A stretch of 55,498 nucleotides of DNA from Phaffia rhodozyma (taxonomy: Eukaryota; Basidiomycota; Tremellomycetes; Cystofilobasidiales; Mrakiaceae), in NCBI GenBank assembly GCA_014706385.1, contig JACGZH010000012.1, forward strand, positions 1-55,498, written 5' to 3'. The notes beneath the pieces are model-generated. The model was given only the letters and a program-made list of their open reading frames with translations. It searched no databases and had not been told where the DNA came from. Positions 1 to 55,498 of the stretch are shown in pieces (the first letter of the stretch is position 1; the number at the start of each line of letters is the position of its first letter). The position numbers and the translations under genes were made by a program.

Positions 1-48
1 GCGGTGGGCGTTCCGGGGGCCGATCCGTCCGATCGCCCATCGGATATC

Positions 49-71
49 GGACGTCGGACGTCGGACGTCGA
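49..71. repeat. CGGACGT short tandem repeat
   Basis: Three copies of CGGACGT upstream of Val-CAC, kept in every unit. Confidence 0.8.
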
Positions 72-115
72 GCCCGGGTGATACGGAGCCCGGCGGAGAC
101 AAGGCCGTGTCGATC

Positions 116-202
116 GGTCGCCTGGTCTAGTGGTATGACGCTTGCTTCACACTCACCCTCACCCGGTGCGCAATAGGTCGCCATTCGATCCTGGCGGTGA
201 CA
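116..202 (+). tRNA. tRNA-Val(CAC), intron, unit 1
   Basis: Acceptor GGTCGCC (116-122) pairs with GGTGACC in the other copies; D stem GTC/GAC; T stem GCCAG/CTGGC; A73. The anticodon loop reads TTCACA, then an intron after position 37. The intron's GTG is complementary to the CAC anticodon, as is usual in eukaryotic pre-tRNAs and which supports CAC. Pair 27:43 is C:T in all copies. This copy has a 17-nt intron (12 elsewhere, by duplication of CTCAC), lacks G53 and lacks one C at the 3' acceptor strand, so its folding is weakened. A T run follows at 210-214. Confidence 0.75.
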
Positions 203-417
203 TGACGTCTTTTTGCCCTCAGCACACGCCCACGATGGACAGACCGAGAGAAGCCATCGCAAGATAAGATGCATGATAAGATACACGCCGCCGACAGAGA
301 TGGCAGATAAGATCGACAGACACGATCGATCGGCAAGAAAGAAAGAATAAGATGGCGATAAAGACAAAGACAAAAGACAAAAGATACAAGATAAAAGCCA
401 GGTCGGCAAAAAGACAA

Positions 418-516
418 GGCGCGATCCCGGGATTGAACCGAGGACCTCCGTCAGACACGTGTTTCATGCGAGCCAGCAAAGCCCGAAGACGGCGTGATAC
501 CACTACACCATCCCGC
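418..516 (-). tRNA. tRNA-Pro(CGG), intron, unit 1
   Basis: Read on the minus strand: acceptor GCGGGAT with ATCGCGC and C73, D stem GTG/CAC, anticodon stem CCGTC/GACGG, loop TTCGGG then a 28-nt intron after G37, T stem CTCGG/CCGGG. The acceptor has a G4:G69 mismatch in every unit. Its exons closely resemble Pro-AGG and Pro-TGG elsewhere in the unit. One base is missing at the acceptor/D-arm junction in this copy. Confidence 0.88.
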
Positions 517-594
517 CAGTGATCGCACAGGCCTGGCCGGTCAGTTTGTCGGTCTCCAGCCGGCCGTCCGTCCGTCCGTCCGGGAGGCAAAAGA

Positions 595-693
595 TACTCC
601 ATATGAGGTTCGAACTCATGATCCTTGTTAAGCACTAGAGGCACGGACGGCAACCTATAAGAACAATGCGATAACCACTTCGCCCAATGGAGT
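595..693 (-). tRNA. tRNA-Ile(TAT), intron, unit 1
   Basis: Minus strand acceptor ACTCCAT/ATGGAGT, D stem GCG/CGC, anticodon stem TTGTT/AACAA, loop CTTATA followed by a 25-nt intron, T stem ATGAG/CTCAT, A73. Reads the AUA codon, complementing Ile-AAT. An extra G sits before the D stem here and in unit 3. Confidence 0.9.
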
Positions 694-722
694 AAAGGTA
701 AGCGTCGGTGGAAAAGACGAGA

Positions 723-763
723 CATGACAAGACAGGACGAGACAGGACGAGACAGGACGAGAG
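723..763. repeat. GACAGGACGA tandem repeat
   Basis: Purine-rich repeat between Ile-TAT and Gln-CTG; phase and copy number differ in units 3 and 6. Confidence 0.8.
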
Positions 764-862
764 AAGGCCGCACCGGACGGCACCGCCAGACCGGGCCGAG
801 TCCGACAGAAGACGGCACAGGCGGCAGGAGGGAGGACGGGAAAAGAGGCGAAAAAAAAGGAA

Positions 863-945
863 AGGTCCTACTCAGATTCGAACTGGGGATTCGAGAAGGT
901 GAGTCAATCAGAATCTCGCGTGATAACCAACTTCACCATAGAACC
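863..945 (-). tRNA. tRNA-Gln(CTG), intron, unit 1
   Basis: Minus strand acceptor GGTTCTA/TAGGACC, D stem GTG/CAC, anticodon stem CGAGA/TCTCG, loop TTCTGA, a 10-nt intron after A37, and U73 as in other eukaryotic Gln tRNAs. The T stem CCCAG/CTGAG has a C50:A64 mismatch in every unit. No Gln-TTG gene is present in the unit. Confidence 0.9.
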
Positions 946-1137
946 GGTCGTTGTCGGCCTATTGCCCTCGCGAGTCTCGTTCCGGCGGTGTGTCCGCTGG
1001 CAAGGGTCCGTCGGCGCGTGTCCGCTGGCAGGTGTGCTTACATCGCTGGCCGACCTGTCCGCCCGCGCACGTGGCCCGGCCGGCATGACACGCACGGCCG
1101 ACCCGATACACACACAGCGGACATCGGAGCAAAAACA

Positions 1138-1210
1138 AGCCCAAACGCGGATTTGAACCACGGACCTCACCGTTACGAGCGGCGCACTATAACCACTTAG
1201 CTATTCGGGC
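1138..1210 (-). tRNA. tRNA-Thr(CGT), unit 1
   Basis: Intronless, 73 nt. Minus strand acceptor GCCCGAA/TTTGGGC, anticodon stem CGCCG/CGGTG, loop CTCGTAA, T stem CGTGG/CCGCG, U73. Complements Thr-AGT in reading ACG. Confidence 0.92.
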
Positions 1211-1360
1211 CTGGTGCCCGTCGCCCGGTCGTGTTGTCTCTAAGGGTGTTGGTGTGTCGATGTTTTGGTGTACCGGTGTGGTCAGGACCCCGGCCCACAC
1301 CGTCCGCTCGGCCAACGTAGCCCATCGAGGTCGACCGCCGGGCGGCTGGGCATTCAACGT

Positions 1361-1447
1361 TCCTGGGTAGTTTAGTGGTAAAACGTAGGTCTCATACCGT
1401 CACCCGAGTGTGATCCTCAGCCGCGAGTTCGATTCTCGCTCTGGGCA
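1361..1447 (+). tRNA. tRNA-Met(CAT), elongator, intron, unit 1
   Basis: Acceptor GCCTGGG/TCTGGGC (base 1 is T in this copy, G in all others), D stem GTTT/AAAC, loop CTCATA, a 16-nt intron containing GTG that can pair with CAT, T stem GCGAG/CTCGC, A73. The anticodon stem is weak (T27:C43 and T31:T39), the latter mismatch also occurring in other eukaryotic elongator Met tRNAs. The normal T54 loop separates it from the initiator at 2545..2615. Eight T follow at 1452-1459. Confidence 0.87.
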
Positions 1448-1688
1448 ACTCTTTTTTTTCCTCTTTTGCTGTGTTTCCCATCCTTCCTGATGGTTGGTGG
1501 GCGGCCGGCTGGGCCAGGCGGAGGTGCGGTCGGATCCGGCCGTCATATGGGCTGAGCATGACGGCAGTGGAAGTGGCGGCGGTGGCGGTGGCGGTGGCGT
1601 CGGCAGTGCTGATGACGACGACGACTGCTGCTGCGCAGAGTCCGCTTGGACGAGAATCTATCCGGACAAACGGTGCTGGCACCATACC

Positions 1689-1775
1689 CGCCGCTTAGCT
1701 CATCTGGAAGAGCGTTGGTTTGTAAAGGATACACTTGTTCACCGAAGGCACTCGGTTCGATCCCGAGAGCGGCGA
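1689..1775 (+). tRNA. tRNA-Tyr(GTA), intron, unit 1
   Basis: Perfect acceptor CGCCGCT/AGCGGCG, D stem GCTC/GAGC, anticodon stem TTGGT/ACCGA, loop TTGTAA, then a 14-nt intron whose TAC is complementary to the GTA anticodon. T stem CTCGG/CCGAG, A73. Tyr-GTA carries an intron in nearly all eukaryotes. A T run follows at 1781. Confidence 0.95.
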
Positions 1776-2001
1776 TCTTGTTTTTTGCCTTTTGCTTTTT
1801 GTTCTTTTTTGTTCTTTTTTTTCTGCCTTGTGGCTGCTTCCTCTTTGACTGCTAGGGTTCCTGCCTTCGTCCAGTCCGGTCGCTCTCACGCAGCATGCGC
1901 ACTGTCTCGGCCAGACGGGCGATGCGACCGATGACGTTCTCCCTCCCAGCTGCTGCTGCGCCGATGTAGTGGTCACCGGGGCAGGGCAAGCGATCATATC
2001 T

Positions 2002-2101
2002 GGCCGATTGGTGTAGTGGCTATCACAGCAGTTTTTCGGTACTCGTCCGCAAGGTCGTCTTCGCTCGCTGCTGGTCGTCGGTTCGATCCCGACATCGGTC
2101 T
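2002..2101 (+). tRNA. tRNA-Arg(TCG), intron, unit 1
   Basis: Acceptor GGCCGAT/ATCGGTC, D stem GTG/CAC, anticodon stem GCAGT/GCTGC, loop TTTCGG, 26-nt intron, T stem GTCGG/CCGAC. U73 is shared by all three Arg tRNAs of the unit. This copy has one extra T in the anticodon loop run. Confidence 0.88.
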
Positions 2102-2312
2102 AAATGTTCACTTTTTGTGTCCCCCTTTCTTTTTTGCCCTCCTTTTTGCCCTTCTTTTTCTCTGCACGCTCTCTCTGCACTCTGTTTCTATCGGCCGTTG
2201 TGTGGGTCACTGTCTGTCCGACCGGTCTGGCCTGTGTGCGCGTGTCCACCACGGTCGAGCCAGGTCGACACAGCTCCCTGTGGTGGGGCAGGCAGACGGG
2301 CGGGAAAACAAA

Positions 2313-2386
2313 AAACCCATACCCGACTTGAACGGATGACCTCAAGATTTGGAATCTTGCGCTGCTACCAACTGAGCTAATGGGTC
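2313..2386 (-). tRNA. tRNA-Trp(CCA), unit 1
   Basis: Intronless. Minus strand acceptor GACCCAT/ATGGGTC, anticodon stem CAAGA/TCTTG, loop TTCCAAA, T stem ATCCG/CGGGT. This copy lacks C72, leaving a possible G1:U72. U73 in all copies is unusual for Trp. Confidence 0.87.
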
Positions 2387-2544
2387 GCTTGCCCGGGGCC
2401 TCCGTGCCCAGAGGGTATGTCGAGCGCCCGGCTGGCTGGCCGTACAGACGGTGGCACCATGCGGCCGGCTTGCAGGCCTCCAGCACACGGACGGCCGGAC
2501 GGGGGCCAGGGAAAAAACCGAGGGAAAACGAGCAAAAGACAATG

Positions 2545-2615
2545 TTGCCAAGGCCCGTCTCGATCAGGCGACCTCCGGTTATGAGCCCGGCGCGCTTCCA
2601 CTGCGCTACTTGGCA
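2545..2615 (-). tRNA. Initiator tRNA-Met(CAT), unit 1
   Basis: Minus strand. Initiator marks: T loop ATCGAGA (A54 and A60 instead of T54 and pyrimidine 60), GGG:CCC in the anticodon stem (CCGGG/CCCGG), loop CTCATAA, no intron. The first pair is U1:A72 rather than the usual eukaryotic A1:U72, in all six units. This copy is one base short in the 3' anticodon stem (C lost). Confidence 0.9.
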
Positions 2616-2664
2616 TTGATGGGACCATGGCTGAGGAGTGTGTATGTGGTGTCGGCCGCAGGTC

Positions 2665-2803
2665 ACGTGCCGGTGTCGATGTCAGTGTCGACGTCAGTGT
2701 CGATGCCAGTGCCAGCACCAGTGTCGATGCCAGTGCCAGCACCAGTGTCGATGCCAGTGCCAACACCAGTGTCATTACCAATGCCAGTGTCAATGCCAGT
2801 CAC
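2665..2803. repeat. CAGTG minisatellite
   Basis: Degenerate repeat of CAGTGTCGATG/CAGTGCCAGCAC between initiator Met and Ile-AAT. The intergenic length is 254-256 bases in units 1-5 and 208 in unit 6, where repeats were lost. Confidence 0.85.
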
Positions 2804-2869
2804 ACCATCGACTGGTGCGACCGACGGTACACCTGGCCATGGTCTGCCGGGTGGGCCTGACAGTCATCG

Positions 2870-2943
2870 GATCGATTAGCTCAGTTGGTTAGAGCGTGGT
2901 GCTAATAACGCCAAGGTCGCGGGTTCGACCCCCTCATTGATCA
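2870..2943 (+). tRNA. tRNA-Ile(AAT), unit 1
   Basis: Intronless, 74 nt. Acceptor GATCGAT/ATTGATC, D stem GCTC/GAGC, anticodon stem TGGTG/CGCCA, loop CTAATAA, A73. A34 is presumably edited to inosine. T stem GCGGG/CCCTC has a C50:T64 mismatch in all units. Confidence 0.93.
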
Positions 2944-3199
2944 CTTTTTCTTTCTTTTTCTAATTTTCGCCATCTTTTTTTGCCATCTTTTTTGCACCCC
3001 TCCTGTTCTCGACCGTTGCGGTCTGTGTGGCATTGTTGTCGACTGGCACGCTCCATGGTGAGCGATGCAGTGTTGTGACGGTGTGACGATGTGGTGGTGC
3101 GGTGGCGACGATGGGAACGCAGATATACACCCGGCTGTGCTGGACAGTGTCCGACCAGACATGGGCCTATGGTGTCTGGGCTGGGCTGGGAGGCATCGT

Positions 3200-3286
3200 G
3201 CATGCTTGGTGTAGTGGTATCGCGCCATGTTAGGGTCTTTGCGCCTTGTCTCATGGAGGTCCTCAGTTCAATCCTGGGAGCGTGCC
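3200..3286 (+). tRNA. tRNA-Pro(AGG), intron, unit 1
   Basis: Acceptor GCATGCT/AGCGTGC, D stem GTG/CGC, anticodon stem CCATG/CATGG, loop TTAGGG, 15-nt intron containing CCT complementary to the anticodon, T stem CTCAG/CTGGG, C73. Eight T follow directly. Confidence 0.94.
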
Positions 3287-3496
3287 TTTTTTTTCCTTTT
3301 CCTTTCGTTCTTTGTTTCCTTTTCCCGAGCGCTTCCTGTCGCTCTTCGTTGTTTTCTGCCACTTTTCACTCACTTTTTGCCACTCTCCGCCACTTTCTCG
3401 GCAGCAGACAAGCGATGTGTGCACCCGGTGGAGACGTCTCTGACGCATGGACAAGCTGTCTGGACAAGTGTCTGGACACGGATGACAGCCATCAAG

Positions 3497-3568
3497 TCCT
3501 CAATTGTCTAACGGCTATGATAACCGCCTCTCACGCGGTAGGCCCGGGTTCGACTCCCGGTTGGGGAT
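3497..3568 (+). tRNA. tRNA-Glu(CTC), unit 1
   Basis: Intronless, 72 nt. Acceptor TCCTCAA/TTGGGGA, anticodon stem ACCGC/GCGGT, loop CTCTCAC, T stem CCGGG/CCCGG. Base 73 is U, whereas Glu-TTC has A73. Confidence 0.94.
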
Positions 3569-3802
3569 CTCTCTTTTGGTCTTTTCTTTTTCTTTGCTCT
3601 CGTTTCTTTTTTTTTCTTTTTCCTTGTCCTTCTTTCCTTTCGTCTTTCTGTTTCGTCTTGTTTTTGTATGTCCGTTCTGACCACTGGTATCAGCGCTGGT
3701 GTGTGCCTGCGGGTACTGTGTGGTTGAATGCACGGTATGGGGTGCATGCACCGGCCAGCTGTCCAGCCACCTGGCGAGCGGACAAGGCTGACATCAACCG
3801 AC

Positions 3803-3874
3803 TCTTGGATGGTCTAACGGTTATGATTTCCGCCTGTCACGCGGGAGACCGGGGTTCGACTCCCCGTCCGGGAG
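3803..3874 (+). tRNA. tRNA-Asp(GTC), unit 1
   Basis: Intronless, 72 nt. Acceptor TCTTGGA/TCCGGGA with G73 (the usual Asp base), anticodon stem TCCGC/GCGGG, loop CTGTCAC, T stem CGGGG/CCCCG. Five T follow at 3878. Confidence 0.95.
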
Positions 3875-4259
3875 CACTTTTTGCCTTTTGCTCCTCTCTT
3901 TTGTACTTGCATTTGTACTTGCATTTGCATTTGCATTTGCATTTGCATGCATTTGCATTTTTTCTTTCCATTCTCTTTTGCTGTACAGCTGTATGGTTGT
4001 CTTGCTTTGTTGTGTTTGTCCGTCGACGGCCATCGATCGTTATCTTTTTTTCTTTGGTCTGTATGTCTCCTTCTTTTTCTCTTTCTTTTTCTTTTGCTCT
4101 CTTTGACGGCGCATGTTTGGCAGCACACGCTCCGAAAGACGCACCGAGCACAGCACAGCACAGCACAGCACGCCGACACGTGTGCGCTGGGCAGACCAAC
4201 TGGCTGGATGGCTGTTGAGCACAGGCTATGGGCAGTCGATCGGCAGACCGAGACCATAC
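3875..4259. repeat. Long spacer: TTGCAT repeat, pyrimidine tract, GCACA repeat
   Basis: No gene seen. It holds a slipped TTGCAT/TTGTAC repeat (about 3902-3961), a C/T-rich tract (about 4045-4103) and an AGCAC repeat (about 4150-4172). Its length varies between units: 385, 387, 387, 378, 386 and 373 bases. Confidence 0.85.
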
Positions 4260-4342
4260 GCTGTCTTAATCAAGTGGTCTACGATGAGAGATTAGAAATC
4301 TCTTCCTCTTTGAGGGCGCAGGTTCGAATCCTGCAGACAGCT
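4260..4342 (+). tRNA. tRNA-Ser(AGA), unit 1
   Basis: Class II tRNA, intronless. Perfect acceptor GCTGTCT/AGACAGC, D stem ATC/GAT, anticodon stem AGAGA/TCTCT, loop TTAGAAA, long variable arm with CCTC/GAGG stem, T stem GCAGG/CCTGC. Base 73 is U, while eukaryotic Ser tRNAs, including Ser-CGA here, normally have G73. Confidence 0.92.
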
Positions 4343-4569
4343 TTCTTTTGCACCCTGTACTTTGCCACCGTGGCCTTTGCTCTTTTTGCTTTTTTTTTTC
4401 TCTTCTTCTCTTCTCTTCTATGCCTTTGCCTATGTGTGTCTATGGTTGTCGTTCATGTATGCATAGTACGCACACACCGGGCAGCCAGCCCAAACAAAAA
4501 AAAGACGGCCACACCATCGAAGCCATCCTCATCCTCACTGACACACAGCGAGGACCGGAAAAAAAGGGA

Positions 4570-4655
4570 TGCCGTCAGCCTGAATCGAACAGGCGACCTT
4601 ATGATTGCGGACAGATGTCTTCAGTCATACGCTCCACCAATTGAGCTATGACGGC
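4570..4655 (-). tRNA. tRNA-Phe(GAA), intron, unit 1
   Basis: Minus strand, perfect acceptor GCCGTCA/TGACGGC, D stem GCTC/GAGC, anticodon stem TATGA/TCATA, loop CTGAAG, 13-nt intron, T stem GCCTG/CAGGC, A73. Confidence 0.95.
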
Positions 4656-4849
4656 CGGTGACAGTCAGCGCCGTCCATCAGGCCATGGCCCGTCTGGGTG
4701 GCTGTCGGGCCGTCGGCCGTCCGGCTGGCACTCACTCGGTCGGTCTCAGCCGGGTCGGTGTGTGTGCTGACGCGGCAGGCAAAACATGCTGGGCACTGAC
4801 CGTCAGCGTGTGCTCTCTGAGTGCTCGGACACAGCAGGCGACCATCCCA

Positions 4850-4922
4850 TGCCCTGTAGCTCAGTTGGTAGAGCGTGGAGCTGTTAACTCCAAGGTCTAC
4901 GGTTCGAGCCCGTACGGGGCAG
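4850..4922 (+). tRNA. tRNA-Asn(GTT), unit 1
   Basis: Intronless, 73 nt. Acceptor TGCCCTG/CGGGGCA, D stem GCTC/GAGC, anticodon stem TGGAG/CTCCA, loop CTGTTAA, T stem TACGG/CCGTA, G73. A GTCTTTTT repeat follows. Confidence 0.95.
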
Positions 4923-4965
4923 TCTTTTTGTCGTCTTTTTGTCGTCTTTTTGTCGTCTTTTTGTC
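4921..4965. repeat. GTCTTTTT repeat 3' of Asn
   Basis: Four TCGTCTTTTT-type repeats directly after tRNA-Asn, doubling as a series of Pol III-type T-run terminators. Contracted in unit 6 (about 53160-53180). Confidence 0.8.
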
Positions 4966-5119
4966 TCCTCATTTTTTTTTTCTTTTCTCCCTTTTCCCTC
5001 TTTCCTGTGCAGTACTTCCCCTCTCGTCTTCTGCCGTCCATGAGGTGTGCGTGTTCTTGGTATGTTCTTGCGATGGACATCATCCATCTTCCACCAGCAT
5101 GCTCGGCCGGCAAGAAAAA

Positions 5120-5192
5120 AGGAGTCACCCGGGATTGAACCAGGGACCTGCTGGGTTGCAACCAGCCGCAACTACCGCTGTGCTATAACTCC
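5120..5192 (-). tRNA. tRNA-Cys(GCA), unit 1
   Basis: Intronless. Minus strand acceptor GGAGTTA/TGACTCC, D stem GCA/TGC, anticodon stem GCTGG/CCAGC, loop TTGCAAC, T stem CCTGG/CCGGG, U73 (the Cys identity base). Confidence 0.95.
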
Positions 5193-5377
5193 GTATGAGG
5201 CTGCCGCGCCATCGGACAGATCATCCACAGGCACGCTTGCACACATGCACACAGCACAGTGGCAGCCGCTTTGTCGTCCTGCGATCGAGTAGTGGCAGCT
5301 GTGGACGCAACATCGCCCGGTGCGACCAGGCCGGCGTCACAGATGCTGCATCTGCACAGAGAAAACAAAAGGAACAA

Positions 5378-5463
5378 AGGAGCAGAAAAAAGAACAGGAA
5401 AAAAGAGCAAGAAAAAAGAGCAAGAAAAAAGAGCAAGAAAAAAGAGCAAAAAGAACAAAAAGA
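5378..5463. repeat. AGCAAGAAAAA purine repeat
   Basis: A/G repeat between Cys and Val-AAC. On the minus strand it supplies T runs just downstream of the Val-AAC gene. Confidence 0.8.
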
Positions 5464-5464
5464 G

Positions 5465-5537
5465 TAGTCGCACCCAGAGTCGAACTGGGGTCGTGAGTGT
5501 GTTAGACTCAAGTGATAACCGTTACACCCATGCAACT
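5465..5537 (-). tRNA. tRNA-Val(AAC), unit 1
   Basis: Intronless. Minus strand acceptor AGTTGCA/TGCGACT, D stem GTG/CAC, anticodon stem TGAGT/ACTCA, loop CTAACAC, T stem CCCAG/CTGGG, A73. One extra G between acceptor and D stem in this copy. Confidence 0.92.
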
Positions 5538-5728
5538 CTGATGACTGCCGGTCTCTGCCCAGTATCCTACTCATCGACCAGGCACCGCTCGCTCCGCCGT
5601 CTGCCCGCCCGCCGCTGTGTGTCCATCGGTCGGCCGGCCCATCAGCCCGATCGTGCGACACCGGGACCATGCCTGCCGACAAGCTGGCCCTCAGACGAGG
5701 CAGCCCGGGGAGAAAACAAAAAGGATCG

Positions 5729-5801
5729 TTCCCCATCCGGGAGTCGAACCCGGGTCCTCAGCGTGAAAAGCTGATATCGTAAACCGTTTGACCAATGAGG
5801 A
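5729..5801 (-). tRNA. tRNA-Glu(TTC), unit 1
   Basis: Intronless. Minus strand acceptor TCCTCAT/ATGGGGA, anticodon stem TCAGC/GCTGA, loop TTTTCAC, T stem CCGGG/CCCGG, A73. Confidence 0.95.
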
Positions 5802-5828
5802 CTAGTACAAGCACGCCGAATCGGTCGA

Positions 5829-5863
5829 GTCGTCTGCAGTCGTCTGCAGTCGTGCGCAGTCGT
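5829..5863. repeat. GTCGTCTGCA repeat
   Basis: Short tandem repeat between Glu-TTC and Ala-TGC, conserved in all units. Confidence 0.7.
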
Positions 5864-5941
5864 GTGCAGCCTGCTCCGTCGTGCGGTAGGCTGTGAGCGG
5901 GTGGCCGCCGGTCAGCATGCTTCCGACCGGACGGCAAAAAG

Positions 5942-6013
5942 TGGACCCAGCAGGGATTGAACCCGCGGCCTTTCGCATGCAAAGCGAATGTGATACCACT
6001 ACACCATAAGCCC
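5942..6013 (-). tRNA. tRNA-Ala(TGC), unit 1
   Basis: Intronless. Minus strand acceptor GGGCTTA/TGGGTCC contains G3:U70, the Ala identity pair. Anticodon stem TTCGC/GCGAA, loop TTTGCAT, T stem GCGGG/CCTGC, A73. Confidence 0.95.
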
Positions 6014-6161
6014 GTGTGGGATGGAGGCGTGGTGTGTCGGCCGGTGGGGCGAAGTGCGGTGCGGTGCGGTGAGGTGCGGCGAGGTGAGGTCTGGTATGAT
6101 GCTATCAGAAACAGAGTCTTGGTTGCAAAACCACACGGAATCTCTCGGCGGGGGCAAAAGA

Positions 6162-6243
6162 TGAACAGAGGGGGATTCGAACCCCCGCATCTTGCGATAT
6201 CAGAACTTGAGTCTGACGCCTTAGACCGCTCGGCCATCTGTCC
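6162..6243 (-). tRNA. tRNA-Leu(CAA), unit 1
   Basis: Class II, intronless. Minus strand acceptor GGACAGA/TCTGTTC, D stem GCC/GGC, anticodon stem TCAGA/TCTGA, loop CTCAAGT, long variable arm, T stem GGGGG/CCCCC, A73. Leu-CAA often has an intron in other eukaryotes; none here. Confidence 0.94.
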
Positions 6244-6269
6244 GGATGGGGTGCGTGAGGTGTGTGTGG

Positions 6270-6302
6270 GTGCGGGAGTGTGCGGGAGTGTGCGGGAGTG
6301 TG
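6270..6302. repeat. GTGCGGGAGT repeat
   Basis: Three copies here; two or three in other units, between Leu-CAA and Arg-CCT. Confidence 0.8.
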
Positions 6303-6340
6303 GGCCGGGTAGAGCGAGTGCACCCTGCCCGGGCACACAC

Positions 6341-6426
6341 GCCCCGTTGGCAGAATGGTAACGCGTCTCCTTCCTACTGTCTGGTGAGAGAGGTGAAGAT
6401 TCTGGGTTCAATCCCCAGGCGGGGTT
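6341..6426 (+). tRNA. tRNA-Arg(CCT), intron, unit 1
   Basis: Acceptor GCCCCGT/GCGGGGT (G1:U72 wobble), weak D stem, anticodon stem TCTCC/GGTGA with a T29:T41 mismatch, loop TTCCTA, 14-nt intron, T stem CTGGG/CCCAG, U73. The mismatch is present in all units. Confidence 0.88.
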
Positions 6427-6448
6427 TCTCTTTTTTTGCGGCGGGCGT

Positions 6449-6505
6449 GGTTGGGGTGTGAGTGGGGTGTGAGTGGGGTGTGGTGGTGTGAGTGAGAAGG
6501 TGGGT
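6449..6505. repeat. GGGGTGTGAGT repeat
   Basis: G/T-rich repeat after Arg-CCT. Copy number and register differ in every unit; longest in unit 6 (about 54625-54720). Confidence 0.8.
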
Positions 6506-6610
6506 GAGAATGTGGGTGTACACGTGAGACGCTTGGTATGCTGGCGGGCTGTAGAGTGTGCACTGTATGCGCAGGGTATAGGACTGATGTATGTGGACCC
6601 TCCCATCAAC

Positions 6611-6682
6611 GGGATGTTCGTATAATGGTTATTATTCCAGATTTCCATTCTGGAGACAGGTGTTCGATTCACCTACATCTCA
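6611..6682 (+). tRNA. tRNA-Gly(TCC), unit 1
   Basis: Intronless, 72 nt. Acceptor GGGATGT/ACATCTC, anticodon stem CCAGA/TCTGG, loop TTTCCAT, T stem AGGTG/CACCT, A73. Confidence 0.94.
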
Positions 6683-6848
6683 TTTTTGTCATTTTTTTTT
6701 TGCGCGTGGCGGGGGCGGAGGCGGTGGCAGTACAAGACACTGGGCGGACGGCGGCAAGACTCTGAGGCACACGACCGGGGCGTGGGAGGGGCTAGTTGGG
6801 TGGCGGCGTTGGTGTCTAGGGGTACGGGCCGGGCTGGGGACTATAACC

Positions 6849-6942
6849 GCCCTGTTAGCTCAATCGGTAGAGCGTCAGACTCTTACCCAGTCTCTTGACA
6901 GTTGGCATCTGAAGGCTGGGGGTTCGACCCCCCCATGGGGCT
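6849..6942 (+). tRNA. tRNA-Lys(CTT), intron, unit 1
   Basis: Acceptor GCCCTGT/ATGGGGC, D stem GCTC/GAGC, anticodon stem TCAGA/TCTGA, loop CTCTTA, 21-nt intron, T stem GGGGG/CCCCC, U73. The only Lys gene; no Lys-TTT. Confidence 0.93.
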
Positions 6943-6975
6943 AGCTTCGTTTTTGTGTGTGTGGTGTGATTTTTT

Positions 6976-7003
6976 GTTTTCTGTTTCTGTTTCTGTTTCT
7001 GTT
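6976..7003. repeat. CTGTTT microsatellite
   Basis: CTGTTT repeat after Lys-CTT; two to four copies depending on the unit. Confidence 0.75.
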
Positions 7004-7168
7004 TTCGTTCTTTGTGTTTTTGTTTGCTGGCTTGGTGTGCGCTTGGTGGGCCGTCGACGGTGGAAGGGTGCATGGAGGGTTGAACAGAGGTGAGAGGTGG
7101 GTCGGCTGGTGGGTCGCGCGGGCATGTCTGACGATCTGGGCTGGTAGCACGGACAGACAGACACACAC

Positions 7169-7241
7169 GGGGATTTAGCTCAGTTGGCAGAGCGCAATCT
7201 TAGCATGGTTGAGGTCGTGAGTTCGATTCTTACAATCTCCA
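7169..7241 (+). tRNA. tRNA-Ala(AGC), unit 1
   Basis: Intronless. Acceptor GGGGATT/AATCTCC with G3:U70, D stem GCTC/GAGC, anticodon stem CAATC/GGTTG, loop TTAGCAT, T stem GTGAG/CTTAC, A73. Confidence 0.95.
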
Positions 7242-7452
7242 CTTTTTTGTGTCGTTTTTATGTGTTTTTTGTGTTTTTTGGTAGTCTTTTTTTTTTTTTT
7301 TCCGCCCGCTGCCTTTTTTGCACTCTCTTCTTTCGCTCTGCTCCTCTCGGTCATGCTCCGTCCTGCCCACCACATCACACACCATGTGTTGCACCGAGAC
7401 AGGCCGGCTGCTGCGAGCACACTGGCCGACCGGCCGGACAGGCCTTCATCCA

Positions 7453-7545
7453 GGTGAGGTGGCCGAGTGGTCTAAGGCGCTGTGTTAAGGCTCTTTCTAT
7501 GCCCCGCAGTCAGTAATGGCGCGAGTTCGAATCTCGCCCTCATCA
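7453..7545 (+). tRNA. tRNA-Leu(AAG), intron, unit 1
   Basis: Class II. Acceptor GGTGAGG/CCTCATC, D stem GCC/GGC, anticodon stem CTGTG/CGCAG, loop TTAAGG, 13-nt intron containing CTT complementary to the anticodon, variable arm TCAGTAATGGC, T stem GCGAG/CTCGC, A73. Exons nearly identical to Leu-TAG at 8267..8365. Confidence 0.94.
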
Positions 7546-7716
7546 CTTTTTGTCCGGCCGGCACGGGCCGTGCCTCTCGGGTCTGCCTGGCCGGGCTGTG
7601 CTCTCAGGTGCGGTGCCATGGTAGTATGATGCCACGTTGCAACACTGCCACACCCCCTTGCTGTCTGCCGGTCCGTTTTGGACTGTGGACTGAATGAACA
7701 GACCGTACAGCATCCA

Positions 7717-7787
7717 ACAGCTGTGGTGAAATGGTATCATTGGTGCTTGCCATGCACTAGGCCGGGGTTCGATTCCCCGCGGTTGTA
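7717..7787 (+). tRNA. tRNA-Gly(GCC), unit 1
   Basis: Intronless, 71 nt. Acceptor ACAGCTG/CGGTTGT (A1:U72), anticodon stem GGTGC/GCACT, loop TTGCCAT, T stem CGGGG/CCCCG, A73. Confidence 0.94.
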
Positions 7788-7978
7788 TCCTTTTTTTTTC
7801 TCGTCCCACACACCGATCGGCTCTGTGCTGGCGGGTGCACATCTGCCGATCGTCCGTGTTCGGTCTCGCCGGCTGGTGCGATGATGGTGTGTGCTGCCGT
7901 TCGGACGAGCAGTGCGTCTGTGCCGACACAGGGGCAGGACACGAAGGACGTACCGACGCGCTCGGTGGACACCAACCG

Positions 7979-8051
7979 TCCTTCTTAGCTCAGTTGGTAG
8001 AGCGCGACACTAGTAATGTCGAGGTCAGTCGTTCAAATCGGCTAGCAGGAA
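7979..8051 (+). tRNA. tRNA-Thr(AGT), unit 1
   Basis: Intronless. Acceptor TCCTTCT/AGCAGGA with a T5:C68 mismatch in all units, D stem GCTC/GAGC, anticodon stem CGACA/TGTCG, loop CTAGTAA, T stem AGTCG/CGGCT, A73. Confidence 0.93.
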
Positions 8052-8176
8052 CATTCTTCTTTTTTTTTATTCTCCGTTCATTTCCGTTCATTTCTTCTTC
8101 TTCTTTTTCTGTTGTATCCTTCCCTGTCGTCCCGGCGGGCGTCTGGTCGACGCGTGCTCGTTAGGGTTCCGCACAA

Positions 8177-8250
8177 AGCACAGCACCACACCACACCACA
8201 CACCACACACACACAACACACACAAACACACCACAAACAACACCACAAAC
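8177..8250. repeat. CACCACA repeat
   Basis: Short repeat between Thr-AGT and Leu-TAG, with variable copy number among units. Confidence 0.8.
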
Positions 8251-8266
8251 GCAGGGAAAGCATGCT

Positions 8267-8365
8267 GGTGAAGTGGCCGAGTGGTCTAAGGCGCTGTGTT
8301 TAGGTCTCTCTTCCGAGTCCAGACCGCAGTCAGTAATGGCGCGAGTTCAAATCTCGTCTTCATCA
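8267..8365 (+). tRNA. tRNA-Leu(TAG), intron, unit 1
   Basis: Class II. Acceptor GGTGAAG/CTTCATC, anticodon stem CTGTG/CGCAG, loop TTTAGG, 19-nt intron, variable arm identical to Leu-AAG, T stem GCGAG/CTCGT, A73. Probably a duplicate of Leu-AAG with a changed anticodon and unrelated intron. Confidence 0.94.
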
Positions 8366-8399
8366 TTCCTTTTGTCCCGGCCGGGGGGGCAGGGCAGCT

Positions 8400-8481
8400 G
8401 GGGATTTAGGCTAGTTGGTAAACTGGACGCTTCGCACTGTCGATCATGTGTCATTCCTGGGTTCGATTCCCGGAGTCTCCA
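8400..8481 (+). tRNA. tRNA-Ala(CGC), intron, unit 1
   Basis: Acceptor GGGGATT/AGTCTCC with G3:U70. D stem is imperfect (C12:A23). Anticodon stem GACGC/GTGTC, loop TTCGCA, 10-nt intron, T stem CTGGG/CCCGG, A73. Confidence 0.9.
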
Positions 8482-8643
8482 TCTCTTTTTGGTGTGTTTC
8501 GGTGTGTGTTTGTTTTATCTTGGCGTATTTGATTTCGTTGCATTTCATATGGCATGTTGTGTGTCGTGTTGTGTCTGTGTGTCTTCTCTTGGTCTGCTGC
8601 CCACCGGCTTGTGCTCACCGCTCACCGAGCGGCGTCCATCCAA

Positions 8644-8753
8644 GGCCGTTTGGCGGAGTGGTCTAACGCGGTAGCCTCGAACGAGTCCCCTCTGTGGGAC
8701 GACGCGACAGCTACTCTTCTCTGAAGGCGTAGGTTCAAATCCTACAGCGGTCG
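8644..8753 (+). tRNA. tRNA-Ser(CGA), intron, unit 1
   Basis: Class II, 110 nt. Acceptor GGCCGTT/AGCGGTC, D stem GCG/CGC, anticodon stem GTAGC/GCTAC, loop CTCGAA, 28-nt intron with its own CCC/GGG hairpin, long variable arm, T stem GTAGG/CCTAC, G73. Confidence 0.94.
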
Positions 8754-8895
8754 TCCTTTCTCTTTTTCTTTTTGCCCACTTCCGTTCTCTCTGCCTTCTG
8801 TCGCGTCGATCCTTCCTTGCTGTCTGTGTTTGCTGTCTCCGCATGCTCACACCCCGCCAGGCAGACAGACAGACGGGCTGACGGGCTGCCATCGT

Positions 8896-8989
8896 GCGTG
8901 ATTGGTGTAGTGGTATCACGCCAAGTTTGGGCACACTTTCTGCCGTGCACATCTCTTGGAGGTCTTCGGTTCAATCCCGGAATCGCGCC
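8896..8989 (+). tRNA. tRNA-Pro(TGG), intron, unit 1
   Basis: Acceptor GCGTGAT/ATCGCGC, D stem GTG/CAC, anticodon stem CCAAG/CTTGG, loop TTTGGG, 22-nt intron, T stem TTCGG/CCGGA, C73. Confidence 0.94.
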
Positions 8990-9495
8990 TTTTTGTTCGG
9001 CCCGTCTGGGCGGGTGGCGTGGTCGGTGTAGGGTTACTTGCTGTGTCAGTTGCTGTGTTACTTGCTGTGCTACTCATAGGATTACCCGCCACATAGCGTC
9101 CGCTGTTACCCTATGCTGTGTACTCTTTTTTTTTTTTCTTTTTTCTTTTTCCTCTCCCGTTTTTTCTTTGTCCTTTTTCTTTCCTCTTTTTTCCTCTTTT
9201 TTCCTCTTTTTTCCCTTCTTTTTTCCCTTCTTTTTCCCCCTCTTTTTTCCCCTCTTTTCCCTTCTTTTCCCTCTTTTCCTTTTTTTCTTCTTTTTTCTTC
9301 TTTTTTTTCTTCTTTTTTTTCTGTCAACGATAGATGCATCAATATAGAAAGAGAAAAAGACATATGGCAGAAAGACAACAGCATAACAATGGCAACACAG
9401 TAAAAACATAGCGAGAACACAACGAGAACACAACCATGCAATGCAATGCACCAGCAACACAGTGTCAACACAACAGAAAGACCAAAACAAAAGAA
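8990..9495. other. Long spacer before Arg-ACG: hairpin and pyrimidine tract
   Basis: No gene seen. It begins with TTGCTGTGT repeats inside an inverted repeat (TAGGGTTAC at 9029, GTTACCCTA at 9105), then a nearly pure T/C tract (about 9121-9331), then A-rich sequence with AACACAACGAG repeats. Gene-to-gene length differs between units: 517, 527, 457, 507 and 459 bases, mostly from the T/C tract. Confidence 0.8.
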
Positions 9496-9506
9496 GGCAA
9501 AGATCC

Positions 9507-9603
9507 TCGTAGTCAGACGCCTTACCGCTGGGCCACTCGGCCAGAGCGAATGGGTGGTGGGACCACTAGACCAAGACGGGGTTCGAACCCGCGATTTCCT
9601 GAT
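9507..9603 (-). tRNA. Circularly permuted tRNA-Arg(ACG), unit 1
   Basis: On the minus strand the 3' half comes first (9603 down to 9568: A38, TCAGG, AAATC, T arm GCGGG-TTCGAAC-CCCGT, CTTGGTC, U73), then 25 nt of linker (9567-9543), then the 5' half (9542 down to 9507: GGCCGAG, TG, D arm GCC/GGC, G26, TCTGA, CTACGA). Joined this way the acceptor pairs 7/7 (with G:U), the anticodon stem 5/5, and U73 matches the other Arg tRNAs. The breakpoint is at 37/38, the normal intron site. The 5' leader GGCAAAGAT (9651-9643) and 3' trailer ATCTTTGCC (9504-9496) are perfectly complementary, and leader TCGT can pair with ACGA of the anticodon loop, as in a bulge-helix-bulge splice substrate. Read colinearly, no cloverleaf forms. 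The B box precedes the A box. TTTT follows on the minus strand (9492-9489). Confidence 0.9.
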
Positions 9604-9836
9604 GCATACAAGCTGGCAGCCGGCCATGACGACCGTTCCACCATCTTTGCCTTTAGCTTTCGTCTGGTTGTGTGGATGTATGGCCAAGTGGATGTGTGGG
9701 CGTTGGCTCTGCTAGGGTTATCCGAGGCGGTGGGCGTCCGGCCGATCCGTCCGATCGCCCATCGGATATCGGACGTCGGACGTCGGACGTCGAGCCCCGG
9801 AGTACGGAGCCCGGCGGAGAAAAGGCCGTGTCGATC

Positions 9837-9920
9837 GGTCGCCTGGTCTAGTGGTATGACGCTTGCTTCACATCTCACCCGGTGCGCAATAGGTCGCCAG
9901 TTCGATCCTGGCGGTGACCA
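9837..9920 (+). tRNA. tRNA-Val(CAC), intron, unit 2
   Basis: Intact copy of the gene at 116..202: full acceptor GGTCGCC/GGTGACC, A73, 12-nt intron. Confidence 0.92.
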
Positions 9921-10140
9921 TGACGTCTTTTTGCCCTCAGCACACGCCCACGATGGACAGACCGAGAGAAGCCATCGCAAGATAAGATGCATGATAAGAT
10001 ACACAGCCAGCCGACAGAGATGGCAGATAAGATCGACAGACACGATCGATCGGCAAGAAAGAAAGAAGATAAGATGGCGATAAAGACAAAAGACAAAAGA
10101 CAAAAGATACAAGATAAAAGCCAGGTCGGCAAAAAGACAA

Positions 10141-10240
10141 GGCGCGATCCCGGGATTGAACCGAGGACCTCCGTCAGACACGTGTTTCATGCGAGCCAGC
10201 AAAGCCCGAAGACGGCGTGATACCACTACACCAATCCCGC
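10141..10240 (-). tRNA. tRNA-Pro(CGG), intron, unit 2
   Basis: Full-length 100-nt copy with a 28-nt intron; G4:G69 mismatch kept. Confidence 0.92.
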
Positions 10241-10318
10241 CAGTGATCGCACAGGCCTGGCCGGTCAGTTTGTCGGTCTCCAGCCGGCCGTCCGTCCGTC
10301 CGTCCGGGAGGCAAAAGA

Positions 10319-10416
10319 TACTCCATATGAGGTTCGAACTCATGATCCTTGTTAAGCACTAGAGGCACGGACGGCAACCTATAAGAACAATGCGATAACC
10401 ACTTCGCCAATGGAGT
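10319..10416 (-). tRNA. tRNA-Ile(TAT), intron, unit 2
   Basis: 98-nt copy with 25-nt intron, without the extra G seen in unit 1. Confidence 0.93.
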
Positions 10417-10589
10417 AAAGGTAAGCGTCGGTGGAAAAAGACGAGACATGACAAGACAGGACGAGACAGGACGAGACAGGACGAGAGAAGGCCGCACCGG
10501 ACGGCACACGCCAGACCGGGCCGAGTCCGACAGAAGACGGCACAGGCGGCAGGAGGGAGGACGGGAAAAAGAGGGCGAAAAAAAAGGAA

Positions 10590-10672
10590 AGGTCCTACTC
10601 AGATTCGAACTGGGGATTCGAGAAGGTGAGTCAATCAGAATCTCGCGTGATAACCAACTTCACCATAGAACC
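10590..10672 (-). tRNA. tRNA-Gln(CTG), intron, unit 2
   Basis: Same as the unit 1 gene, 83 nt. Confidence 0.92.
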
Positions 10673-10866
10673 GGTCGTTGTCGGCCTATTGCCCTCGCGA
10701 GTCTCGTTCCGGCGGTGTGTCCGCTGGCAAGGGTCCGTCGGCGCGTGTCCGCTGGCAGGTGTGCTTACATCGCTGGCCGACCTGTCCGCCCGCCGCACGT
10801 GGCCCGGCCGGCATGACACGCACGGCCGACCCGATACACACAGCGCGGACATCGGAGCAAAAAGCA

Positions 10867-10939
10867 AGCCCAAACGCGGATTTGAACCACGGACCTCACC
10901 GTTACGAGCGGCGCACTATAACCACTTAGCTATTCGGGT
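10867..10939 (-). tRNA. tRNA-Thr(CGT), unit 2
   Basis: Base 1 is A instead of G (t at 10939), breaking the first acceptor pair; the rest is intact. Confidence 0.85.
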
Positions 10940-11095
10940 CGGTGCCTGTCCCGTCGCCCGGTCGTGTTGTCTCTAAGGGTGTTGGTGTGTCGATGTGTTG
11001 TGTGTACCGGTGTGGTCAGGACCCGGCCCACACCGTCCGCTCGGCCAGACGTAGCCCATCGAGGTCGACCGCCGGGGCGGCTGGGCAGTCAACGT

Positions 11096-11182
11096 GCCTG
11101 GGTAGTTTAGTGGTAAAACGTAGGTCTCATACCGTCACCCGAGTGTGATCCTCAGCCGCGAGTTCGATTCTCGCTCTGGGCA
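11096..11182 (+). tRNA. tRNA-Met(CAT), elongator, intron, unit 2
   Basis: Intact 87-nt copy with G1 and a 16-nt intron. Confidence 0.9.
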
Positions 11183-11424
11183 ACTCTTTTTTTTCCTCTT
11201 TTGCTGTGTTTCCCATCCTTCCTGATGGTTGGTGGGCGGCCGGGCTGGGCCAGGCGGAGGTGCGGTCGGATCCGGCCGTCAGATGGGCTGAGCATGACGG
11301 CAGTGGAAGTGGCGGCGGTGGCGGTGGCGGTGGCGTCGGCAGTGCTGATGACGACGACGACTGCTGCTGCGCAGAGTCCGCTTGGACGAGAATCTATCCG
11401 GACAAACGGTGCTGGCACCATACC

Positions 11425-11511
11425 CGCCGCTTAGCTCATCTGGAAGAGCGTTGGTTTGTAAAGGATACACTTGTTCACCGAAGGCACTCGGTTCGATCCC
11501 GAGAGCGGCGA
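11425..11511 (+). tRNA. tRNA-Tyr(GTA), intron, unit 2
   Basis: Identical structure to 1689..1775, 14-nt intron. Confidence 0.95.
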
Positions 11512-11732
11512 TCTTGTTTTTTTGCCTTTTGCTTTTTGTTCTTTTTTGTTCTTTTTTTCTGCCTTGTGGCTGCTTCCTCTTTGACTGCTAGGGTTCCTGC
11601 CTTCGGTCCAGTCCGGTCGCTCTCACGCAGCATGCGCACTGTCTCGGCCAGACGGGCGATGCGACCGATGACGTTCTCCCAGCTGCTGCTGCCGATGTAG
11701 TGGTCACCGGGGCAGGGCAAGCGATCATATCT

Positions 11733-11831
11733 GGCCGATTGGTGTAGTGGCTATCACAGCAGTTTTCGGTACTCGTCCGCAAGGTCGTCTTCGCTCGCTG
11801 CTGGTCGTCGGTTCGATCCCGACATCGGTCT
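11733..11831 (+). tRNA. tRNA-Arg(TCG), intron, unit 2
   Basis: 99 nt, 26-nt intron, normal four-T run before CGG. Confidence 0.92.
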
Positions 11832-12045
11832 AAATGTTCACTTTTTGTGTCCCCCTTTCTTTTTTGCCCTCCTTTTTGCCCTTCTTTTTCTCTGCACGCT
11901 CTCTCTGCACTCTGTTTCTATCGGCCGTTGTGTGGGTCACTGTCTGTCCGACCGGTCTGGCCTGTGTGCGCGTGTCCACCACGGTCGAGCCAGGTCGACA
12001 CAGCTCCCTGTGGTGGGGCAGGCAGACGGGCGGGAAAACAAAAAA

Positions 12046-12119
12046 AGACCCATACCCGACTTGAACGGATGACCTCAAGATTTGGAATCTTGCGCTGCTA
12101 CCAACTGAGCTAATGGGTC
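12046..12119 (-). tRNA. tRNA-Trp(CCA), unit 2
   Basis: Full 74-nt copy with perfect acceptor GACCCAT/ATGGGTC and U73. Confidence 0.94.
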
Positions 12120-12276
12120 GCTTGCCCGGGGCCTCCGTGCCCAGAGGGTATGTCGAGCGCCCGGCTGGCTGGCCGTACAGACGGTGGCACCATGCGGCCG
12201 GCTTGCAGGCCTCCAGCACGGACGGCCGGACGGGGGCCAGGGAAAAAACCGAGGGAAAACGAGCAAAAAGACAATG

Positions 12277-12348
12277 TTGCCAAGGCCCGTCTCGATCAGG
12301 CGACCTCCGGGTTATGAGCCCGGCGCGCTTCCACTGCGCTACTTGGCA
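12277..12348 (-). tRNA. Initiator tRNA-Met(CAT), unit 2
   Basis: Intact 72-nt copy: CCGGG/CCCGG stem, A54 and A60, U1:A72. Confidence 0.95.
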
Positions 12349-12604
12349 TTGATGGGAGACCATGGCTGAGGAGTGTGTATGTGGTGTCGGCCGCAGGTCA
12401 CGTGCCGGTGTCGATGTCAGTGTCGACGTCAGTGTCGATGCCAGTGCCAGCACCAGTGTCGATGCCAGTGCCAGCACCAGTGTCGATGCCAGTGCCAACA
12501 CCAGTGTCATTACCAATGCCAGTGTCAATGCCAGTCACACCATCGACTGGTGCGACCGACGGTACACCTGGCCATGGTCTGCCGGGTGGGCCTGACAGTC
12601 ATCG

Positions 12605-12678
12605 GATCGATTAGCTCAGTTGGTTAGAGCGTGGTGCTAATAACGCCAAGGTCGCGGGTTCGACCCCCTCATTGATCA
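12605..12678 (+). tRNA. tRNA-Ile(AAT), unit 2
   Basis: Same as the unit 1 gene, 74 nt. Confidence 0.93.
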
Positions 12679-12933
12679 CTTTTTCTTTCTTTTTCTAATT
12701 TTCGCCATCTTTTTTTGCCATCTTTTTTGCACCCCTCCTGTTCTCGACCGTTGCGGTCTGTGTGGCATTGTTGTCGACTGGCACGCTCCATGGTGAGCGA
12801 TGCAGTGTTGTGACGGTGTGACGATGTGGTGGTGCGTGGCGACGATGGGAACGCAGATATACACCCGGCTGTGCTGGACAGTGTCCGACCAGACATGGGC
12901 CTATGGTGTCTGGGCTGGGCTGGGAGGCATCGT

Positions 12934-13020
12934 GCATGCTTGGTGTAGTGGTATCGCGCCATGTTAGGGTCTTTGCGCCTTGTCTCATGGAGGTCCTCAG
13001 TTCAATCCTGGGAGCGTGCC
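12934..13020 (+). tRNA. tRNA-Pro(AGG), intron, unit 2
   Basis: Same as the unit 1 gene, 15-nt intron. Confidence 0.94.
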
Positions 13021-13229
13021 TTTTTTCCTTTTCCTTTCGTTCTTTGTTTCCTTTTCCCGAGCGCTTCCTGTCGCTCTTCGTTGTTTTCTGCCACTTTTCA
13101 CTCACTTTTTGCCACTCTCCGCCACTTTCTCGGCAGCAGACAAGCGATGTGTGCACCCGGTGGAGACGTCTCTGACGCATGGACAAGCTGTCTGGACAAG
13201 CTGTCTGGACACGGATGACAGCCATCAAG

Positions 13230-13301
13230 TCCTCAATTGTCTAACGGCTATGATAACCGCCTCTCACGCGGTAGGCCCGGGTTCGACTCCCGGTTGGGGA
13301 T
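13230..13301 (+). tRNA. tRNA-Glu(CTC), unit 2
   Basis: Same as the unit 1 gene, 72 nt. Confidence 0.94.
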
Positions 13302-13530
13302 CTCTCTTTTGGTCTTTTCTTTTGCTCTCGTTTCTTTTTTTCTTTTTTCCTTGTCCTTCTTTCCTTTCGTCTTTCTGTTTCGTCTTGTTTTTGTATGTCC
13401 GTTCTGACCACTGGTATCAGCGCTGGTGTGTGCCTTCGGGTACTGTGTGGTTGAATGCACGGTATGGGGTGCATGCACCGGCCAGCTGTCCAGCCACCTG
13501 GCGAGCGGACAAGGCTGACAATCAACCGAC

Positions 13531-13601
13531 TCTTGGATGGTCTAACGGTTATGATTTCCGCCTGTCACGCGGGAGACCGGGGTTCGACTCCCCGTCCGGA
13601 G
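13531..13601 (+). tRNA. tRNA-Asp(GTC), unit 2
   Basis: One G is missing from the 3' acceptor strand (TCCGGA instead of TCCGGGA), so the acceptor stem is shortened by one pair. Confidence 0.85.
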
Positions 13602-13988
13602 CACTTTTTGCCTTTTGCTCCTCTCTTTTGTACTTGCATTTGTACTTGCATTTGCATTTGCATTTGCATTTGCATCTGCATTTGCATTTTTTCTTTCCAT
13701 TCTCTTTTGCTGTACAGCTGTATGGTTGTCTTGCTTTGTTGTGTTTGTCCGTCGACGGCCATCGATCGTTATCTTTTTTTCTTTGGTCTGTATGTCTCCT
13801 TCTTTTTCTCTTTCTTTTTCTTTTGCTCTCTTTGACGGCGCATGTTTGGCAGCACACGCTCCGAAAGACGCACCGAGCACAGCACAGCACAGCACAGCAC
13901 GCCGACACGTGTGCGCTGGGCAGACCAACTGGCTGGATGGCTGTTGAGCACAGGCTATGGGCAGTCGATCGGCAGACCGAGACCATAC
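13602..13988. repeat. Long Asp-Ser spacer, unit 2
   Basis: No gene. Same TTGCAT, pyrimidine and AGCAC repeats as 3875..4259; one TTGCAT copy reads CTGCAT. Confidence 0.8.
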
Positions 13989-14071
13989 GCTGTCTTAATC
14001 AAGTGGTCTACGATGAGAGATTAGAAATCTCTTCCTCTTTGAGGGCGCAGGTTCGAATCCTGCAGACAGCT
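13989..14071 (+). tRNA. tRNA-Ser(AGA), unit 2
   Basis: Same as the unit 1 gene; U73. Confidence 0.92.
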
Positions 14072-14292
14072 TTCTTTTGCACCCTGTACTTTGCCACCGT
14101 GGCCTTTGCTCTTTTTGCTTTTTTTTTTCTTCTTCTTCTCTTCTATGCCTTTGCCTATGTGTGTCTATGGTTGTCGTTCATGTATGCATAGTACGCACAC
14201 ACCGGGCAGCCAGCCCAAACAAAAAAAAGACGGCCACACCATCGAAGCCATCCTCACTGACACACAGAGCGAGGACCGGAAAAAAAAAGGGA

Positions 14293-14378
14293 TGCCGTCA
14301 GCCTGAATCGAACAGGCGACCTTATGATTGCGGACAGATGTCTTCAGTCATACGCTCCACCAATTGAGCTATGACGGC
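14293..14378 (-). tRNA. tRNA-Phe(GAA), intron, unit 2
   Basis: Same as the unit 1 gene, 13-nt intron. Confidence 0.95.
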
Positions 14379-14573
14379 CGGTGACAGTCAGCGCCGTCCA
14401 TCAGGCCATGGCCCGTCTGGGTGGCTGTCGGGCCGTCGGGCCGTCCGGCTGGCACTCACTCGGTCGGTCTCAGCCGGGTCGGTGTGTGTGCTGACGCGGC
14501 AGGCAAAACATGCTGGGCACTGACCGTCGGCGTGTGCTCTCTGAGTGCTCGGACACAGCAGGCGACCATCCCA

Positions 14574-14646
14574 TGCCCTGTAGCTCAGTTGGTAGAGCGT
14601 GGAGCTGTTAACTCCAAGGTCTACGGTTCGAGCCCGTACGGGGCAG
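14574..14646 (+). tRNA. tRNA-Asn(GTT), unit 2
   Basis: Same as the unit 1 gene. Confidence 0.95.
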
Positions 14647-14831
14647 TCTTTTTGTCGTCTTTTTGTCGTCTTTTTGTCGTCTTTTCGTCTCCTCATTTTT
14701 TTTCCCTCTCCCTTTCCTGTGCAGTACTTCCCCTCTCGTCTTCTGCCGTCCATGAGGTGTGCGTGTTCTTGGTATGTTCTTGCGATGGACATCATCCATC
14801 TTCCACCAGCATGCTCGGCCGGCAAGAAAAA

Positions 14832-14904
14832 AGGAGTCACCCGGGATTGAACCAGGGACCTGCTGGGTTGCAACCAGCCGCAACTACCGCTGTGCTATAA
14901 CTCC
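14832..14904 (-). tRNA. tRNA-Cys(GCA), unit 2
   Basis: Same as the unit 1 gene, U73. Confidence 0.95.
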
Positions 14905-15176
14905 GTATGAGGCTGCCGCGCCATCGGACAGATCATCCACAGGCACGCTTGCACACATGCACACAGCACAGTGGCAGCCGCTTTGTCGTCCTGCGATCGA
15001 GTAGTGGCAGCTGTGGACGCAACATCGCCCGGTGCGACCAGGCCGGCGTCACAGATGCTGCATCTGCACAGAGAAAACAAAAGGAACAAAGGAGCAGAAA
15101 AAAGAACAGGAAAAAAGAGCAAGAAAAAAGAGCAAGAAAAAAGAGCAAGAAAAAAGAGCAAAAAGAACAAAAAGAG

Positions 15177-15248
15177 TAGTCGCACCCAGAGTCGAACTGG
15201 GGTCGTGAGTGTGTTAGACTCAAGTGATAACCGTTACACCATGCAACT
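15177..15248 (-). tRNA. tRNA-Val(AAC), unit 2
   Basis: 72-nt copy without the extra G of unit 1. Confidence 0.94.
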
Positions 15249-15439
15249 CTGATGACTGCCGGTCTCTGCCCAGTATCCTACTCATCGACCAGGCACCGCT
15301 CGCTCCGCCGTCTGCCCGCCCGCCGCTGTGTGTCCATCGGTCGGCCGGCCCATCAGCCCGATCGTGCGACACCGGGACCATGCCTGCCGACAAGCTGGCC
15401 CTCAGACGAGGCAGCCCGGGGAGAAAACAAAAAGGATCG

Positions 15440-15512
15440 TTCCCCATCCGGGAGTCGAACCCGGGTCCTCAGCGTGAAAAGCTGATATCGTAAACCGTTT
15501 GACCAATGAGGA
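15440..15512 (-). tRNA. tRNA-Glu(TTC), unit 2
   Basis: Same as the unit 1 gene. Confidence 0.95.
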
Positions 15513-15652
15513 CTAGTACAAGCACGCCGAATCGGTCGAGTCGTCTGCAGTCGTCTGCAGTCGTGCGCAGTCGTGTGCAGCCTGCTCCGTCGTGCGGTAG
15601 GCTGTGAGCGGGTGGCCGCCGGTCAGCATGCTTCCGACCGGACGGCAAAAAG

Positions 15653-15724
15653 TGGACCCAGCAGGGATTGAACCCGCGGCCTTTCGCATGCAAAGCGAAT
15701 GTGATACCACTACACCATAAGCCC
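15653..15724 (-). tRNA. tRNA-Ala(TGC), unit 2
   Basis: Same as the unit 1 gene; G3:U70 present. Confidence 0.95.
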
Positions 15725-15872
15725 GTGTGGGATGGAGGCGTGGTGTGTCGGCCGGTGGGGCGAAGTGCGGTGCGGTGCGGTGAGGTGCGGCGAGGTGAGG
15801 TCTGGTATGATGCTATCAGAAACAGAGTCTTGGTTGCAAAACCACACGGAATCTCTCGGCGGGGGCAAAAGA

Positions 15873-15954
15873 TGAACAGAGGGGGATTCGAACCCCCGCA
15901 TCTTGCGATATCAGAACTTGAGTCTGACGCCTTAGACCGCTCGGCCATCTGTCC
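15873..15954 (-). tRNA. tRNA-Leu(CAA), unit 2
   Basis: Same as the unit 1 gene. Confidence 0.94.
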
Positions 15955-16042
15955 GGATGGGGTGCGTGAGGTGTGTGTGGGTGCGGGAGTGTGCGGGAGT
16001 GTGGGCGGGTAGAGCGAGTGCACCCTGCCCGGGCACACACAC

Positions 16043-16128
16043 GCCCCGTTGGCAGAATGGTAACGCGTCTCCTTCCTACTGTCTGGTGAGAGAGGTGAAG
16101 ATTCTGGGTTCAATCCCCAGGCGGGGTT
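16043..16128 (+). tRNA. tRNA-Arg(CCT), intron, unit 2
   Basis: Same as the unit 1 gene, 14-nt intron. Confidence 0.88.
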
Positions 16129-16314
16129 TCTCTTTTTTTGCGGCGGGCGTGGTTGGGGTGTGAGTGGGGTGTGAGTGGGGTGTGAGTGAGTGTGAGTGAG
16201 AAGGTGGGTGAGAATGTGGGTGTACACGTGAGACGCTTGGTATGCTGGCGGGCTGTAGAGTGTGCACTGTATGCGCAGGGTATAGGACTGATGTATGTGG
16301 ACCCTCCCATCAAC

Positions 16315-16386
16315 GGGATGTTCGTATAATGGTTATTATTCCAGATTTCCATTCTGGAGACAGGTGTTCGATTCACCTACATCTCA
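16315..16386 (+). tRNA. tRNA-Gly(TCC), unit 2
   Basis: Same as the unit 1 gene. Confidence 0.94.
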
Positions 16387-16551
16387 TTTTTGTCATTTTT
16401 TTTTTTGCGCGTGGCGGGGGCGGAGGCGGGCAGTACAAGACACTGGGCGGACGGCGGCAAGACTCTGAGGCACACGACCGGGGCGTGGGAGGGGCTAGTT
16501 GGGTGGCGGCGTTGGTGTCTAGGGGTACGGGCCGGGCTGGGGACTATAACC

Positions 16552-16645
16552 GCCCTGTTAGCTCAATCGGTAGAGCGTCAGACTCTTACCCAGTCTCTTG
16601 ACAGTTGGCATCTGAAGGCTGGGGGTTCGACCCCCCCATGGGGCT
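16552..16645 (+). tRNA. tRNA-Lys(CTT), intron, unit 2
   Basis: Same as the unit 1 gene, 21-nt intron. Confidence 0.93.
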
Positions 16646-16873
16646 AGCTTCGTTTTTGTGTGTCGGTGTGATTTTTTTTTCTTTTCTGTTTCTGTTTCTG
16701 TTTCTGTTTTCGTTCTTTGTGTTTTTGTTTGCTGGCTTGGTGTGCGCTTGGTGGGCCGTCGACGGTGGAAGGGTGCATGGAGGGTTGAACAGAGGTGAGA
16801 GGTGGGTCGGCTGGTGGGTCGCGCGGGCATGTCTGACGATCTGGGCTGGTAGCACGGACAGACAGACACACAC

Positions 16874-16946
16874 GGGGATTTAGCTCAGTTGGCAGAGCGC
16901 AATCTTAGCATGGTTGAGGTCGTGAGTTCGATTCTTACAATCTCCA
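16874..16946 (+). tRNA. tRNA-Ala(AGC), unit 2
   Basis: Same as the unit 1 gene; G3:U70 present. Confidence 0.95.
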
Positions 16947-17148
16947 CTTTTTTGTGTCGTTTTTTTTGTGTTTTTTGGTAGTCTTTTTTTTTTTTTTCCG
17001 CCCGCTGCCTTTTTTGCACTCTCTTCTTTCGCTCTGCTCCTCTCGGTCATGCTCCGTCCTGCCCACCACATCACACACCATGTGTTGCACCGAGACAGGC
17101 CGGCTGCTGCGAGCACACTGGCCGACCGGCCGGACAGGCCTTCATCCA

Positions 17149-17241
17149 GGTGAGGTGGCCGAGTGGTCTAAGGCGCTGTGTTAAGGCTCTTTCTATGCCC
17201 CGCAGTCAGTAATGGCGCGAGTTCGAATCTCGCCCTCATCA
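17149..17241 (+). tRNA. tRNA-Leu(AAG), intron, unit 2
   Basis: Same as the unit 1 gene, 13-nt intron. Confidence 0.94.
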
Positions 17242-17412
17242 CTTTTTGTCCGGCCGGCACGGGCCGTGCCTCTCGGGTCTGCCTGGCCGGGCTGTGCTCT
17301 CAGGTGCGGTGCCATGGTAGTATGATGCCACGTTGCAACACTGCCACACCCCCTTGCTGTCTGCCGGTCCGTTTTGGACTGTGGACTGAATGAACAGACC
17401 GTACAGCATCCA

Positions 17413-17483
17413 ACAGCTGTGGTGAAATGGTATCATTGGTGCTTGCCATGCACTAGGCCGGGGTTCGATTCCCCGCGGTTGTA
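17413..17483 (+). tRNA. tRNA-Gly(GCC), unit 2
   Basis: Same as the unit 1 gene. Confidence 0.94.
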
Positions 17484-17670
17484 TCCTTTTTTTTTCTCGT
17501 CCCACACACCGATCGGCTCTGTGCTGGCGGGTGCACATCTGCCGATCGTCCGTGTTCGGTCTCGCCGGCTGGTGCGATGATGGTGTGTGCTGCCGTTCGG
17601 ACGAGCAGTGCGTCTGTACACAGGGGCAGGACACGAAGGACGTACCGACGCGCTCGGTGGACACCAACCG

Positions 17671-17743
17671 TCCTTCTTAGCTCAGTTGGTAGAGCGCGAC
17701 ACTAGTAATGTCGAGGTCAGTCGTTCAAATCGGCTAGCAGGAA
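17671..17743 (+). tRNA. tRNA-Thr(AGT), unit 2
   Basis: Same as the unit 1 gene, including T5:C68. Confidence 0.93.
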
Positions 17744-17953
17744 CATTCTTCTTTTTTTTTATTCTCCGTTCATTTCCGTTCATTTCTTCTTCTTCTTTTT
17801 CTGTTGTATCCTTCCCTGTCGTCCCGGCGGGCGTCTGGTCGACGCGTGCTCGTTAGGGTTCCGCACAAAGCAAGCACCACACCACACCACACACCACAAA
17901 CGACACCACAAACAACACCACAAACAACACCACAAACGCAGGGAAAGCATGCT

Positions 17954-18052
17954 GGTGAAGTGGCCGAGTGGTCTAAGGCGCTGTGTTTAGGTCTCTCTTC
18001 CGAGTCCAGACCGCAGTCAGTAATGGCGCGAGTTCAAATCTCGTCTTCATCA
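17954..18052 (+). tRNA. tRNA-Leu(TAG), intron, unit 2
   Basis: Same as the unit 1 gene, 19-nt intron. Confidence 0.94.
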
Positions 18053-18086
18053 TTCCTTTTGTCCCGGCCGGGGGGGCAGGGCAGCT

Positions 18087-18168
18087 GGGGATTTAGGCTA
18101 GTTGGTAAACTGGACGCTTCGCACTGTCGATCATGTGTCATTCCTGGGTTCGATTCCCGGAGTCTCCA
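18087..18168 (+). tRNA. tRNA-Ala(CGC), intron, unit 2
   Basis: Same as the unit 1 gene, 10-nt intron. Confidence 0.9.
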
Positions 18169-18337
18169 TCTCTTTTTGGTGTGTTTCGGTGTTTTTGTTT
18201 TATCTTGGCGTATTTGATTTCGTTGCATTTCATATGGTGTTGTGTGTCGTGTTGTGTGTCGTGTTCTGTGTGTCTTCTCTTGGTCTGCTGCCCACCGGCT
18301 TGTCCTCACCGCTCACCGAGCGGCGGCGTCCATCCAA

Positions 18338-18447
18338 GGCCGTTTGGCGGAGTGGTCTAACGCGGTAGCCTCGAACGAGTCCCCTCTGTGGGACGACGCG
18401 ACAGCTACTCTTCTCTGAAGGCGTAGGTTCAAATCCTACAGCGGTCG
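18338..18447 (+). tRNA. tRNA-Ser(CGA), intron, unit 2
   Basis: Same as the unit 1 gene, 28-nt intron, G73. Confidence 0.94.
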
Positions 18448-18589
18448 TCCTTTCTCTTTTTCTTTTTGCCCACTTCCGTTCTCTCTGCCTTCTGTCGCGT
18501 CGATCCTTCCTTGCTGTCTGTGTTTGCTGTCTCCGCATGCTCACACCCCGCCAGGCAGACAGACAGACGGGCTGACGGGCTGCCATCGT

Positions 18590-18683
18590 GCGTGATTGGT
18601 GTAGTGGTATCACGCCAAGTTTGGGCACACTTTCTGCCGTGCACATCTCTTGGAGGTCTTCGGTTCAATCCCGGAATCGCGCC
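18590..18683 (+). tRNA. tRNA-Pro(TGG), intron, unit 2
   Basis: Same as the unit 1 gene, 22-nt intron. Confidence 0.94.
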
Positions 18684-19199
18684 TTTTTGTTCGGCCCGTC
18701 TGGGCGGGTGGCGTGGTCGGTGTAGGGTTACTTGCTGTGTCAGTTGCTGTGTTACTTGCTGTGCTACTCATAGGATTACCCGCCACATAGCGTCCGCTGT
18801 TACCCTATGCTGTGTACTCTTTTTTTTTTCTTTTTTCTTTTTCCTCTCCCGTTTTTTCTTTGTCCTTTTTTTTCCTCTTTTTTCCTCTTTTTCCTTCTTT
18901 TTTCCCTTCTTTTTCCCTCTTTTTCCCCTCTTTTCCCTTTTTCCTTCTTTTCCCTCTTTTCCTTTTTTCTTCTTTTTTTTTTTCTTTTCTTCTTTTTTCT
19001 TCTTTTTTCTTCTTTTTTTCTGTCAACGATAGATGCATCAATATAGAAAGAGAAAAACATATGGCAGAAAGACAACAGCATAACAATGGCAACACAGTAA
19101 AACATAGCGAGAACACAACGAGAACACAACGAGAACACAACCATGCAATGCAATGCACCAGCAACACAGTGTCAACACAACAGAAACCAAACAAAAGAA
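18684..19199. other. Long spacer before Arg-ACG, unit 2
   Basis: No gene. Same hairpin, T/C tract and A-rich tail as 8990..9495, with different tract lengths and one more AACACAACGAG repeat. Confidence 0.8.
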
Positions 19200-19210
19200 G
19201 GCAAAGATCC

Positions 19211-19306
19211 TCGTAGTCAGACGCCTTACCGCTGGCCACTCGGCCAGAGCGAATGGGTGGTGGGACCACTAGACCAAGACGGGGTTCGAACCCGCGATTT
19301 CCTGAT
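19211..19306 (-). tRNA. Circularly permuted tRNA-Arg(ACG), unit 2
   Basis: Same permuted layout as 9507..9603: 3' half 19306-19271, 5' half 19245-19211. One base is missing in the D arm. The paired flanks (19354-19346 and 19208-19200) are intact. Confidence 0.87.
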
Positions 19307-19538
19307 GCATACAAGCTGGCAGCCGGCCATGACGACCGTTCCACCATCTTTGCCTTTAGCTTTCGTCTGGTTGTGTGGATGTATGGCCAAGTGGATGTGT
19401 GGGCGTTGGCTCTGCTAGGGTTATCCGAGGCGGTGGGCGTCCGGCCGATCCGTCCGATCGCCCATCGGATATCGGACGTCGGACGTCGGACGTCGAGCCC
19501 GGAGTACGGAGCCCGGCGGAGAAAAGGCCGTGTCGATC

Positions 19539-19622
19539 GGTCGCCTGGTCTAGTGGTATGACGCTTGCTTCACATCTCACCCGGTGCGCAATAGGTCGCC
19601 AGTTCGATCCTGGCGGTGACCA
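19539..19622 (+). tRNA. tRNA-Val(CAC), intron, unit 3
   Basis: Intact 84-nt copy, 12-nt intron. Confidence 0.92.
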
Positions 19623-19840
19623 TGACGTCTTTTTGCCCTCAGCACACGCCCACGATGGACAGACCGAGAGAAGCCATCGCAAGATAAGATGCATGATAAG
19701 ATACACAGCCAGCCGACAGAGATGGCAGATAAGATCGACAGACACGATCGATCGGCAAGAAAGAAAGAAGATAAGATGGCGATAAAGACAAAGACAAAAG
19801 ACAAAAGATACAAGATAAAAGCCAGGTCGGCAAAAGACAA

Positions 19841-19940
19841 GGCGCGATCCCGGGATTGAACCGAGGACCTCCGTCAGACACGTGTTTCATGCGAGCCAGC
19901 AAAGCCCGAAGACGGCGTGATACCACTACACCAATCCCGC
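19841..19940 (-). tRNA. tRNA-Pro(CGG), intron, unit 3
   Basis: Intact 100-nt copy. Confidence 0.92.
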
Positions 19941-20017
19941 CAGTGATCGCACAGGCCTGGCCGGTCAGTTTGTCGTCTCCAGCCGGCCGTCCGTCCGTCC
20001 GTCCGGGAGGCAAAAGA

Positions 20018-20116
20018 TACTCCATATGAGGTTCGAACTCATGATCCTTGTTAAGCACTAGAGGCACGGACGGCAACCTATAAGAACAATGCGATAACCA
20101 CTTCGCCCAATGGAGT
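20018..20116 (-). tRNA. tRNA-Ile(TAT), intron, unit 3
   Basis: 99 nt; has the same extra G before the D stem as unit 1. Confidence 0.9.
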
Positions 20117-20293
20117 AAGGTAAGCGTCGGTGGAAAAAGACGAGACATGACAAGACAGGAGACAGGACGAGACAGGACGAACAGGACGAGAGAAGGCCGC
20201 ACCGGACGGCACACGCCAGACCGGGCCGATCCGACAGAAGACGGCACAGGCGGCAGGAGGGAGGACGGGAAAAAGAGGGCGAAAAAAAAGGAA

Positions 20294-20376
20294 AGGTCCT
20301 ACTCAGATTCGAACTGGGGATTCGAGAAGGTGAGTCAATCAGAATCTCGCGTGATAACCAACTTCACCATAGAACC
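20294..20376 (-). tRNA. tRNA-Gln(CTG), intron, unit 3
   Basis: Same as the unit 1 gene. Confidence 0.92.
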
Positions 20377-20583
20377 GGTCGTTGTCGGCCTATTGCCCTC
20401 GCGAGTCTCGTTCCGGCGGTGTGTCCGCTGGCAAGGGTCCGTCGGCGCGTGTCCGCTGGCAGGTGTGCTTACATCGCTGGCCGACCTGTCCGCCCGCCGC
20501 ACGTGGCCCGGCCGGCATGACACGCACGCCGACCCGATACACACGGCCGACCCTATCACACAGCGGACATCGGAGCAAAAGCA

Positions 20584-20656
20584 AGCCCAAACGCGGATTT
20601 GAACCACGGACCTCACCGTTACGAGCGGCGCACTATAACCACTTAGCTATTCGCTA
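20584..20656 (-). pseudogene. tRNA-Thr(CGT) with disrupted acceptor, unit 3
   Basis: Body and CGT loop match the unit 1 gene, but the plus-strand sequence after TTCG reads CTATTCGTTGCC instead of GGCCTGG: a local duplication of CTATTCG replaces acceptor bases 1-3, so the first three acceptor pairs are lost. Likely inactive unless this is a consensus error. Confidence 0.7.
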
Positions 20657-20813
20657 TTCGTTGCCTGGTGCCCGTCGCCCGGTCGTGTTGTCTCTAAGGG
20701 TGTTGGTGTGTCGATGTGTTGGTGACCGGTGTGGTCAGGACCCGGCCCACACCGTCCGCTCGGCCAGACGTAGCCATCGAGGTCGACCGCCGGGGCGGCT
20801 GGGCAGTCAACGT

Positions 20814-20898
20814 GCCTGGGTATTTAGTGGTAAAACGTAGGTCTCATACCGTCACCCGATGTGATCCTCAGCCGCGAGTTCGATTCTCGCTCTGGGCA
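20814..20898 (+). tRNA. tRNA-Met(CAT), elongator, intron, unit 3
   Basis: 85 nt: one base missing at the start of the D stem and one in the intron compared with other units. Confidence 0.8.
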
Positions 20899-21139
20899 AC
20901 TCTTTTTTTTCCTCTTTTGCTGTGTTTCCCATCCTTCCTGATGGTTGGTGGTCGGCCGGGCTGGGCCAGGCGGAGGTGCGGTCGGATCCGGCCGTCAGAT
21001 GGGCTGAGCATGACGGCAGTGGAGTGGCGGCGGTGGCGGTGGCGGTGGCGTCGGCAGTGCTGATGACGACGACGACTGCTGCTGCGCAGAGTCCGCTTGG
21101 ACGAGAATCTATCCGGACAAACGGTGCTGGCACCATACC

Positions 21140-21226
21140 CGCCGCTTAGCTCATCTGGAAGAGCGTTGGTTTGTAAAGGATACACTTGTTCACCGAAGGC
21201 ACTCGGTTCGATCCCGAGAGCGGCGA
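21140..21226 (+). tRNA. tRNA-Tyr(GTA), intron, unit 3
   Basis: Intact, 14-nt intron. Confidence 0.95.
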
Positions 21227-21446
21227 TCTTGTTTTTTGCCTTTTGCTTTTTGTTCTTTTTTGTTCTTTTTTTCTGCCTTGTGGCTGCTTCCTCTTTGACT
21301 GCTAGGGTTCCTGCCTTCGGTCCAGTCCGGTCGCTCTCACGCAGCATGCGCACTGTCTCGGCCAGACGGGCGATGCGACCGATGACGTTCTCCCAGCTGC
21401 TGCTGCCGATGTAGTGGTCACCGGGGCAGGGCAAGCGATCATATCT

Positions 21447-21545
21447 GGCCGATTGGTGTAGTGGCTATCACAGCAGTTTTCGGTACTCGTCCGCAAGGTC
21501 GTCTTCGCTCGCTGCTGGTCGTCGGTTCGATCCCGACATCGGTCT
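21447..21545 (+). tRNA. tRNA-Arg(TCG), intron, unit 3
   Basis: Intact 99-nt copy. Confidence 0.92.
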
Positions 21546-21759
21546 AAATGTTCACTTTTTGTGTCCCCCTTTCTTTTTTGCCCTCCTTTTTGCCCTTCTT
21601 TTTCTCTGCACGCTCTCTCTGCACTCTGTTTCTATCGGCCGTTGTGTGGGTCACTGTCTGTCCGACCGGTCTGGCCTGTGTGCGCGTGTCCACCACGGTC
21701 GAGCCAGGTCGACACAGCTCCCTGTGGTGGGGCAGGCAGACGGGCGGGAAAACAAAAAA

Positions 21760-21833
21760 AGACCCATACCCGACTTGAACGGATGACCTCAAGATTTGGA
21801 ATCTTGCGCTGCTACCAACTGAGCTAATGGGTC
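21760..21833 (-). tRNA. tRNA-Trp(CCA), unit 3
   Basis: Intact 74-nt copy. Confidence 0.94.
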
Positions 21834-21990
21834 GCTTGCCCGGGGCCTCCGTGCCCAGAGGGTATGTCGAGCGCCCGGCTGGCTGGCCGTACAGACGGTG
21901 GCACCATGCGGCCGGCTTGCAGGCCTCCAGCACGGACGGCCGGACGGGGGCCAGGGAAAAAACCGAGGGAAAACGAGCAAAAAGACAATG

Positions 21991-22062
21991 TTGCCAAGGC
22001 CCGTCTCGATCAGGCGACCTCCGGGTTATGAGCCCGGCGCGCTTCCACTGCGCTACTTGGCA
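21991..22062 (-). tRNA. Initiator tRNA-Met(CAT), unit 3
   Basis: Intact 72-nt copy with A54, A60 and U1:A72. Confidence 0.95.
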
Positions 22063-22318
22063 TTGATGGGAGACCATGGCTGAGGAGTGTGTATGTGGTG
22101 TCGGCCGCAGGTCACGTGCCGGTGTCGATGTCAGTGTCGACGTCAGTGTCGATGCCAGTGCCAGCACCAGTGTCGATGCCAGTGCCAGCACCAGTGTCGA
22201 TGCCAGTGCCAACACCAGTGTCATTACCAATGCCAGTGTCAATGCCAGTCACACCATCGACTGGTGCGACCGACGGTACACCTGGCCATGGTCTGCCGGG
22301 TGGGCCTGACAGTCATCG

Positions 22319-22392
22319 GATCGATTAGCTCAGTTGGTTAGAGCGTGGTGCTAATAACGCCAAGGTCGCGGGTTCGACCCCCTCATTGATCA
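22319..22392 (+). tRNA. tRNA-Ile(AAT), unit 3
   Basis: Intact copy. Confidence 0.93.
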
Positions 22393-22648
22393 CTTTTTCT
22401 TTCTTTTTCTAATTTTCGCCATCTTTTTTTGCCATCTTTTTTGCACCCCTCCTGTTCTCGACCGTTGCGGTCTGTGTGGCATTGTTGTCGACTGGCACGC
22501 TCCATGGTGAGCGATGCAGTGTTGTGACGGTGTGACGATGTGGTGGTGCGGTGGCGACGATGGGAACGCAGATATACACCCGGCTGTGCTGGACAGTGTC
22601 CGACCAGACATGGGCCTATGGTGTCTGGGCTGGGCTGGGAGGCATCGT

Positions 22649-22735
22649 GCATGCTTGGTGTAGTGGTATCGCGCCATGTTAGGGTCTTTGCGCCTTGTCT
22701 CATGGAGGTCCTCAGTTCAATCCTGGGAGCGTGCC
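22649..22735 (+). tRNA. tRNA-Pro(AGG), intron, unit 3
   Basis: Intact copy, 15-nt intron. Confidence 0.94.
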
Positions 22736-22944
22736 TTTTTTCCTTTTCCTTTCGTTCTTTGTTTCCTTTTCCCGAGCGCTTCCTGTCGCTCTTCGTTGTT
22801 TTCTGCCACTTTTCACTCACTTTTTGCCACTCTCCGCCACTTTCTCGGCAGCAGACAAGCGATGTGTGCACCCGGTGGAGACGTCTCTGACGCATGGACA
22901 AGCTGTCTGGACAAGCTGTCTGGACACGGATGACAGCCATCAAG

Positions 22945-23016
22945 TCCTCAATTGTCTAACGGCTATGATAACCGCCTCTCACGCGGTAGGCCCGGGTTCG
23001 ACTCCCGGTTGGGGAT
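22945..23016 (+). tRNA. tRNA-Glu(CTC), unit 3
   Basis: Intact copy. Confidence 0.94.
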
Positions 23017-23245
23017 CTCTCTTTTGGTCTTTTCTTTTGCTCTCGTTTCTTTTTTCTTTTATTCCTTGTCCTTCTTTCCTTTCGTCTTTCTGTTTCGTCT
23101 TGTTTTTGTATGTCCGTTCTGACCACTGGTATCAGCGCTGGTGTGTGCCTTCGGGTACTGTGTGGTTGAATGCACGGTATGGGGTGCATGCACCGGCCAG
23201 CTGTCCAGCCACCTGGCGAGCGGACAAGGCTGACAATCAACCGAC

Positions 23246-23317
23246 TCTTGGATGGTCTAACGGTTATGATTTCCGCCTGTCACGCGGGAGACCGGGGTTC
23301 GACTCCCCGTCCGGGAG
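23246..23317 (+). tRNA. tRNA-Asp(GTC), unit 3
   Basis: Intact 72-nt copy with full acceptor. Confidence 0.95.
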
Positions 23318-23704
23318 CACTTTTTGCCTTTTGCTCCTCTCTTTTGTACTTGCATTTGTACTTGCATTTGCATTTGCATTTGCATTTGCATCTGCATTTG
23401 CATTTTTTCTTTCCATTCTCTTTTGCTGTACAGCTGTATGGTTGTCTTGCTTTGTTGTGTTTGTCCGTCGACGGCCATCGATCGTTATCTTTTTTTCTTT
23501 GGTCTGTATGTCTCCTTCTTTTTCTCTTTCTTTTTCTTTTGCTCTCTTTGACGGCGCATGTTTGGCAGCACACGCTCCGAAAGACGCACCGAGCACAGCA
23601 CAGCACAGCACAGCACGCCGACACGTGTGCGCTGGGCAGACCAACTGGCTGGATGGCTGTTGAGCACAGGCTATGGGCAGTCGATCGGCAGACCGAGACC
23701 ATAC
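23318..23704. repeat. Long Asp-Ser spacer, unit 3
   Basis: No gene; TTGCAT, pyrimidine and AGCAC repeats as in 3875..4259. Confidence 0.8.
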
Positions 23705-23787
23705 GCTGTCTTAATCAAGTGGTCTACGATGAGAGATTAGAAATCTCTTCCTCTTTGAGGGCGCAGGTTCGAATCCTGCAGACAGCT
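23705..23787 (+). tRNA. tRNA-Ser(AGA), unit 3
   Basis: Intact copy, U73. Confidence 0.92.
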
Positions 23788-24007
23788 TTCTTTTGCACCC
23801 TGTACTTTGCCACCGTGGCCTTTGCTCTTTTGTTTTTTTTTTTCTTCTTCTTCTCTTCTATGCCTTTGCCTATGTGTGTCTATGGTTGTCGTTCATGTAT
23901 GCATAGTACGCACACACCGGGCAGCCAGCCCAAACAAAAAAAAGACGGCCACACCATCGAAGCCATCCTCACTGACACACAGAGCGAGGACCGGAAAAAA
24001 AAAGGGA

Positions 24008-24093
24008 TGCCGTCAGCCTGAATCGAACAGGCGACCTTATGATTGCGGACAGATGTCTTCAGTCATACGCTCCACCAATTGAGCTATGACGGC
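24008..24093 (-). tRNA. tRNA-Phe(GAA), intron, unit 3
   Basis: Intact copy, 13-nt intron. Confidence 0.95.
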
Positions 24094-24288
24094 CGGTGAC
24101 AGTCAGCGCCGTCCATCAGGCCATGGCCCGTCTGGGTGGCTGTCGGGCCGTCGGGCCGTCCGGCTGGCACTCACTCGGTCGGTCTCAGCCGGGTCGGTGT
24201 GTGTGCTGACGCGGCAGGCAAAACATGCTGGGCACTGACCGTCGGCGTGTGCTCTCTGAGTGCTCGGACACAGCAGGCGACCATCCCA

Positions 24289-24361
24289 TGCCCTGTAGCT
24301 CAGTTGGTAGAGCGTGGAGCTGTTAACTCCAAGGTCTACGGTTCGAGCCCGTACGGGGCAG
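24289..24361 (+). tRNA. tRNA-Asn(GTT), unit 3
   Basis: Intact copy. Confidence 0.95.
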
Positions 24362-24546
24362 TCTTTTTGTCGTCTTTTTGTCGTCTTTTTGTCGTCTTTT
24401 CGTCTCCTCATTTTTTTTCCCTCTCCCTTTCCTGTGCAGTACTTCCCCTCTCGTCTTCTGCCGTCCATGAGGTGTGCGTGTTCTTGGTATGTTCTTGCGA
24501 TGGACATCATCCATCTTCCACCAGCATGCTCGGCCGGCAAGAAAAA

Positions 24547-24619
24547 AGGAGTCACCCGGGATTGAACCAGGGACCTGCTGGGTTGCAACCAGCCGCAACT
24601 ACCGCTGTGCTATAACTCC
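24547..24619 (-). tRNA. tRNA-Cys(GCA), unit 3
   Basis: Intact copy. Confidence 0.95.
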
Positions 24620-24891
24620 GTATGAGGCTGCCGCGCCATCGGACAGATCATCCACAGGCACGCTTGCACACATGCACACAGCACAGTGGCAGCCGCTTTG
24701 TCGTCCTGCGATCGAGTAGTGGCAGCTGTGGACGCAACATCGCCCGGTGCGACCAGGCCGGCGTCACAGATGCTGCATCTGCACAGAGAAAACAAAAGGA
24801 ACAAAGGAGCAGAAAAAAGAACAGGAAAAAAGAGCAAGAAAAAAGAGCAAGAAAAAAGAGCAAGAAAAAAGAGCAAAAAGAACAAAAAGAG

Positions 24892-24963
24892 TAGTCGCAC
24901 CCAGAGTCGAACTGGGGTCGTGAGTGTGTTAGACTCAAGTGATAACCGTTACACCATGCAACT
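24892..24963 (-). tRNA. tRNA-Val(AAC), unit 3
   Basis: Intact copy. Confidence 0.94.
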
Positions 24964-25154
24964 CTGATGACTGCCGGTCTCTGCCCAGTATCCTACTCAT
25001 CGACCAGGCACCGCTCGCTCCGCCGTCTGCCCGCCCGCCGCTGTGTGTCCATCGGTCGGCCGGCCCATCAGCCCGATCGTGCGACACCGGGACCATGCCT
25101 GCCGACAAGCTGGCCCTCAGACGAGGCAGCCCGGGGAGAAAACAAAAAGGATCG

Positions 25155-25227
25155 TTCCCCATCCGGGAGTCGAACCCGGGTCCTCAGCGTGAAAAGCTGA
25201 TATCGTAAACCGTTTGACCAATGAGGA
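25155..25227 (-). tRNA. tRNA-Glu(TTC), unit 3
   Basis: Intact copy. Confidence 0.95.
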
Positions 25228-25367
25228 CTAGTACAAGCACGCCGAATCGGTCGAGTCGTCTGCAGTCGTCTGCAGTCGTGCGCAGTCGTGTGCAGCCTGC
25301 TCCGTCGTGCGGTAGGCTGTGAGCGGGTGGCCGCCGGTCAGCATGCTTCCGACCGGACGGCAAAAAG

Positions 25368-25439
25368 TGGACCCAGCAGGGATTGAACCCGCGGCCTTTC
25401 GCATGCAAAGCGAATGTGATACCACTACACCATAAGCCC
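25368..25439 (-). tRNA. tRNA-Ala(TGC), unit 3
   Basis: Intact copy, G3:U70. Confidence 0.95.
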
Positions 25440-25588
25440 GTGTGGGATGGAGGCGTGGTGTGTCGGCCGGTGGGGCGAAGTGCGGTGCGGTGCGGTGAGG
25501 TGCGGCGAGGTGAGGTCTGGTATGATGCTATCAGAAACAGAGTCTTGGTTGCAAAACCACACGGAATCTCTCGGCGGGGGGCAAAAGA

Positions 25589-25670
25589 TGAACAGAGGGG
25601 GATTCGAACCCCCGCATCTTGCGATATCAGAACTTGAGTCTGACGCCTTAGACCGCTCGGCCATCTGTCC
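25589..25670 (-). tRNA. tRNA-Leu(CAA), unit 3
   Basis: Intact copy. Confidence 0.94.
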
Positions 25671-25766
25671 GGATGGGGTGCGTGAGGTGTGTGTGGGTGC
25701 GGGAGTGTGCGGGAGTGTGCGGGAGTGTGGGCGGGTAGAGCGAGTGCACCCTGCCCGGGCACACAC

Positions 25767-25852
25767 GCCCCGTTGGCAGAATGGTAACGCGTCTCCTTCC
25801 TACTGTCTGGTGAGAGAGGTGAAGATTCTGGGTTCAATCCCCAGGCGGGGTT
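25767..25852 (+). tRNA. tRNA-Arg(CCT), intron, unit 3
   Basis: Intact copy, 14-nt intron. Confidence 0.88.
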
Positions 25853-26042
25853 TCTCTTTTTTTGCGGCGGCGGCGTGGTTGGGGTGTGAGTGGGGTGTGA
25901 GTGGGGTGTGTGAGTGAATGTGAGTGAGAAGGTGGGTGAGAATGTGGGTGTACACGTGAGACGCTTGGTATGCTGGCGGGCTGTAGAGTGTGCACTGTAT
26001 GCGCAGGGTATAGGACTGATGTATGTGGACCCTCCCATCAAC

Positions 26043-26114
26043 GGGATGTTCGTATAATGGTTATTATTCCAGATTTCCATTCTGGAGACAGGTGTTCGAT
26101 TCACCTACATCTCA
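26043..26114 (+). tRNA. tRNA-Gly(TCC), unit 3
   Basis: Intact copy. Confidence 0.94.
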
Positions 26115-26282
26115 TTTTTGTCATTTTTTTTTTGTGCGCGTGGCGGGGGCGGAGGCGGTGGCAGTACAAGACACTGGGCGGACGGCGGCAAGACTCTGAG
26201 GCACACGACCGGGGCGTGGGAGGGGCTAGTTGGGTGGCGGCGTTGGTGTCTAGGGGTACGGGCCGGGCTGGGGACTATAACC

Positions 26283-26376
26283 GCCCTGTTAGCTCAATCG
26301 GTAGAGCGTCAGACTCTTACCCAGTCTCTTGACAGTTGGCATCTGAAGGCTGGGGGTTCGACCCCCCCATGGGGCT
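26283..26376 (+). tRNA. tRNA-Lys(CTT), intron, unit 3
   Basis: Intact copy, 21-nt intron. Confidence 0.93.
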
Positions 26377-26599
26377 AGCTTCGTTTTTGTGTGTCGGTGT
26401 GATTTTTGTTTCTGTTTCTGTTTCTGTTTCTGTTTTCGTTCTTTGTGTTTTTGTTTGCTGGCTTGGTGTGCGCTTGGTGGGCCGTCGACGGTGGAAGGGT
26501 GCATGGAGGGTTGAACAGAGGTGAGAGGTGGGTCGGCTGGTGGGTCGCGCGGGCATGTCTGACGATCTGGGCTGGTAGCACGGACAGACAGACACACAC

Positions 26600-26672
26600 G
26601 GGGATTTAGCTCAGTTGGCAGAGCGCAATCTTAGCATGGTTGAGGTCGTGAGTTCGATTCTTACAATCTCCA
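26600..26672 (+). tRNA. tRNA-Ala(AGC), unit 3
   Basis: Intact copy. Confidence 0.95.
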
Positions 26673-26878
26673 CTTTTTTGTGTCGTTTTTTTGTTTTTTT
26701 GGTTTTTTGGTAGTCTTTTTTTTTTTTCCGCCCGCTGCCTTTTTTGCACTCTCTTCTTTCGCTCTGCTCCTCTCGGTCATGCTCCGTCCTGCCCACCACA
26801 TCACACACCATGTGTTGCACCGAGACAGGCCGGCTGCTGCGAGCACACTGGCCGACCGGCCGGACAGGCCTTCATCCA

Positions 26879-26971
26879 GGTGAGGTGGCCGAGTGGTCTA
26901 AGGCGCTGTGTTAAGGCTCTTTCTATGCCCCGCAGTCAGTAATGGCGCGAGTTCGAATCTCGCCCTCATCA
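26879..26971 (+). tRNA. tRNA-Leu(AAG), intron, unit 3
   Basis: Intact copy. Confidence 0.94.
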
Positions 26972-27142
26972 CTTTTTGTCCGGCCGGCACGGGCCGTGCC
27001 TCTCGGGTCTGCCTGGCCGGGCTGTGCTCTCAGGTGCGGTGCCATGGTAGTATGATGCCACGTTGCAACACTGCCACACCCCCTTGCTGTCTGCCGGTCC
27101 GTTTTGGACTGTGGACTGAATGAACAGACCGTACAGCATCCA

Positions 27143-27213
27143 ACAGCTGTGGTGAAATGGTATCATTGGTGCTTGCCATGCACTAGGCCGGGGTTCGATT
27201 CCCCGCGGTTGTA
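27143..27213 (+). tRNA. tRNA-Gly(GCC), unit 3
   Basis: Intact copy. Confidence 0.94.
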
Positions 27214-27404
27214 TCCTTTTTTTTTCTCGTCCCACACACCGATCGGCTCTGTGCTGGCGGGTGCACATCTGCCGATCGTCCGTGTTCGGTCTCGCCGGCT
27301 GGTGCGATGATGGTGTGTGCTGCCGTTCGGACGAGCAGTGCGTCTGTGCCGACACAGGGGCAGGACACGAAGGACGTACCGACGCGCTCGGTGGACACCA
27401 ACCG

Positions 27405-27477
27405 TCCTTCTTAGCTCAGTTGGTAGAGCGCGACACTAGTAATGTCGAGGTCAGTCGTTCAAATCGGCTAGCAGGAA
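27405..27477 (+). tRNA. tRNA-Thr(AGT), unit 3
   Basis: Intact copy. Confidence 0.93.
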
Positions 27478-27671
27478 CATTCTTCTTTTTTTTTATTCTC
27501 CGTTCCGTTCATTTCTTCTTCTTCTTTTTCTGTTGTATCCTTCCCTGTCGCCCCGGCGGGCGTCTGGTCGACGCGTGCTCGTTAGGGTTCCGCACAAAGC
27601 ACAGCACCACACCACACCACACACCACAAACGACACCACAAACAACACCACAAACGCAGGGAAAGCATGCT

Positions 27672-27770
27672 GGTGAAGTGGCCGAGTGGTCTAAGGCGCT
27701 GTGTTTAGGTCTCTCTTCCGAGTCCAGACCGCAGTCAGTAATGGCGCGAGTTCAAATCTCGTCTTCATCA
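27672..27770 (+). tRNA. tRNA-Leu(TAG), intron, unit 3
   Basis: Intact copy. Confidence 0.94.
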
Positions 27771-27804
27771 TTCCTTTTGTCCCGGCCGGGGGGGCAGGGC
27801 AGCT

Positions 27805-27886
27805 GGGGATTTAGGCTAGTTGGTAAACTGGACGCTTCGCACTGTCGATCATGTGTCATTCCTGGGTTCGATTCCCGGAGTCTCCA
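27805..27886 (+). tRNA. tRNA-Ala(CGC), intron, unit 3
   Basis: Intact copy. Confidence 0.9.
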
Positions 27887-28043
27887 TCTCTTTTTGGTGT
27901 GTTTCGGTGTGTTTTGTTTTATCTTGGCGTATTTGATTTCGTTGCATTTCATATGGCATGTTGTGTGTCGTGTTCTGTGTGTCTTCTCTTGGTCTGCTGC
28001 CCACCGGCTTGTGCTCACCGCTCACCGAGCGGCGTCCATCCAA

Positions 28044-28153
28044 GGCCGTTTGGCGGAGTGGTCTAACGCGGTAGCCTCGAACGAGTCCCCTCTGTGGGAC
28101 GACGCGACAGCTACTCTTCTCTGAAGGCGTAGGTTCAAATCCTACAGCGGTCG
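28044..28153 (+). tRNA. tRNA-Ser(CGA), intron, unit 3
   Basis: Intact copy, 28-nt intron. Confidence 0.94.
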
Positions 28154-28295
28154 TCCTTTCTCTTTTTCTTTTTGCCCACTTCCGTTCTCTCTGCCTTCTG
28201 TCGCGTCGATCCTTCCTTGCTGTCTGTGTTTGCTGTCTCCGCATGCTCACACCCCGCCAGGCAGACAGACAGACGGGCTGACGGGCTGCCATCGT

Positions 28296-28389
28296 GCGTG
28301 ATTGGTGTAGTGGTATCACGCCAAGTTTGGGCACACTTTCTGCCGTGCACATCTCTTGGAGGTCTTCGGTTCAATCCCGGAATCGCGCC
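28296..28389 (+). tRNA. tRNA-Pro(TGG), intron, unit 3
   Basis: Intact copy. Confidence 0.94.
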
Positions 28390-28836
28390 TTTTTGTTCGG
28401 CCCGTCTGGGCGGGTGGCGTGGTCGGTGTAGGGTTACTTGCTGTGTCAGTTGCTGTGTTACTTGCTGTGCTACTCATAGGATTACGCCACATAGCGTCCG
28501 CGGTACCTATGATGTGTGTACTCTTTTTTTTTTCTTTTTTCTTTTTCCGATTTGTTTTTCCTTTTCTTTTTTCCTCTTTTTCCATCTTTTTTCCCCTCTT
28601 TTCCCTCTTTTCCCTTCTTTTCCCTCTTTCTTTTTTGCTTCTTTTTCTTCTTTTTTATTCTTTTCTGTCAACGATAGATGCATCAATATAGAAGAAGAAA
28701 AGACATATGGCAGAAAGACAACAGCATAACAATGGCAACACAGTAAAAACATAGCGAGAACACAACGAGAACACAACCATGCAATGCAATGCACCAGCAA
28801 CACGTGTCAAACAACAGAAAGACCAAAACAAAGAAG
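28390..28836. other. Long spacer before Arg-ACG, unit 3
   Basis: No gene. The hairpin arms seen in other units are altered here (CC lost near 28485, GGTACCTATG near 28501) and the T/C tract is shorter. Confidence 0.8.
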
Positions 28837-28846
28837 GCAAAGATCC

Positions 28847-28943
28847 TCGTAGTCAGACGCCTTACCGCTGGGCCACTCGGCCAGAGCGAATGGGTGGTGG
28901 GACCACTAGACCAAGACGGGGTTCGAACCCGCGATTTCCTGAT
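28847..28943 (-). tRNA. Circularly permuted tRNA-Arg(ACG), unit 3
   Basis: 3' half 28943-28908, 5' half 28882-28847, same permuted order and complementary flanks as unit 1. Confidence 0.9.
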
Positions 28944-29178
28944 GCATACAAGCTGGCAGCCGGCCATGACGACCGTTCCACCATCTTTGCCTTTAGCTTT
29001 CGTCTGGTTGTGTGGATGTATGGCCAAGTGGATGTGTGGGCGGTTGGCTCTGCTAGGGTTATCCGAGGCGGTGGGCGTCCGGCCGATCCGTCCGATCGCC
29101 CATCGGATATCGGACGTCGGACGTCGGACGTCGAGCCCCGGAGTACGGAGCCCGGCGGAAGAAAAGGCCGTGTCGATC

Positions 29179-29262
29179 GGTCGCCTGGTCTAGTGGTATG
29201 ACGCTTGCTTCACATCTCACCCGGTGCGCAATAGGTCGCCAGTTCGATCCTGGCGGTGACCA
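29179..29262 (+). tRNA. tRNA-Val(CAC), intron, unit 4
   Basis: Intact copy, 12-nt intron. Confidence 0.92.
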
Positions 29263-29482
29263 TGACGTCTTTTTGCCCTCAGCACACGCCCACGATGGAC
29301 AGACCGAGAGAAGCCATCGCAAGATAAGATGCATGATAAGATACACAGCCAGCCGACAGAGATGGCAGATAAGATCGACAGACACGATCGATCGGCAAGA
29401 AAGAAAGAAGATAAGATGGCGATAAAGACAAAAGACAAAAGACAAAAGATACAAGATAAAAGCCAGGTCGGCAAAAAGACAA

Positions 29483-29580
29483 GGCGCGATCCCGGGATTG
29501 AACCGAGGACCTCCGTCAGACACGTGTTTCATGCGAGCAGCAAAGCCCGAAGACGGCGTGATACCACACACCAATCCCGC
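29483..29580 (-). tRNA. tRNA-Pro(CGG), intron, unit 4
   Basis: 98 nt: one base lost in the intron and one in the D loop. Confidence 0.85.
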
Positions 29581-29657
29581 CAGTGATCGCACAGGCCGGC
29601 CGGTCAGTTTGTCGGTCTCCAGCCGGCCGTCCGTCCGTCCGTCCGGGAGGCAAAAGA

Positions 29658-29755
29658 TACTCCATATGAGGTTCGAACTCATGATCCTTGTTAAGCACTA
29701 GAGGCACGGACGGCAACCTATAAGAACAATGCGATAACCACTTCGCCAATGGAGT
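29658..29755 (-). tRNA. tRNA-Ile(TAT), intron, unit 4
   Basis: Intact 98-nt copy. Confidence 0.92.
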
Positions 29756-29927
29756 AAGGTAAGCGTCGGTGGAAAAAGACGAGACATGACAAGACAGGAC
29801 GAGACAGGACGAGACAGGACGAGAGAAGGCCGCACCGGACGGCACACGCCAGACCGGCCGAGTCCGACAGAAGACGGCACAGGCGGCAGGAGGGAGGACG
29901 GGAAAAAAGAGGGCGAAAAAAAAGGAA

Positions 29928-30007
29928 AGGTCCTACTCAGATTCGAACTGGGGATTCGAGAAGGTGAGTCAATCAGAATCTGTGATAACCAACTTCACCA
30001 TAGAACC
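29928..30007 (-). tRNA. tRNA-Gln(CTG), damaged, unit 4
   Basis: Three bases are missing at the junction of D arm and anticodon stem (TCTGTGAT instead of TCTCGCGTGAT on the plus strand), removing base 26 and two stem bases. Probably non-functional, or a sequence error. Confidence 0.65.
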
Positions 30008-30194
30008 GGTCGTTGTCGGCTATTGCCTCGCGAGTCTCGTTCGGCGGTGTGTCCGCTGGCAAGGGTCGTCGGCGCGTGTCCGCTGGCAGGTGTGCTTACA
30101 TCGCTGGCCGACCTGTCCGCCCGCCGCACGTGGCCCGGCCGGCATGACACGCACGGCCGACCGATACACACAGCGGACATCGGAGCAAAAAGCA

Positions 30195-30266
30195 AGCCCA
30201 AACGCGGATTTGACCACGGACCTCACCGTTACGAGCGGCGCACTATAACCACTTAGCTATTCGGGC
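30195..30266 (-). tRNA. tRNA-Thr(CGT), T loop one base short, unit 4
   Basis: Plus strand TTTGACC instead of TTTGAACC shortens the conserved T loop (B box) by one base. Confidence 0.75.
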
Positions 30267-30417
30267 CTGGTGCCCGTCGCCCGGTCGTGTTTGTCTCTAG
30301 GGTGTTGGGGTGTCGATGTGTTGGTGTACCGGTGTGGTCAGGACCCGGCCCACACCGTCCGCTCGGCCAGACGTAGCCCATCGAGGTCGACCGCCGGGGC
30401 GGCTGGGCAGTCAACGT

Positions 30418-30503
30418 GCCTGGGTAGTTAGTGGTAAAACGTAGGTCTCATACCGTCACCCGAGTGTGATCCTCAGCCGCGAGTTCGATTCTCGCTCTGG
30501 GCA
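30418..30503 (+). tRNA. tRNA-Met(CAT), elongator, intron, unit 4
   Basis: 86 nt; one T lost in the D stem. Confidence 0.82.
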
Positions 30504-30743
30504 ACTCTTTTTTTTCCTCTTTTGCTGTGTTTCCCATCCTTCCTGATGGTTGGTGGCGGCCGGGCTGGGCCAGGCGGAGGTGCGGTCGGATCCGGCCGTC
30601 AGATGGGCTGAGCATGACGGCAGTGGAAGTGGCGGCGGTGGCGGTGGCGGTGGCGTCGGCAGTGCTGATGACGACGACGACTGCTGCTGCGCAGAGTCCG
30701 CTGGACGAGAATCTATCCGGACAAACGGTGCTGGCACCATACC

Positions 30744-30830
30744 CGCCGCTTAGCTCATCTGGAAGAGCGTTGGTTTGTAAAGGATACACTTGTTCACCGA
30801 AGGCACTCGGTTCGATCCCGAGAGCGGCGA
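30744..30830 (+). tRNA. tRNA-Tyr(GTA), intron, unit 4
   Basis: Intact copy. Confidence 0.95.
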
Positions 30831-31051
30831 TCTTGTTTTTTTGCCTTTGCTTTTTGTTCTTTTTTGTTCTTTTTTTCTGCCTTGTGGCTGCTTCCTCTTT
30901 GAATGCTAGGGGTTCCTGCCTTCGGTCCAGTCCGGTCGCTCTCACGCAGCATGCGCACTGTCTCGGCCAGACGGGCGATGCGACCGATGACGTTCTCCCA
31001 GCTGCTGCTGCCGATGTAGTGGTCACCGGGGCAGGGCAAGCGATCATATCT

Positions 31052-31149
31052 GGCCGATTGGTGTAGTGGCTATCACAGCAGTTTTCGGTATCGTCCGCAA
31101 GGTCGTCTTCGCTCGATGCTGGTCGTCGGTTCGATCCCGACATCGGTCT
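31052..31149 (+). tRNA. tRNA-Arg(TCG), intron, unit 4
   Basis: 98 nt: one base lost in the intron, and 3' anticodon stem GCTGC reads GATGC, breaking pair 30:40. Confidence 0.8.
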
Positions 31150-31361
31150 AAATGTTCACTTTTTGTGTCCCCCTTTCTTTTTTGCCCTCCTTTTTGCCCT
31201 TCTTTTTCTCTGCACGCTCTCTCTGCACTCTGTTTCTATCGGCCGTTGTGTGGGTCATGTTGTCCGACCGGTCTGGCCTGTGTGCGCGTGTCCACCACGG
31301 TCGAGCCAGGTCGACACAGCTCCCTGTGGTGGGGCAGGCAGACGGGCGGGAAAACAAAAAA

Positions 31362-31434
31362 AGACCCATACCCGACTTGAACGGATGACCTCAAGATTTG
31401 GAATCTTGCGCTGCTACCAACTGAGCAATGGGTC
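31362..31434 (-). tRNA. tRNA-Trp(CCA), unit 4
   Basis: 73 nt; one base lost between acceptor and D stem. Confidence 0.87.
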
Positions 31435-31590
31435 GCTTGCCCGGGGCCTCCGTGCCAGAGGGTATGTTCGAGCGCCGCGCTGGCTGGCCGTACAGACGGT
31501 GGCACCATGCGGCCGGCTTGCAGGCCTCCAGACGGACGGCCGGACGGGGGCCAGGGAAAAAACCGAGGGAAAACGAGCAAAAAGACAATG

Positions 31591-31662
31591 TTGCCAAGGC
31601 CCGTCTCGATCAGGCGACCTCCGGGTTATGAGCCCGGCGCGCTTCCACTGCGCTACTTGGCA
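31591..31662 (-). tRNA. Initiator tRNA-Met(CAT), unit 4
   Basis: Intact copy. Confidence 0.95.
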
Positions 31663-31916
31663 TTGATGGGAGACCATGGCTGAGGAGTGTGTATGTGGTG
31701 TCGGCCGAAGGTCACGTGCCGGTGTCGATGTCAGTGTCGACGTCAGTGTCGATGCAGTGCCAGCACCAGGTGTCGATGCCAGTGCCAGCACCAGTGTCGA
31801 TGCCAGTGCCAACACCAGTGTCATTACCATGCCAGTGTCATGCCAGTCACACCATCGACTGGTGCGACCGACGGTACACCTGGCCATGGTCTGCCGGGTG
31901 GGCCTGACAGTCATCG

Positions 31917-31991
31917 GATCGATTAGCTCAGTTGGTTAGAGCGTGGTGCTAATAACGCCAAGGTCGCGGGTTCGACCCCCCTCATTGATCA
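31917..31991 (+). tRNA. tRNA-Ile(AAT), unit 4
   Basis: 75 nt; one extra C in the 3' side of the T arm. Confidence 0.87.
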
Positions 31992-32243
31992 CTTTTTTTT
32001 TTTTCTAATTTCGCCATTTTGCCATCTTTTTTGCACCCCTCCTGTTTCTCGACCGTTGCGGTCTGTGTGGCATTGTTGTCGACTGGCACGCTCCATGGTG
32101 AGCGATGCAGTGTTGTTGTGATTGTGTGACGATGTGGTGGGTGCAGTGGCGACGATGGGAACGCAGATATACACCCGGCTGTGCTGGACAGTGTCCGACC
32201 AGACATGGGCCTATGGTGTCTGGGCTGGGCTGGGAGGCATCGT

Positions 32244-32334
32244 GCATGCTTGGTGTAGTAGTGGTATCGCGCCATGTTAGGGGTCTTTGCGCCTTGTCTC
32301 ATGGAGGTCCTCAGTTCAATCCTGGGAGCGTGCC
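32244..32334 (+). tRNA. tRNA-Pro(AGG), intron, unit 4
   Basis: 91 nt: a GTA duplication in the D loop (TAGTAGTGG) and an extra G at the start of the intron. Confidence 0.82.
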
Positions 32335-32542
32335 TTTTTTCCTTTTCCTTTCGTTCTTTGTTTCCTTTTCCCGAGCGCTTCCTGTCGCTCTTCGTTGTTT
32401 TCTGCCACTTTTCACTCACTTTTGCCACTCTCCGCCACTTTCTCGGCAGCAGACAAGCGATGTGTGCACCCGGTGGAGACGTCTCTGACGCATGGACAAG
32501 CTGTCTGGACAAGGTGTCTGGACACGGATGACAGCCATCAAG

Positions 32543-32616
32543 TCCTCAATTGTCTAAACGGCTATGATAACCGCCTCTCACGCGGTAGGCCCGGGTTCGA
32601 CTCCCGGGTTGGGGAT
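32543..32616 (+). tRNA. tRNA-Glu(CTC), unit 4
   Basis: 74 nt: extra A in the D loop and extra G in the T stem. Confidence 0.82.
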
Positions 32617-32846
32617 CTCTCTTTTGGTCTTTTCTTTTGCTCTCGTTTCTTTTTTTCTTTTATTCCTTGTCCTTCTTTCCTTTCGTCTTTCTGTTTCGTC
32701 TTGTTTTTGTATGTCCGTTCTGACCACTGGTATCAGCGCTGGTGTGTGCCTCGGGTACTGTGTGGTTGAATGCACGGTATGGGGTGCATGCACCGGCCAG
32801 CTGTCCAGCCACCTGGCGAGCGGACAAGGCTGACAATCCAACCGAC

Positions 32847-32919
32847 TCTTGGATGGTCTAACGGTTATGATTTCCGCCTGTCACGCGGGGAGACCGGGGT
32901 TCGACTCCCCGTCCGGGAG
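32847..32919 (+). tRNA. tRNA-Asp(GTC), unit 4
   Basis: 73 nt; one extra G at the anticodon stem/variable loop. Confidence 0.87.
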
Positions 32920-33297
32920 CACTTTTTGCCTTTTGCTCCTCTCTTTTGTACTTGCATTTGTACTTGCATTTGCATTTGCATTTGCATTTGCATCTGCATT
33001 TGCATTTTTCTTTCCATTCTCTTTTGCTGTACAGCTGTATGGTTGTCTGCTTGTTGTGTTTGTCCGTCGACGCCATCGATCGTTATCTTTTTTCTTTGGT
33101 CTGTATGTCTCTCTTTTTCTCTTTCTTTTCTTTTGCTCTCTTTGACGGCGCATGTTTGGCAGCACACGCTCCGAAAGACGCACCGAGCACAGCACAGCAC
33201 AGCACAGCACGCCGACACGTGTGCGCTGGGCAGACCAACTGGCTGGATGGCTGTTGAGCACAGGCTATGGGCAGTCGATCGGCAGACCGAGACCAAC
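32920..33297. repeat. Long Asp-Ser spacer, unit 4
   Basis: No gene; same repeats as 3875..4259 with several bases missing in the T runs. Confidence 0.8.
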
Positions 33298-33380
33298 GCT
33301 GTCTTAATCAAGTGGTCTACGATGAGAGATTAGAAATCTTCCTCTCTTTGAGGGCGCAGGTTCGAATCCTGCAGACAGCT
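33298..33380 (+). tRNA. tRNA-Ser(AGA), altered anticodon stem, unit 4
   Basis: Anticodon stem 3' strand reads TCTTC instead of TCTCT and the variable arm has a compensating TC shift, so length is unchanged but stem pairing is reduced. Confidence 0.8.
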
Positions 33381-33599
33381 TTCTTTTGCACCTGTACTTT
33401 GCCACCGTGGCCTTTGCTCTTTTTGCTTTTTTTTTTCTTCTTTCTCTTCTATGCCTTTGCCTATGTGTGTCTATGGTTGTCGTTCATGTATGCATAGTAC
33501 GCACACACCGGGCAGCCAGCCCAAACAAAAAAAAAAGACGGCCACACCATCGAAGCCATCCTCACTGACACACAGAGCGAGGACCGGAAAAAAAAGGGA

Positions 33600-33685
33600 T
33601 GCCGTCAGCCTGAATCGAACAGGCGACCTTATGATTGCGGACAGATGTCTTCAGTCATACGCTCCACCAATTGAGCTATGACGGC
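33600..33685 (-). tRNA. tRNA-Phe(GAA), intron, unit 4
   Basis: Intact copy. Confidence 0.94.
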
Positions 33686-33880
33686 CGTGACAGTCAGCGC
33701 CGTCCATCAGGCCATGGCCCGTCTGGGTGGCTGTCGGGCCGTCGGGCCGTCCGGCTGGCACTCACTCGGTCGGTCTCAGCCGGGTCGGGTGTGTGTGCTG
33801 ACGCGGCAGGCAAAACATGCTGGGCACTGACCGTCAGCGTGTGCTCTCTGAGTGCTCGGACACAGCAGGCGACCATCCCA

Positions 33881-33954
33881 TGCCCTGTTAGCTCAGTTGG
33901 TAGAGCGTGGAGCTGTTAACTCCAAGGTCTACGGTTCGAGCCCGTACAGGGGCT
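33881..33954 (+). tRNA. tRNA-Asn(GTT), altered acceptor, unit 4
   Basis: An extra T before the D stem and CAGGGGC in place of CGGGGCA at the 3' acceptor strand; the GTC after the gene is also lost. Acceptor pairing is impaired. Confidence 0.72.
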
Positions 33955-34136
33955 TTTTTGTCGTCTTTTTGTCGTTTTTTGTCGTCTTTTGTCTCTATTT
34001 TTTTTCCCTCTCCTTTCCTCTGTGCGTACTTATTCCCCTCTCGTCTTCTGCCGTCCATGAGGTGTGCGTGTTCTTGGTATGTTCTTGCGATGGACATCAT
34101 CCATCTTCCACCAGCATGCTCGGCCGGCAAGAAAAA

Positions 34137-34209
34137 AGGAGTCACCCGGGATTGAACCAGGGACCTGCTGGGTTGCAACCAGCCGCAACTACCGCTGTGC
34201 TATAACTCC
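34137..34209 (-). tRNA. tRNA-Cys(GCA), unit 4
   Basis: Intact copy. Confidence 0.95.
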
Positions 34210-34481
34210 GTATGAGGCTGCCGCGCCATCGGACAGATCATCCACAGGCACGCTTGCACACATGCACACAGCACAGTGGCAGCCGCTTTGTCGTCCTGCG
34301 ATCGAGTAGTGGCAGCTGTGGACGCAACATCGCCCGGTGCGACCAGGCCGGCGTCACAGATGCTGCATCTGCACAGAGAAAACAAAAGGAACAAAGGAGC
34401 AGAAAAAAGAACAGGAAAAAAGAGCAAGAAAAAAGAGCAAGAAAAAAGAGCAAGAAAAAAGAGCAAAAAGAACAAAAAGAG

Positions 34482-34555
34482 TAGTCGCACCCAGAGTCGA
34501 ACTGGGGTCGTGAGTGTGTGTTAGACTCAAGTGATAACCGTTACACCATGCAACT
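34482..34555 (-). tRNA. tRNA-Val(AAC), unit 4
   Basis: 74 nt; a TG duplication enlarges the anticodon loop region (TGTGTGTTAG on the plus strand). Confidence 0.8.
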
Positions 34556-34746
34556 CTGATGACTGCCGGTCTCTGCCCAGTATCCTACTCATCGACCAGG
34601 CACCGCTCGCTCCGCCGTCTGCCCGCCCGCCGCTGTGTGTCCATCGGTCGGCCGGCCCATCAGCCCGATCGTGCGACACCGGGACCATGCCTGCCGACAA
34701 GCTGGCCCTCAGACGAGGCAGCCCGGGGAGAAAACAAAAAGGATCG

Positions 34747-34819
34747 TTCCCCATCCGGGAGTCGAACCCGGGTCCTCAGCGTGAAAAGCTGATATCGTAA
34801 ACCGTTTGACCAATGAGGA
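34747..34819 (-). tRNA. tRNA-Glu(TTC), unit 4
   Basis: Intact copy. Confidence 0.95.
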
Positions 34820-34959
34820 CTAGTACAAGCACGCCGAATCGGTCGAGTCGTCTGCAGTCGTCTGCAGTCGTGCGCAGTCGTGTGCAGCCTGCTCCGTCGT
34901 GCGGTAGGCTGTGAGCGGGTGGCCGCCGGTCAGCATGCTTCCGACCGGACGGCAAAAAG

Positions 34960-35031
34960 TGGACCCAGCAGGGATTGAACCCGCGGCCTTTCGCATGCAA
35001 AGCGAATGTGATACCACTACACCATAAGCCC
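34960..35031 (-). tRNA. tRNA-Ala(TGC), unit 4
   Basis: Intact copy. Confidence 0.95.
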
Positions 35032-35188
35032 GTGTGGGATGGAGGCGTGGTGTCGTGGTGGCGGCGGCGGTGGGGCGGTGCGGTGCGGTTGCGGTGGAGG
35101 TGCGGTGAGGTGAGGTCTGGTATGATGCTATCAGAAACAGAGTCTTGGTTGCAAAACCACACGGAACCTCTCGGCGGGGGGCAAAAGA

Positions 35189-35270
35189 TGAACAGAGGGG
35201 GATTCGAACCCCCGCATCTTGCGATATCAGAACTTGAGTCTGACGCCTTAGACCGCTCGGCCATCTGTCC
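35189..35270 (-). tRNA. tRNA-Leu(CAA), unit 4
   Basis: Intact copy. Confidence 0.94.
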
Positions 35271-35369
35271 GGATGGGGTGCGTGAGGTGTGTTGGGGTGC
35301 GGGAGTGTGCGGGAGTGTGCGGGAGTGTGGGCCGGGTAGAGCGAGTGCACCCTGCCCGGGCACACACAC

Positions 35370-35455
35370 GCCCCGTTGGCAGAATGGTAACGCGTCTCCT
35401 TCCTACTGTCTGGTGAGAGAGGTGAAGATTCTGGGTTCAATCCCCAGGCGGGGTT
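35370..35455 (+). tRNA. tRNA-Arg(CCT), intron, unit 4
   Basis: Intact copy. Confidence 0.88.
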
Positions 35456-35649
35456 TCTCTTTTTTTGCGGCGGGCGTGGTTGGGGTGTGAGTGGGGTGTG
35501 AGTGGGGTGTGGTTGAGGTGTGAGTGAGAAGGTGGGTGAGAAGTGAGAATGTGGGTGTACACGTGAGACGCTTGGTATGCTGGCGGGCTGTAGAGTGTGC
35601 ACTGTATGCGCAGGGTATAGGACTGATGTATGTGGACCCTCCCATCAAC

Positions 35650-35721
35650 GGGATGTTCGTATAATGGTTATTATTCCAGATTTCCATTCTGGAGACAGGT
35701 GTTCGATTCACCTACATCTCA
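35650..35721 (+). tRNA. tRNA-Gly(TCC), unit 4
   Basis: Intact copy. Confidence 0.94.
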
Positions 35722-35888
35722 TTTTTGTCATTTTTTTTTGTGCGCGTGGCGGGGGCGGAGGCGGTGGCAGTACAAGACACTGGGCGGACGGCGGCAAGAC
35801 TCTGAGGCACACGACCGGGGCGTGGGAGGGGCTAGTTGGGTGGCGGCGTTGGTGTCTAGGGGTACGGGCCGGGCTGGGGACTATAACC

Positions 35889-35982
35889 GCCCTGTTAGCT
35901 CAATCGGTAGAGCGTCAGACTCTTACCCAGTCTCTTGACAGTTGGCATCTGAAGGCTGGGGGTTCGACCCCCCCATGGGGCT
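35889..35982 (+). tRNA. tRNA-Lys(CTT), intron, unit 4
   Basis: Intact copy. Confidence 0.93.
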
Positions 35983-36206
35983 AGCTTCGTTTTTGTGTGT
36001 CGGTGTGATTTTTTGTTTCTGTTTCTGTTTCTGTTTCTGTTTTCGTTCTTTGTGTTTTTGTTTGCTGGCTTGGTGTGTGCTTGGTGGGCCGTCGACGGTG
36101 GAAGGGTGCATGGAGGGTTGAACAGAGGTGAGAGGTGGGTCGGCTGGTGGGTCGCGCGGGCATGTCTGACGATCTGGGCTGGTAGCACGGACAGACAGAC
36201 ACACAC

Positions 36207-36279
36207 GGGGATTTAGCTCAGTTGGCAGAGCGCAATCTTAGCATGGTTGAGGTCGTGAGTTCGATTCTTACAATCTCCA
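36207..36279 (+). tRNA. tRNA-Ala(AGC), unit 4
   Basis: Intact copy. Confidence 0.95.
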
Positions 36280-36488
36280 CTTTTTTGTGTCGTTTTTATG
36301 TGTTTTTTTGTGTTTTTGGTAGTCTTTTTTTTTTTTTCCGCCCGCTGCCTTTTTTGCACTCTCTTCTTTCGCTCTGCTCCTCTCGGTCATGCTCCGTCCT
36401 GCCCACCACATCACACACCATGTGTTGCACCGAGACAGGCCGGCTGCTGCGAGCACACTGGCCGACCGGCCGGACAGGCCTTCATCCA

Positions 36489-36581
36489 GGTGAGGTGGCC
36501 GAGTGGTCTAAGGCGCTGTGTTAAGGCTCTTTCTATGCCCCGCAGTCAGTAATGGCGCGAGTTCGAATCTCGCCCTCATCA
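36489..36581 (+). tRNA. tRNA-Leu(AAG), intron, unit 4
   Basis: Intact copy. Confidence 0.94.
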
Positions 36582-36752
36582 CTTTTTGTCCGGCCGGCAC
36601 GGGCCGTGCCTCTCGGGTCTGCCTGGCCGGGCTGTGCTCTCAGGTGCGGTGCCATGGTAGTATGATGCCACGTTGCAACACTGCCACACCCCCTTGCTGT
36701 CTGCCGGTCCGTTTTGGACTGTGGACTGAATGAACAGACCGTACAGCATCCA

Positions 36753-36823
36753 ACAGCTGTGGTGAAATGGTATCATTGGTGCTTGCCATGCACTAGGCCG
36801 GGGTTCGATTCCCCGCGGTTGTA
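36753..36823 (+). tRNA. tRNA-Gly(GCC), unit 4
   Basis: Intact copy. Confidence 0.94.
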
Positions 36824-37013
36824 TCCTTTTTTTTTCTCGTCCCACACACCGATCGGCTCTGTGCTGGCGGGTGCACATCTGCCGATCGTCCGTGTTCGGT
36901 CTCGCCGACTGGTGCGATGATGGTGGTGCTGCCGTTCGGACGAGCAGTGCGTCTGTGCCGACACAGGGGCAGGACACGAAGGACGTACCGACGCGCTCGG
37001 TGGACACCAACCG

Positions 37014-37086
37014 TCCTTCTTAGCTCAGTTGGTAGAGCGCGACACTAGTAATGTCGAGGTCAGTCGTTCAAATCGGCTAGCAGGAA
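37014..37086 (+). tRNA. tRNA-Thr(AGT), unit 4
   Basis: Intact copy. Confidence 0.93.
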
Positions 37087-37281
37087 CATTCTTCTTTTTT
37101 TTATTCTCCGTTCATTTCCGTTCATTTCTTCTTCTTCTTTTTCTGTTGTATCCTTCCCTGTCGCCCCGGCGGGCGTCTGGTCGACGCGTGCTCGTTAGGG
37201 TTCCGCACAAAGCACAGCACCACACCACACCACACACCACAAACGACACCAAAAACACCACAAACGCAGGGAAAGCATGCT

Positions 37282-37380
37282 GGTGAAGTGGCCGAGTGGT
37301 CTAAGGCGCTGTGTTTAGGTCTCTCTTCCGAGTCCAGACCGCAGTCAGTAATGGCGCGAGTTCAAATCTCGTCTTCATCA
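37282..37380 (+). tRNA. tRNA-Leu(TAG), intron, unit 4
   Basis: Intact copy. Confidence 0.94.
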
Positions 37381-37415
37381 TTCCTTTTGTCCCGGCCGGG
37401 GGGGGCAGGGCAGCT

Positions 37416-37497
37416 GGGGATTTAGGCTAGTTGGTAAACTGGACGCTTCGCACTGTCGATCATGTGTCATTCCTGGGTTCGATTCCCGGAGTCTCCA
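37416..37497 (+). tRNA. tRNA-Ala(CGC), intron, unit 4
   Basis: Intact copy. Confidence 0.9.
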
Positions 37498-37657
37498 TCT
37501 CTTTTTGGTGTGTTTCGGTGTTGTGTTTTGTTTTATCTTGGCGTATTTGATTTCGTTGCATTTCATATGGCATGTTGTGTGTCGTGTTCTGTGTGTCTTC
37601 TCTTGGTCTGCTGCCCACCGGCTTGTGCTCACCGCTCACCGAGCGGCGTCCATCCAA

Positions 37658-37767
37658 GGCCGTTTGGCGGAGTGGTCTAACGCGGTAGCCTCGAACGAGT
37701 CCCCTCTGTGGGACGACGCGACAGCTACTCTTCTCTGAAGGCGTAGGTTCAAATCCTACAGCGGTCG
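37658..37767 (+). tRNA. tRNA-Ser(CGA), intron, unit 4
   Basis: Intact copy. Confidence 0.94.
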
Positions 37768-37909
37768 TCCTTTCTCTTTTTCTTTTTGCCCACTTCCGTT
37801 CTCTCTGCCTTCTGTCGCGTCGATCCTTCCTTGCTGTCTGTGTTTGCTGTCTCCGCATGCTCACACCCCGCCAGGCAGACAGACAGACGGGCTGACGGGC
37901 TGCCATCGT

Positions 37910-38002
37910 GCGTGATTGGTGTAGTGGTATCACGCCAAGTTTGGGCACACTTTCTGCCGTGCACATCTCTTGGAGGTCTTCGGTTCAATCCGGAATCGCG
38001 CC
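37910..38002 (+). tRNA. tRNA-Pro(TGG), intron, unit 4
   Basis: 93 nt; one C lost at the T loop/stem junction. Confidence 0.88.
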
Positions 38003-38498
38003 TTTTTGTTCGGCCCGTCTGGGCGGGTGGCGTGGTCGGTGTAGGGTTACTTGCTGTGTCAGTTGCTGTGTTACTTGCTGTGCTACTCATAGGATTACCC
38101 GCCACATAGCGTCCGCTGTTACCCTATGCTGTGTACTTTTTTTTTTTCTTTTTTCTTTTTCCTCTCCCGTTTTTCTTTGTCCTTTTTCTTTCCTCTTTTT
38201 CCTCTTTTTCCTCTTTTTTCCTTCTTTTTCCCTTCTTTTTCCCCTCTTTTTCCCTTTTTTTTCCCTTCTTTTCCTTTTTCCTTTTTCTTCTTTTTTCTTC
38301 TTTTTTTCTTCTTTTTTTCTGTCAACGATAGATGCATCAATATAGAAAGAGAAAAAGACATATGGCAGAAAGACAACAGCATAACAATGGCAACACAGTA
38401 AAAACATAGAACACAATGAACACAACGAGAACACAACCATGCAATGCAATGCACCAGCAACACAGTGTCAACACAACAGAAAGACCAAAACAAAAGAA
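38003..38498. other. Long spacer before Arg-ACG, unit 4
   Basis: No gene; hairpin, T/C tract and A-rich tail as in 8990..9495. Confidence 0.8.
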
Positions 38499-38509
38499 GG
38501 CAAAGATCC

Positions 38510-38606
38510 TCGTAGTCAGACGCCTTACCGCTGGGCCACTCGGCCAGAGCGAATGGGTGGTGGGACCACTAGACCAAGACGGGGTTCGAACCCGCGATTT
38601 CCTGAT
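38510..38606 (-). tRNA. Circularly permuted tRNA-Arg(ACG), unit 4
   Basis: 3' half 38606-38571, 5' half 38545-38510; complementary flanks kept. Confidence 0.9.
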
Positions 38607-38843
38607 GCATACAAGCTGGCAGCCGGCCATGACGACCGTTCCACCATCTTTGCCTTTAGCTTTCGTCTGGTTGTGTGGATGTATGGCCAAGTGGATGTGT
38701 GGGCGTTGGCTCTGCTAGGGTTATCCGAGGCGGTGGGCGTCCGGCCGATCCGTCCGATCGCCCATCGGATATCGGACGTCGGACGTCGGACGTCGAGCCC
38801 CGGAGTACGGAGCCCGGCGGGGGGAGAAAAGGCCGTGTCGATC

Positions 38844-38927
38844 GGTCGCCTGGTCTAGTGGTATGACGCTTGCTTCACATCTCACCCGGTGCGCAATAGG
38901 TCGCCAGTTCGATCCTGGCGGTGACCA
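38844..38927 (+). tRNA. tRNA-Val(CAC), intron, unit 5
   Basis: Intact copy, 12-nt intron. Confidence 0.92.
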
Positions 38928-39145
38928 TGACGTCTTTTGCCCTCAGCACACGCCCACGATGGACAGACCGAGAGAAGCCATCGCAAGATAAGATGCATGA
39001 TAAGATACACAGCCAGCCGACAGAGATGGCAGATAAGATCGACAGACACGATCGATCGGCAAGAAAGAAAGAAGATAAGATGGCGAAAAGACAAAAGACA
39101 AAAGACAAAAGATACAAGATAAAAGCCAGGTCGGCAAAAAGACAA

Positions 39146-39245
39146 GGCGCGATCCCGGGATTGAACCGAGGACCTCCGTCAGACACGTGTTTCATGCGAG
39201 CCAGCAAAGCCCGAAGACGGCGTGATACCACTACACCAATCCCGC
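39146..39245 (-). tRNA. tRNA-Pro(CGG), intron, unit 5
   Basis: Intact copy. Confidence 0.92.
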
Positions 39246-39323
39246 CAGTGATCGCACAGGCCTGGCCGGTCAGTTTGTCGGTCTCCAGCCGGCCGTCCGT
39301 CCGTCCGTCCGGGAGGCAAAAGA

Positions 39324-39421
39324 TACTCCATATGAGGTTCGAACTCATGATCCTTGTTAAGCACTAGAGGCACGGACGGCAACCTATAAGAACAATGCGA
39401 TAACCACTTCGCCAATGGAGT
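39324..39421 (-). tRNA. tRNA-Ile(TAT), intron, unit 5
   Basis: Intact 98-nt copy. Confidence 0.93.
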
Positions 39422-39593
39422 AAAGGTAAGCGTCGGTGGAAAAAGACGAGAGATGACAAGACAGGACGAGACAGGACGAGACAGGACGAGAGAAGGCCGC
39501 ACCGGACGGCACACGCCAGACCGGGCCGAGTCCGACAGAAGACGGCACAGGCGGCAGGAGGGAGGACGGAAAAAGAGGGCGAAAAAAAAGGAA

Positions 39594-39676
39594 AGGTCCT
39601 ACTCAGATTCGAACTGGGGATTCGAGAAGGTGAGTCAATCAGAATCTCGCGTGATAACCAACTTCACCATAGAACC
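39594..39676 (-). tRNA. tRNA-Gln(CTG), intron, unit 5
   Basis: Intact copy. Confidence 0.92.
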
Positions 39677-39868
39677 GGTCGTTGTCGGCCTATTGCCCTC
39701 GCGAGTCTCGTTCCGGCGGTGTGTCCGCTGGCAAGGGTCCGTCGGCGCGTGTCCGCTGGCAGGTGTGCTTACATCGCTGGCCGACCTGTCCGCCCGCCGC
39801 ACGTGGCCCGGCCGGCATGACACGCACGGCCGACCCGATACACACAGCGGACATCGGAGCAAAAAGCA

Positions 39869-39941
39869 AGCCCAAACGCGGATTTGAACCACGGACCTCA
39901 CCGTTACGAGCGGCGCACTATAACCACTTAGCTATTCGGGC
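39869..39941 (-). tRNA. tRNA-Thr(CGT), unit 5
   Basis: Intact copy. Confidence 0.93.
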
Positions 39942-40092
39942 CTGGTGCCCGTCGCCCGGTCGTGTTGTCTCTAAGGGTGTTGGTGTGTCGATGTGTTGGT
40001 GTACCGGTGTGGTCAGGACCCGGCCCACACCGTCCGCTCGGCCAGACGTAGCCCATCGAGGTCGACCGCCGGGGCGGCTGGGCAGTCAACGT

Positions 40093-40179
40093 GCCTGGGT
40101 AGTTTAGTGGTAAAACGTAGGTCTCATACCGTCACCCGAGTGTGATCCTCAGCCGCGAGTTCGATTCTCGCTCTGGGCA
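40093..40179 (+). tRNA. tRNA-Met(CAT), elongator, intron, unit 5
   Basis: Intact copy. Confidence 0.9.
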
Positions 40180-40421
40180 ACTCTTTTTTTTCCTCTTTTG
40201 CTGTGTTTCCCATCCTTCCTGATGGTTGGTGGGCGGCCGGGCTGGGCCAGGCGGAGGTGCGGTCGGATCCGGCCGTCAGATGGGCTGAGCATGACGGCAG
40301 TGGAAGTGGCGGCGGTGGCGGTGGCGGTGGCGTCGGCAGTGCTGATGACGACGACGACTGCTGCTGCGCAGAGTCCGCTTGGACGAGAATCTATCCGGAC
40401 AAACGGTGCTGGCACCATACC

Positions 40422-40508
40422 CGCCGCTTAGCTCATCTGGAAGAGCGTTGGTTTGTAAAGGATACACTTGTTCACCGAAGGCACTCGGTTCGATCCCGAG
40501 AGCGGCGA
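40422..40508 (+). tRNA. tRNA-Tyr(GTA), intron, unit 5
   Basis: Intact copy. Confidence 0.95.
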
Positions 40509-40730
40509 TCTTGTTTTTTTGCCTTTTGCTTTTTGTTCTTTTTTGTTCTTTTTTTTCTGCCTTGTGGCTGCTTCCTCTTTGACTGCTAGGGTTCCTGCCT
40601 TCGGTCCAGTCCGGTCGCTCTCACGCAGCATGCGCACTGTCTCGGCCAGACGGGCGATGCGACCGATGACGTTCTCCCAGCTGCTGCTGCCGATGTAGTG
40701 GTCACCGGGGCAGGGCAAGCGATCATATCT

Positions 40731-40829
40731 GGCCGATTGGTGTAGTGGCTATCACAGCAGTTTTCGGTACTCGTCCGCAAGGTCGTCTTCGCTCGCTGCT
40801 GGTCGTCGGTTCGATCCCGACATCGGTCT
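40731..40829 (+). tRNA. tRNA-Arg(TCG), intron, unit 5
   Basis: Intact copy. Confidence 0.92.
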
Positions 40830-41043
40830 AAATGTTCACTTTTTGTGTCCCCCTTTCTTTTTTGCCCTCCTTTTTGCCCTTCTTTTTCTCTGCACGCTCT
40901 CTCTGCACTCTGTTTCTATCGGCCGTTGTGTGGGTCACTGTCTGTCCGACCGGTCTGGCCTGTGTGCGCGTGTCCACCACGGTCGAGCCAGGTCGACACA
41001 GCTCCCTGTGGTGGGGCAGGCAGACGGGCGGGAAAACAAAAAA

Positions 41044-41117
41044 AGACCCATACCCGACTTGAACGGATGACCTCAAGATTTGGAATCTTGCGCTGCTACC
41101 AACTGAGCTAATGGGTC
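41044..41117 (-). tRNA. tRNA-Trp(CCA), unit 5
   Basis: Intact copy. Confidence 0.94.
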
Positions 41118-41274
41118 GCTTGCCCGGGGCCTCCGTGCCCAGAGGGTATGTCGAGCGCCCGGCTGGCTGGCCGTACAGACGGTGGCACCATGCGGCCGGC
41201 TTGCAGGCCTCCAGCACGGACGGCCGGACGGGGGCCAGGGAAAAAACCGAGGGAAAACGAGCAAAAAGACAATG

Positions 41275-41346
41275 TTGCCAAGGCCCGTCTCGATCAGGCG
41301 ACCTCCGGGTTATGAGCCCGGCGCGCTTCCACTGCGCTACTTGGCA
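41275..41346 (-). tRNA. Initiator tRNA-Met(CAT), unit 5
   Basis: Intact copy. Confidence 0.95.
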
Positions 41347-41600
41347 TTGATGGGAGACCATGGCTGAGGAGTGTGTATGTGGTGTCGGCCGCAGGTCACG
41401 TGCCGGTGTCGATGTCAGTGTCGACGTCAGTGTCGATGCCAGTGCCAGCACCAGTCGATGCCAGTGCCAGCACCAGTGTCGATGCCAGTGCCAACACCAG
41501 TGTCATTACCAATGCCAGTGTCAATGCCAGTCACACCATCGACTGGTGCGACCGACGGTACACCTGGCCATGGTCTGCCGGGTGGGCCTGACAGTCATCG

Positions 41601-41674
41601 GATCGATTAGCTCAGTTGGTTAGAGCGTGGTGCTAATAACGCCAAGGTCGCGGGTTCGACCCCCTCATTGATCA
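41601..41674 (+). tRNA. tRNA-Ile(AAT), unit 5
   Basis: Intact copy. Confidence 0.93.
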
Positions 41675-41930
41675 CTTTTTCTTTCTTTTTCTAATTTTCG
41701 CCATCTTTTTTTGCCATCTTTTTTGCACCCCTCCTGTTCTCGACCGTTGCGGTCTGTGTGGCATTGTTGTCGACTGGCACGCTCCATGGTGAGCGATGCA
41801 GTGTTGTGACGGTGTGACGATGTGGTGGTGCGGTGGCGACGATGGGAACGCAGATATACACCCGGCTGTGCTGGACAGTGTCCGACCAGACATGGGCCTA
41901 TGGTGTCTGGGCTGGGCTGGGAGGCATCGT

Positions 41931-42017
41931 GCATGCTTGGTGTAGTGGTATCGCGCCATGTTAGGGTCTTTGCGCCTTGTCTCATGGAGGTCCTCAGTTC
42001 AATCCTGGGAGCGTGCC
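41931..42017 (+). tRNA. tRNA-Pro(AGG), intron, unit 5
   Basis: Intact copy. Confidence 0.94.
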
Positions 42018-42226
42018 TTTTTTCCTTTTCCTTTCGTTCTTTGTTTCCTTTTCCCGAGCGCTTCCTGTCGCTCTTCGTTGTTTTCTGCCACTTTTCACTC
42101 ACTTTTTGCCACTCTCCGCCACTTTCTCGGCAGCAGACAAGCGATGTGTGCACCCGGTGGAGACGTCTCTGACGCATGGACAAGCTGTCTGGACAAGCTG
42201 TCTGGACACGGATGACAGCCATCAAG

Positions 42227-42298
42227 TCCTCAATTGTCTAACGGCTATGATAACCGCCTCTCACGCGGTAGGCCCGGGTTCGACTCCCGGTTGGGGAT
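42227..42298 (+). tRNA. tRNA-Glu(CTC), unit 5
   Basis: Intact copy. Confidence 0.94.
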
Positions 42299-42527
42299 CT
42301 CTCTTTTGGTCTTTTCTTTTGCTCTCGTTTCTTTTTTTCTTTTTTCCTTGTCCTTCTTTCCTTTCGTCTTTCTGTTTCGTCTTGTTTTTGTATGTCCGTT
42401 CTGACCACTGGTATCAGCGCTGGTGTGTGCCTGCGGGTACTGTGTGGTTGAATGCACGGTATGGGGTGCATGCACCGGCCAGCTGTCCAGCCACCTGGCG
42501 AGCGGACAAGGCTGACATCCAACCGAC

Positions 42528-42599
42528 TCTTGGATGGTCTAACGGTTATGATTTCCGCCTGTCACGCGGGAGACCGGGGTTCGACTCCCCGTCCGGGAG
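42528..42599 (+). tRNA. tRNA-Asp(GTC), unit 5
   Basis: Intact copy. Confidence 0.95.
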
Positions 42600-42985
42600 C
42601 ACTTTTTGCCTTTTGCTCCTCTCTTTTGTACTTGCATTTGTACTTGCATTTGCATTTGCATTGCATTTGCATCTGCATTTGCATTTTTTCTTTCCATTCT
42701 CTTTTGCTGTACAGCTGTATGGTTGTCTTGCTTTGTTGTGTTTGTCCGTCGACGGCCATCGATCGTTATCTTTTTTTCTTTGGTCTGTATGTCTCCTTCT
42801 TTTTCTCTTTCTTTTTCTTTTGCTCTCTTTGACGGCGCATGTTTGGCAGCACACGCTCCGAAAGACGCACCGAGCACAGCACAGCACAGCACAGCACGCC
42901 GACACGTGTGCGCTGGGCAGACCAACTGGCTGGATGGCTGTTGAGCACAGGCTATGGGCAGTCGATCGGCAGACCGAGACCATAC
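42600..42985. repeat. Long Asp-Ser spacer, unit 5
   Basis: No gene; one TTGCAT repeat lacks a T, shifting the register. Confidence 0.8.
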
Positions 42986-43068
42986 GCTGTCTTAATCAAG
43001 TGGTCTACGATGAGAGATTAGAAATCTCTTCCTCTTTGAGGGCGCAGGTTCGAATCCTGCAGACAGCT
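42986..43068 (+). tRNA. tRNA-Ser(AGA), unit 5
   Basis: Intact copy, U73. Confidence 0.92.
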
Positions 43069-43288
43069 TTCTTTTGCACCCTGTACTTTGCCACCGTGGC
43101 CTTTGCTCTTTTTGCTTTTTTTTTTCTTCTTCTTCTCTTCTATGCCTTTGCCTATGTGTGTCTATGGTTGTCGTTCATGTATGCATAGTACGCACACACC
43201 GGGCAGCCAGCCCCAAAAAAAAAGACGGCCACACCATCGAAGCCATCCTCACTGACACACAGAGCGAGGACCGGAAAAAAAAAAGGGA

Positions 43289-43374
43289 TGCCGTCAGCCT
43301 GAATCGAACAGGCGACCTTATGATTGCGGACAGATGTCTTCAGTCATACGCTCCACCAATTGAGCTATGACGGC
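43289..43374 (-). tRNA. tRNA-Phe(GAA), intron, unit 5
   Basis: Intact copy. Confidence 0.95.
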
Positions 43375-43568
43375 CGGTGACAGTCAGCGCCGTCCATCAG
43401 GCCATGGCCCGTCTGGGTGGCTGTCGGGCCGTCGGACCGTCAGCTGGCACTCACTCGGTCGGTCTCAGCCGGGTCGGTGTGTGTGCTGACGCGGCAGGCA
43501 AAACATGCTGGGCACTGACCGTCAGCGTGTGCTGTCTGAGTGCTCGGACACAGCAGGCGACCATCCCA

Positions 43569-43641
43569 TGCCCTGTAGCTCAGTTGGTAGAGCGTGGAGC
43601 TGTTAACTCCAAGGTCTACGGTTCGAGCCCGTACGGGGCAG
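43569..43641 (+). tRNA. tRNA-Asn(GTT), unit 5
   Basis: Intact copy. Confidence 0.95.
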
Positions 43642-43825
43642 TCTTTTGTCGTCTTTTTGTCGTCTTTTTGTCGTCTTTTCGTCTCCTCATTTTTTTTCCC
43701 TCTCCCTTTCCTGTGCAGTACTTCCCCTCTCGTCTTCTGCCGTCCATGAGGTGTGCGTGTTCTTGGTATGTTCTTGCGATGGACATCATCCATCTTCCAC
43801 CAGCATGCTCGGCCGGCAAGAAAAA

Positions 43826-43898
43826 AGGAGTCACCCGGGATTGAACCAGGGACCTGCTGGGTTGCAACCAGCCGCAACTACCGCTGTGCTATAACTCC
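43826..43898 (-). tRNA. tRNA-Cys(GCA), unit 5
   Basis: Intact copy. Confidence 0.95.
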
Positions 43899-44165
43899 GT
43901 ATGAGGCTGCCGCGCCATCGGACAGATCATCCACAGGCACGCTTGCACACATGCACACAGCACAGTGGCAGCCGCTTTGTCGTCCTGCGATCGAGTAGTG
44001 GCAGCTGTGGACGCAACATCGCCCGGTGCGACCAGGCCGGCGTCACAGATGCTGCATCTGCACAGAGAAAACAAAAGGAACAAAGGAGCAGAAAAAAGAA
44101 CAGAAAAAAGAGCAAGAAAAAAGAGCAAGAAAAAAGAGCAAAAAGAGCAAAAAGAACAAAAAGAG

Positions 44166-44237
44166 TAGTCGCACCCAGAGTCGAACTGGGGTCGTGAGTG
44201 TGTTAGACTCAAGTGATAACCGTTACACCATGCAACT
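44166..44237 (-). tRNA. tRNA-Val(AAC), unit 5
   Basis: Intact copy. Confidence 0.94.
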
Positions 44238-44428
44238 CTGATGACTGCCGGTCTCTGCCCAGTATCCTACTCATCGACCAGGCACCGCTCGCTCCGCCGT
44301 CTGCCCGCCCGCCGCTGTGTGTCCATCGGTCGGCCGGCCCATCAGCCCGATCGTGCGACACCGGGACCATGCCTGCCGACAAGCTGGCCCTCAGACGAGG
44401 CAGCCCGGGGAGAAAACAAAAAGGATCG

Positions 44429-44501
44429 TTCCCCATCCGGGAGTCGAACCCGGGTCCTCAGCGTGAAAAGCTGATATCGTAAACCGTTTGACCAATGAGG
44501 A
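44429..44501 (-). tRNA. tRNA-Glu(TTC), unit 5
   Basis: Intact copy. Confidence 0.95.
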
Positions 44502-44641
44502 CTAGTACAAGCACGCCGAATCGGTCGAGTCGTCTGCAGTCGTCTGCAGTCGTGCGCAGTCGTGTGCAGCCTGCTCCGTCGTGCGGTAGGCTGTGAGCGG
44601 GTGGCCGCCGGTCAGCATGCTTCCGACCGGACGGCAAAAAG

Positions 44642-44713
44642 TGGACCCAGCAGGGATTGAACCCGCGGCCTTTCGCATGCAAAGCGAATGTGATACCACT
44701 ACACCATAAGCCC
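44642..44713 (-). tRNA. tRNA-Ala(TGC), unit 5
   Basis: Intact copy. Confidence 0.95.
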
Positions 44714-44861
44714 GTGTGGGATGGAGGCGTGGTGTGTCGGCCGGTGGGGCGAAGTGCGGCGGTGGCGGTGAGGTGCGGCGAGGTGAGGTCTGGTATGATG
44801 CTATCAGAAACAGAGTCTTGGTTGCAAAACCACACGGAACCTCTCGGCGGGGGGCAAAAGA

Positions 44862-44943
44862 TGAACAGAGGGGGATTCGAACCCCCGCATCTTGCGATAT
44901 CAGAACTTGAGTCTGACGCCTTAGACCGCTCGGCCATCTGTCC
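44862..44943 (-). tRNA. tRNA-Leu(CAA), unit 5
   Basis: Intact copy. Confidence 0.94.
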
Positions 44944-45032
44944 GGATGGGGTGCGTGAGGTGTGTGTGGGTGCGGGAGTGTGCGGGAGTGTGGGCCGGGT
45001 AGAGCGAGTGCACCCTGCCCGGGCACACACAC

Positions 45033-45118
45033 GCCCCGTTGGCAGAATGGTAACGCGTCTCCTTCCTACTGTCTGGTGAGAGAGGTGAAGATTCTGGGTT
45101 CAATCCCCAGGCGGGGTT
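45033..45118 (+). tRNA. tRNA-Arg(CCT), intron, unit 5
   Basis: Intact copy. Confidence 0.88.
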
Positions 45119-45306
45119 TCTCTTTTTTTGCGGCGGGCGTGGTTGGGGTGTGGAGTGGGGTGTGAGTGGGGTGTGAGTGAGAAGTGAGTGAGAAGGTGGG
45201 TGAGAATGTGGGTGTACACGTGAGACGCTTGGTATGCTGGCGGGCTGTAGAGTGTGGACTGTATGCGCAGGGTATAGGACTGATGTATGTGGACCCTCCC
45301 ATCAAC

Positions 45307-45378
45307 GGGATGTTCGTATAATGGTTATTATTCCAGATTTCCATTCTGGAGACAGGTGTTCGATTCACCTACATCTCA
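45307..45378 (+). tRNA. tRNA-Gly(TCC), unit 5
   Basis: Intact copy. Confidence 0.94.
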
Positions 45379-45545
45379 TTTTTGTCATTTTTTTTTGTGC
45401 GCGTGGCGGGGGCGGAGGCGGTGGCAGTACAAGACACTGTGCGGACGGCGGCAAGACTCTGAGGCACACGACCGGGGCGTGGGAGGGGCTAGTTGGGTGG
45501 CGGCGTTGGTGTCTAGGGGTACGGGCCGGGCTGGGGACTATAACC

Positions 45546-45639
45546 GCCCTGTTAGCTCAATCGGTAGAGCGTCAGACTCTTACCCAGTCTCTTGACAGTT
45601 GGCATCTGAAGGCTGGGGGTTCGACCCCCCCATGGGGCT
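45546..45639 (+). tRNA. tRNA-Lys(CTT), intron, unit 5
   Basis: Intact copy. Confidence 0.93.
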
Positions 45640-45857
45640 AGCTTCGTTTTTGTGTGTCGGTGTGATTTTTTGTTTCTGTTTCTGTTTCTGTTTTCGTTCT
45701 TTGTGTTTTTGTTTGCTGGCTTGGTGTGCGCTTGGTGGGCCGTCGACGGTGGAAGGGTGCATGGAGGGTTGAACAGAGGTGAGAGGTGGGTCGGCTGGTG
45801 GGTCGCGCGGGCATGTCTGACGATCTGGGCTGGTAGCACGGACAGACAGACACACAC

Positions 45858-45930
45858 GGGGATTTAGCTCAGTTGGCAGAGCGCAATCTTAGCATGGTTG
45901 AGGTCGTGAGTTCGATTCTTACAATCTCCA
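45858..45930 (+). tRNA. tRNA-Ala(AGC), unit 5
   Basis: Intact copy. Confidence 0.95.
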
Positions 45931-46138
45931 CTTTTTTGTGTCGTTTTTGTGTGTTTTTTTGTGTTTTTTGGTAGTCTTTTTTTTTTTCCGCCCGCTGCCT
46001 TTTTTGCACTCTCTTCTTTCGCTCTGCTCCTCTCGGTCATGCTCCGTCCTGCCCACCACATCACACACCATGTGTTGCACCGAGACAGGCCGGCTGCTGC
46101 GAGCACACTGGCCGACCGGCCGGACAGGCCTTCATCCA

Positions 46139-46231
46139 GGTGAGGTGGCCGAGTGGTCTAAGGCGCTGTGTTAAGGCTCTTTCTATGCCCCGCAGTCAGT
46201 AATGGCGCGAGTTCGAATCTCGCCCTCATCA
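46139..46231 (+). tRNA. tRNA-Leu(AAG), intron, unit 5
   Basis: Intact copy. Confidence 0.94.
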
Positions 46232-46402
46232 CTTTTTGTCCGGCCGGCACGGGCCGTGCCTCTCGGGTCTGCCTGGCCGGGCTGTGCTCTCAGGTGCGGT
46301 GCCATGGTAGTATGATGCCACGTTGCAACACTGCCACACCCCCTTGCTGTCTGCCGGTCCGTTTTGGACTGTGGACTGAATGAACAGACCGTACAGCATC
46401 CA

Positions 46403-46473
46403 ACAGCTGTGGTGAAATGGTATCATTGGTGCTTGCCATGCACTAGGCCGGGGTTCGATTCCCCGCGGTTGTA
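46403..46473 (+). tRNA. tRNA-Gly(GCC), unit 5
   Basis: Intact copy. Confidence 0.94.
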
Positions 46474-46664
46474 TCCTTTTTTTTTCTCGTCCCACACACC
46501 GATCGGCTCTGTGCTGGCGGGTGCACATCTGCCGATCGTCCGTGTTCGGTCTCGCCGGCTGGTGCGATGATGGTGTGTGCTGCCGTTCGGACGAGCAGTG
46601 CGTCTGTGCCGACACAGGGGCAGGACACGAAGGACGTACCGACGCGCTCGGTGGACACCAACCG

Positions 46665-46737
46665 TCCTTCTTAGCTCAGTTGGTAGAGCGCGACACTAGT
46701 AATGTCGAGGTCAGTCGTTCAAATCGGCTAGCAGGAA
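46665..46737 (+). tRNA. tRNA-Thr(AGT), unit 5
   Basis: Intact copy. Confidence 0.93.
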
Positions 46738-46936
46738 CATTCTTCTTTTTTTTTATTCTCCGTTCATTTCCGTTCATTTCTTCTTCTTCTTTTTCTGTTG
46801 TATCCTTCCCTGTCGCCCCGGCGGGCGTCTGGTCGACGCGTGCTCGTTAGGGTTCCGCACAAAGCACAGCACCACACCACACCACACACCACAAACGACA
46901 CCACAAACAACACCACAAACGCAGGGAAAGCATGCT

Positions 46937-47035
46937 GGTGAAGTGGCCGAGTGGTCTAAGGCGCTGTGTTTAGGTCTCTCTTCCGAGTCCAGACCGCAGT
47001 CAGTAATGGCGCGAGTTCAAATCTCGTCTTCATCA
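46937..47035 (+). tRNA. tRNA-Leu(TAG), intron, unit 5
   Basis: Intact copy. Confidence 0.94.
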
Positions 47036-47069
47036 TTCCTTTTGTCCCGGCCGGGGGGGCAGGGCAGCT

Positions 47070-47151
47070 GGGGATTTAGGCTAGTTGGTAAACTGGACGC
47101 TTCGCACTGTCGATCATGTGTCATTCCTGGGTTCGATTCCCGGAGTCTCCA
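47070..47151 (+). tRNA. tRNA-Ala(CGC), intron, unit 5
   Basis: Intact copy. Confidence 0.9.
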
Positions 47152-47308
47152 TCTCTTTTTGGTGTGTTTCGGTGTGTTTTGTTTTATCTTGGCGTATTTG
47201 ATTTCGTTGCATTTCATATGGCATGTTGTGTGTCGTGTTCTGTGTGTCTTCTCTTGGTCTGCTGCCCACCGGCTTGTGCTCACCGCTCACCGAGCGGCGT
47301 CCATCCAA

Positions 47309-47418
47309 GGCCGTTTGGCGGAGTGGTCTAACGCGGTAGCCTCGAACGAGTCCCCTCTGTGGGACGACGCGACAGCTACTCTTCTCTGAAGGCGTAGGTT
47401 CAAATCCTACAGCGGTCG
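47309..47418 (+). tRNA. tRNA-Ser(CGA), intron, unit 5
   Basis: Intact copy. Confidence 0.94.
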
Positions 47419-47558
47419 TCCTTTCTCTTTTTCTTTTTGCCCACTTCCGTTCTCTCTGCCTTCTGTCGCGTCGATCCTTCCTTGCTGTCTGTGTTTGCTG
47501 TCTCCGCATGCTCACACCCCGCCAGGCAGAGACAGACGGGCTGACGGGCTGCCATCGT

Positions 47559-47652
47559 GCGTGATTGGTGTAGTGGTATCACGCCAAGTTTGGGCACACT
47601 TTCTGCCGTGCACATCTCTTGGAGGTCTTCGGTTCAATCCCGGAATCGCGCC
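47559..47652 (+). tRNA. tRNA-Pro(TGG), intron, unit 5
   Basis: Intact copy. Confidence 0.94.
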
Positions 47653-48100
47653 TTTTTGTTCGGCCCGTCTGGGCGGGTGGCGTGGTCGGTGTAGGGTTAC
47701 TTGCTGTGTCAGTTGCTGTGTTACTTGCTGTGCTACTCATAGGATTACCCGCCACATAGCGTCCGCTGTTACCCTATGCTGTGTACTCTTTTTTTTTTTC
47801 TTTTTTCTTTTTCCTCTCCCGTTTTTTCTTTGTCCCTCTTTTTTCCTCTTTTTTTTTTTTTTCCCTTCTTTTTCCCTTCTTTTTCCCTCTTTTCCCTTTT
47901 CTTCTTTTTTCTTCTTTTTTTTCTGTCAACGATAGATGCATCAATATAGAAAGAGAAAAAGACATATGGCAGAAAGACAACAGCATAACAATGGCAACAC
48001 AGTAAAAACATAGCGAGAACACAACAGAACGAGAACACAACCATGCAATGCAATGCACCAGCAACACAGTGTCAACACAACAGAAAGACCAAAACAAAAA
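47653..48100. other. Long spacer before Arg-ACG, unit 5
   Basis: No gene; hairpin intact (TAGGGTTAC near 47692, GTTACCCTA near 47767) and a shortened T/C tract. Confidence 0.8.
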
Positions 48101-48111
48101 GGCAAAGATCC

Positions 48112-48208
48112 TCGTAGTCAGACGCCTTACCGCTGGGCCACTCGGCCAGAGCGAATGGGTGGTGGGACCACTAGACCAAGACGGGGTTCGAACCCGCGAT
48201 TTCCTGAT
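48112..48208 (-). tRNA. Circularly permuted tRNA-Arg(ACG), unit 5
   Basis: 3' half 48208-48173, 5' half 48147-48112; complementary flanks kept. Confidence 0.9.
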
Positions 48209-48438
48209 GCATACAAGCTGGCAGCCGGCCATGACGACCGTTCCACCATCTTTGCCTTTAGCTTTCGTCTGGTTGTGGATGTATGGCCAAGTGGATGTGT
48301 GGGCGTTGGCTCTGCTAGGGTTATCCGAGGCGGTGGGCGTCCGCCGATCCGTCCGATCGCCCATCGGATATCGGACGTCGGACGTCGGACGTCGAGCCCC
48401 GGAGTACGGAGCCCGGCGGAGAAAAGGCCGTGTCGATC

Positions 48439-48522
48439 GGTCGCCTGGTCTAGTGGTATGACGCTTGCTTCACATCTCACCCGGTGCGCAATAGGTCGCC
48501 AGTTCGATCCTGGCGGTGACCA
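48439..48522 (+). tRNA. tRNA-Val(CAC), intron, unit 6
   Basis: Intact copy, 12-nt intron. Confidence 0.92.
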
Positions 48523-48742
48523 TGACGTCTTTTTGCCCTCAGCACACGGCCACGATGGACAGACCGAGAGAAGCCATCGCAAGATAAGATGCATGATAAG
48601 ATACACAGCCAGCCGACAGAGATGGCAGATAAGATCGACAGACACGATCGATCGGCAAGAAAGAAAGAAGATAAGATGGCGATAAAGACAAAAGACAAAA
48701 GACAAAAGATACAAGATAAAAGCCAGGTCGGCAAAAAGACAA

Positions 48743-48842
48743 GGCGCGATCCCGGGATTGAACCGAGGACCTCCGTCAGACACGTGTTTCATGCGAGCCA
48801 GCAAAGCCCGAAGACGGCGTGATACCACTACACCAATCCCGC
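48743..48842 (-). tRNA. tRNA-Pro(CGG), intron, unit 6
   Basis: Intact copy. Confidence 0.92.
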
Positions 48843-48918
48843 CAGTGATCGCACAGGCCTGGCCGGTCAGTTTGTCGGTCTCCAGCCGGCCGTCCGTCCG
48901 TCCGTCCGGGAGGCAAAA

Positions 48919-49016
48919 GACTCCATATGAGGTTCGAACTCATGATCCTTGTTAAGCACTAGAGGCACGGACGGCAACCTATAAGAACAATGCGATAACC
49001 ACTTCGCCAATGGAGT
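48919..49016 (-). tRNA. tRNA-Ile(TAT), intron, unit 6
   Basis: Cloverleaf and intron intact, but a two-base deletion just 3' of the acceptor changes base 73 from A to C. Confidence 0.9.
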
Positions 49017-49177
49017 AAAGGTAAGCGTCGGTGGAAAAAGACGAGACAGGACGAGACAGGACGAGACAGGACGAGAGAAGGCCGCACCGGACGGCACACG
49101 CCAGACCGGGCCGAGTCCGACAGAAGACGGCACAGGCGGCAGGAGGAAGGACGGGAAAAAGAGGGCAAAAAAAGGAA

Positions 49178-49260
49178 AGGTCCTACTCAGATTCGAACTG
49201 GGGATTCGAGAAGGTGAGTCAATCAGAATCTCGCGTGATAACCAACTTCACCATAGAACC
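49178..49260 (-). tRNA. tRNA-Gln(CTG), intron, unit 6
   Basis: Intact copy. Confidence 0.92.
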
Positions 49261-49452
49261 GGTCGTTGTCGGCCTATTGCCCTCGCGAGTCTCGTTCCGG
49301 CGGTGTGTCCGCTGGCAAGGGTCCGTCGGCGCGTGTCCGCTGGCAGGTGTGCTTACATCGCTGGCCGACCTGTCCGCCCGCCGCACGTGGCCCGGCCGGC
49401 ATGACACGCACGGCCGACCCGATACACACAGCGGACATCGGAGCAAAAAGCA

Positions 49453-49525
49453 AGCCCAAACGCGGATTTGAACCACGGACCTCACCGTTACGAGCGGCGC
49501 ACTATAACCACTTAGCTATTCGGGC
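49453..49525 (-). tRNA. tRNA-Thr(CGT), unit 6
   Basis: Intact copy. Confidence 0.93.
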
Positions 49526-49676
49526 CTGGTGCCCGTCGCCCGGTCGTGTTGTCTCTAACGGTGTTGGTGTGTCGATGTGTTGGTGTACCGGTGTGGTCAG
49601 GACCCGGCCCACACCGTCCGCTCGGCCAGACGTAGCCCATCGAGGTCGACCGCCGGGGCGGCTGGGCAGTCAACGT

Positions 49677-49763
49677 GCCTGGGTAGTTTAGTGGTAAAAC
49701 GTAGGTCTCATACCGTCACCCGAGTGTGATCCTCAGCCGCGAGTTCGATTCTCGCTCTGGGCA
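49677..49763 (+). tRNA. tRNA-Met(CAT), elongator, intron, unit 6
   Basis: Intact copy. Confidence 0.9.
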
Positions 49764-50010
49764 ACCCTTTTTTTTCCTCTTTTGCTGTGTTTCCCATCCT
49801 TCCTGATGGTTGGTGGGCGGCCGGGCTGGGCCAGGCGGAGGTGCGGTCGGATCCGGCCGTCAGATGGGCTGAGCATGACGGCAGTGGAAGTGAAGTGGCG
49901 GCGGTGGCGGTGGCGGTGGCGTCGGCAGTGCTGATGACGACGACGACTGCTGCTGCGCAGAGTCCGCTTGGACGAGAATCTATCCGGACAAACGGTGCTG
50001 GCACCATACC

Positions 50011-50097
50011 CGCCGCTTAGCTCATCTGGAAGAGCGTTGGTTTGTAAAGGATACACTTGTTCACCGAAGGCACTCGGTTCGATCCCGAGAGCGGCGA
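50011..50097 (+). tRNA. tRNA-Tyr(GTA), intron, unit 6
   Basis: Intact copy. Confidence 0.95.
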
Positions 50098-50317
50098 TCT
50101 TGTTTTTTTGCCTTTTGCTTTTTGTTCTTTTTGTTCTTTTTTTCTGCCTTGTGGCTGCTTCCTCTTTGACTGCTAGGGTTCCTGCCTTCGGTCCAGTCCG
50201 GTCGCTCTCACGCAGCATGCGCACTGTCTCGGCCAGACGGGCGATGCGACCGATGACGTTCTCCCAGCTGCTGCTGCCGATGTAGTGGTCACCGGGGCAG
50301 GGCAAGCGATCATATCT

Positions 50318-50416
50318 GGCCGATTGGTGTAGTGGCTATCACAGCAGTTTTCGGTACTCGTCCGCAAGGTCGTCTTCGCTCGCTGCTGGTCGTCGGTTCG
50401 ATCCCGACATCGGTCT
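50318..50416 (+). tRNA. tRNA-Arg(TCG), intron, unit 6
   Basis: Intact copy. Confidence 0.92.
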
Positions 50417-50642
50417 AAATGTTCACTTTTTGTGTCCCCCTTTCTTTTTTGCCCTCTTTTTTGCCCTCCTTTTTGCCCTTCTTTTTCTCTGCACGCTCTC
50501 TCTGCACTCTGTTTCTATCGGCCGTTGTGTGGGTCACTGTCTGTCCGACCGGTCTGGCCTGTGTGCGCGTGTCCACCACGGTCGAGCCAGGTCGACACAG
50601 CTCCCTGGTGGTGGGCAGGCAGACGGGCGGGAAAACAAAAAA

Positions 50643-50716
50643 AGACCCATACCCGACTTGAACGGATGACCTCAAGATTTGGAATCTTGCGCTGCTACCA
50701 ACTGAGCTAATGGGTC
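50643..50716 (-). tRNA. tRNA-Trp(CCA), unit 6
   Basis: Intact copy. Confidence 0.94.
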
Positions 50717-50873
50717 GCTTGCCCGGGGCCTCCGTGCCCAGAGGGTATGTCGAGCGCCCGGCTGGCTGGCCGTACAGACGGTGGCACCATGCGGCCGGCT
50801 TGCAGGCCTCCAGCACGGACGGCCGGACGGGGGCCAGGGAAAAAACCGAGGGAAAACGAGCAAAAAGACAATG

Positions 50874-50945
50874 TTGCCAAGGCCCGTCTCGATCAGGCGA
50901 CCTCCGGGTTATGAGCCCGGCGCGCTTCCACTGCGCTACTTGGCA
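50874..50945 (-). tRNA. Initiator tRNA-Met(CAT), unit 6
   Basis: Intact copy. Confidence 0.95.
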
Positions 50946-51153
50946 TTGATGGGAGACCATGGCTGAGGAGTGTGTATGTGGTGTCGGCCGCAGGTCACGT
51001 GCCGGTGTCGATGTCAGTGTCGACGTCAGTGTCGATGCCAGTGCCAGCACCAGTGTCATTACCAATGCCAGTGTCAATGCCAGTCACACCATCGACTGGT
51101 GCGACCGACGGTACACCTGGCCATGGTCTGCCGGGTGGGCCTGACAGTCATCG

Positions 51154-51227
51154 GATCGATTAGCTCAGTTGGTTAGAGCGTGGTGCTAATAACGCCAAGG
51201 TCGCGGGTTCGACCCCCTCATTGATCA
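51154..51227 (+). tRNA. tRNA-Ile(AAT), unit 6
   Basis: Intact copy; the CAGTG minisatellite upstream has lost about 48 bases. Confidence 0.93.
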
Positions 51228-51479
51228 CTTTTTCTTTCTTTTTCTAATTTTCGCCATCTTTTTTTGCCATCTTTTTGCACCCCTCCTGTTCTCGACCGTT
51301 GCGGTCTGTGTGGCATTGTTGTCGACTGGCACGCTCCATGGTGAGCGATGCAGTGTTGTGACGGTGTGACGATGTGGTGGTGCGGTGGCGACGATGGGAA
51401 CGCAGATATACACCCTGTGCTGGACAGTGTCCGACCAGACATGGGCCTATGGTGTCTGGGCTGGGCTGGGAGGCATCGT

Positions 51480-51566
51480 GCATGCTTGGTGTAGTGGTAT
51501 CGCGCCATGTTAGGGTCTTTGCGCCTTGTCTCATGGAGGTCCTCAGTTCAATCCTGGGAGCGTGCC
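51480..51566 (+). tRNA. tRNA-Pro(AGG), intron, unit 6
   Basis: Intact copy. Confidence 0.94.
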
Positions 51567-51761
51567 TTTTTTCCTTTTCCTTTCGTTCTTTGTTTCCTTT
51601 TCCCGAGCGCTTCCTGTCGCTCTTCGTTGTTTTCTGCCACTTTTCACTCACTTTTGCCACTCTCCGCCACTTTCTCGGCAGCAGACAAGCGATGTGTGCA
51701 CCCGGTGGAGACGTCTCTGACGCATGGACAAGGTGTCTGGACACGGATGACAGCCATCAAG

Positions 51762-51833
51762 TCCTCAATTGTCTAACGGCTATGATAACCGCCTCTCACG
51801 CGGTAGGCCCGGGTTCGACTCCCGGTTGGGGAT
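51762..51833 (+). tRNA. tRNA-Glu(CTC), unit 6
   Basis: Intact copy. Confidence 0.94.
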
Positions 51834-52051
51834 CTCTCTTTTGGTCTTTTCTTTTGCTCTCGTTTCTTTTTTTCTTTTTTCCTTGTCCTTCTTTCCTTTC
51901 GTCTTGTTTTTGTATGTCCGTTCTGACCACTGGTATCAGCGCTGGTGTGTGCCTGCGGGTACTGTGTGGTTGAATGCACGGTATGGGGTGCATGCACCGG
52001 CCAGCTGTCCAGCCACCTGGGCGGAGCGGCACAGGCTGACATCCAACCGAC

Positions 52052-52123
52052 TCTTGGATGGTCTAACGGTTATGATTTCCGCCTGTCACGCGGGAGACCG
52101 GGGTTCGACTCCCCGTCCGGGAG
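52052..52123 (+). tRNA. tRNA-Asp(GTC), unit 6
   Basis: Intact copy. Confidence 0.95.
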
Positions 52124-52496
52124 CACTTTTTGCCTTTTGCTCCTCTCTTTTGTACTTGCATTTGTACTTGCATTTGTACTTGCATTTGTACTTGCATTTG
52201 CATTTGCATCTGTTCTTTCCATTCTCTTTGCTGTACAGCTGTATGGTTGTCTTGCTTTGTTGTGTTTGTCCGTCGACGGCCATCGATCGTTATCTTTTTT
52301 TCTTTGGTCTGTATGTCTCCTTCTTTTTCTCTTTCTTTTTCTTTTGCTCTCTTTGACGGCGCATGTTTGGCAGCACACGCTCCGAAAGACGCACCGAGCA
52401 CAGCACAGCACGCCGACACGTGTGCGCTGGGCAGACCAACTGGCTGGATGGCTGTTGACAGGCTATGGGCAGTCGATCGGCAGACCGAGACCATAC
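52124..52496. repeat. Long Asp-Ser spacer, unit 6
   Basis: No gene; the repeat has more TTGTAC and fewer TTGCAT copies than in other units and the AGCAC repeat is shorter. Confidence 0.8.
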
Positions 52497-52579
52497 GCTG
52501 TCTTAATCAAGTGGTCTACGATGAGAGATTAGAAATCTCTTCCTCTTTGAGGGCGCAGGTTCGAATCCTGCAGACAGCT
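52497..52579 (+). tRNA. tRNA-Ser(AGA), unit 6
   Basis: Intact copy, U73. Confidence 0.92.
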
Positions 52580-52805
52580 TTCTTTTGCACCCTGTACTTT
52601 GCCACCGTGGCCTTTGCTCTTTTTTGCTTTTTTTTTTCTCCTTCTTCTTCTCTTCTATGCCTTTGCCTATGTGTGTCTATGGTTGTCGTTCATGTATGCA
52701 TAGTACGCACACACCGGGCAGCCAGCCCCCCAAAAAAAAAGACGGCCACACCATCGAAGCCATCCTCACTGACACACAGAGCGAGGACCGGAAAAAAAAA
52801 AGGGA

Positions 52806-52891
52806 TGCCGTCAGCCTGAATCGAACAGGCGACCTTATGATTGCGGACAGATGTCTTCAGTCATACGCTCCACCAATTGAGCTATGACGGC
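52806..52891 (-). tRNA. tRNA-Phe(GAA), intron, unit 6
   Basis: Intact copy. Confidence 0.95.
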
Positions 52892-53086
52892 CGGTGACAG
52901 TCAGCGCCGTCCATCAGGCCATGGCCCGTCTGGGTGGCTGTCGGGCCGTCGGACCACTCAGCTGGCACTCACTCGGTCGGTCTCAGCCGGGTCGGTGTGT
53001 GTGCTGACGCGGCAGGCAAAACATGCTGGGCACTGACCGTCAGCGTGTGCTGTCTGAGTGCTCGGACACAGCAGGCGACCATCCCA

Positions 53087-53159
53087 TGCCCTGTAGCTCA
53101 GTTGGTAGAGCGTGGAGCTGTTAACTCCAAGGTCTACGGTTCGAGCCCGTACGGGGCAG
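53087..53159 (+). tRNA. tRNA-Asn(GTT), unit 6
   Basis: Intact copy. Confidence 0.95.
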
Positions 53160-53321
53160 TCTTTTTGTCGTCTTTTTGTCTCCTCATTTTTTTTCCCTCT
53201 CCCTTTCCTGTGCAGTACTTCCCCTCTCGTCTTCTGCCGTCCATGAGGTGTGCGTGTTCTTGGTATGTTCTTGCGATGGACATCATCCATCTTCCACAGC
53301 ATGCTCGGCCGGCAAGAAAAA

Positions 53322-53394
53322 AGGAGTCACCCGGGATTGAACCAGGGACCTGCTGGGTTGCAACCAGCCGCAACTACCGCTGTGCTATAACTCC
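53322..53394 (-). tRNA. tRNA-Cys(GCA), unit 6
   Basis: Intact copy. Confidence 0.95.
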
Positions 53395-53661
53395 GTATGA
53401 GGCTGCCGCGCCATCGGACAGATCATCCAAGGCACGCTTGCACACATGCACACAGCACAGTGGCAGCCGCTTTGTCGTCCTGCGATCGAGTAGTGGCAGC
53501 TGTGGACGCAACATCGCCCGGTGCGACCAGGCCGGCGTCACAGATGCTGCATCTGCACAGAGAAAACAAAAGGAACAAAGGAGCAGAAAAAAGAACAAGA
53601 AAAAAGAGCAAGAAAAAAGAGCAAGAAAAAAGAGCAAAAAGAACAAAAAGAACAAAAAGAG

Positions 53662-53733
53662 TAGTCGCACCCAGAGTCGAACTGGGGTCGTGAGTGTGTT
53701 AGACTCAAGTGATAACCGTTACACCATGCAACT
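53662..53733 (-). tRNA. tRNA-Val(AAC), unit 6
   Basis: Intact copy. Confidence 0.94.
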
Positions 53734-53924
53734 CTGATGACTGCCGGTCTCTGCCCAGTATCCTACTCATCGACCAGGCACCGCTCGCTCCGCCGTCTGC
53801 CCGCCCGCCGCTGTGTGTCCATCGGTCGGCCGGCCCATCAGCCCGATCGTGCGACACCGGGACCATGCCTGCCGACAAGCTGGCCCTCAGACGAGGCAGC
53901 CCGGGGAGAAAACAAAAAGGATCG

Positions 53925-53997
53925 TTCCCCATCCGGGAGTCGAACCCGGGTCCTCAGCGTGAAAAGCTGATATCGTAAACCGTTTGACCAATGAGGA
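53925..53997 (-). tRNA. tRNA-Glu(TTC), unit 6
   Basis: Intact copy. Confidence 0.95.
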
Positions 53998-54137
53998 CTA
54001 GTACAAGCACGCCGAATCGGTCGAGTCGTCTGCAGTCGTCTGCAGTCGTGCGCAGTCGTGTGCAGCCTGCTCCGTCGTGCGGTAGGCTGTGAGCGGGTGG
54101 CCGCCGGTCAGCATGCTTCCGACCGGACGGCAAAAAG

Positions 54138-54209
54138 TGGACCCAGCAGGGATTGAACCCGCGGCCTTTCGCATGCAAAGCGAATGTGATACCACTACAC
54201 CATAAGCCC
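54138..54209 (-). tRNA. tRNA-Ala(TGC), unit 6
   Basis: Intact copy. Confidence 0.95.
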
Positions 54210-54346
54210 TGTGGGATGGAGGCGTGGTGTGTCGGCCGGTGGGGCGAAGTGCGGTGAGTGGCGGCGAGGTGAGGTCTGGTATATGCTATCAGAAACAGAG
54301 TCTTGGTTGCAAAACCACACGGAACCTCTCGGCGGGGGGCAAAAGA

Positions 54347-54428
54347 TGAACAGAGGGGGATTCGAACCCCCGCATCTTGCGATATCAGAACTTGAGTCTG
54401 ACGCCTTAGACCGCTCGGCCATCTGTCC
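54347..54428 (-). tRNA. tRNA-Leu(CAA), unit 6
   Basis: Intact copy. Confidence 0.94.
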
Positions 54429-54517
54429 GGATGGGGTGCGTGAGGGTGTTGTGGGTGCGGGAGTGTGCGGGAGTGTGGGCCGGGTAGAGCGAGTGCACCC
54501 TGCCCGGGCACACACAC

Positions 54518-54603
54518 GCCCCGTTGGCAGAATGGTAACGCGTCTCCTTCCTACTGTCTGGTGAGAGAGGTGAAGATTCTGGGTTCAATCCCCAGGCGGG
54601 GTT
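54518..54603 (+). tRNA. tRNA-Arg(CCT), intron, unit 6
   Basis: Intact copy. Confidence 0.88.
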
Positions 54604-54832
54604 TCTCTTTTTTTGCGGCGGGCGTGGTTGGGGTGTGGTTGGGGCGTGGTTGGGGTGTGAGTGGGGCGTGGTTGGGGTGTGAGTGGGTGTGAGTGGGGTG
54701 TGATGAGAATGTGAGTGAGAAGGTGGGTGAGAATGTGGGTGTACACGTGAGACGCTTGGTATGCTGGCGGGCTGTAGAGTGTGGACTGTATGCGCAGGGT
54801 AGAGGACTGATGTATGTGGACCCTCCCATCAC

Positions 54833-54903
54833 GGGATGTTCGTATAATGGTTTTATTCCAGATTTCCATTCTGGAGACAGGTGTTCGATTCACCTACATC
54901 TCA
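54833..54903 (+). tRNA. tRNA-Gly(TCC), unit 6
   Basis: 71 nt; one base lost near the D stem (GGTTTTATT instead of GGTTATTATT). Confidence 0.86.
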
Positions 54904-55071
54904 TTTTTGTCATTTTTTTTTTGTGCGCGTGGCGGGGGCGGAGGCGGTGGCAGTACAAGACACTGTGCGGACGGCGGCAAGACTCTGAGGCACACGACCG
55001 GGGCGTGGGAGGGGCTAGTTGGGTGGCGGCGTTGGTGTCTAGGGGTACGGGCCGGGCTGGGGACTATAACC

Positions 55072-55163
55072 GCCCTGTTAGCTCAATCGGTAGAGCGTCA
55101 GACTCTTACCCAGTCTCTTGACAGTTGGCATCTGAAGGCTGGGGTTCGACCCCCCATGGGGCT
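55072..55163 (+). tRNA. tRNA-Lys(CTT), intron, unit 6
   Basis: 92 nt: one base is lost from each side of the T stem, leaving a balanced 4-bp stem. Confidence 0.87.
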
Positions 55164-55378
55164 AGCTTCGTTTTTGTGTGTCGGTGTGATTTTTTGTTTC
55201 TGTTCTGTTTCTGTTTTCGTTCTTTGTGTTTTTTTTGCTGGCTTGGTGTGCGCTTGGTGGGCCGTCGACGGTGGAAGGGTGCATGGAGGGTTGAACAGAG
55301 GTGAGAGGTGGGTCGGCTGGTGGGTCGCGCGGGCATGTCTGACGATCTGGGCTGGTAGCACGGACGACAGACACACAC

Positions 55379-55450
55379 GGGGATTTAGCTCAGTTGGCAG
55401 AGCGCATCTTAGCATGGTTGAGGTCGTGAGTTCGATTCTTACAATCTCCA
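55379..55450 (+). tRNA. tRNA-Ala(AGC), unit 6
   Basis: 72 nt; one A lost from the anticodon stem (CATC instead of CAATC). Last gene before the window end. Confidence 0.85.
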
Positions 55451-55498
55451 CTTTTTTGTGTCGTTTTTTGTGTTTTTTTGTGTTTTTTGGTAGTCTTT

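Follow-up and report, generated by a model that had tools for sequence, protein, structure and literature searches.

How can a tRNA gene whose 3′ half lies upstream of its 5′ half give rise to a tRNA in a fungus, and how might such an arrangement have come about? The question is raised by a locus of Phaffia rhodozyma (Basidiomycota, Tremellomycetes, Cystofilobasidiales; NCBI) that an earlier note on this DNA had described as a circularly permuted tRNA-Arg(ACG) gene. It lies in a stretch of 55,498 nucleotides, here called the window, which is contig C4 of a 19.77-Mb assembly of 15 contigs. We consider it very likely that the locus is a working permuted tRNA-Arg(ACG) gene, probably the only gene for this tRNA and present in 44 array copies. 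Its most likely origin is the tandem duplication of a tRNA gene with an intron, after which the outer halves decayed but stayed recognizable.

Read along the minus strand (9651 to 9496), a tRNA-Arg(ACG) shows its 3′ half first and its 5′ half second, with a linker between them, and the two halves are enclosed by a leader and a trailer:

9496..9651, minus: whole permuted tRNA-Arg(ACG) unit, 156 nt (leader, 3′ half, linker, 5′ half, trailer)
9604..9651, minus: leader, 48 nt, readable as a degenerate tRNA 5′ half plus a 10-nt intron
9645..9651, minus: outer acceptor 5′ strand GGCAAAG, inside the leader
9633..9643, minus: A box of the leader, TGGTGGAACGG, 54 nt upstream of the B box
9614..9619, minus: putative relict anticodon loop of the leader, CTGCCA, positions 32-37, which would read GCC (hand reading)
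9604..9613, minus: putative relict intron GCTTGTATGC, the final 10 nt of the leader (constrained fold)
9568..9603, minus: 3′ half of tRNA-Arg(ACG), A38 to U73, 36 nt
9579..9589, minus: B box GGTTCGAACCC, in the T arm (T stem 5/5)
9543..9567, minus: linker between the acceptor ends, 25 nt, without a run of four T
9507..9542, minus: 5′ half of tRNA-Arg(ACG), G1 to A37, 36 nt, with its own A box TGGCCCAGCGG
9496..9506, minus: trailer GGATCTTTGCC, 11 nt, its final 7 nt readable as an acceptor 3′ strand, with the T at 9495 next
9489..9492, minus: TTTT, a pol III terminator by its motif

The order that had been claimed, with the 3′ half before the 5′ half on the minus strand and a 25-nt linker, was borne out both by direct reading and by ARAGORN run on the joined halves. 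Joined, they form a 72-nt tRNA that the program calls tRNA-Arg(acg), and when the trailer plus leader are set as an intron it returns the identical tRNA-Arg(acg) with a 59-nt intron at 37-38. The cloverleaf is complete: the acceptor stem has 7/7 pairs (two G.U), the anticodon stem 5/5 (one G.U) and the T stem 5/5 (one G.U), the consensus bases U8, A14, G18G19, U33 and the TTC of the T loop are present, and both halves keep their tertiary-pair bases and complementary stems. U73 matches two other Arg genes read in the array unit, Arg(TCG) at 11733 and Arg(CCT) at 16043, the former of which was labeled Glu(TTC) by our script and was re-read on the strength of U73, the acceptor stem and another possible anticodon stem. 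The acceptor and anticodon stems, U73 and the join at 37/38 are thus confirmed as the earlier note gave them. The T arm, GGGGTTCGAACCC, is nearly palindromic (9577-9593 and 9576-9592), and for this reason a B-box match is found on both strands.

In its native order the locus is called as nothing by ARAGORN, which lists 188 genes in the window but none here, and among the best 150 of 152 Rfam matches there is no tRNA above the gathering score at the permuted locus. A strict scanner for permuted tRNAs, a check that had been proposed together with the original reading, found four matches in the window, which are the four intact copies of the gene, against 1 match in total over 60 dinucleotide shuffles of the window. 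Several hallmarks of a permuted tRNA gene are in place, namely a 3′ half upstream on the same strand, a 25-nt intervening sequence without T4 and a T stretch downstream. A needed tRNA can escape the standard tRNA finders, and permuted order explains how.

Several intron-bearing colinear genes of the unit are misnamed by ARAGORN (6341-6426, 8399-8483, 9837-9920 and 11733-11831), and hand re-reading gives them as Arg(CCT), Ala(CGC), Val(CAC) and Arg(TCG).

Tandem arrays and the search for a colinear gene

The locus is one of five in the window, all within a tandem array of tRNA genes:

1..55498, no strand assigned: tandem array with a period of about 9.5-9.7 kb, each unit with 33 colinear tRNA genes and the permuted one
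19200..19354 (about), minus: second permuted copy, one base missing in the D-arm; ends inferred from halves at 19211-19245 and 19271-19306
28836..28991, minus: third permuted copy (genome match)
38499..38654, minus: fourth permuted copy (genome match)
48101..48256, minus: fifth permuted copy (genome match)

The genome has 44 places with the anticodon arm of this gene, all of them in tandem tRNA arrays (C4 5, C5 4, C6 4, C7 2, C9 3, C10 4, C11 3, C12 3 and C13 16). Both halves are shown at 43 of the 44, the evidence for the place at C13:1328863 being limited to a 12-base match. When the 156-nt unit was matched to the genome, 39 of the best 40 (of 44) matches were 100% identical and one was 99%. 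Identity among copies is no proof of selection, because the array copies are homogenized, and we dropped copy conservation as evidence of function: the flanking stretches are also nearly invariant, and the comparison is uninformative because 30 of the 34 aligned copies had been chosen as top matches from a homogenized array. The copies in the window differ mostly by one-base homopolymer changes (for example at 19211-19245), perhaps through long-read assembly error, perhaps as real variation.

The array extends to the end of the contig in each of C9-C13, five long contigs, and the permuted gene points inward in 5/5 of them, a constant polarity that would be predicted if the arrays are terminal but not if assembly had broken an internal one. 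TTAGGG-type repeats start contigs C8 and C15, and a short stretch of them starts C1. No array is present in the first 5 kb of C1, C2, C3, C8, C14 and C15, and no telomere repeat was seen beyond the array. We infer that the arrays are subtelomeric.

Several other observations concern the surroundings of the arrays and the contig ends. At the array edges (L043 and L042), 6.1 kb inside the C10 and C11 arrays are 98.6% identical, and shorter stretches of these edges are common to C13 and C9, as in duplicated subtelomeres. Directly behind the telomere repeats at the start of C8 is a reverse transcriptase frame (PF00078; L048:3-2705) that may belong to a telomere-associated retroelement, and similar sequence is found at the starts of C14 and C2 (L049 and the start of L046). 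Next to the C12 array, a 792-aa frame matches a Phaffia rhodozyma protein with 100% identity along its full length; next to the C11 array, another frame has just two matches, both from Phaffia rhodozyma (85% and 65% identical). These matches point to P. rhodozyma or a very close relative as the host.

Is the permuted gene the only source of tRNA-Arg(ACG)? A colinear tRNA-Arg(ACG) in the genome was among the observations that the earlier note had named as counting against it. We looked for one by pattern and by sequence and found none, with the proviso that the pattern searches need an intron of at most ~30 nt and near-canonical motifs, so that a strongly diverged colinear gene could escape them. 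An anticodon-loop/T-arm pattern for Arg(ACG), allowing an intron to ~30 nt, gave 47 matches in the genome, none of which is a colinear Arg(ACG): the array Ser(AGA) gene accounts for 40, and of the 7 at other places ARAGORN calls one Lys(TTT) and the remaining six nothing. All 42 genome matches of an A-box/anticodon pattern are array copies of the permuted gene, and GTCTGRCTACGR has 48 matches in the genome, 44 of them array copies and the other 4 giving no tRNA. The 72-nt mature sequence, in the best 40 of 44 candidates, matches as two 36-nt pieces in reversed order or as one piece, and in none of them contiguously.

Such a tRNA would have codons to read. CGU (17) and CGC (10) together contribute 27 of the 1805 codons counted over five open frames, some of them not verified as coding, and RSCU values of 0.30/0.51 for CGU and 0.25/0.29 for CGC are given in passages of PMC4404019. 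No other anticodon of the array set reads CGU or CGC by standard wobble. By hand count the array supplies 33 anticodons. The usual eukaryotic set is 45, which leaves 12 beyond the array, and the dispersed genes that we met (His(GTG) twice, Leu(CAG) and Lys(TTT)) are all among those 12. A short-read P. rhodozyma assembly contained 49 dispersed tRNAs of only 12 anticodon species (PMC5103461), an agreement that is suggestive only because the passage names none of its 12. The tRNA set looks divided between arrays (a unit being, for example, 9837-18683) and single genes.

The strongest objection to a working gene is that the locus is a dead by-product, in which case the halves would never be joined, CGU and CGC would be read by an Arg(ACG) gene that was missed or is unassembled, and homogenization would keep the dead unit identical from copy to copy. 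Copy identity is indeed also what homogenization predicts, and the gene searches were limited to introns of ~30 nt and near-canonical motifs, with the best 40 of 44 candidates scored. However, the stems of both halves are still complementary, the tertiary-pair bases are kept, the terminator is in place and an A-B promoter is present, and the genome searches found no other Arg(ACG) gene. We regard a dead locus as improbable; structure, motifs and the lack of a detected alternative argue that the permuted gene is probably functional.

Leader and trailer as possible remains of a second tRNA gene

What is new here is that both flanks resemble tRNA parts: the leader can be read as a tRNA 5′ half in degenerate form, and the trailer could pass for the 3′ strand of an acceptor stem. 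In order, the leader has the acceptor strand GGCAAAG, the A box, a 4-pair D stem, GCCGG, the loop CTGCCA and 10 nt up to A38, which is the size of a small intron, those of the array being about 10-28 nt. With its 4/4 D stem it passes a tRNA 5′-half grammar that is passed by 27 of 33 real 5′ halves and by 5 of 200,000 shuffled leaders. Outside the annotated genes, 5 of the 9528 48-mers of the unit pass the same grammar, and these are only the Arg 5′ half and the leader; an A-box-like 11-mer is found in 0 of 192 spacer 48-mers. The best match to the leader among the 34 5′ halves of the unit is Asp(GTC), with 23 of 32 bases in an ungapped alignment that stops at position 37, and its score was equaled in 10 of 1000 shuffles and 1 of 804 spacer 48-mers, so the leader may derive from a different tRNA gene. 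Local alignment gave no support for homology between the leader and the Arg 5′ half of the same locus, being no better than shuffles (856 of 2000), and alignment of the upstream sequence plus leader with the linker plus 5′ half was also no better than shuffles (462 of 2000).

The trailer ends in CTTTGCC, followed by a T and then by a T run. GGCAAAG of the leader pairs 7/7 with this CTTTGCC and 6/7 with CTTGGTC of the 3′ half; taken together, the outer strands pair 7/7, the inner strands 7/7 and the two crosswise combinations 6/7 and 6/7. One compensatory change separates the two acceptor stems, A4-U69 outside and C4-G69 inside, and crosswise pairing is therefore always broken at pair 4. The perfect 9-bp leader/trailer complementarity that had been pointed out before, GGCAAAGAT/ATCTTTGCC, is exact, and 9 bp were reached by 6 of 20,000 shuffles of leader and trailer.

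Could the leader, and not the downstream Arg 5′ half, be the true partner of the 3′ half? The real gene would then be colinear, made up of the leader 5′ half, the 10-nt intron and the 3′ half, with anticodon GCC, and the Arg(ACG) 5′ half downstream would be dead. The leader has all the parts of a 5′ half, its acceptor pairing to the 3′ half reaches 6/7, and a weak Rfam tRNA-Sec match (18.6 bits, E 0.19) spans exactly the leader and the 3′ half. However, this score is far under the gathering score of 47, the anticodon stem GCCGG/TCAGG pairs at 3/5 positions only, the acceptor has an A.G mismatch, one extra base lies between acceptor and D-arm, and a normal Gly(GCC) gene is present in the array unit at 17413-17483. 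With an acceptor of 6/7, an anticodon stem of 3/5 and no call by ARAGORN, the leader plus 3′ half was rejected as a colinear intron-containing tRNA gene, and we think this reading very unlikely.

Returning to the permuted gene, the proposal that the leader is left over from a duplicate gene stands on the 5′-half grammar, the acceptor strands and the Asp-like match. Together these suggest, as the simplest account, two tandem tRNA genes of which the inner halves would come to form the tRNA and the outer halves would have decayed yet still pair, and the reading of leader and trailer fits a fossil of tandem duplication. A duplication-and-loss model for the origin of permuted tRNAs is described by Soma (2014; PMC3978253). 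We lean, by a little, toward a more specific interpretation, that the locus is a preserved intermediate in the birth of a permuted tRNA, in which two tandem genes swapped partners and the outer halves still work, the upstream one providing the pol III A box and both together a second, compensated acceptor stem that would clamp the ends of the transcript for splicing.

Junction geometry and the proposed transcription and processing

The leader A box lies 54 nt from the B box, compared with 42-81 nt in the colinear genes (the 27 of 33 with a recognized A box); beyond the B box come three further 11-mers that resemble an A box, including the one in the 5′ half. These positions suggest that the leader A box and the B box of the 3′ half could offer pol III an A-then-B promoter in normal order. 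T4 occurs 0-10 nt after 33/33 colinear genes and 0-7 nt after the trailer in 5/5 window copies, where it is 11-18 nt after A37, and it occurs nowhere within the stretch from leader to A37. This placement, after the trailer and not inside, makes a single pol III transcript of ~160 nt likely.

Two further readings bear on the transcript. In a split tRNA the halves would come from two transcripts and be joined in trans, as the box element in each half might allow, but there is no run of four T between the halves, a single terminator follows the trailer and the 9-bp clamp sits on one 156-nt unit; we give this reading even less credence than the colinear one. The tRNA-like module of YrlA has the T arm before the D arm, as the permuted locus does, and Rfam YrlA (RF02553) is the second match here (9501-9614, 18.0 bits, E 0.18), but with a gathering score of 69, a flanking YrlA stem that is not formed in the alignment and joined halves that make a complete tRNA, a YrlA-type regulatory RNA in place of a tRNA is barely credible.

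For the permuted gene we propose that RNA polymerase III would use the leader A box and the 3′-half B box and would stop at the T run past the trailer. The transcript would fold with an outer 9-bp leader/trailer clamp and an inner cloverleaf that the 3′ half, lying upstream, and the 5′ half, lying downstream, would form together. Next, the tRNA splicing endonuclease would cut after A37 and before A38, a Trl1-type ligase would join A37 to A38 to give a 97-nt circle, and RNase P and RNase Z would remove the 25-nt linker, with CCA added afterward. Cutting, ligation to a circle, removal of the linker and CCA addition form a pathway shown for algae in the passages of PMC3978253. At this locus it is from sequence that we infer transcription, cutting, the circle and charging, as well as the history of duplication.

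Homologs of the enzymes are present in the genome. An endonuclease-domain match on C11 (38.9 bits) spans a stop, probably an intron, and one on C10 has 26.6 bits, or 27.4 with its neighbors, at a cut-off of 27; in a Pfam scan the C10 frame did not reach the cut-off (25.4 bits), and the C11 frame, used in a structure-sequence search, matched Sen2 at no better than E 0.027. Because these matches are weak, the names Sen2 and Sen34 are provisional. The T4-type (fungal-type) tRNA ligase on C8 is clear, at 134 bits. A protein search with the ligase gave no Phaffia sequence among the 120 of 195 matches listed, and full-length ligases probably fall beyond the length range it covers.

As modeled, the geometry of the junction is the weak point of the working-gene reading. 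A bulge-helix-bulge formed by TCGT and ACGA had been predicted; the pairing is possible, but it is probably not the helix that is used, TCGT being ~25 nt from the splice site. In a fold constrained to the cloverleaf the anticodon pairs with UUGUA, adjoining A38, instead of TCGT, and the final 10 nt of the leader, GCTTGTATGC, pair with the Arg anticodon loop. The constrained fold has at the junction C32-G(-2), a 6-bp helix and a 9-bp helix, and it is not the minimum-energy fold. Its A-I pair is one base off, C32 pairing with G at -2, and -3 is here a U. At -3 a purine is found in 14 of 16 array introns, the 16 being derived from 17 rows after Ser(AGA), intronless in ARAGORN, was dropped and one row was re-read as Arg(TCG).

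Folding of the precursor, which had also been proposed, gave a mixed answer: the cloverleaf with its 9-bp clamp forms under constraint at -53.0, whereas the minimum, at -62.6, lies 9.6 kcal/mol lower and is not a cloverleaf, and minimum-energy folding was dropped as support for the permuted reading. Among 16 colinear genes with introns the same gap is 0-6.5 in 15, and it reaches 13.2 in one Met gene, where the script may have misplaced the stems; the comparison is rough because the colinear genes were constrained without the D stem.

Permuted genes and tRNA arrays in other lineages

To our knowledge no permuted tRNA gene has been known from a fungus. Among the literature matches listed, whose coverage lies outside most subscription papers, there is none on a fungal permuted tRNA, a Phaffia tRNA array or large fungal array units. 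A fungal case would extend the distribution of permuted tRNAs to the lineage of animals and fungi, and in a culturable yeast close to the model yeasts. The passages of Soma (2014; PMC3978253) tabulate 34 permuted genes from six algae and one archaeon, at least 17 of them with the junction at 37/38, with intervening sequences of 1-74 nt and with Arg(ACG) absent from the table. The cases known so far come from a handful of algae, one nucleomorph and a single archaeon.

The review by Soma raises two questions, whether permuted tRNAs are an ancient form or the product of late duplication, and what promoter they use. If the outer remnants at the Phaffia locus are real, they would be direct sequence evidence for duplication followed by loss, and they would also give a simple answer as to how pol III can read a permuted gene. 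Should the partner-swap reading be true, a permuted tRNA could be transcribed from an ordinary internal promoter and so could arise in any eukaryote with tRNA introns.

As to the arrays, the tRNA genes of Entamoeba also lie in long tandem head-to-tail arrays, for which a location at chromosome ends has been proposed, but with units of up to 5 tRNA genes compared with 34 in Phaffia; it is a likeness that implies no relationship, and the term “permuted” is absent from that text (PMC2652664). In the green alga Auxenochlorella (2025), as in Phaffia, permuted tRNA genes were overlooked by a standard tRNA finder, and the passages give them no array context, unlike the Phaffia gene (PMC12633428).

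Further parallels are found in other algae, as given in passages of PMC3978253. Cyanidioschyzon merolae has the same gene order as Phaffia, and its circular intermediate has been shown by experiment, but its junctions vary and an upstream TATA-like element has been proposed in place of A/B boxes, whereas the Phaffia gene has a normally ordered A-B promoter (PMC3978253). The type II genes of prasinophyte green algae and the Bigelowiella nucleomorph share with Phaffia the upstream 3′ half, the junction at 37/38, a linker (5-64 nt in theirs), a downstream T stretch and intronless halves (PMC3978253). The Phaffia gene differs from them in being fungal, in coding for Arg(ACG), in its 44 array copies, in a leader with an A box and a whole 5′-half reading, and in an anticodon-intron pair that is one base off (PMC3978253). 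The permuted tRNA-Cys of Ostreococcus lucimarinus likewise has a leftover half next to it, which has been interpreted as an intermediate in a process of duplication and loss (PMC3978253). In Ostreococcus the 5′ half is followed downstream by the extra one, whereas in Phaffia the additional 5′ half would lie upstream and an acceptor remnant downstream, the two pairing with each other (PMC3978253).
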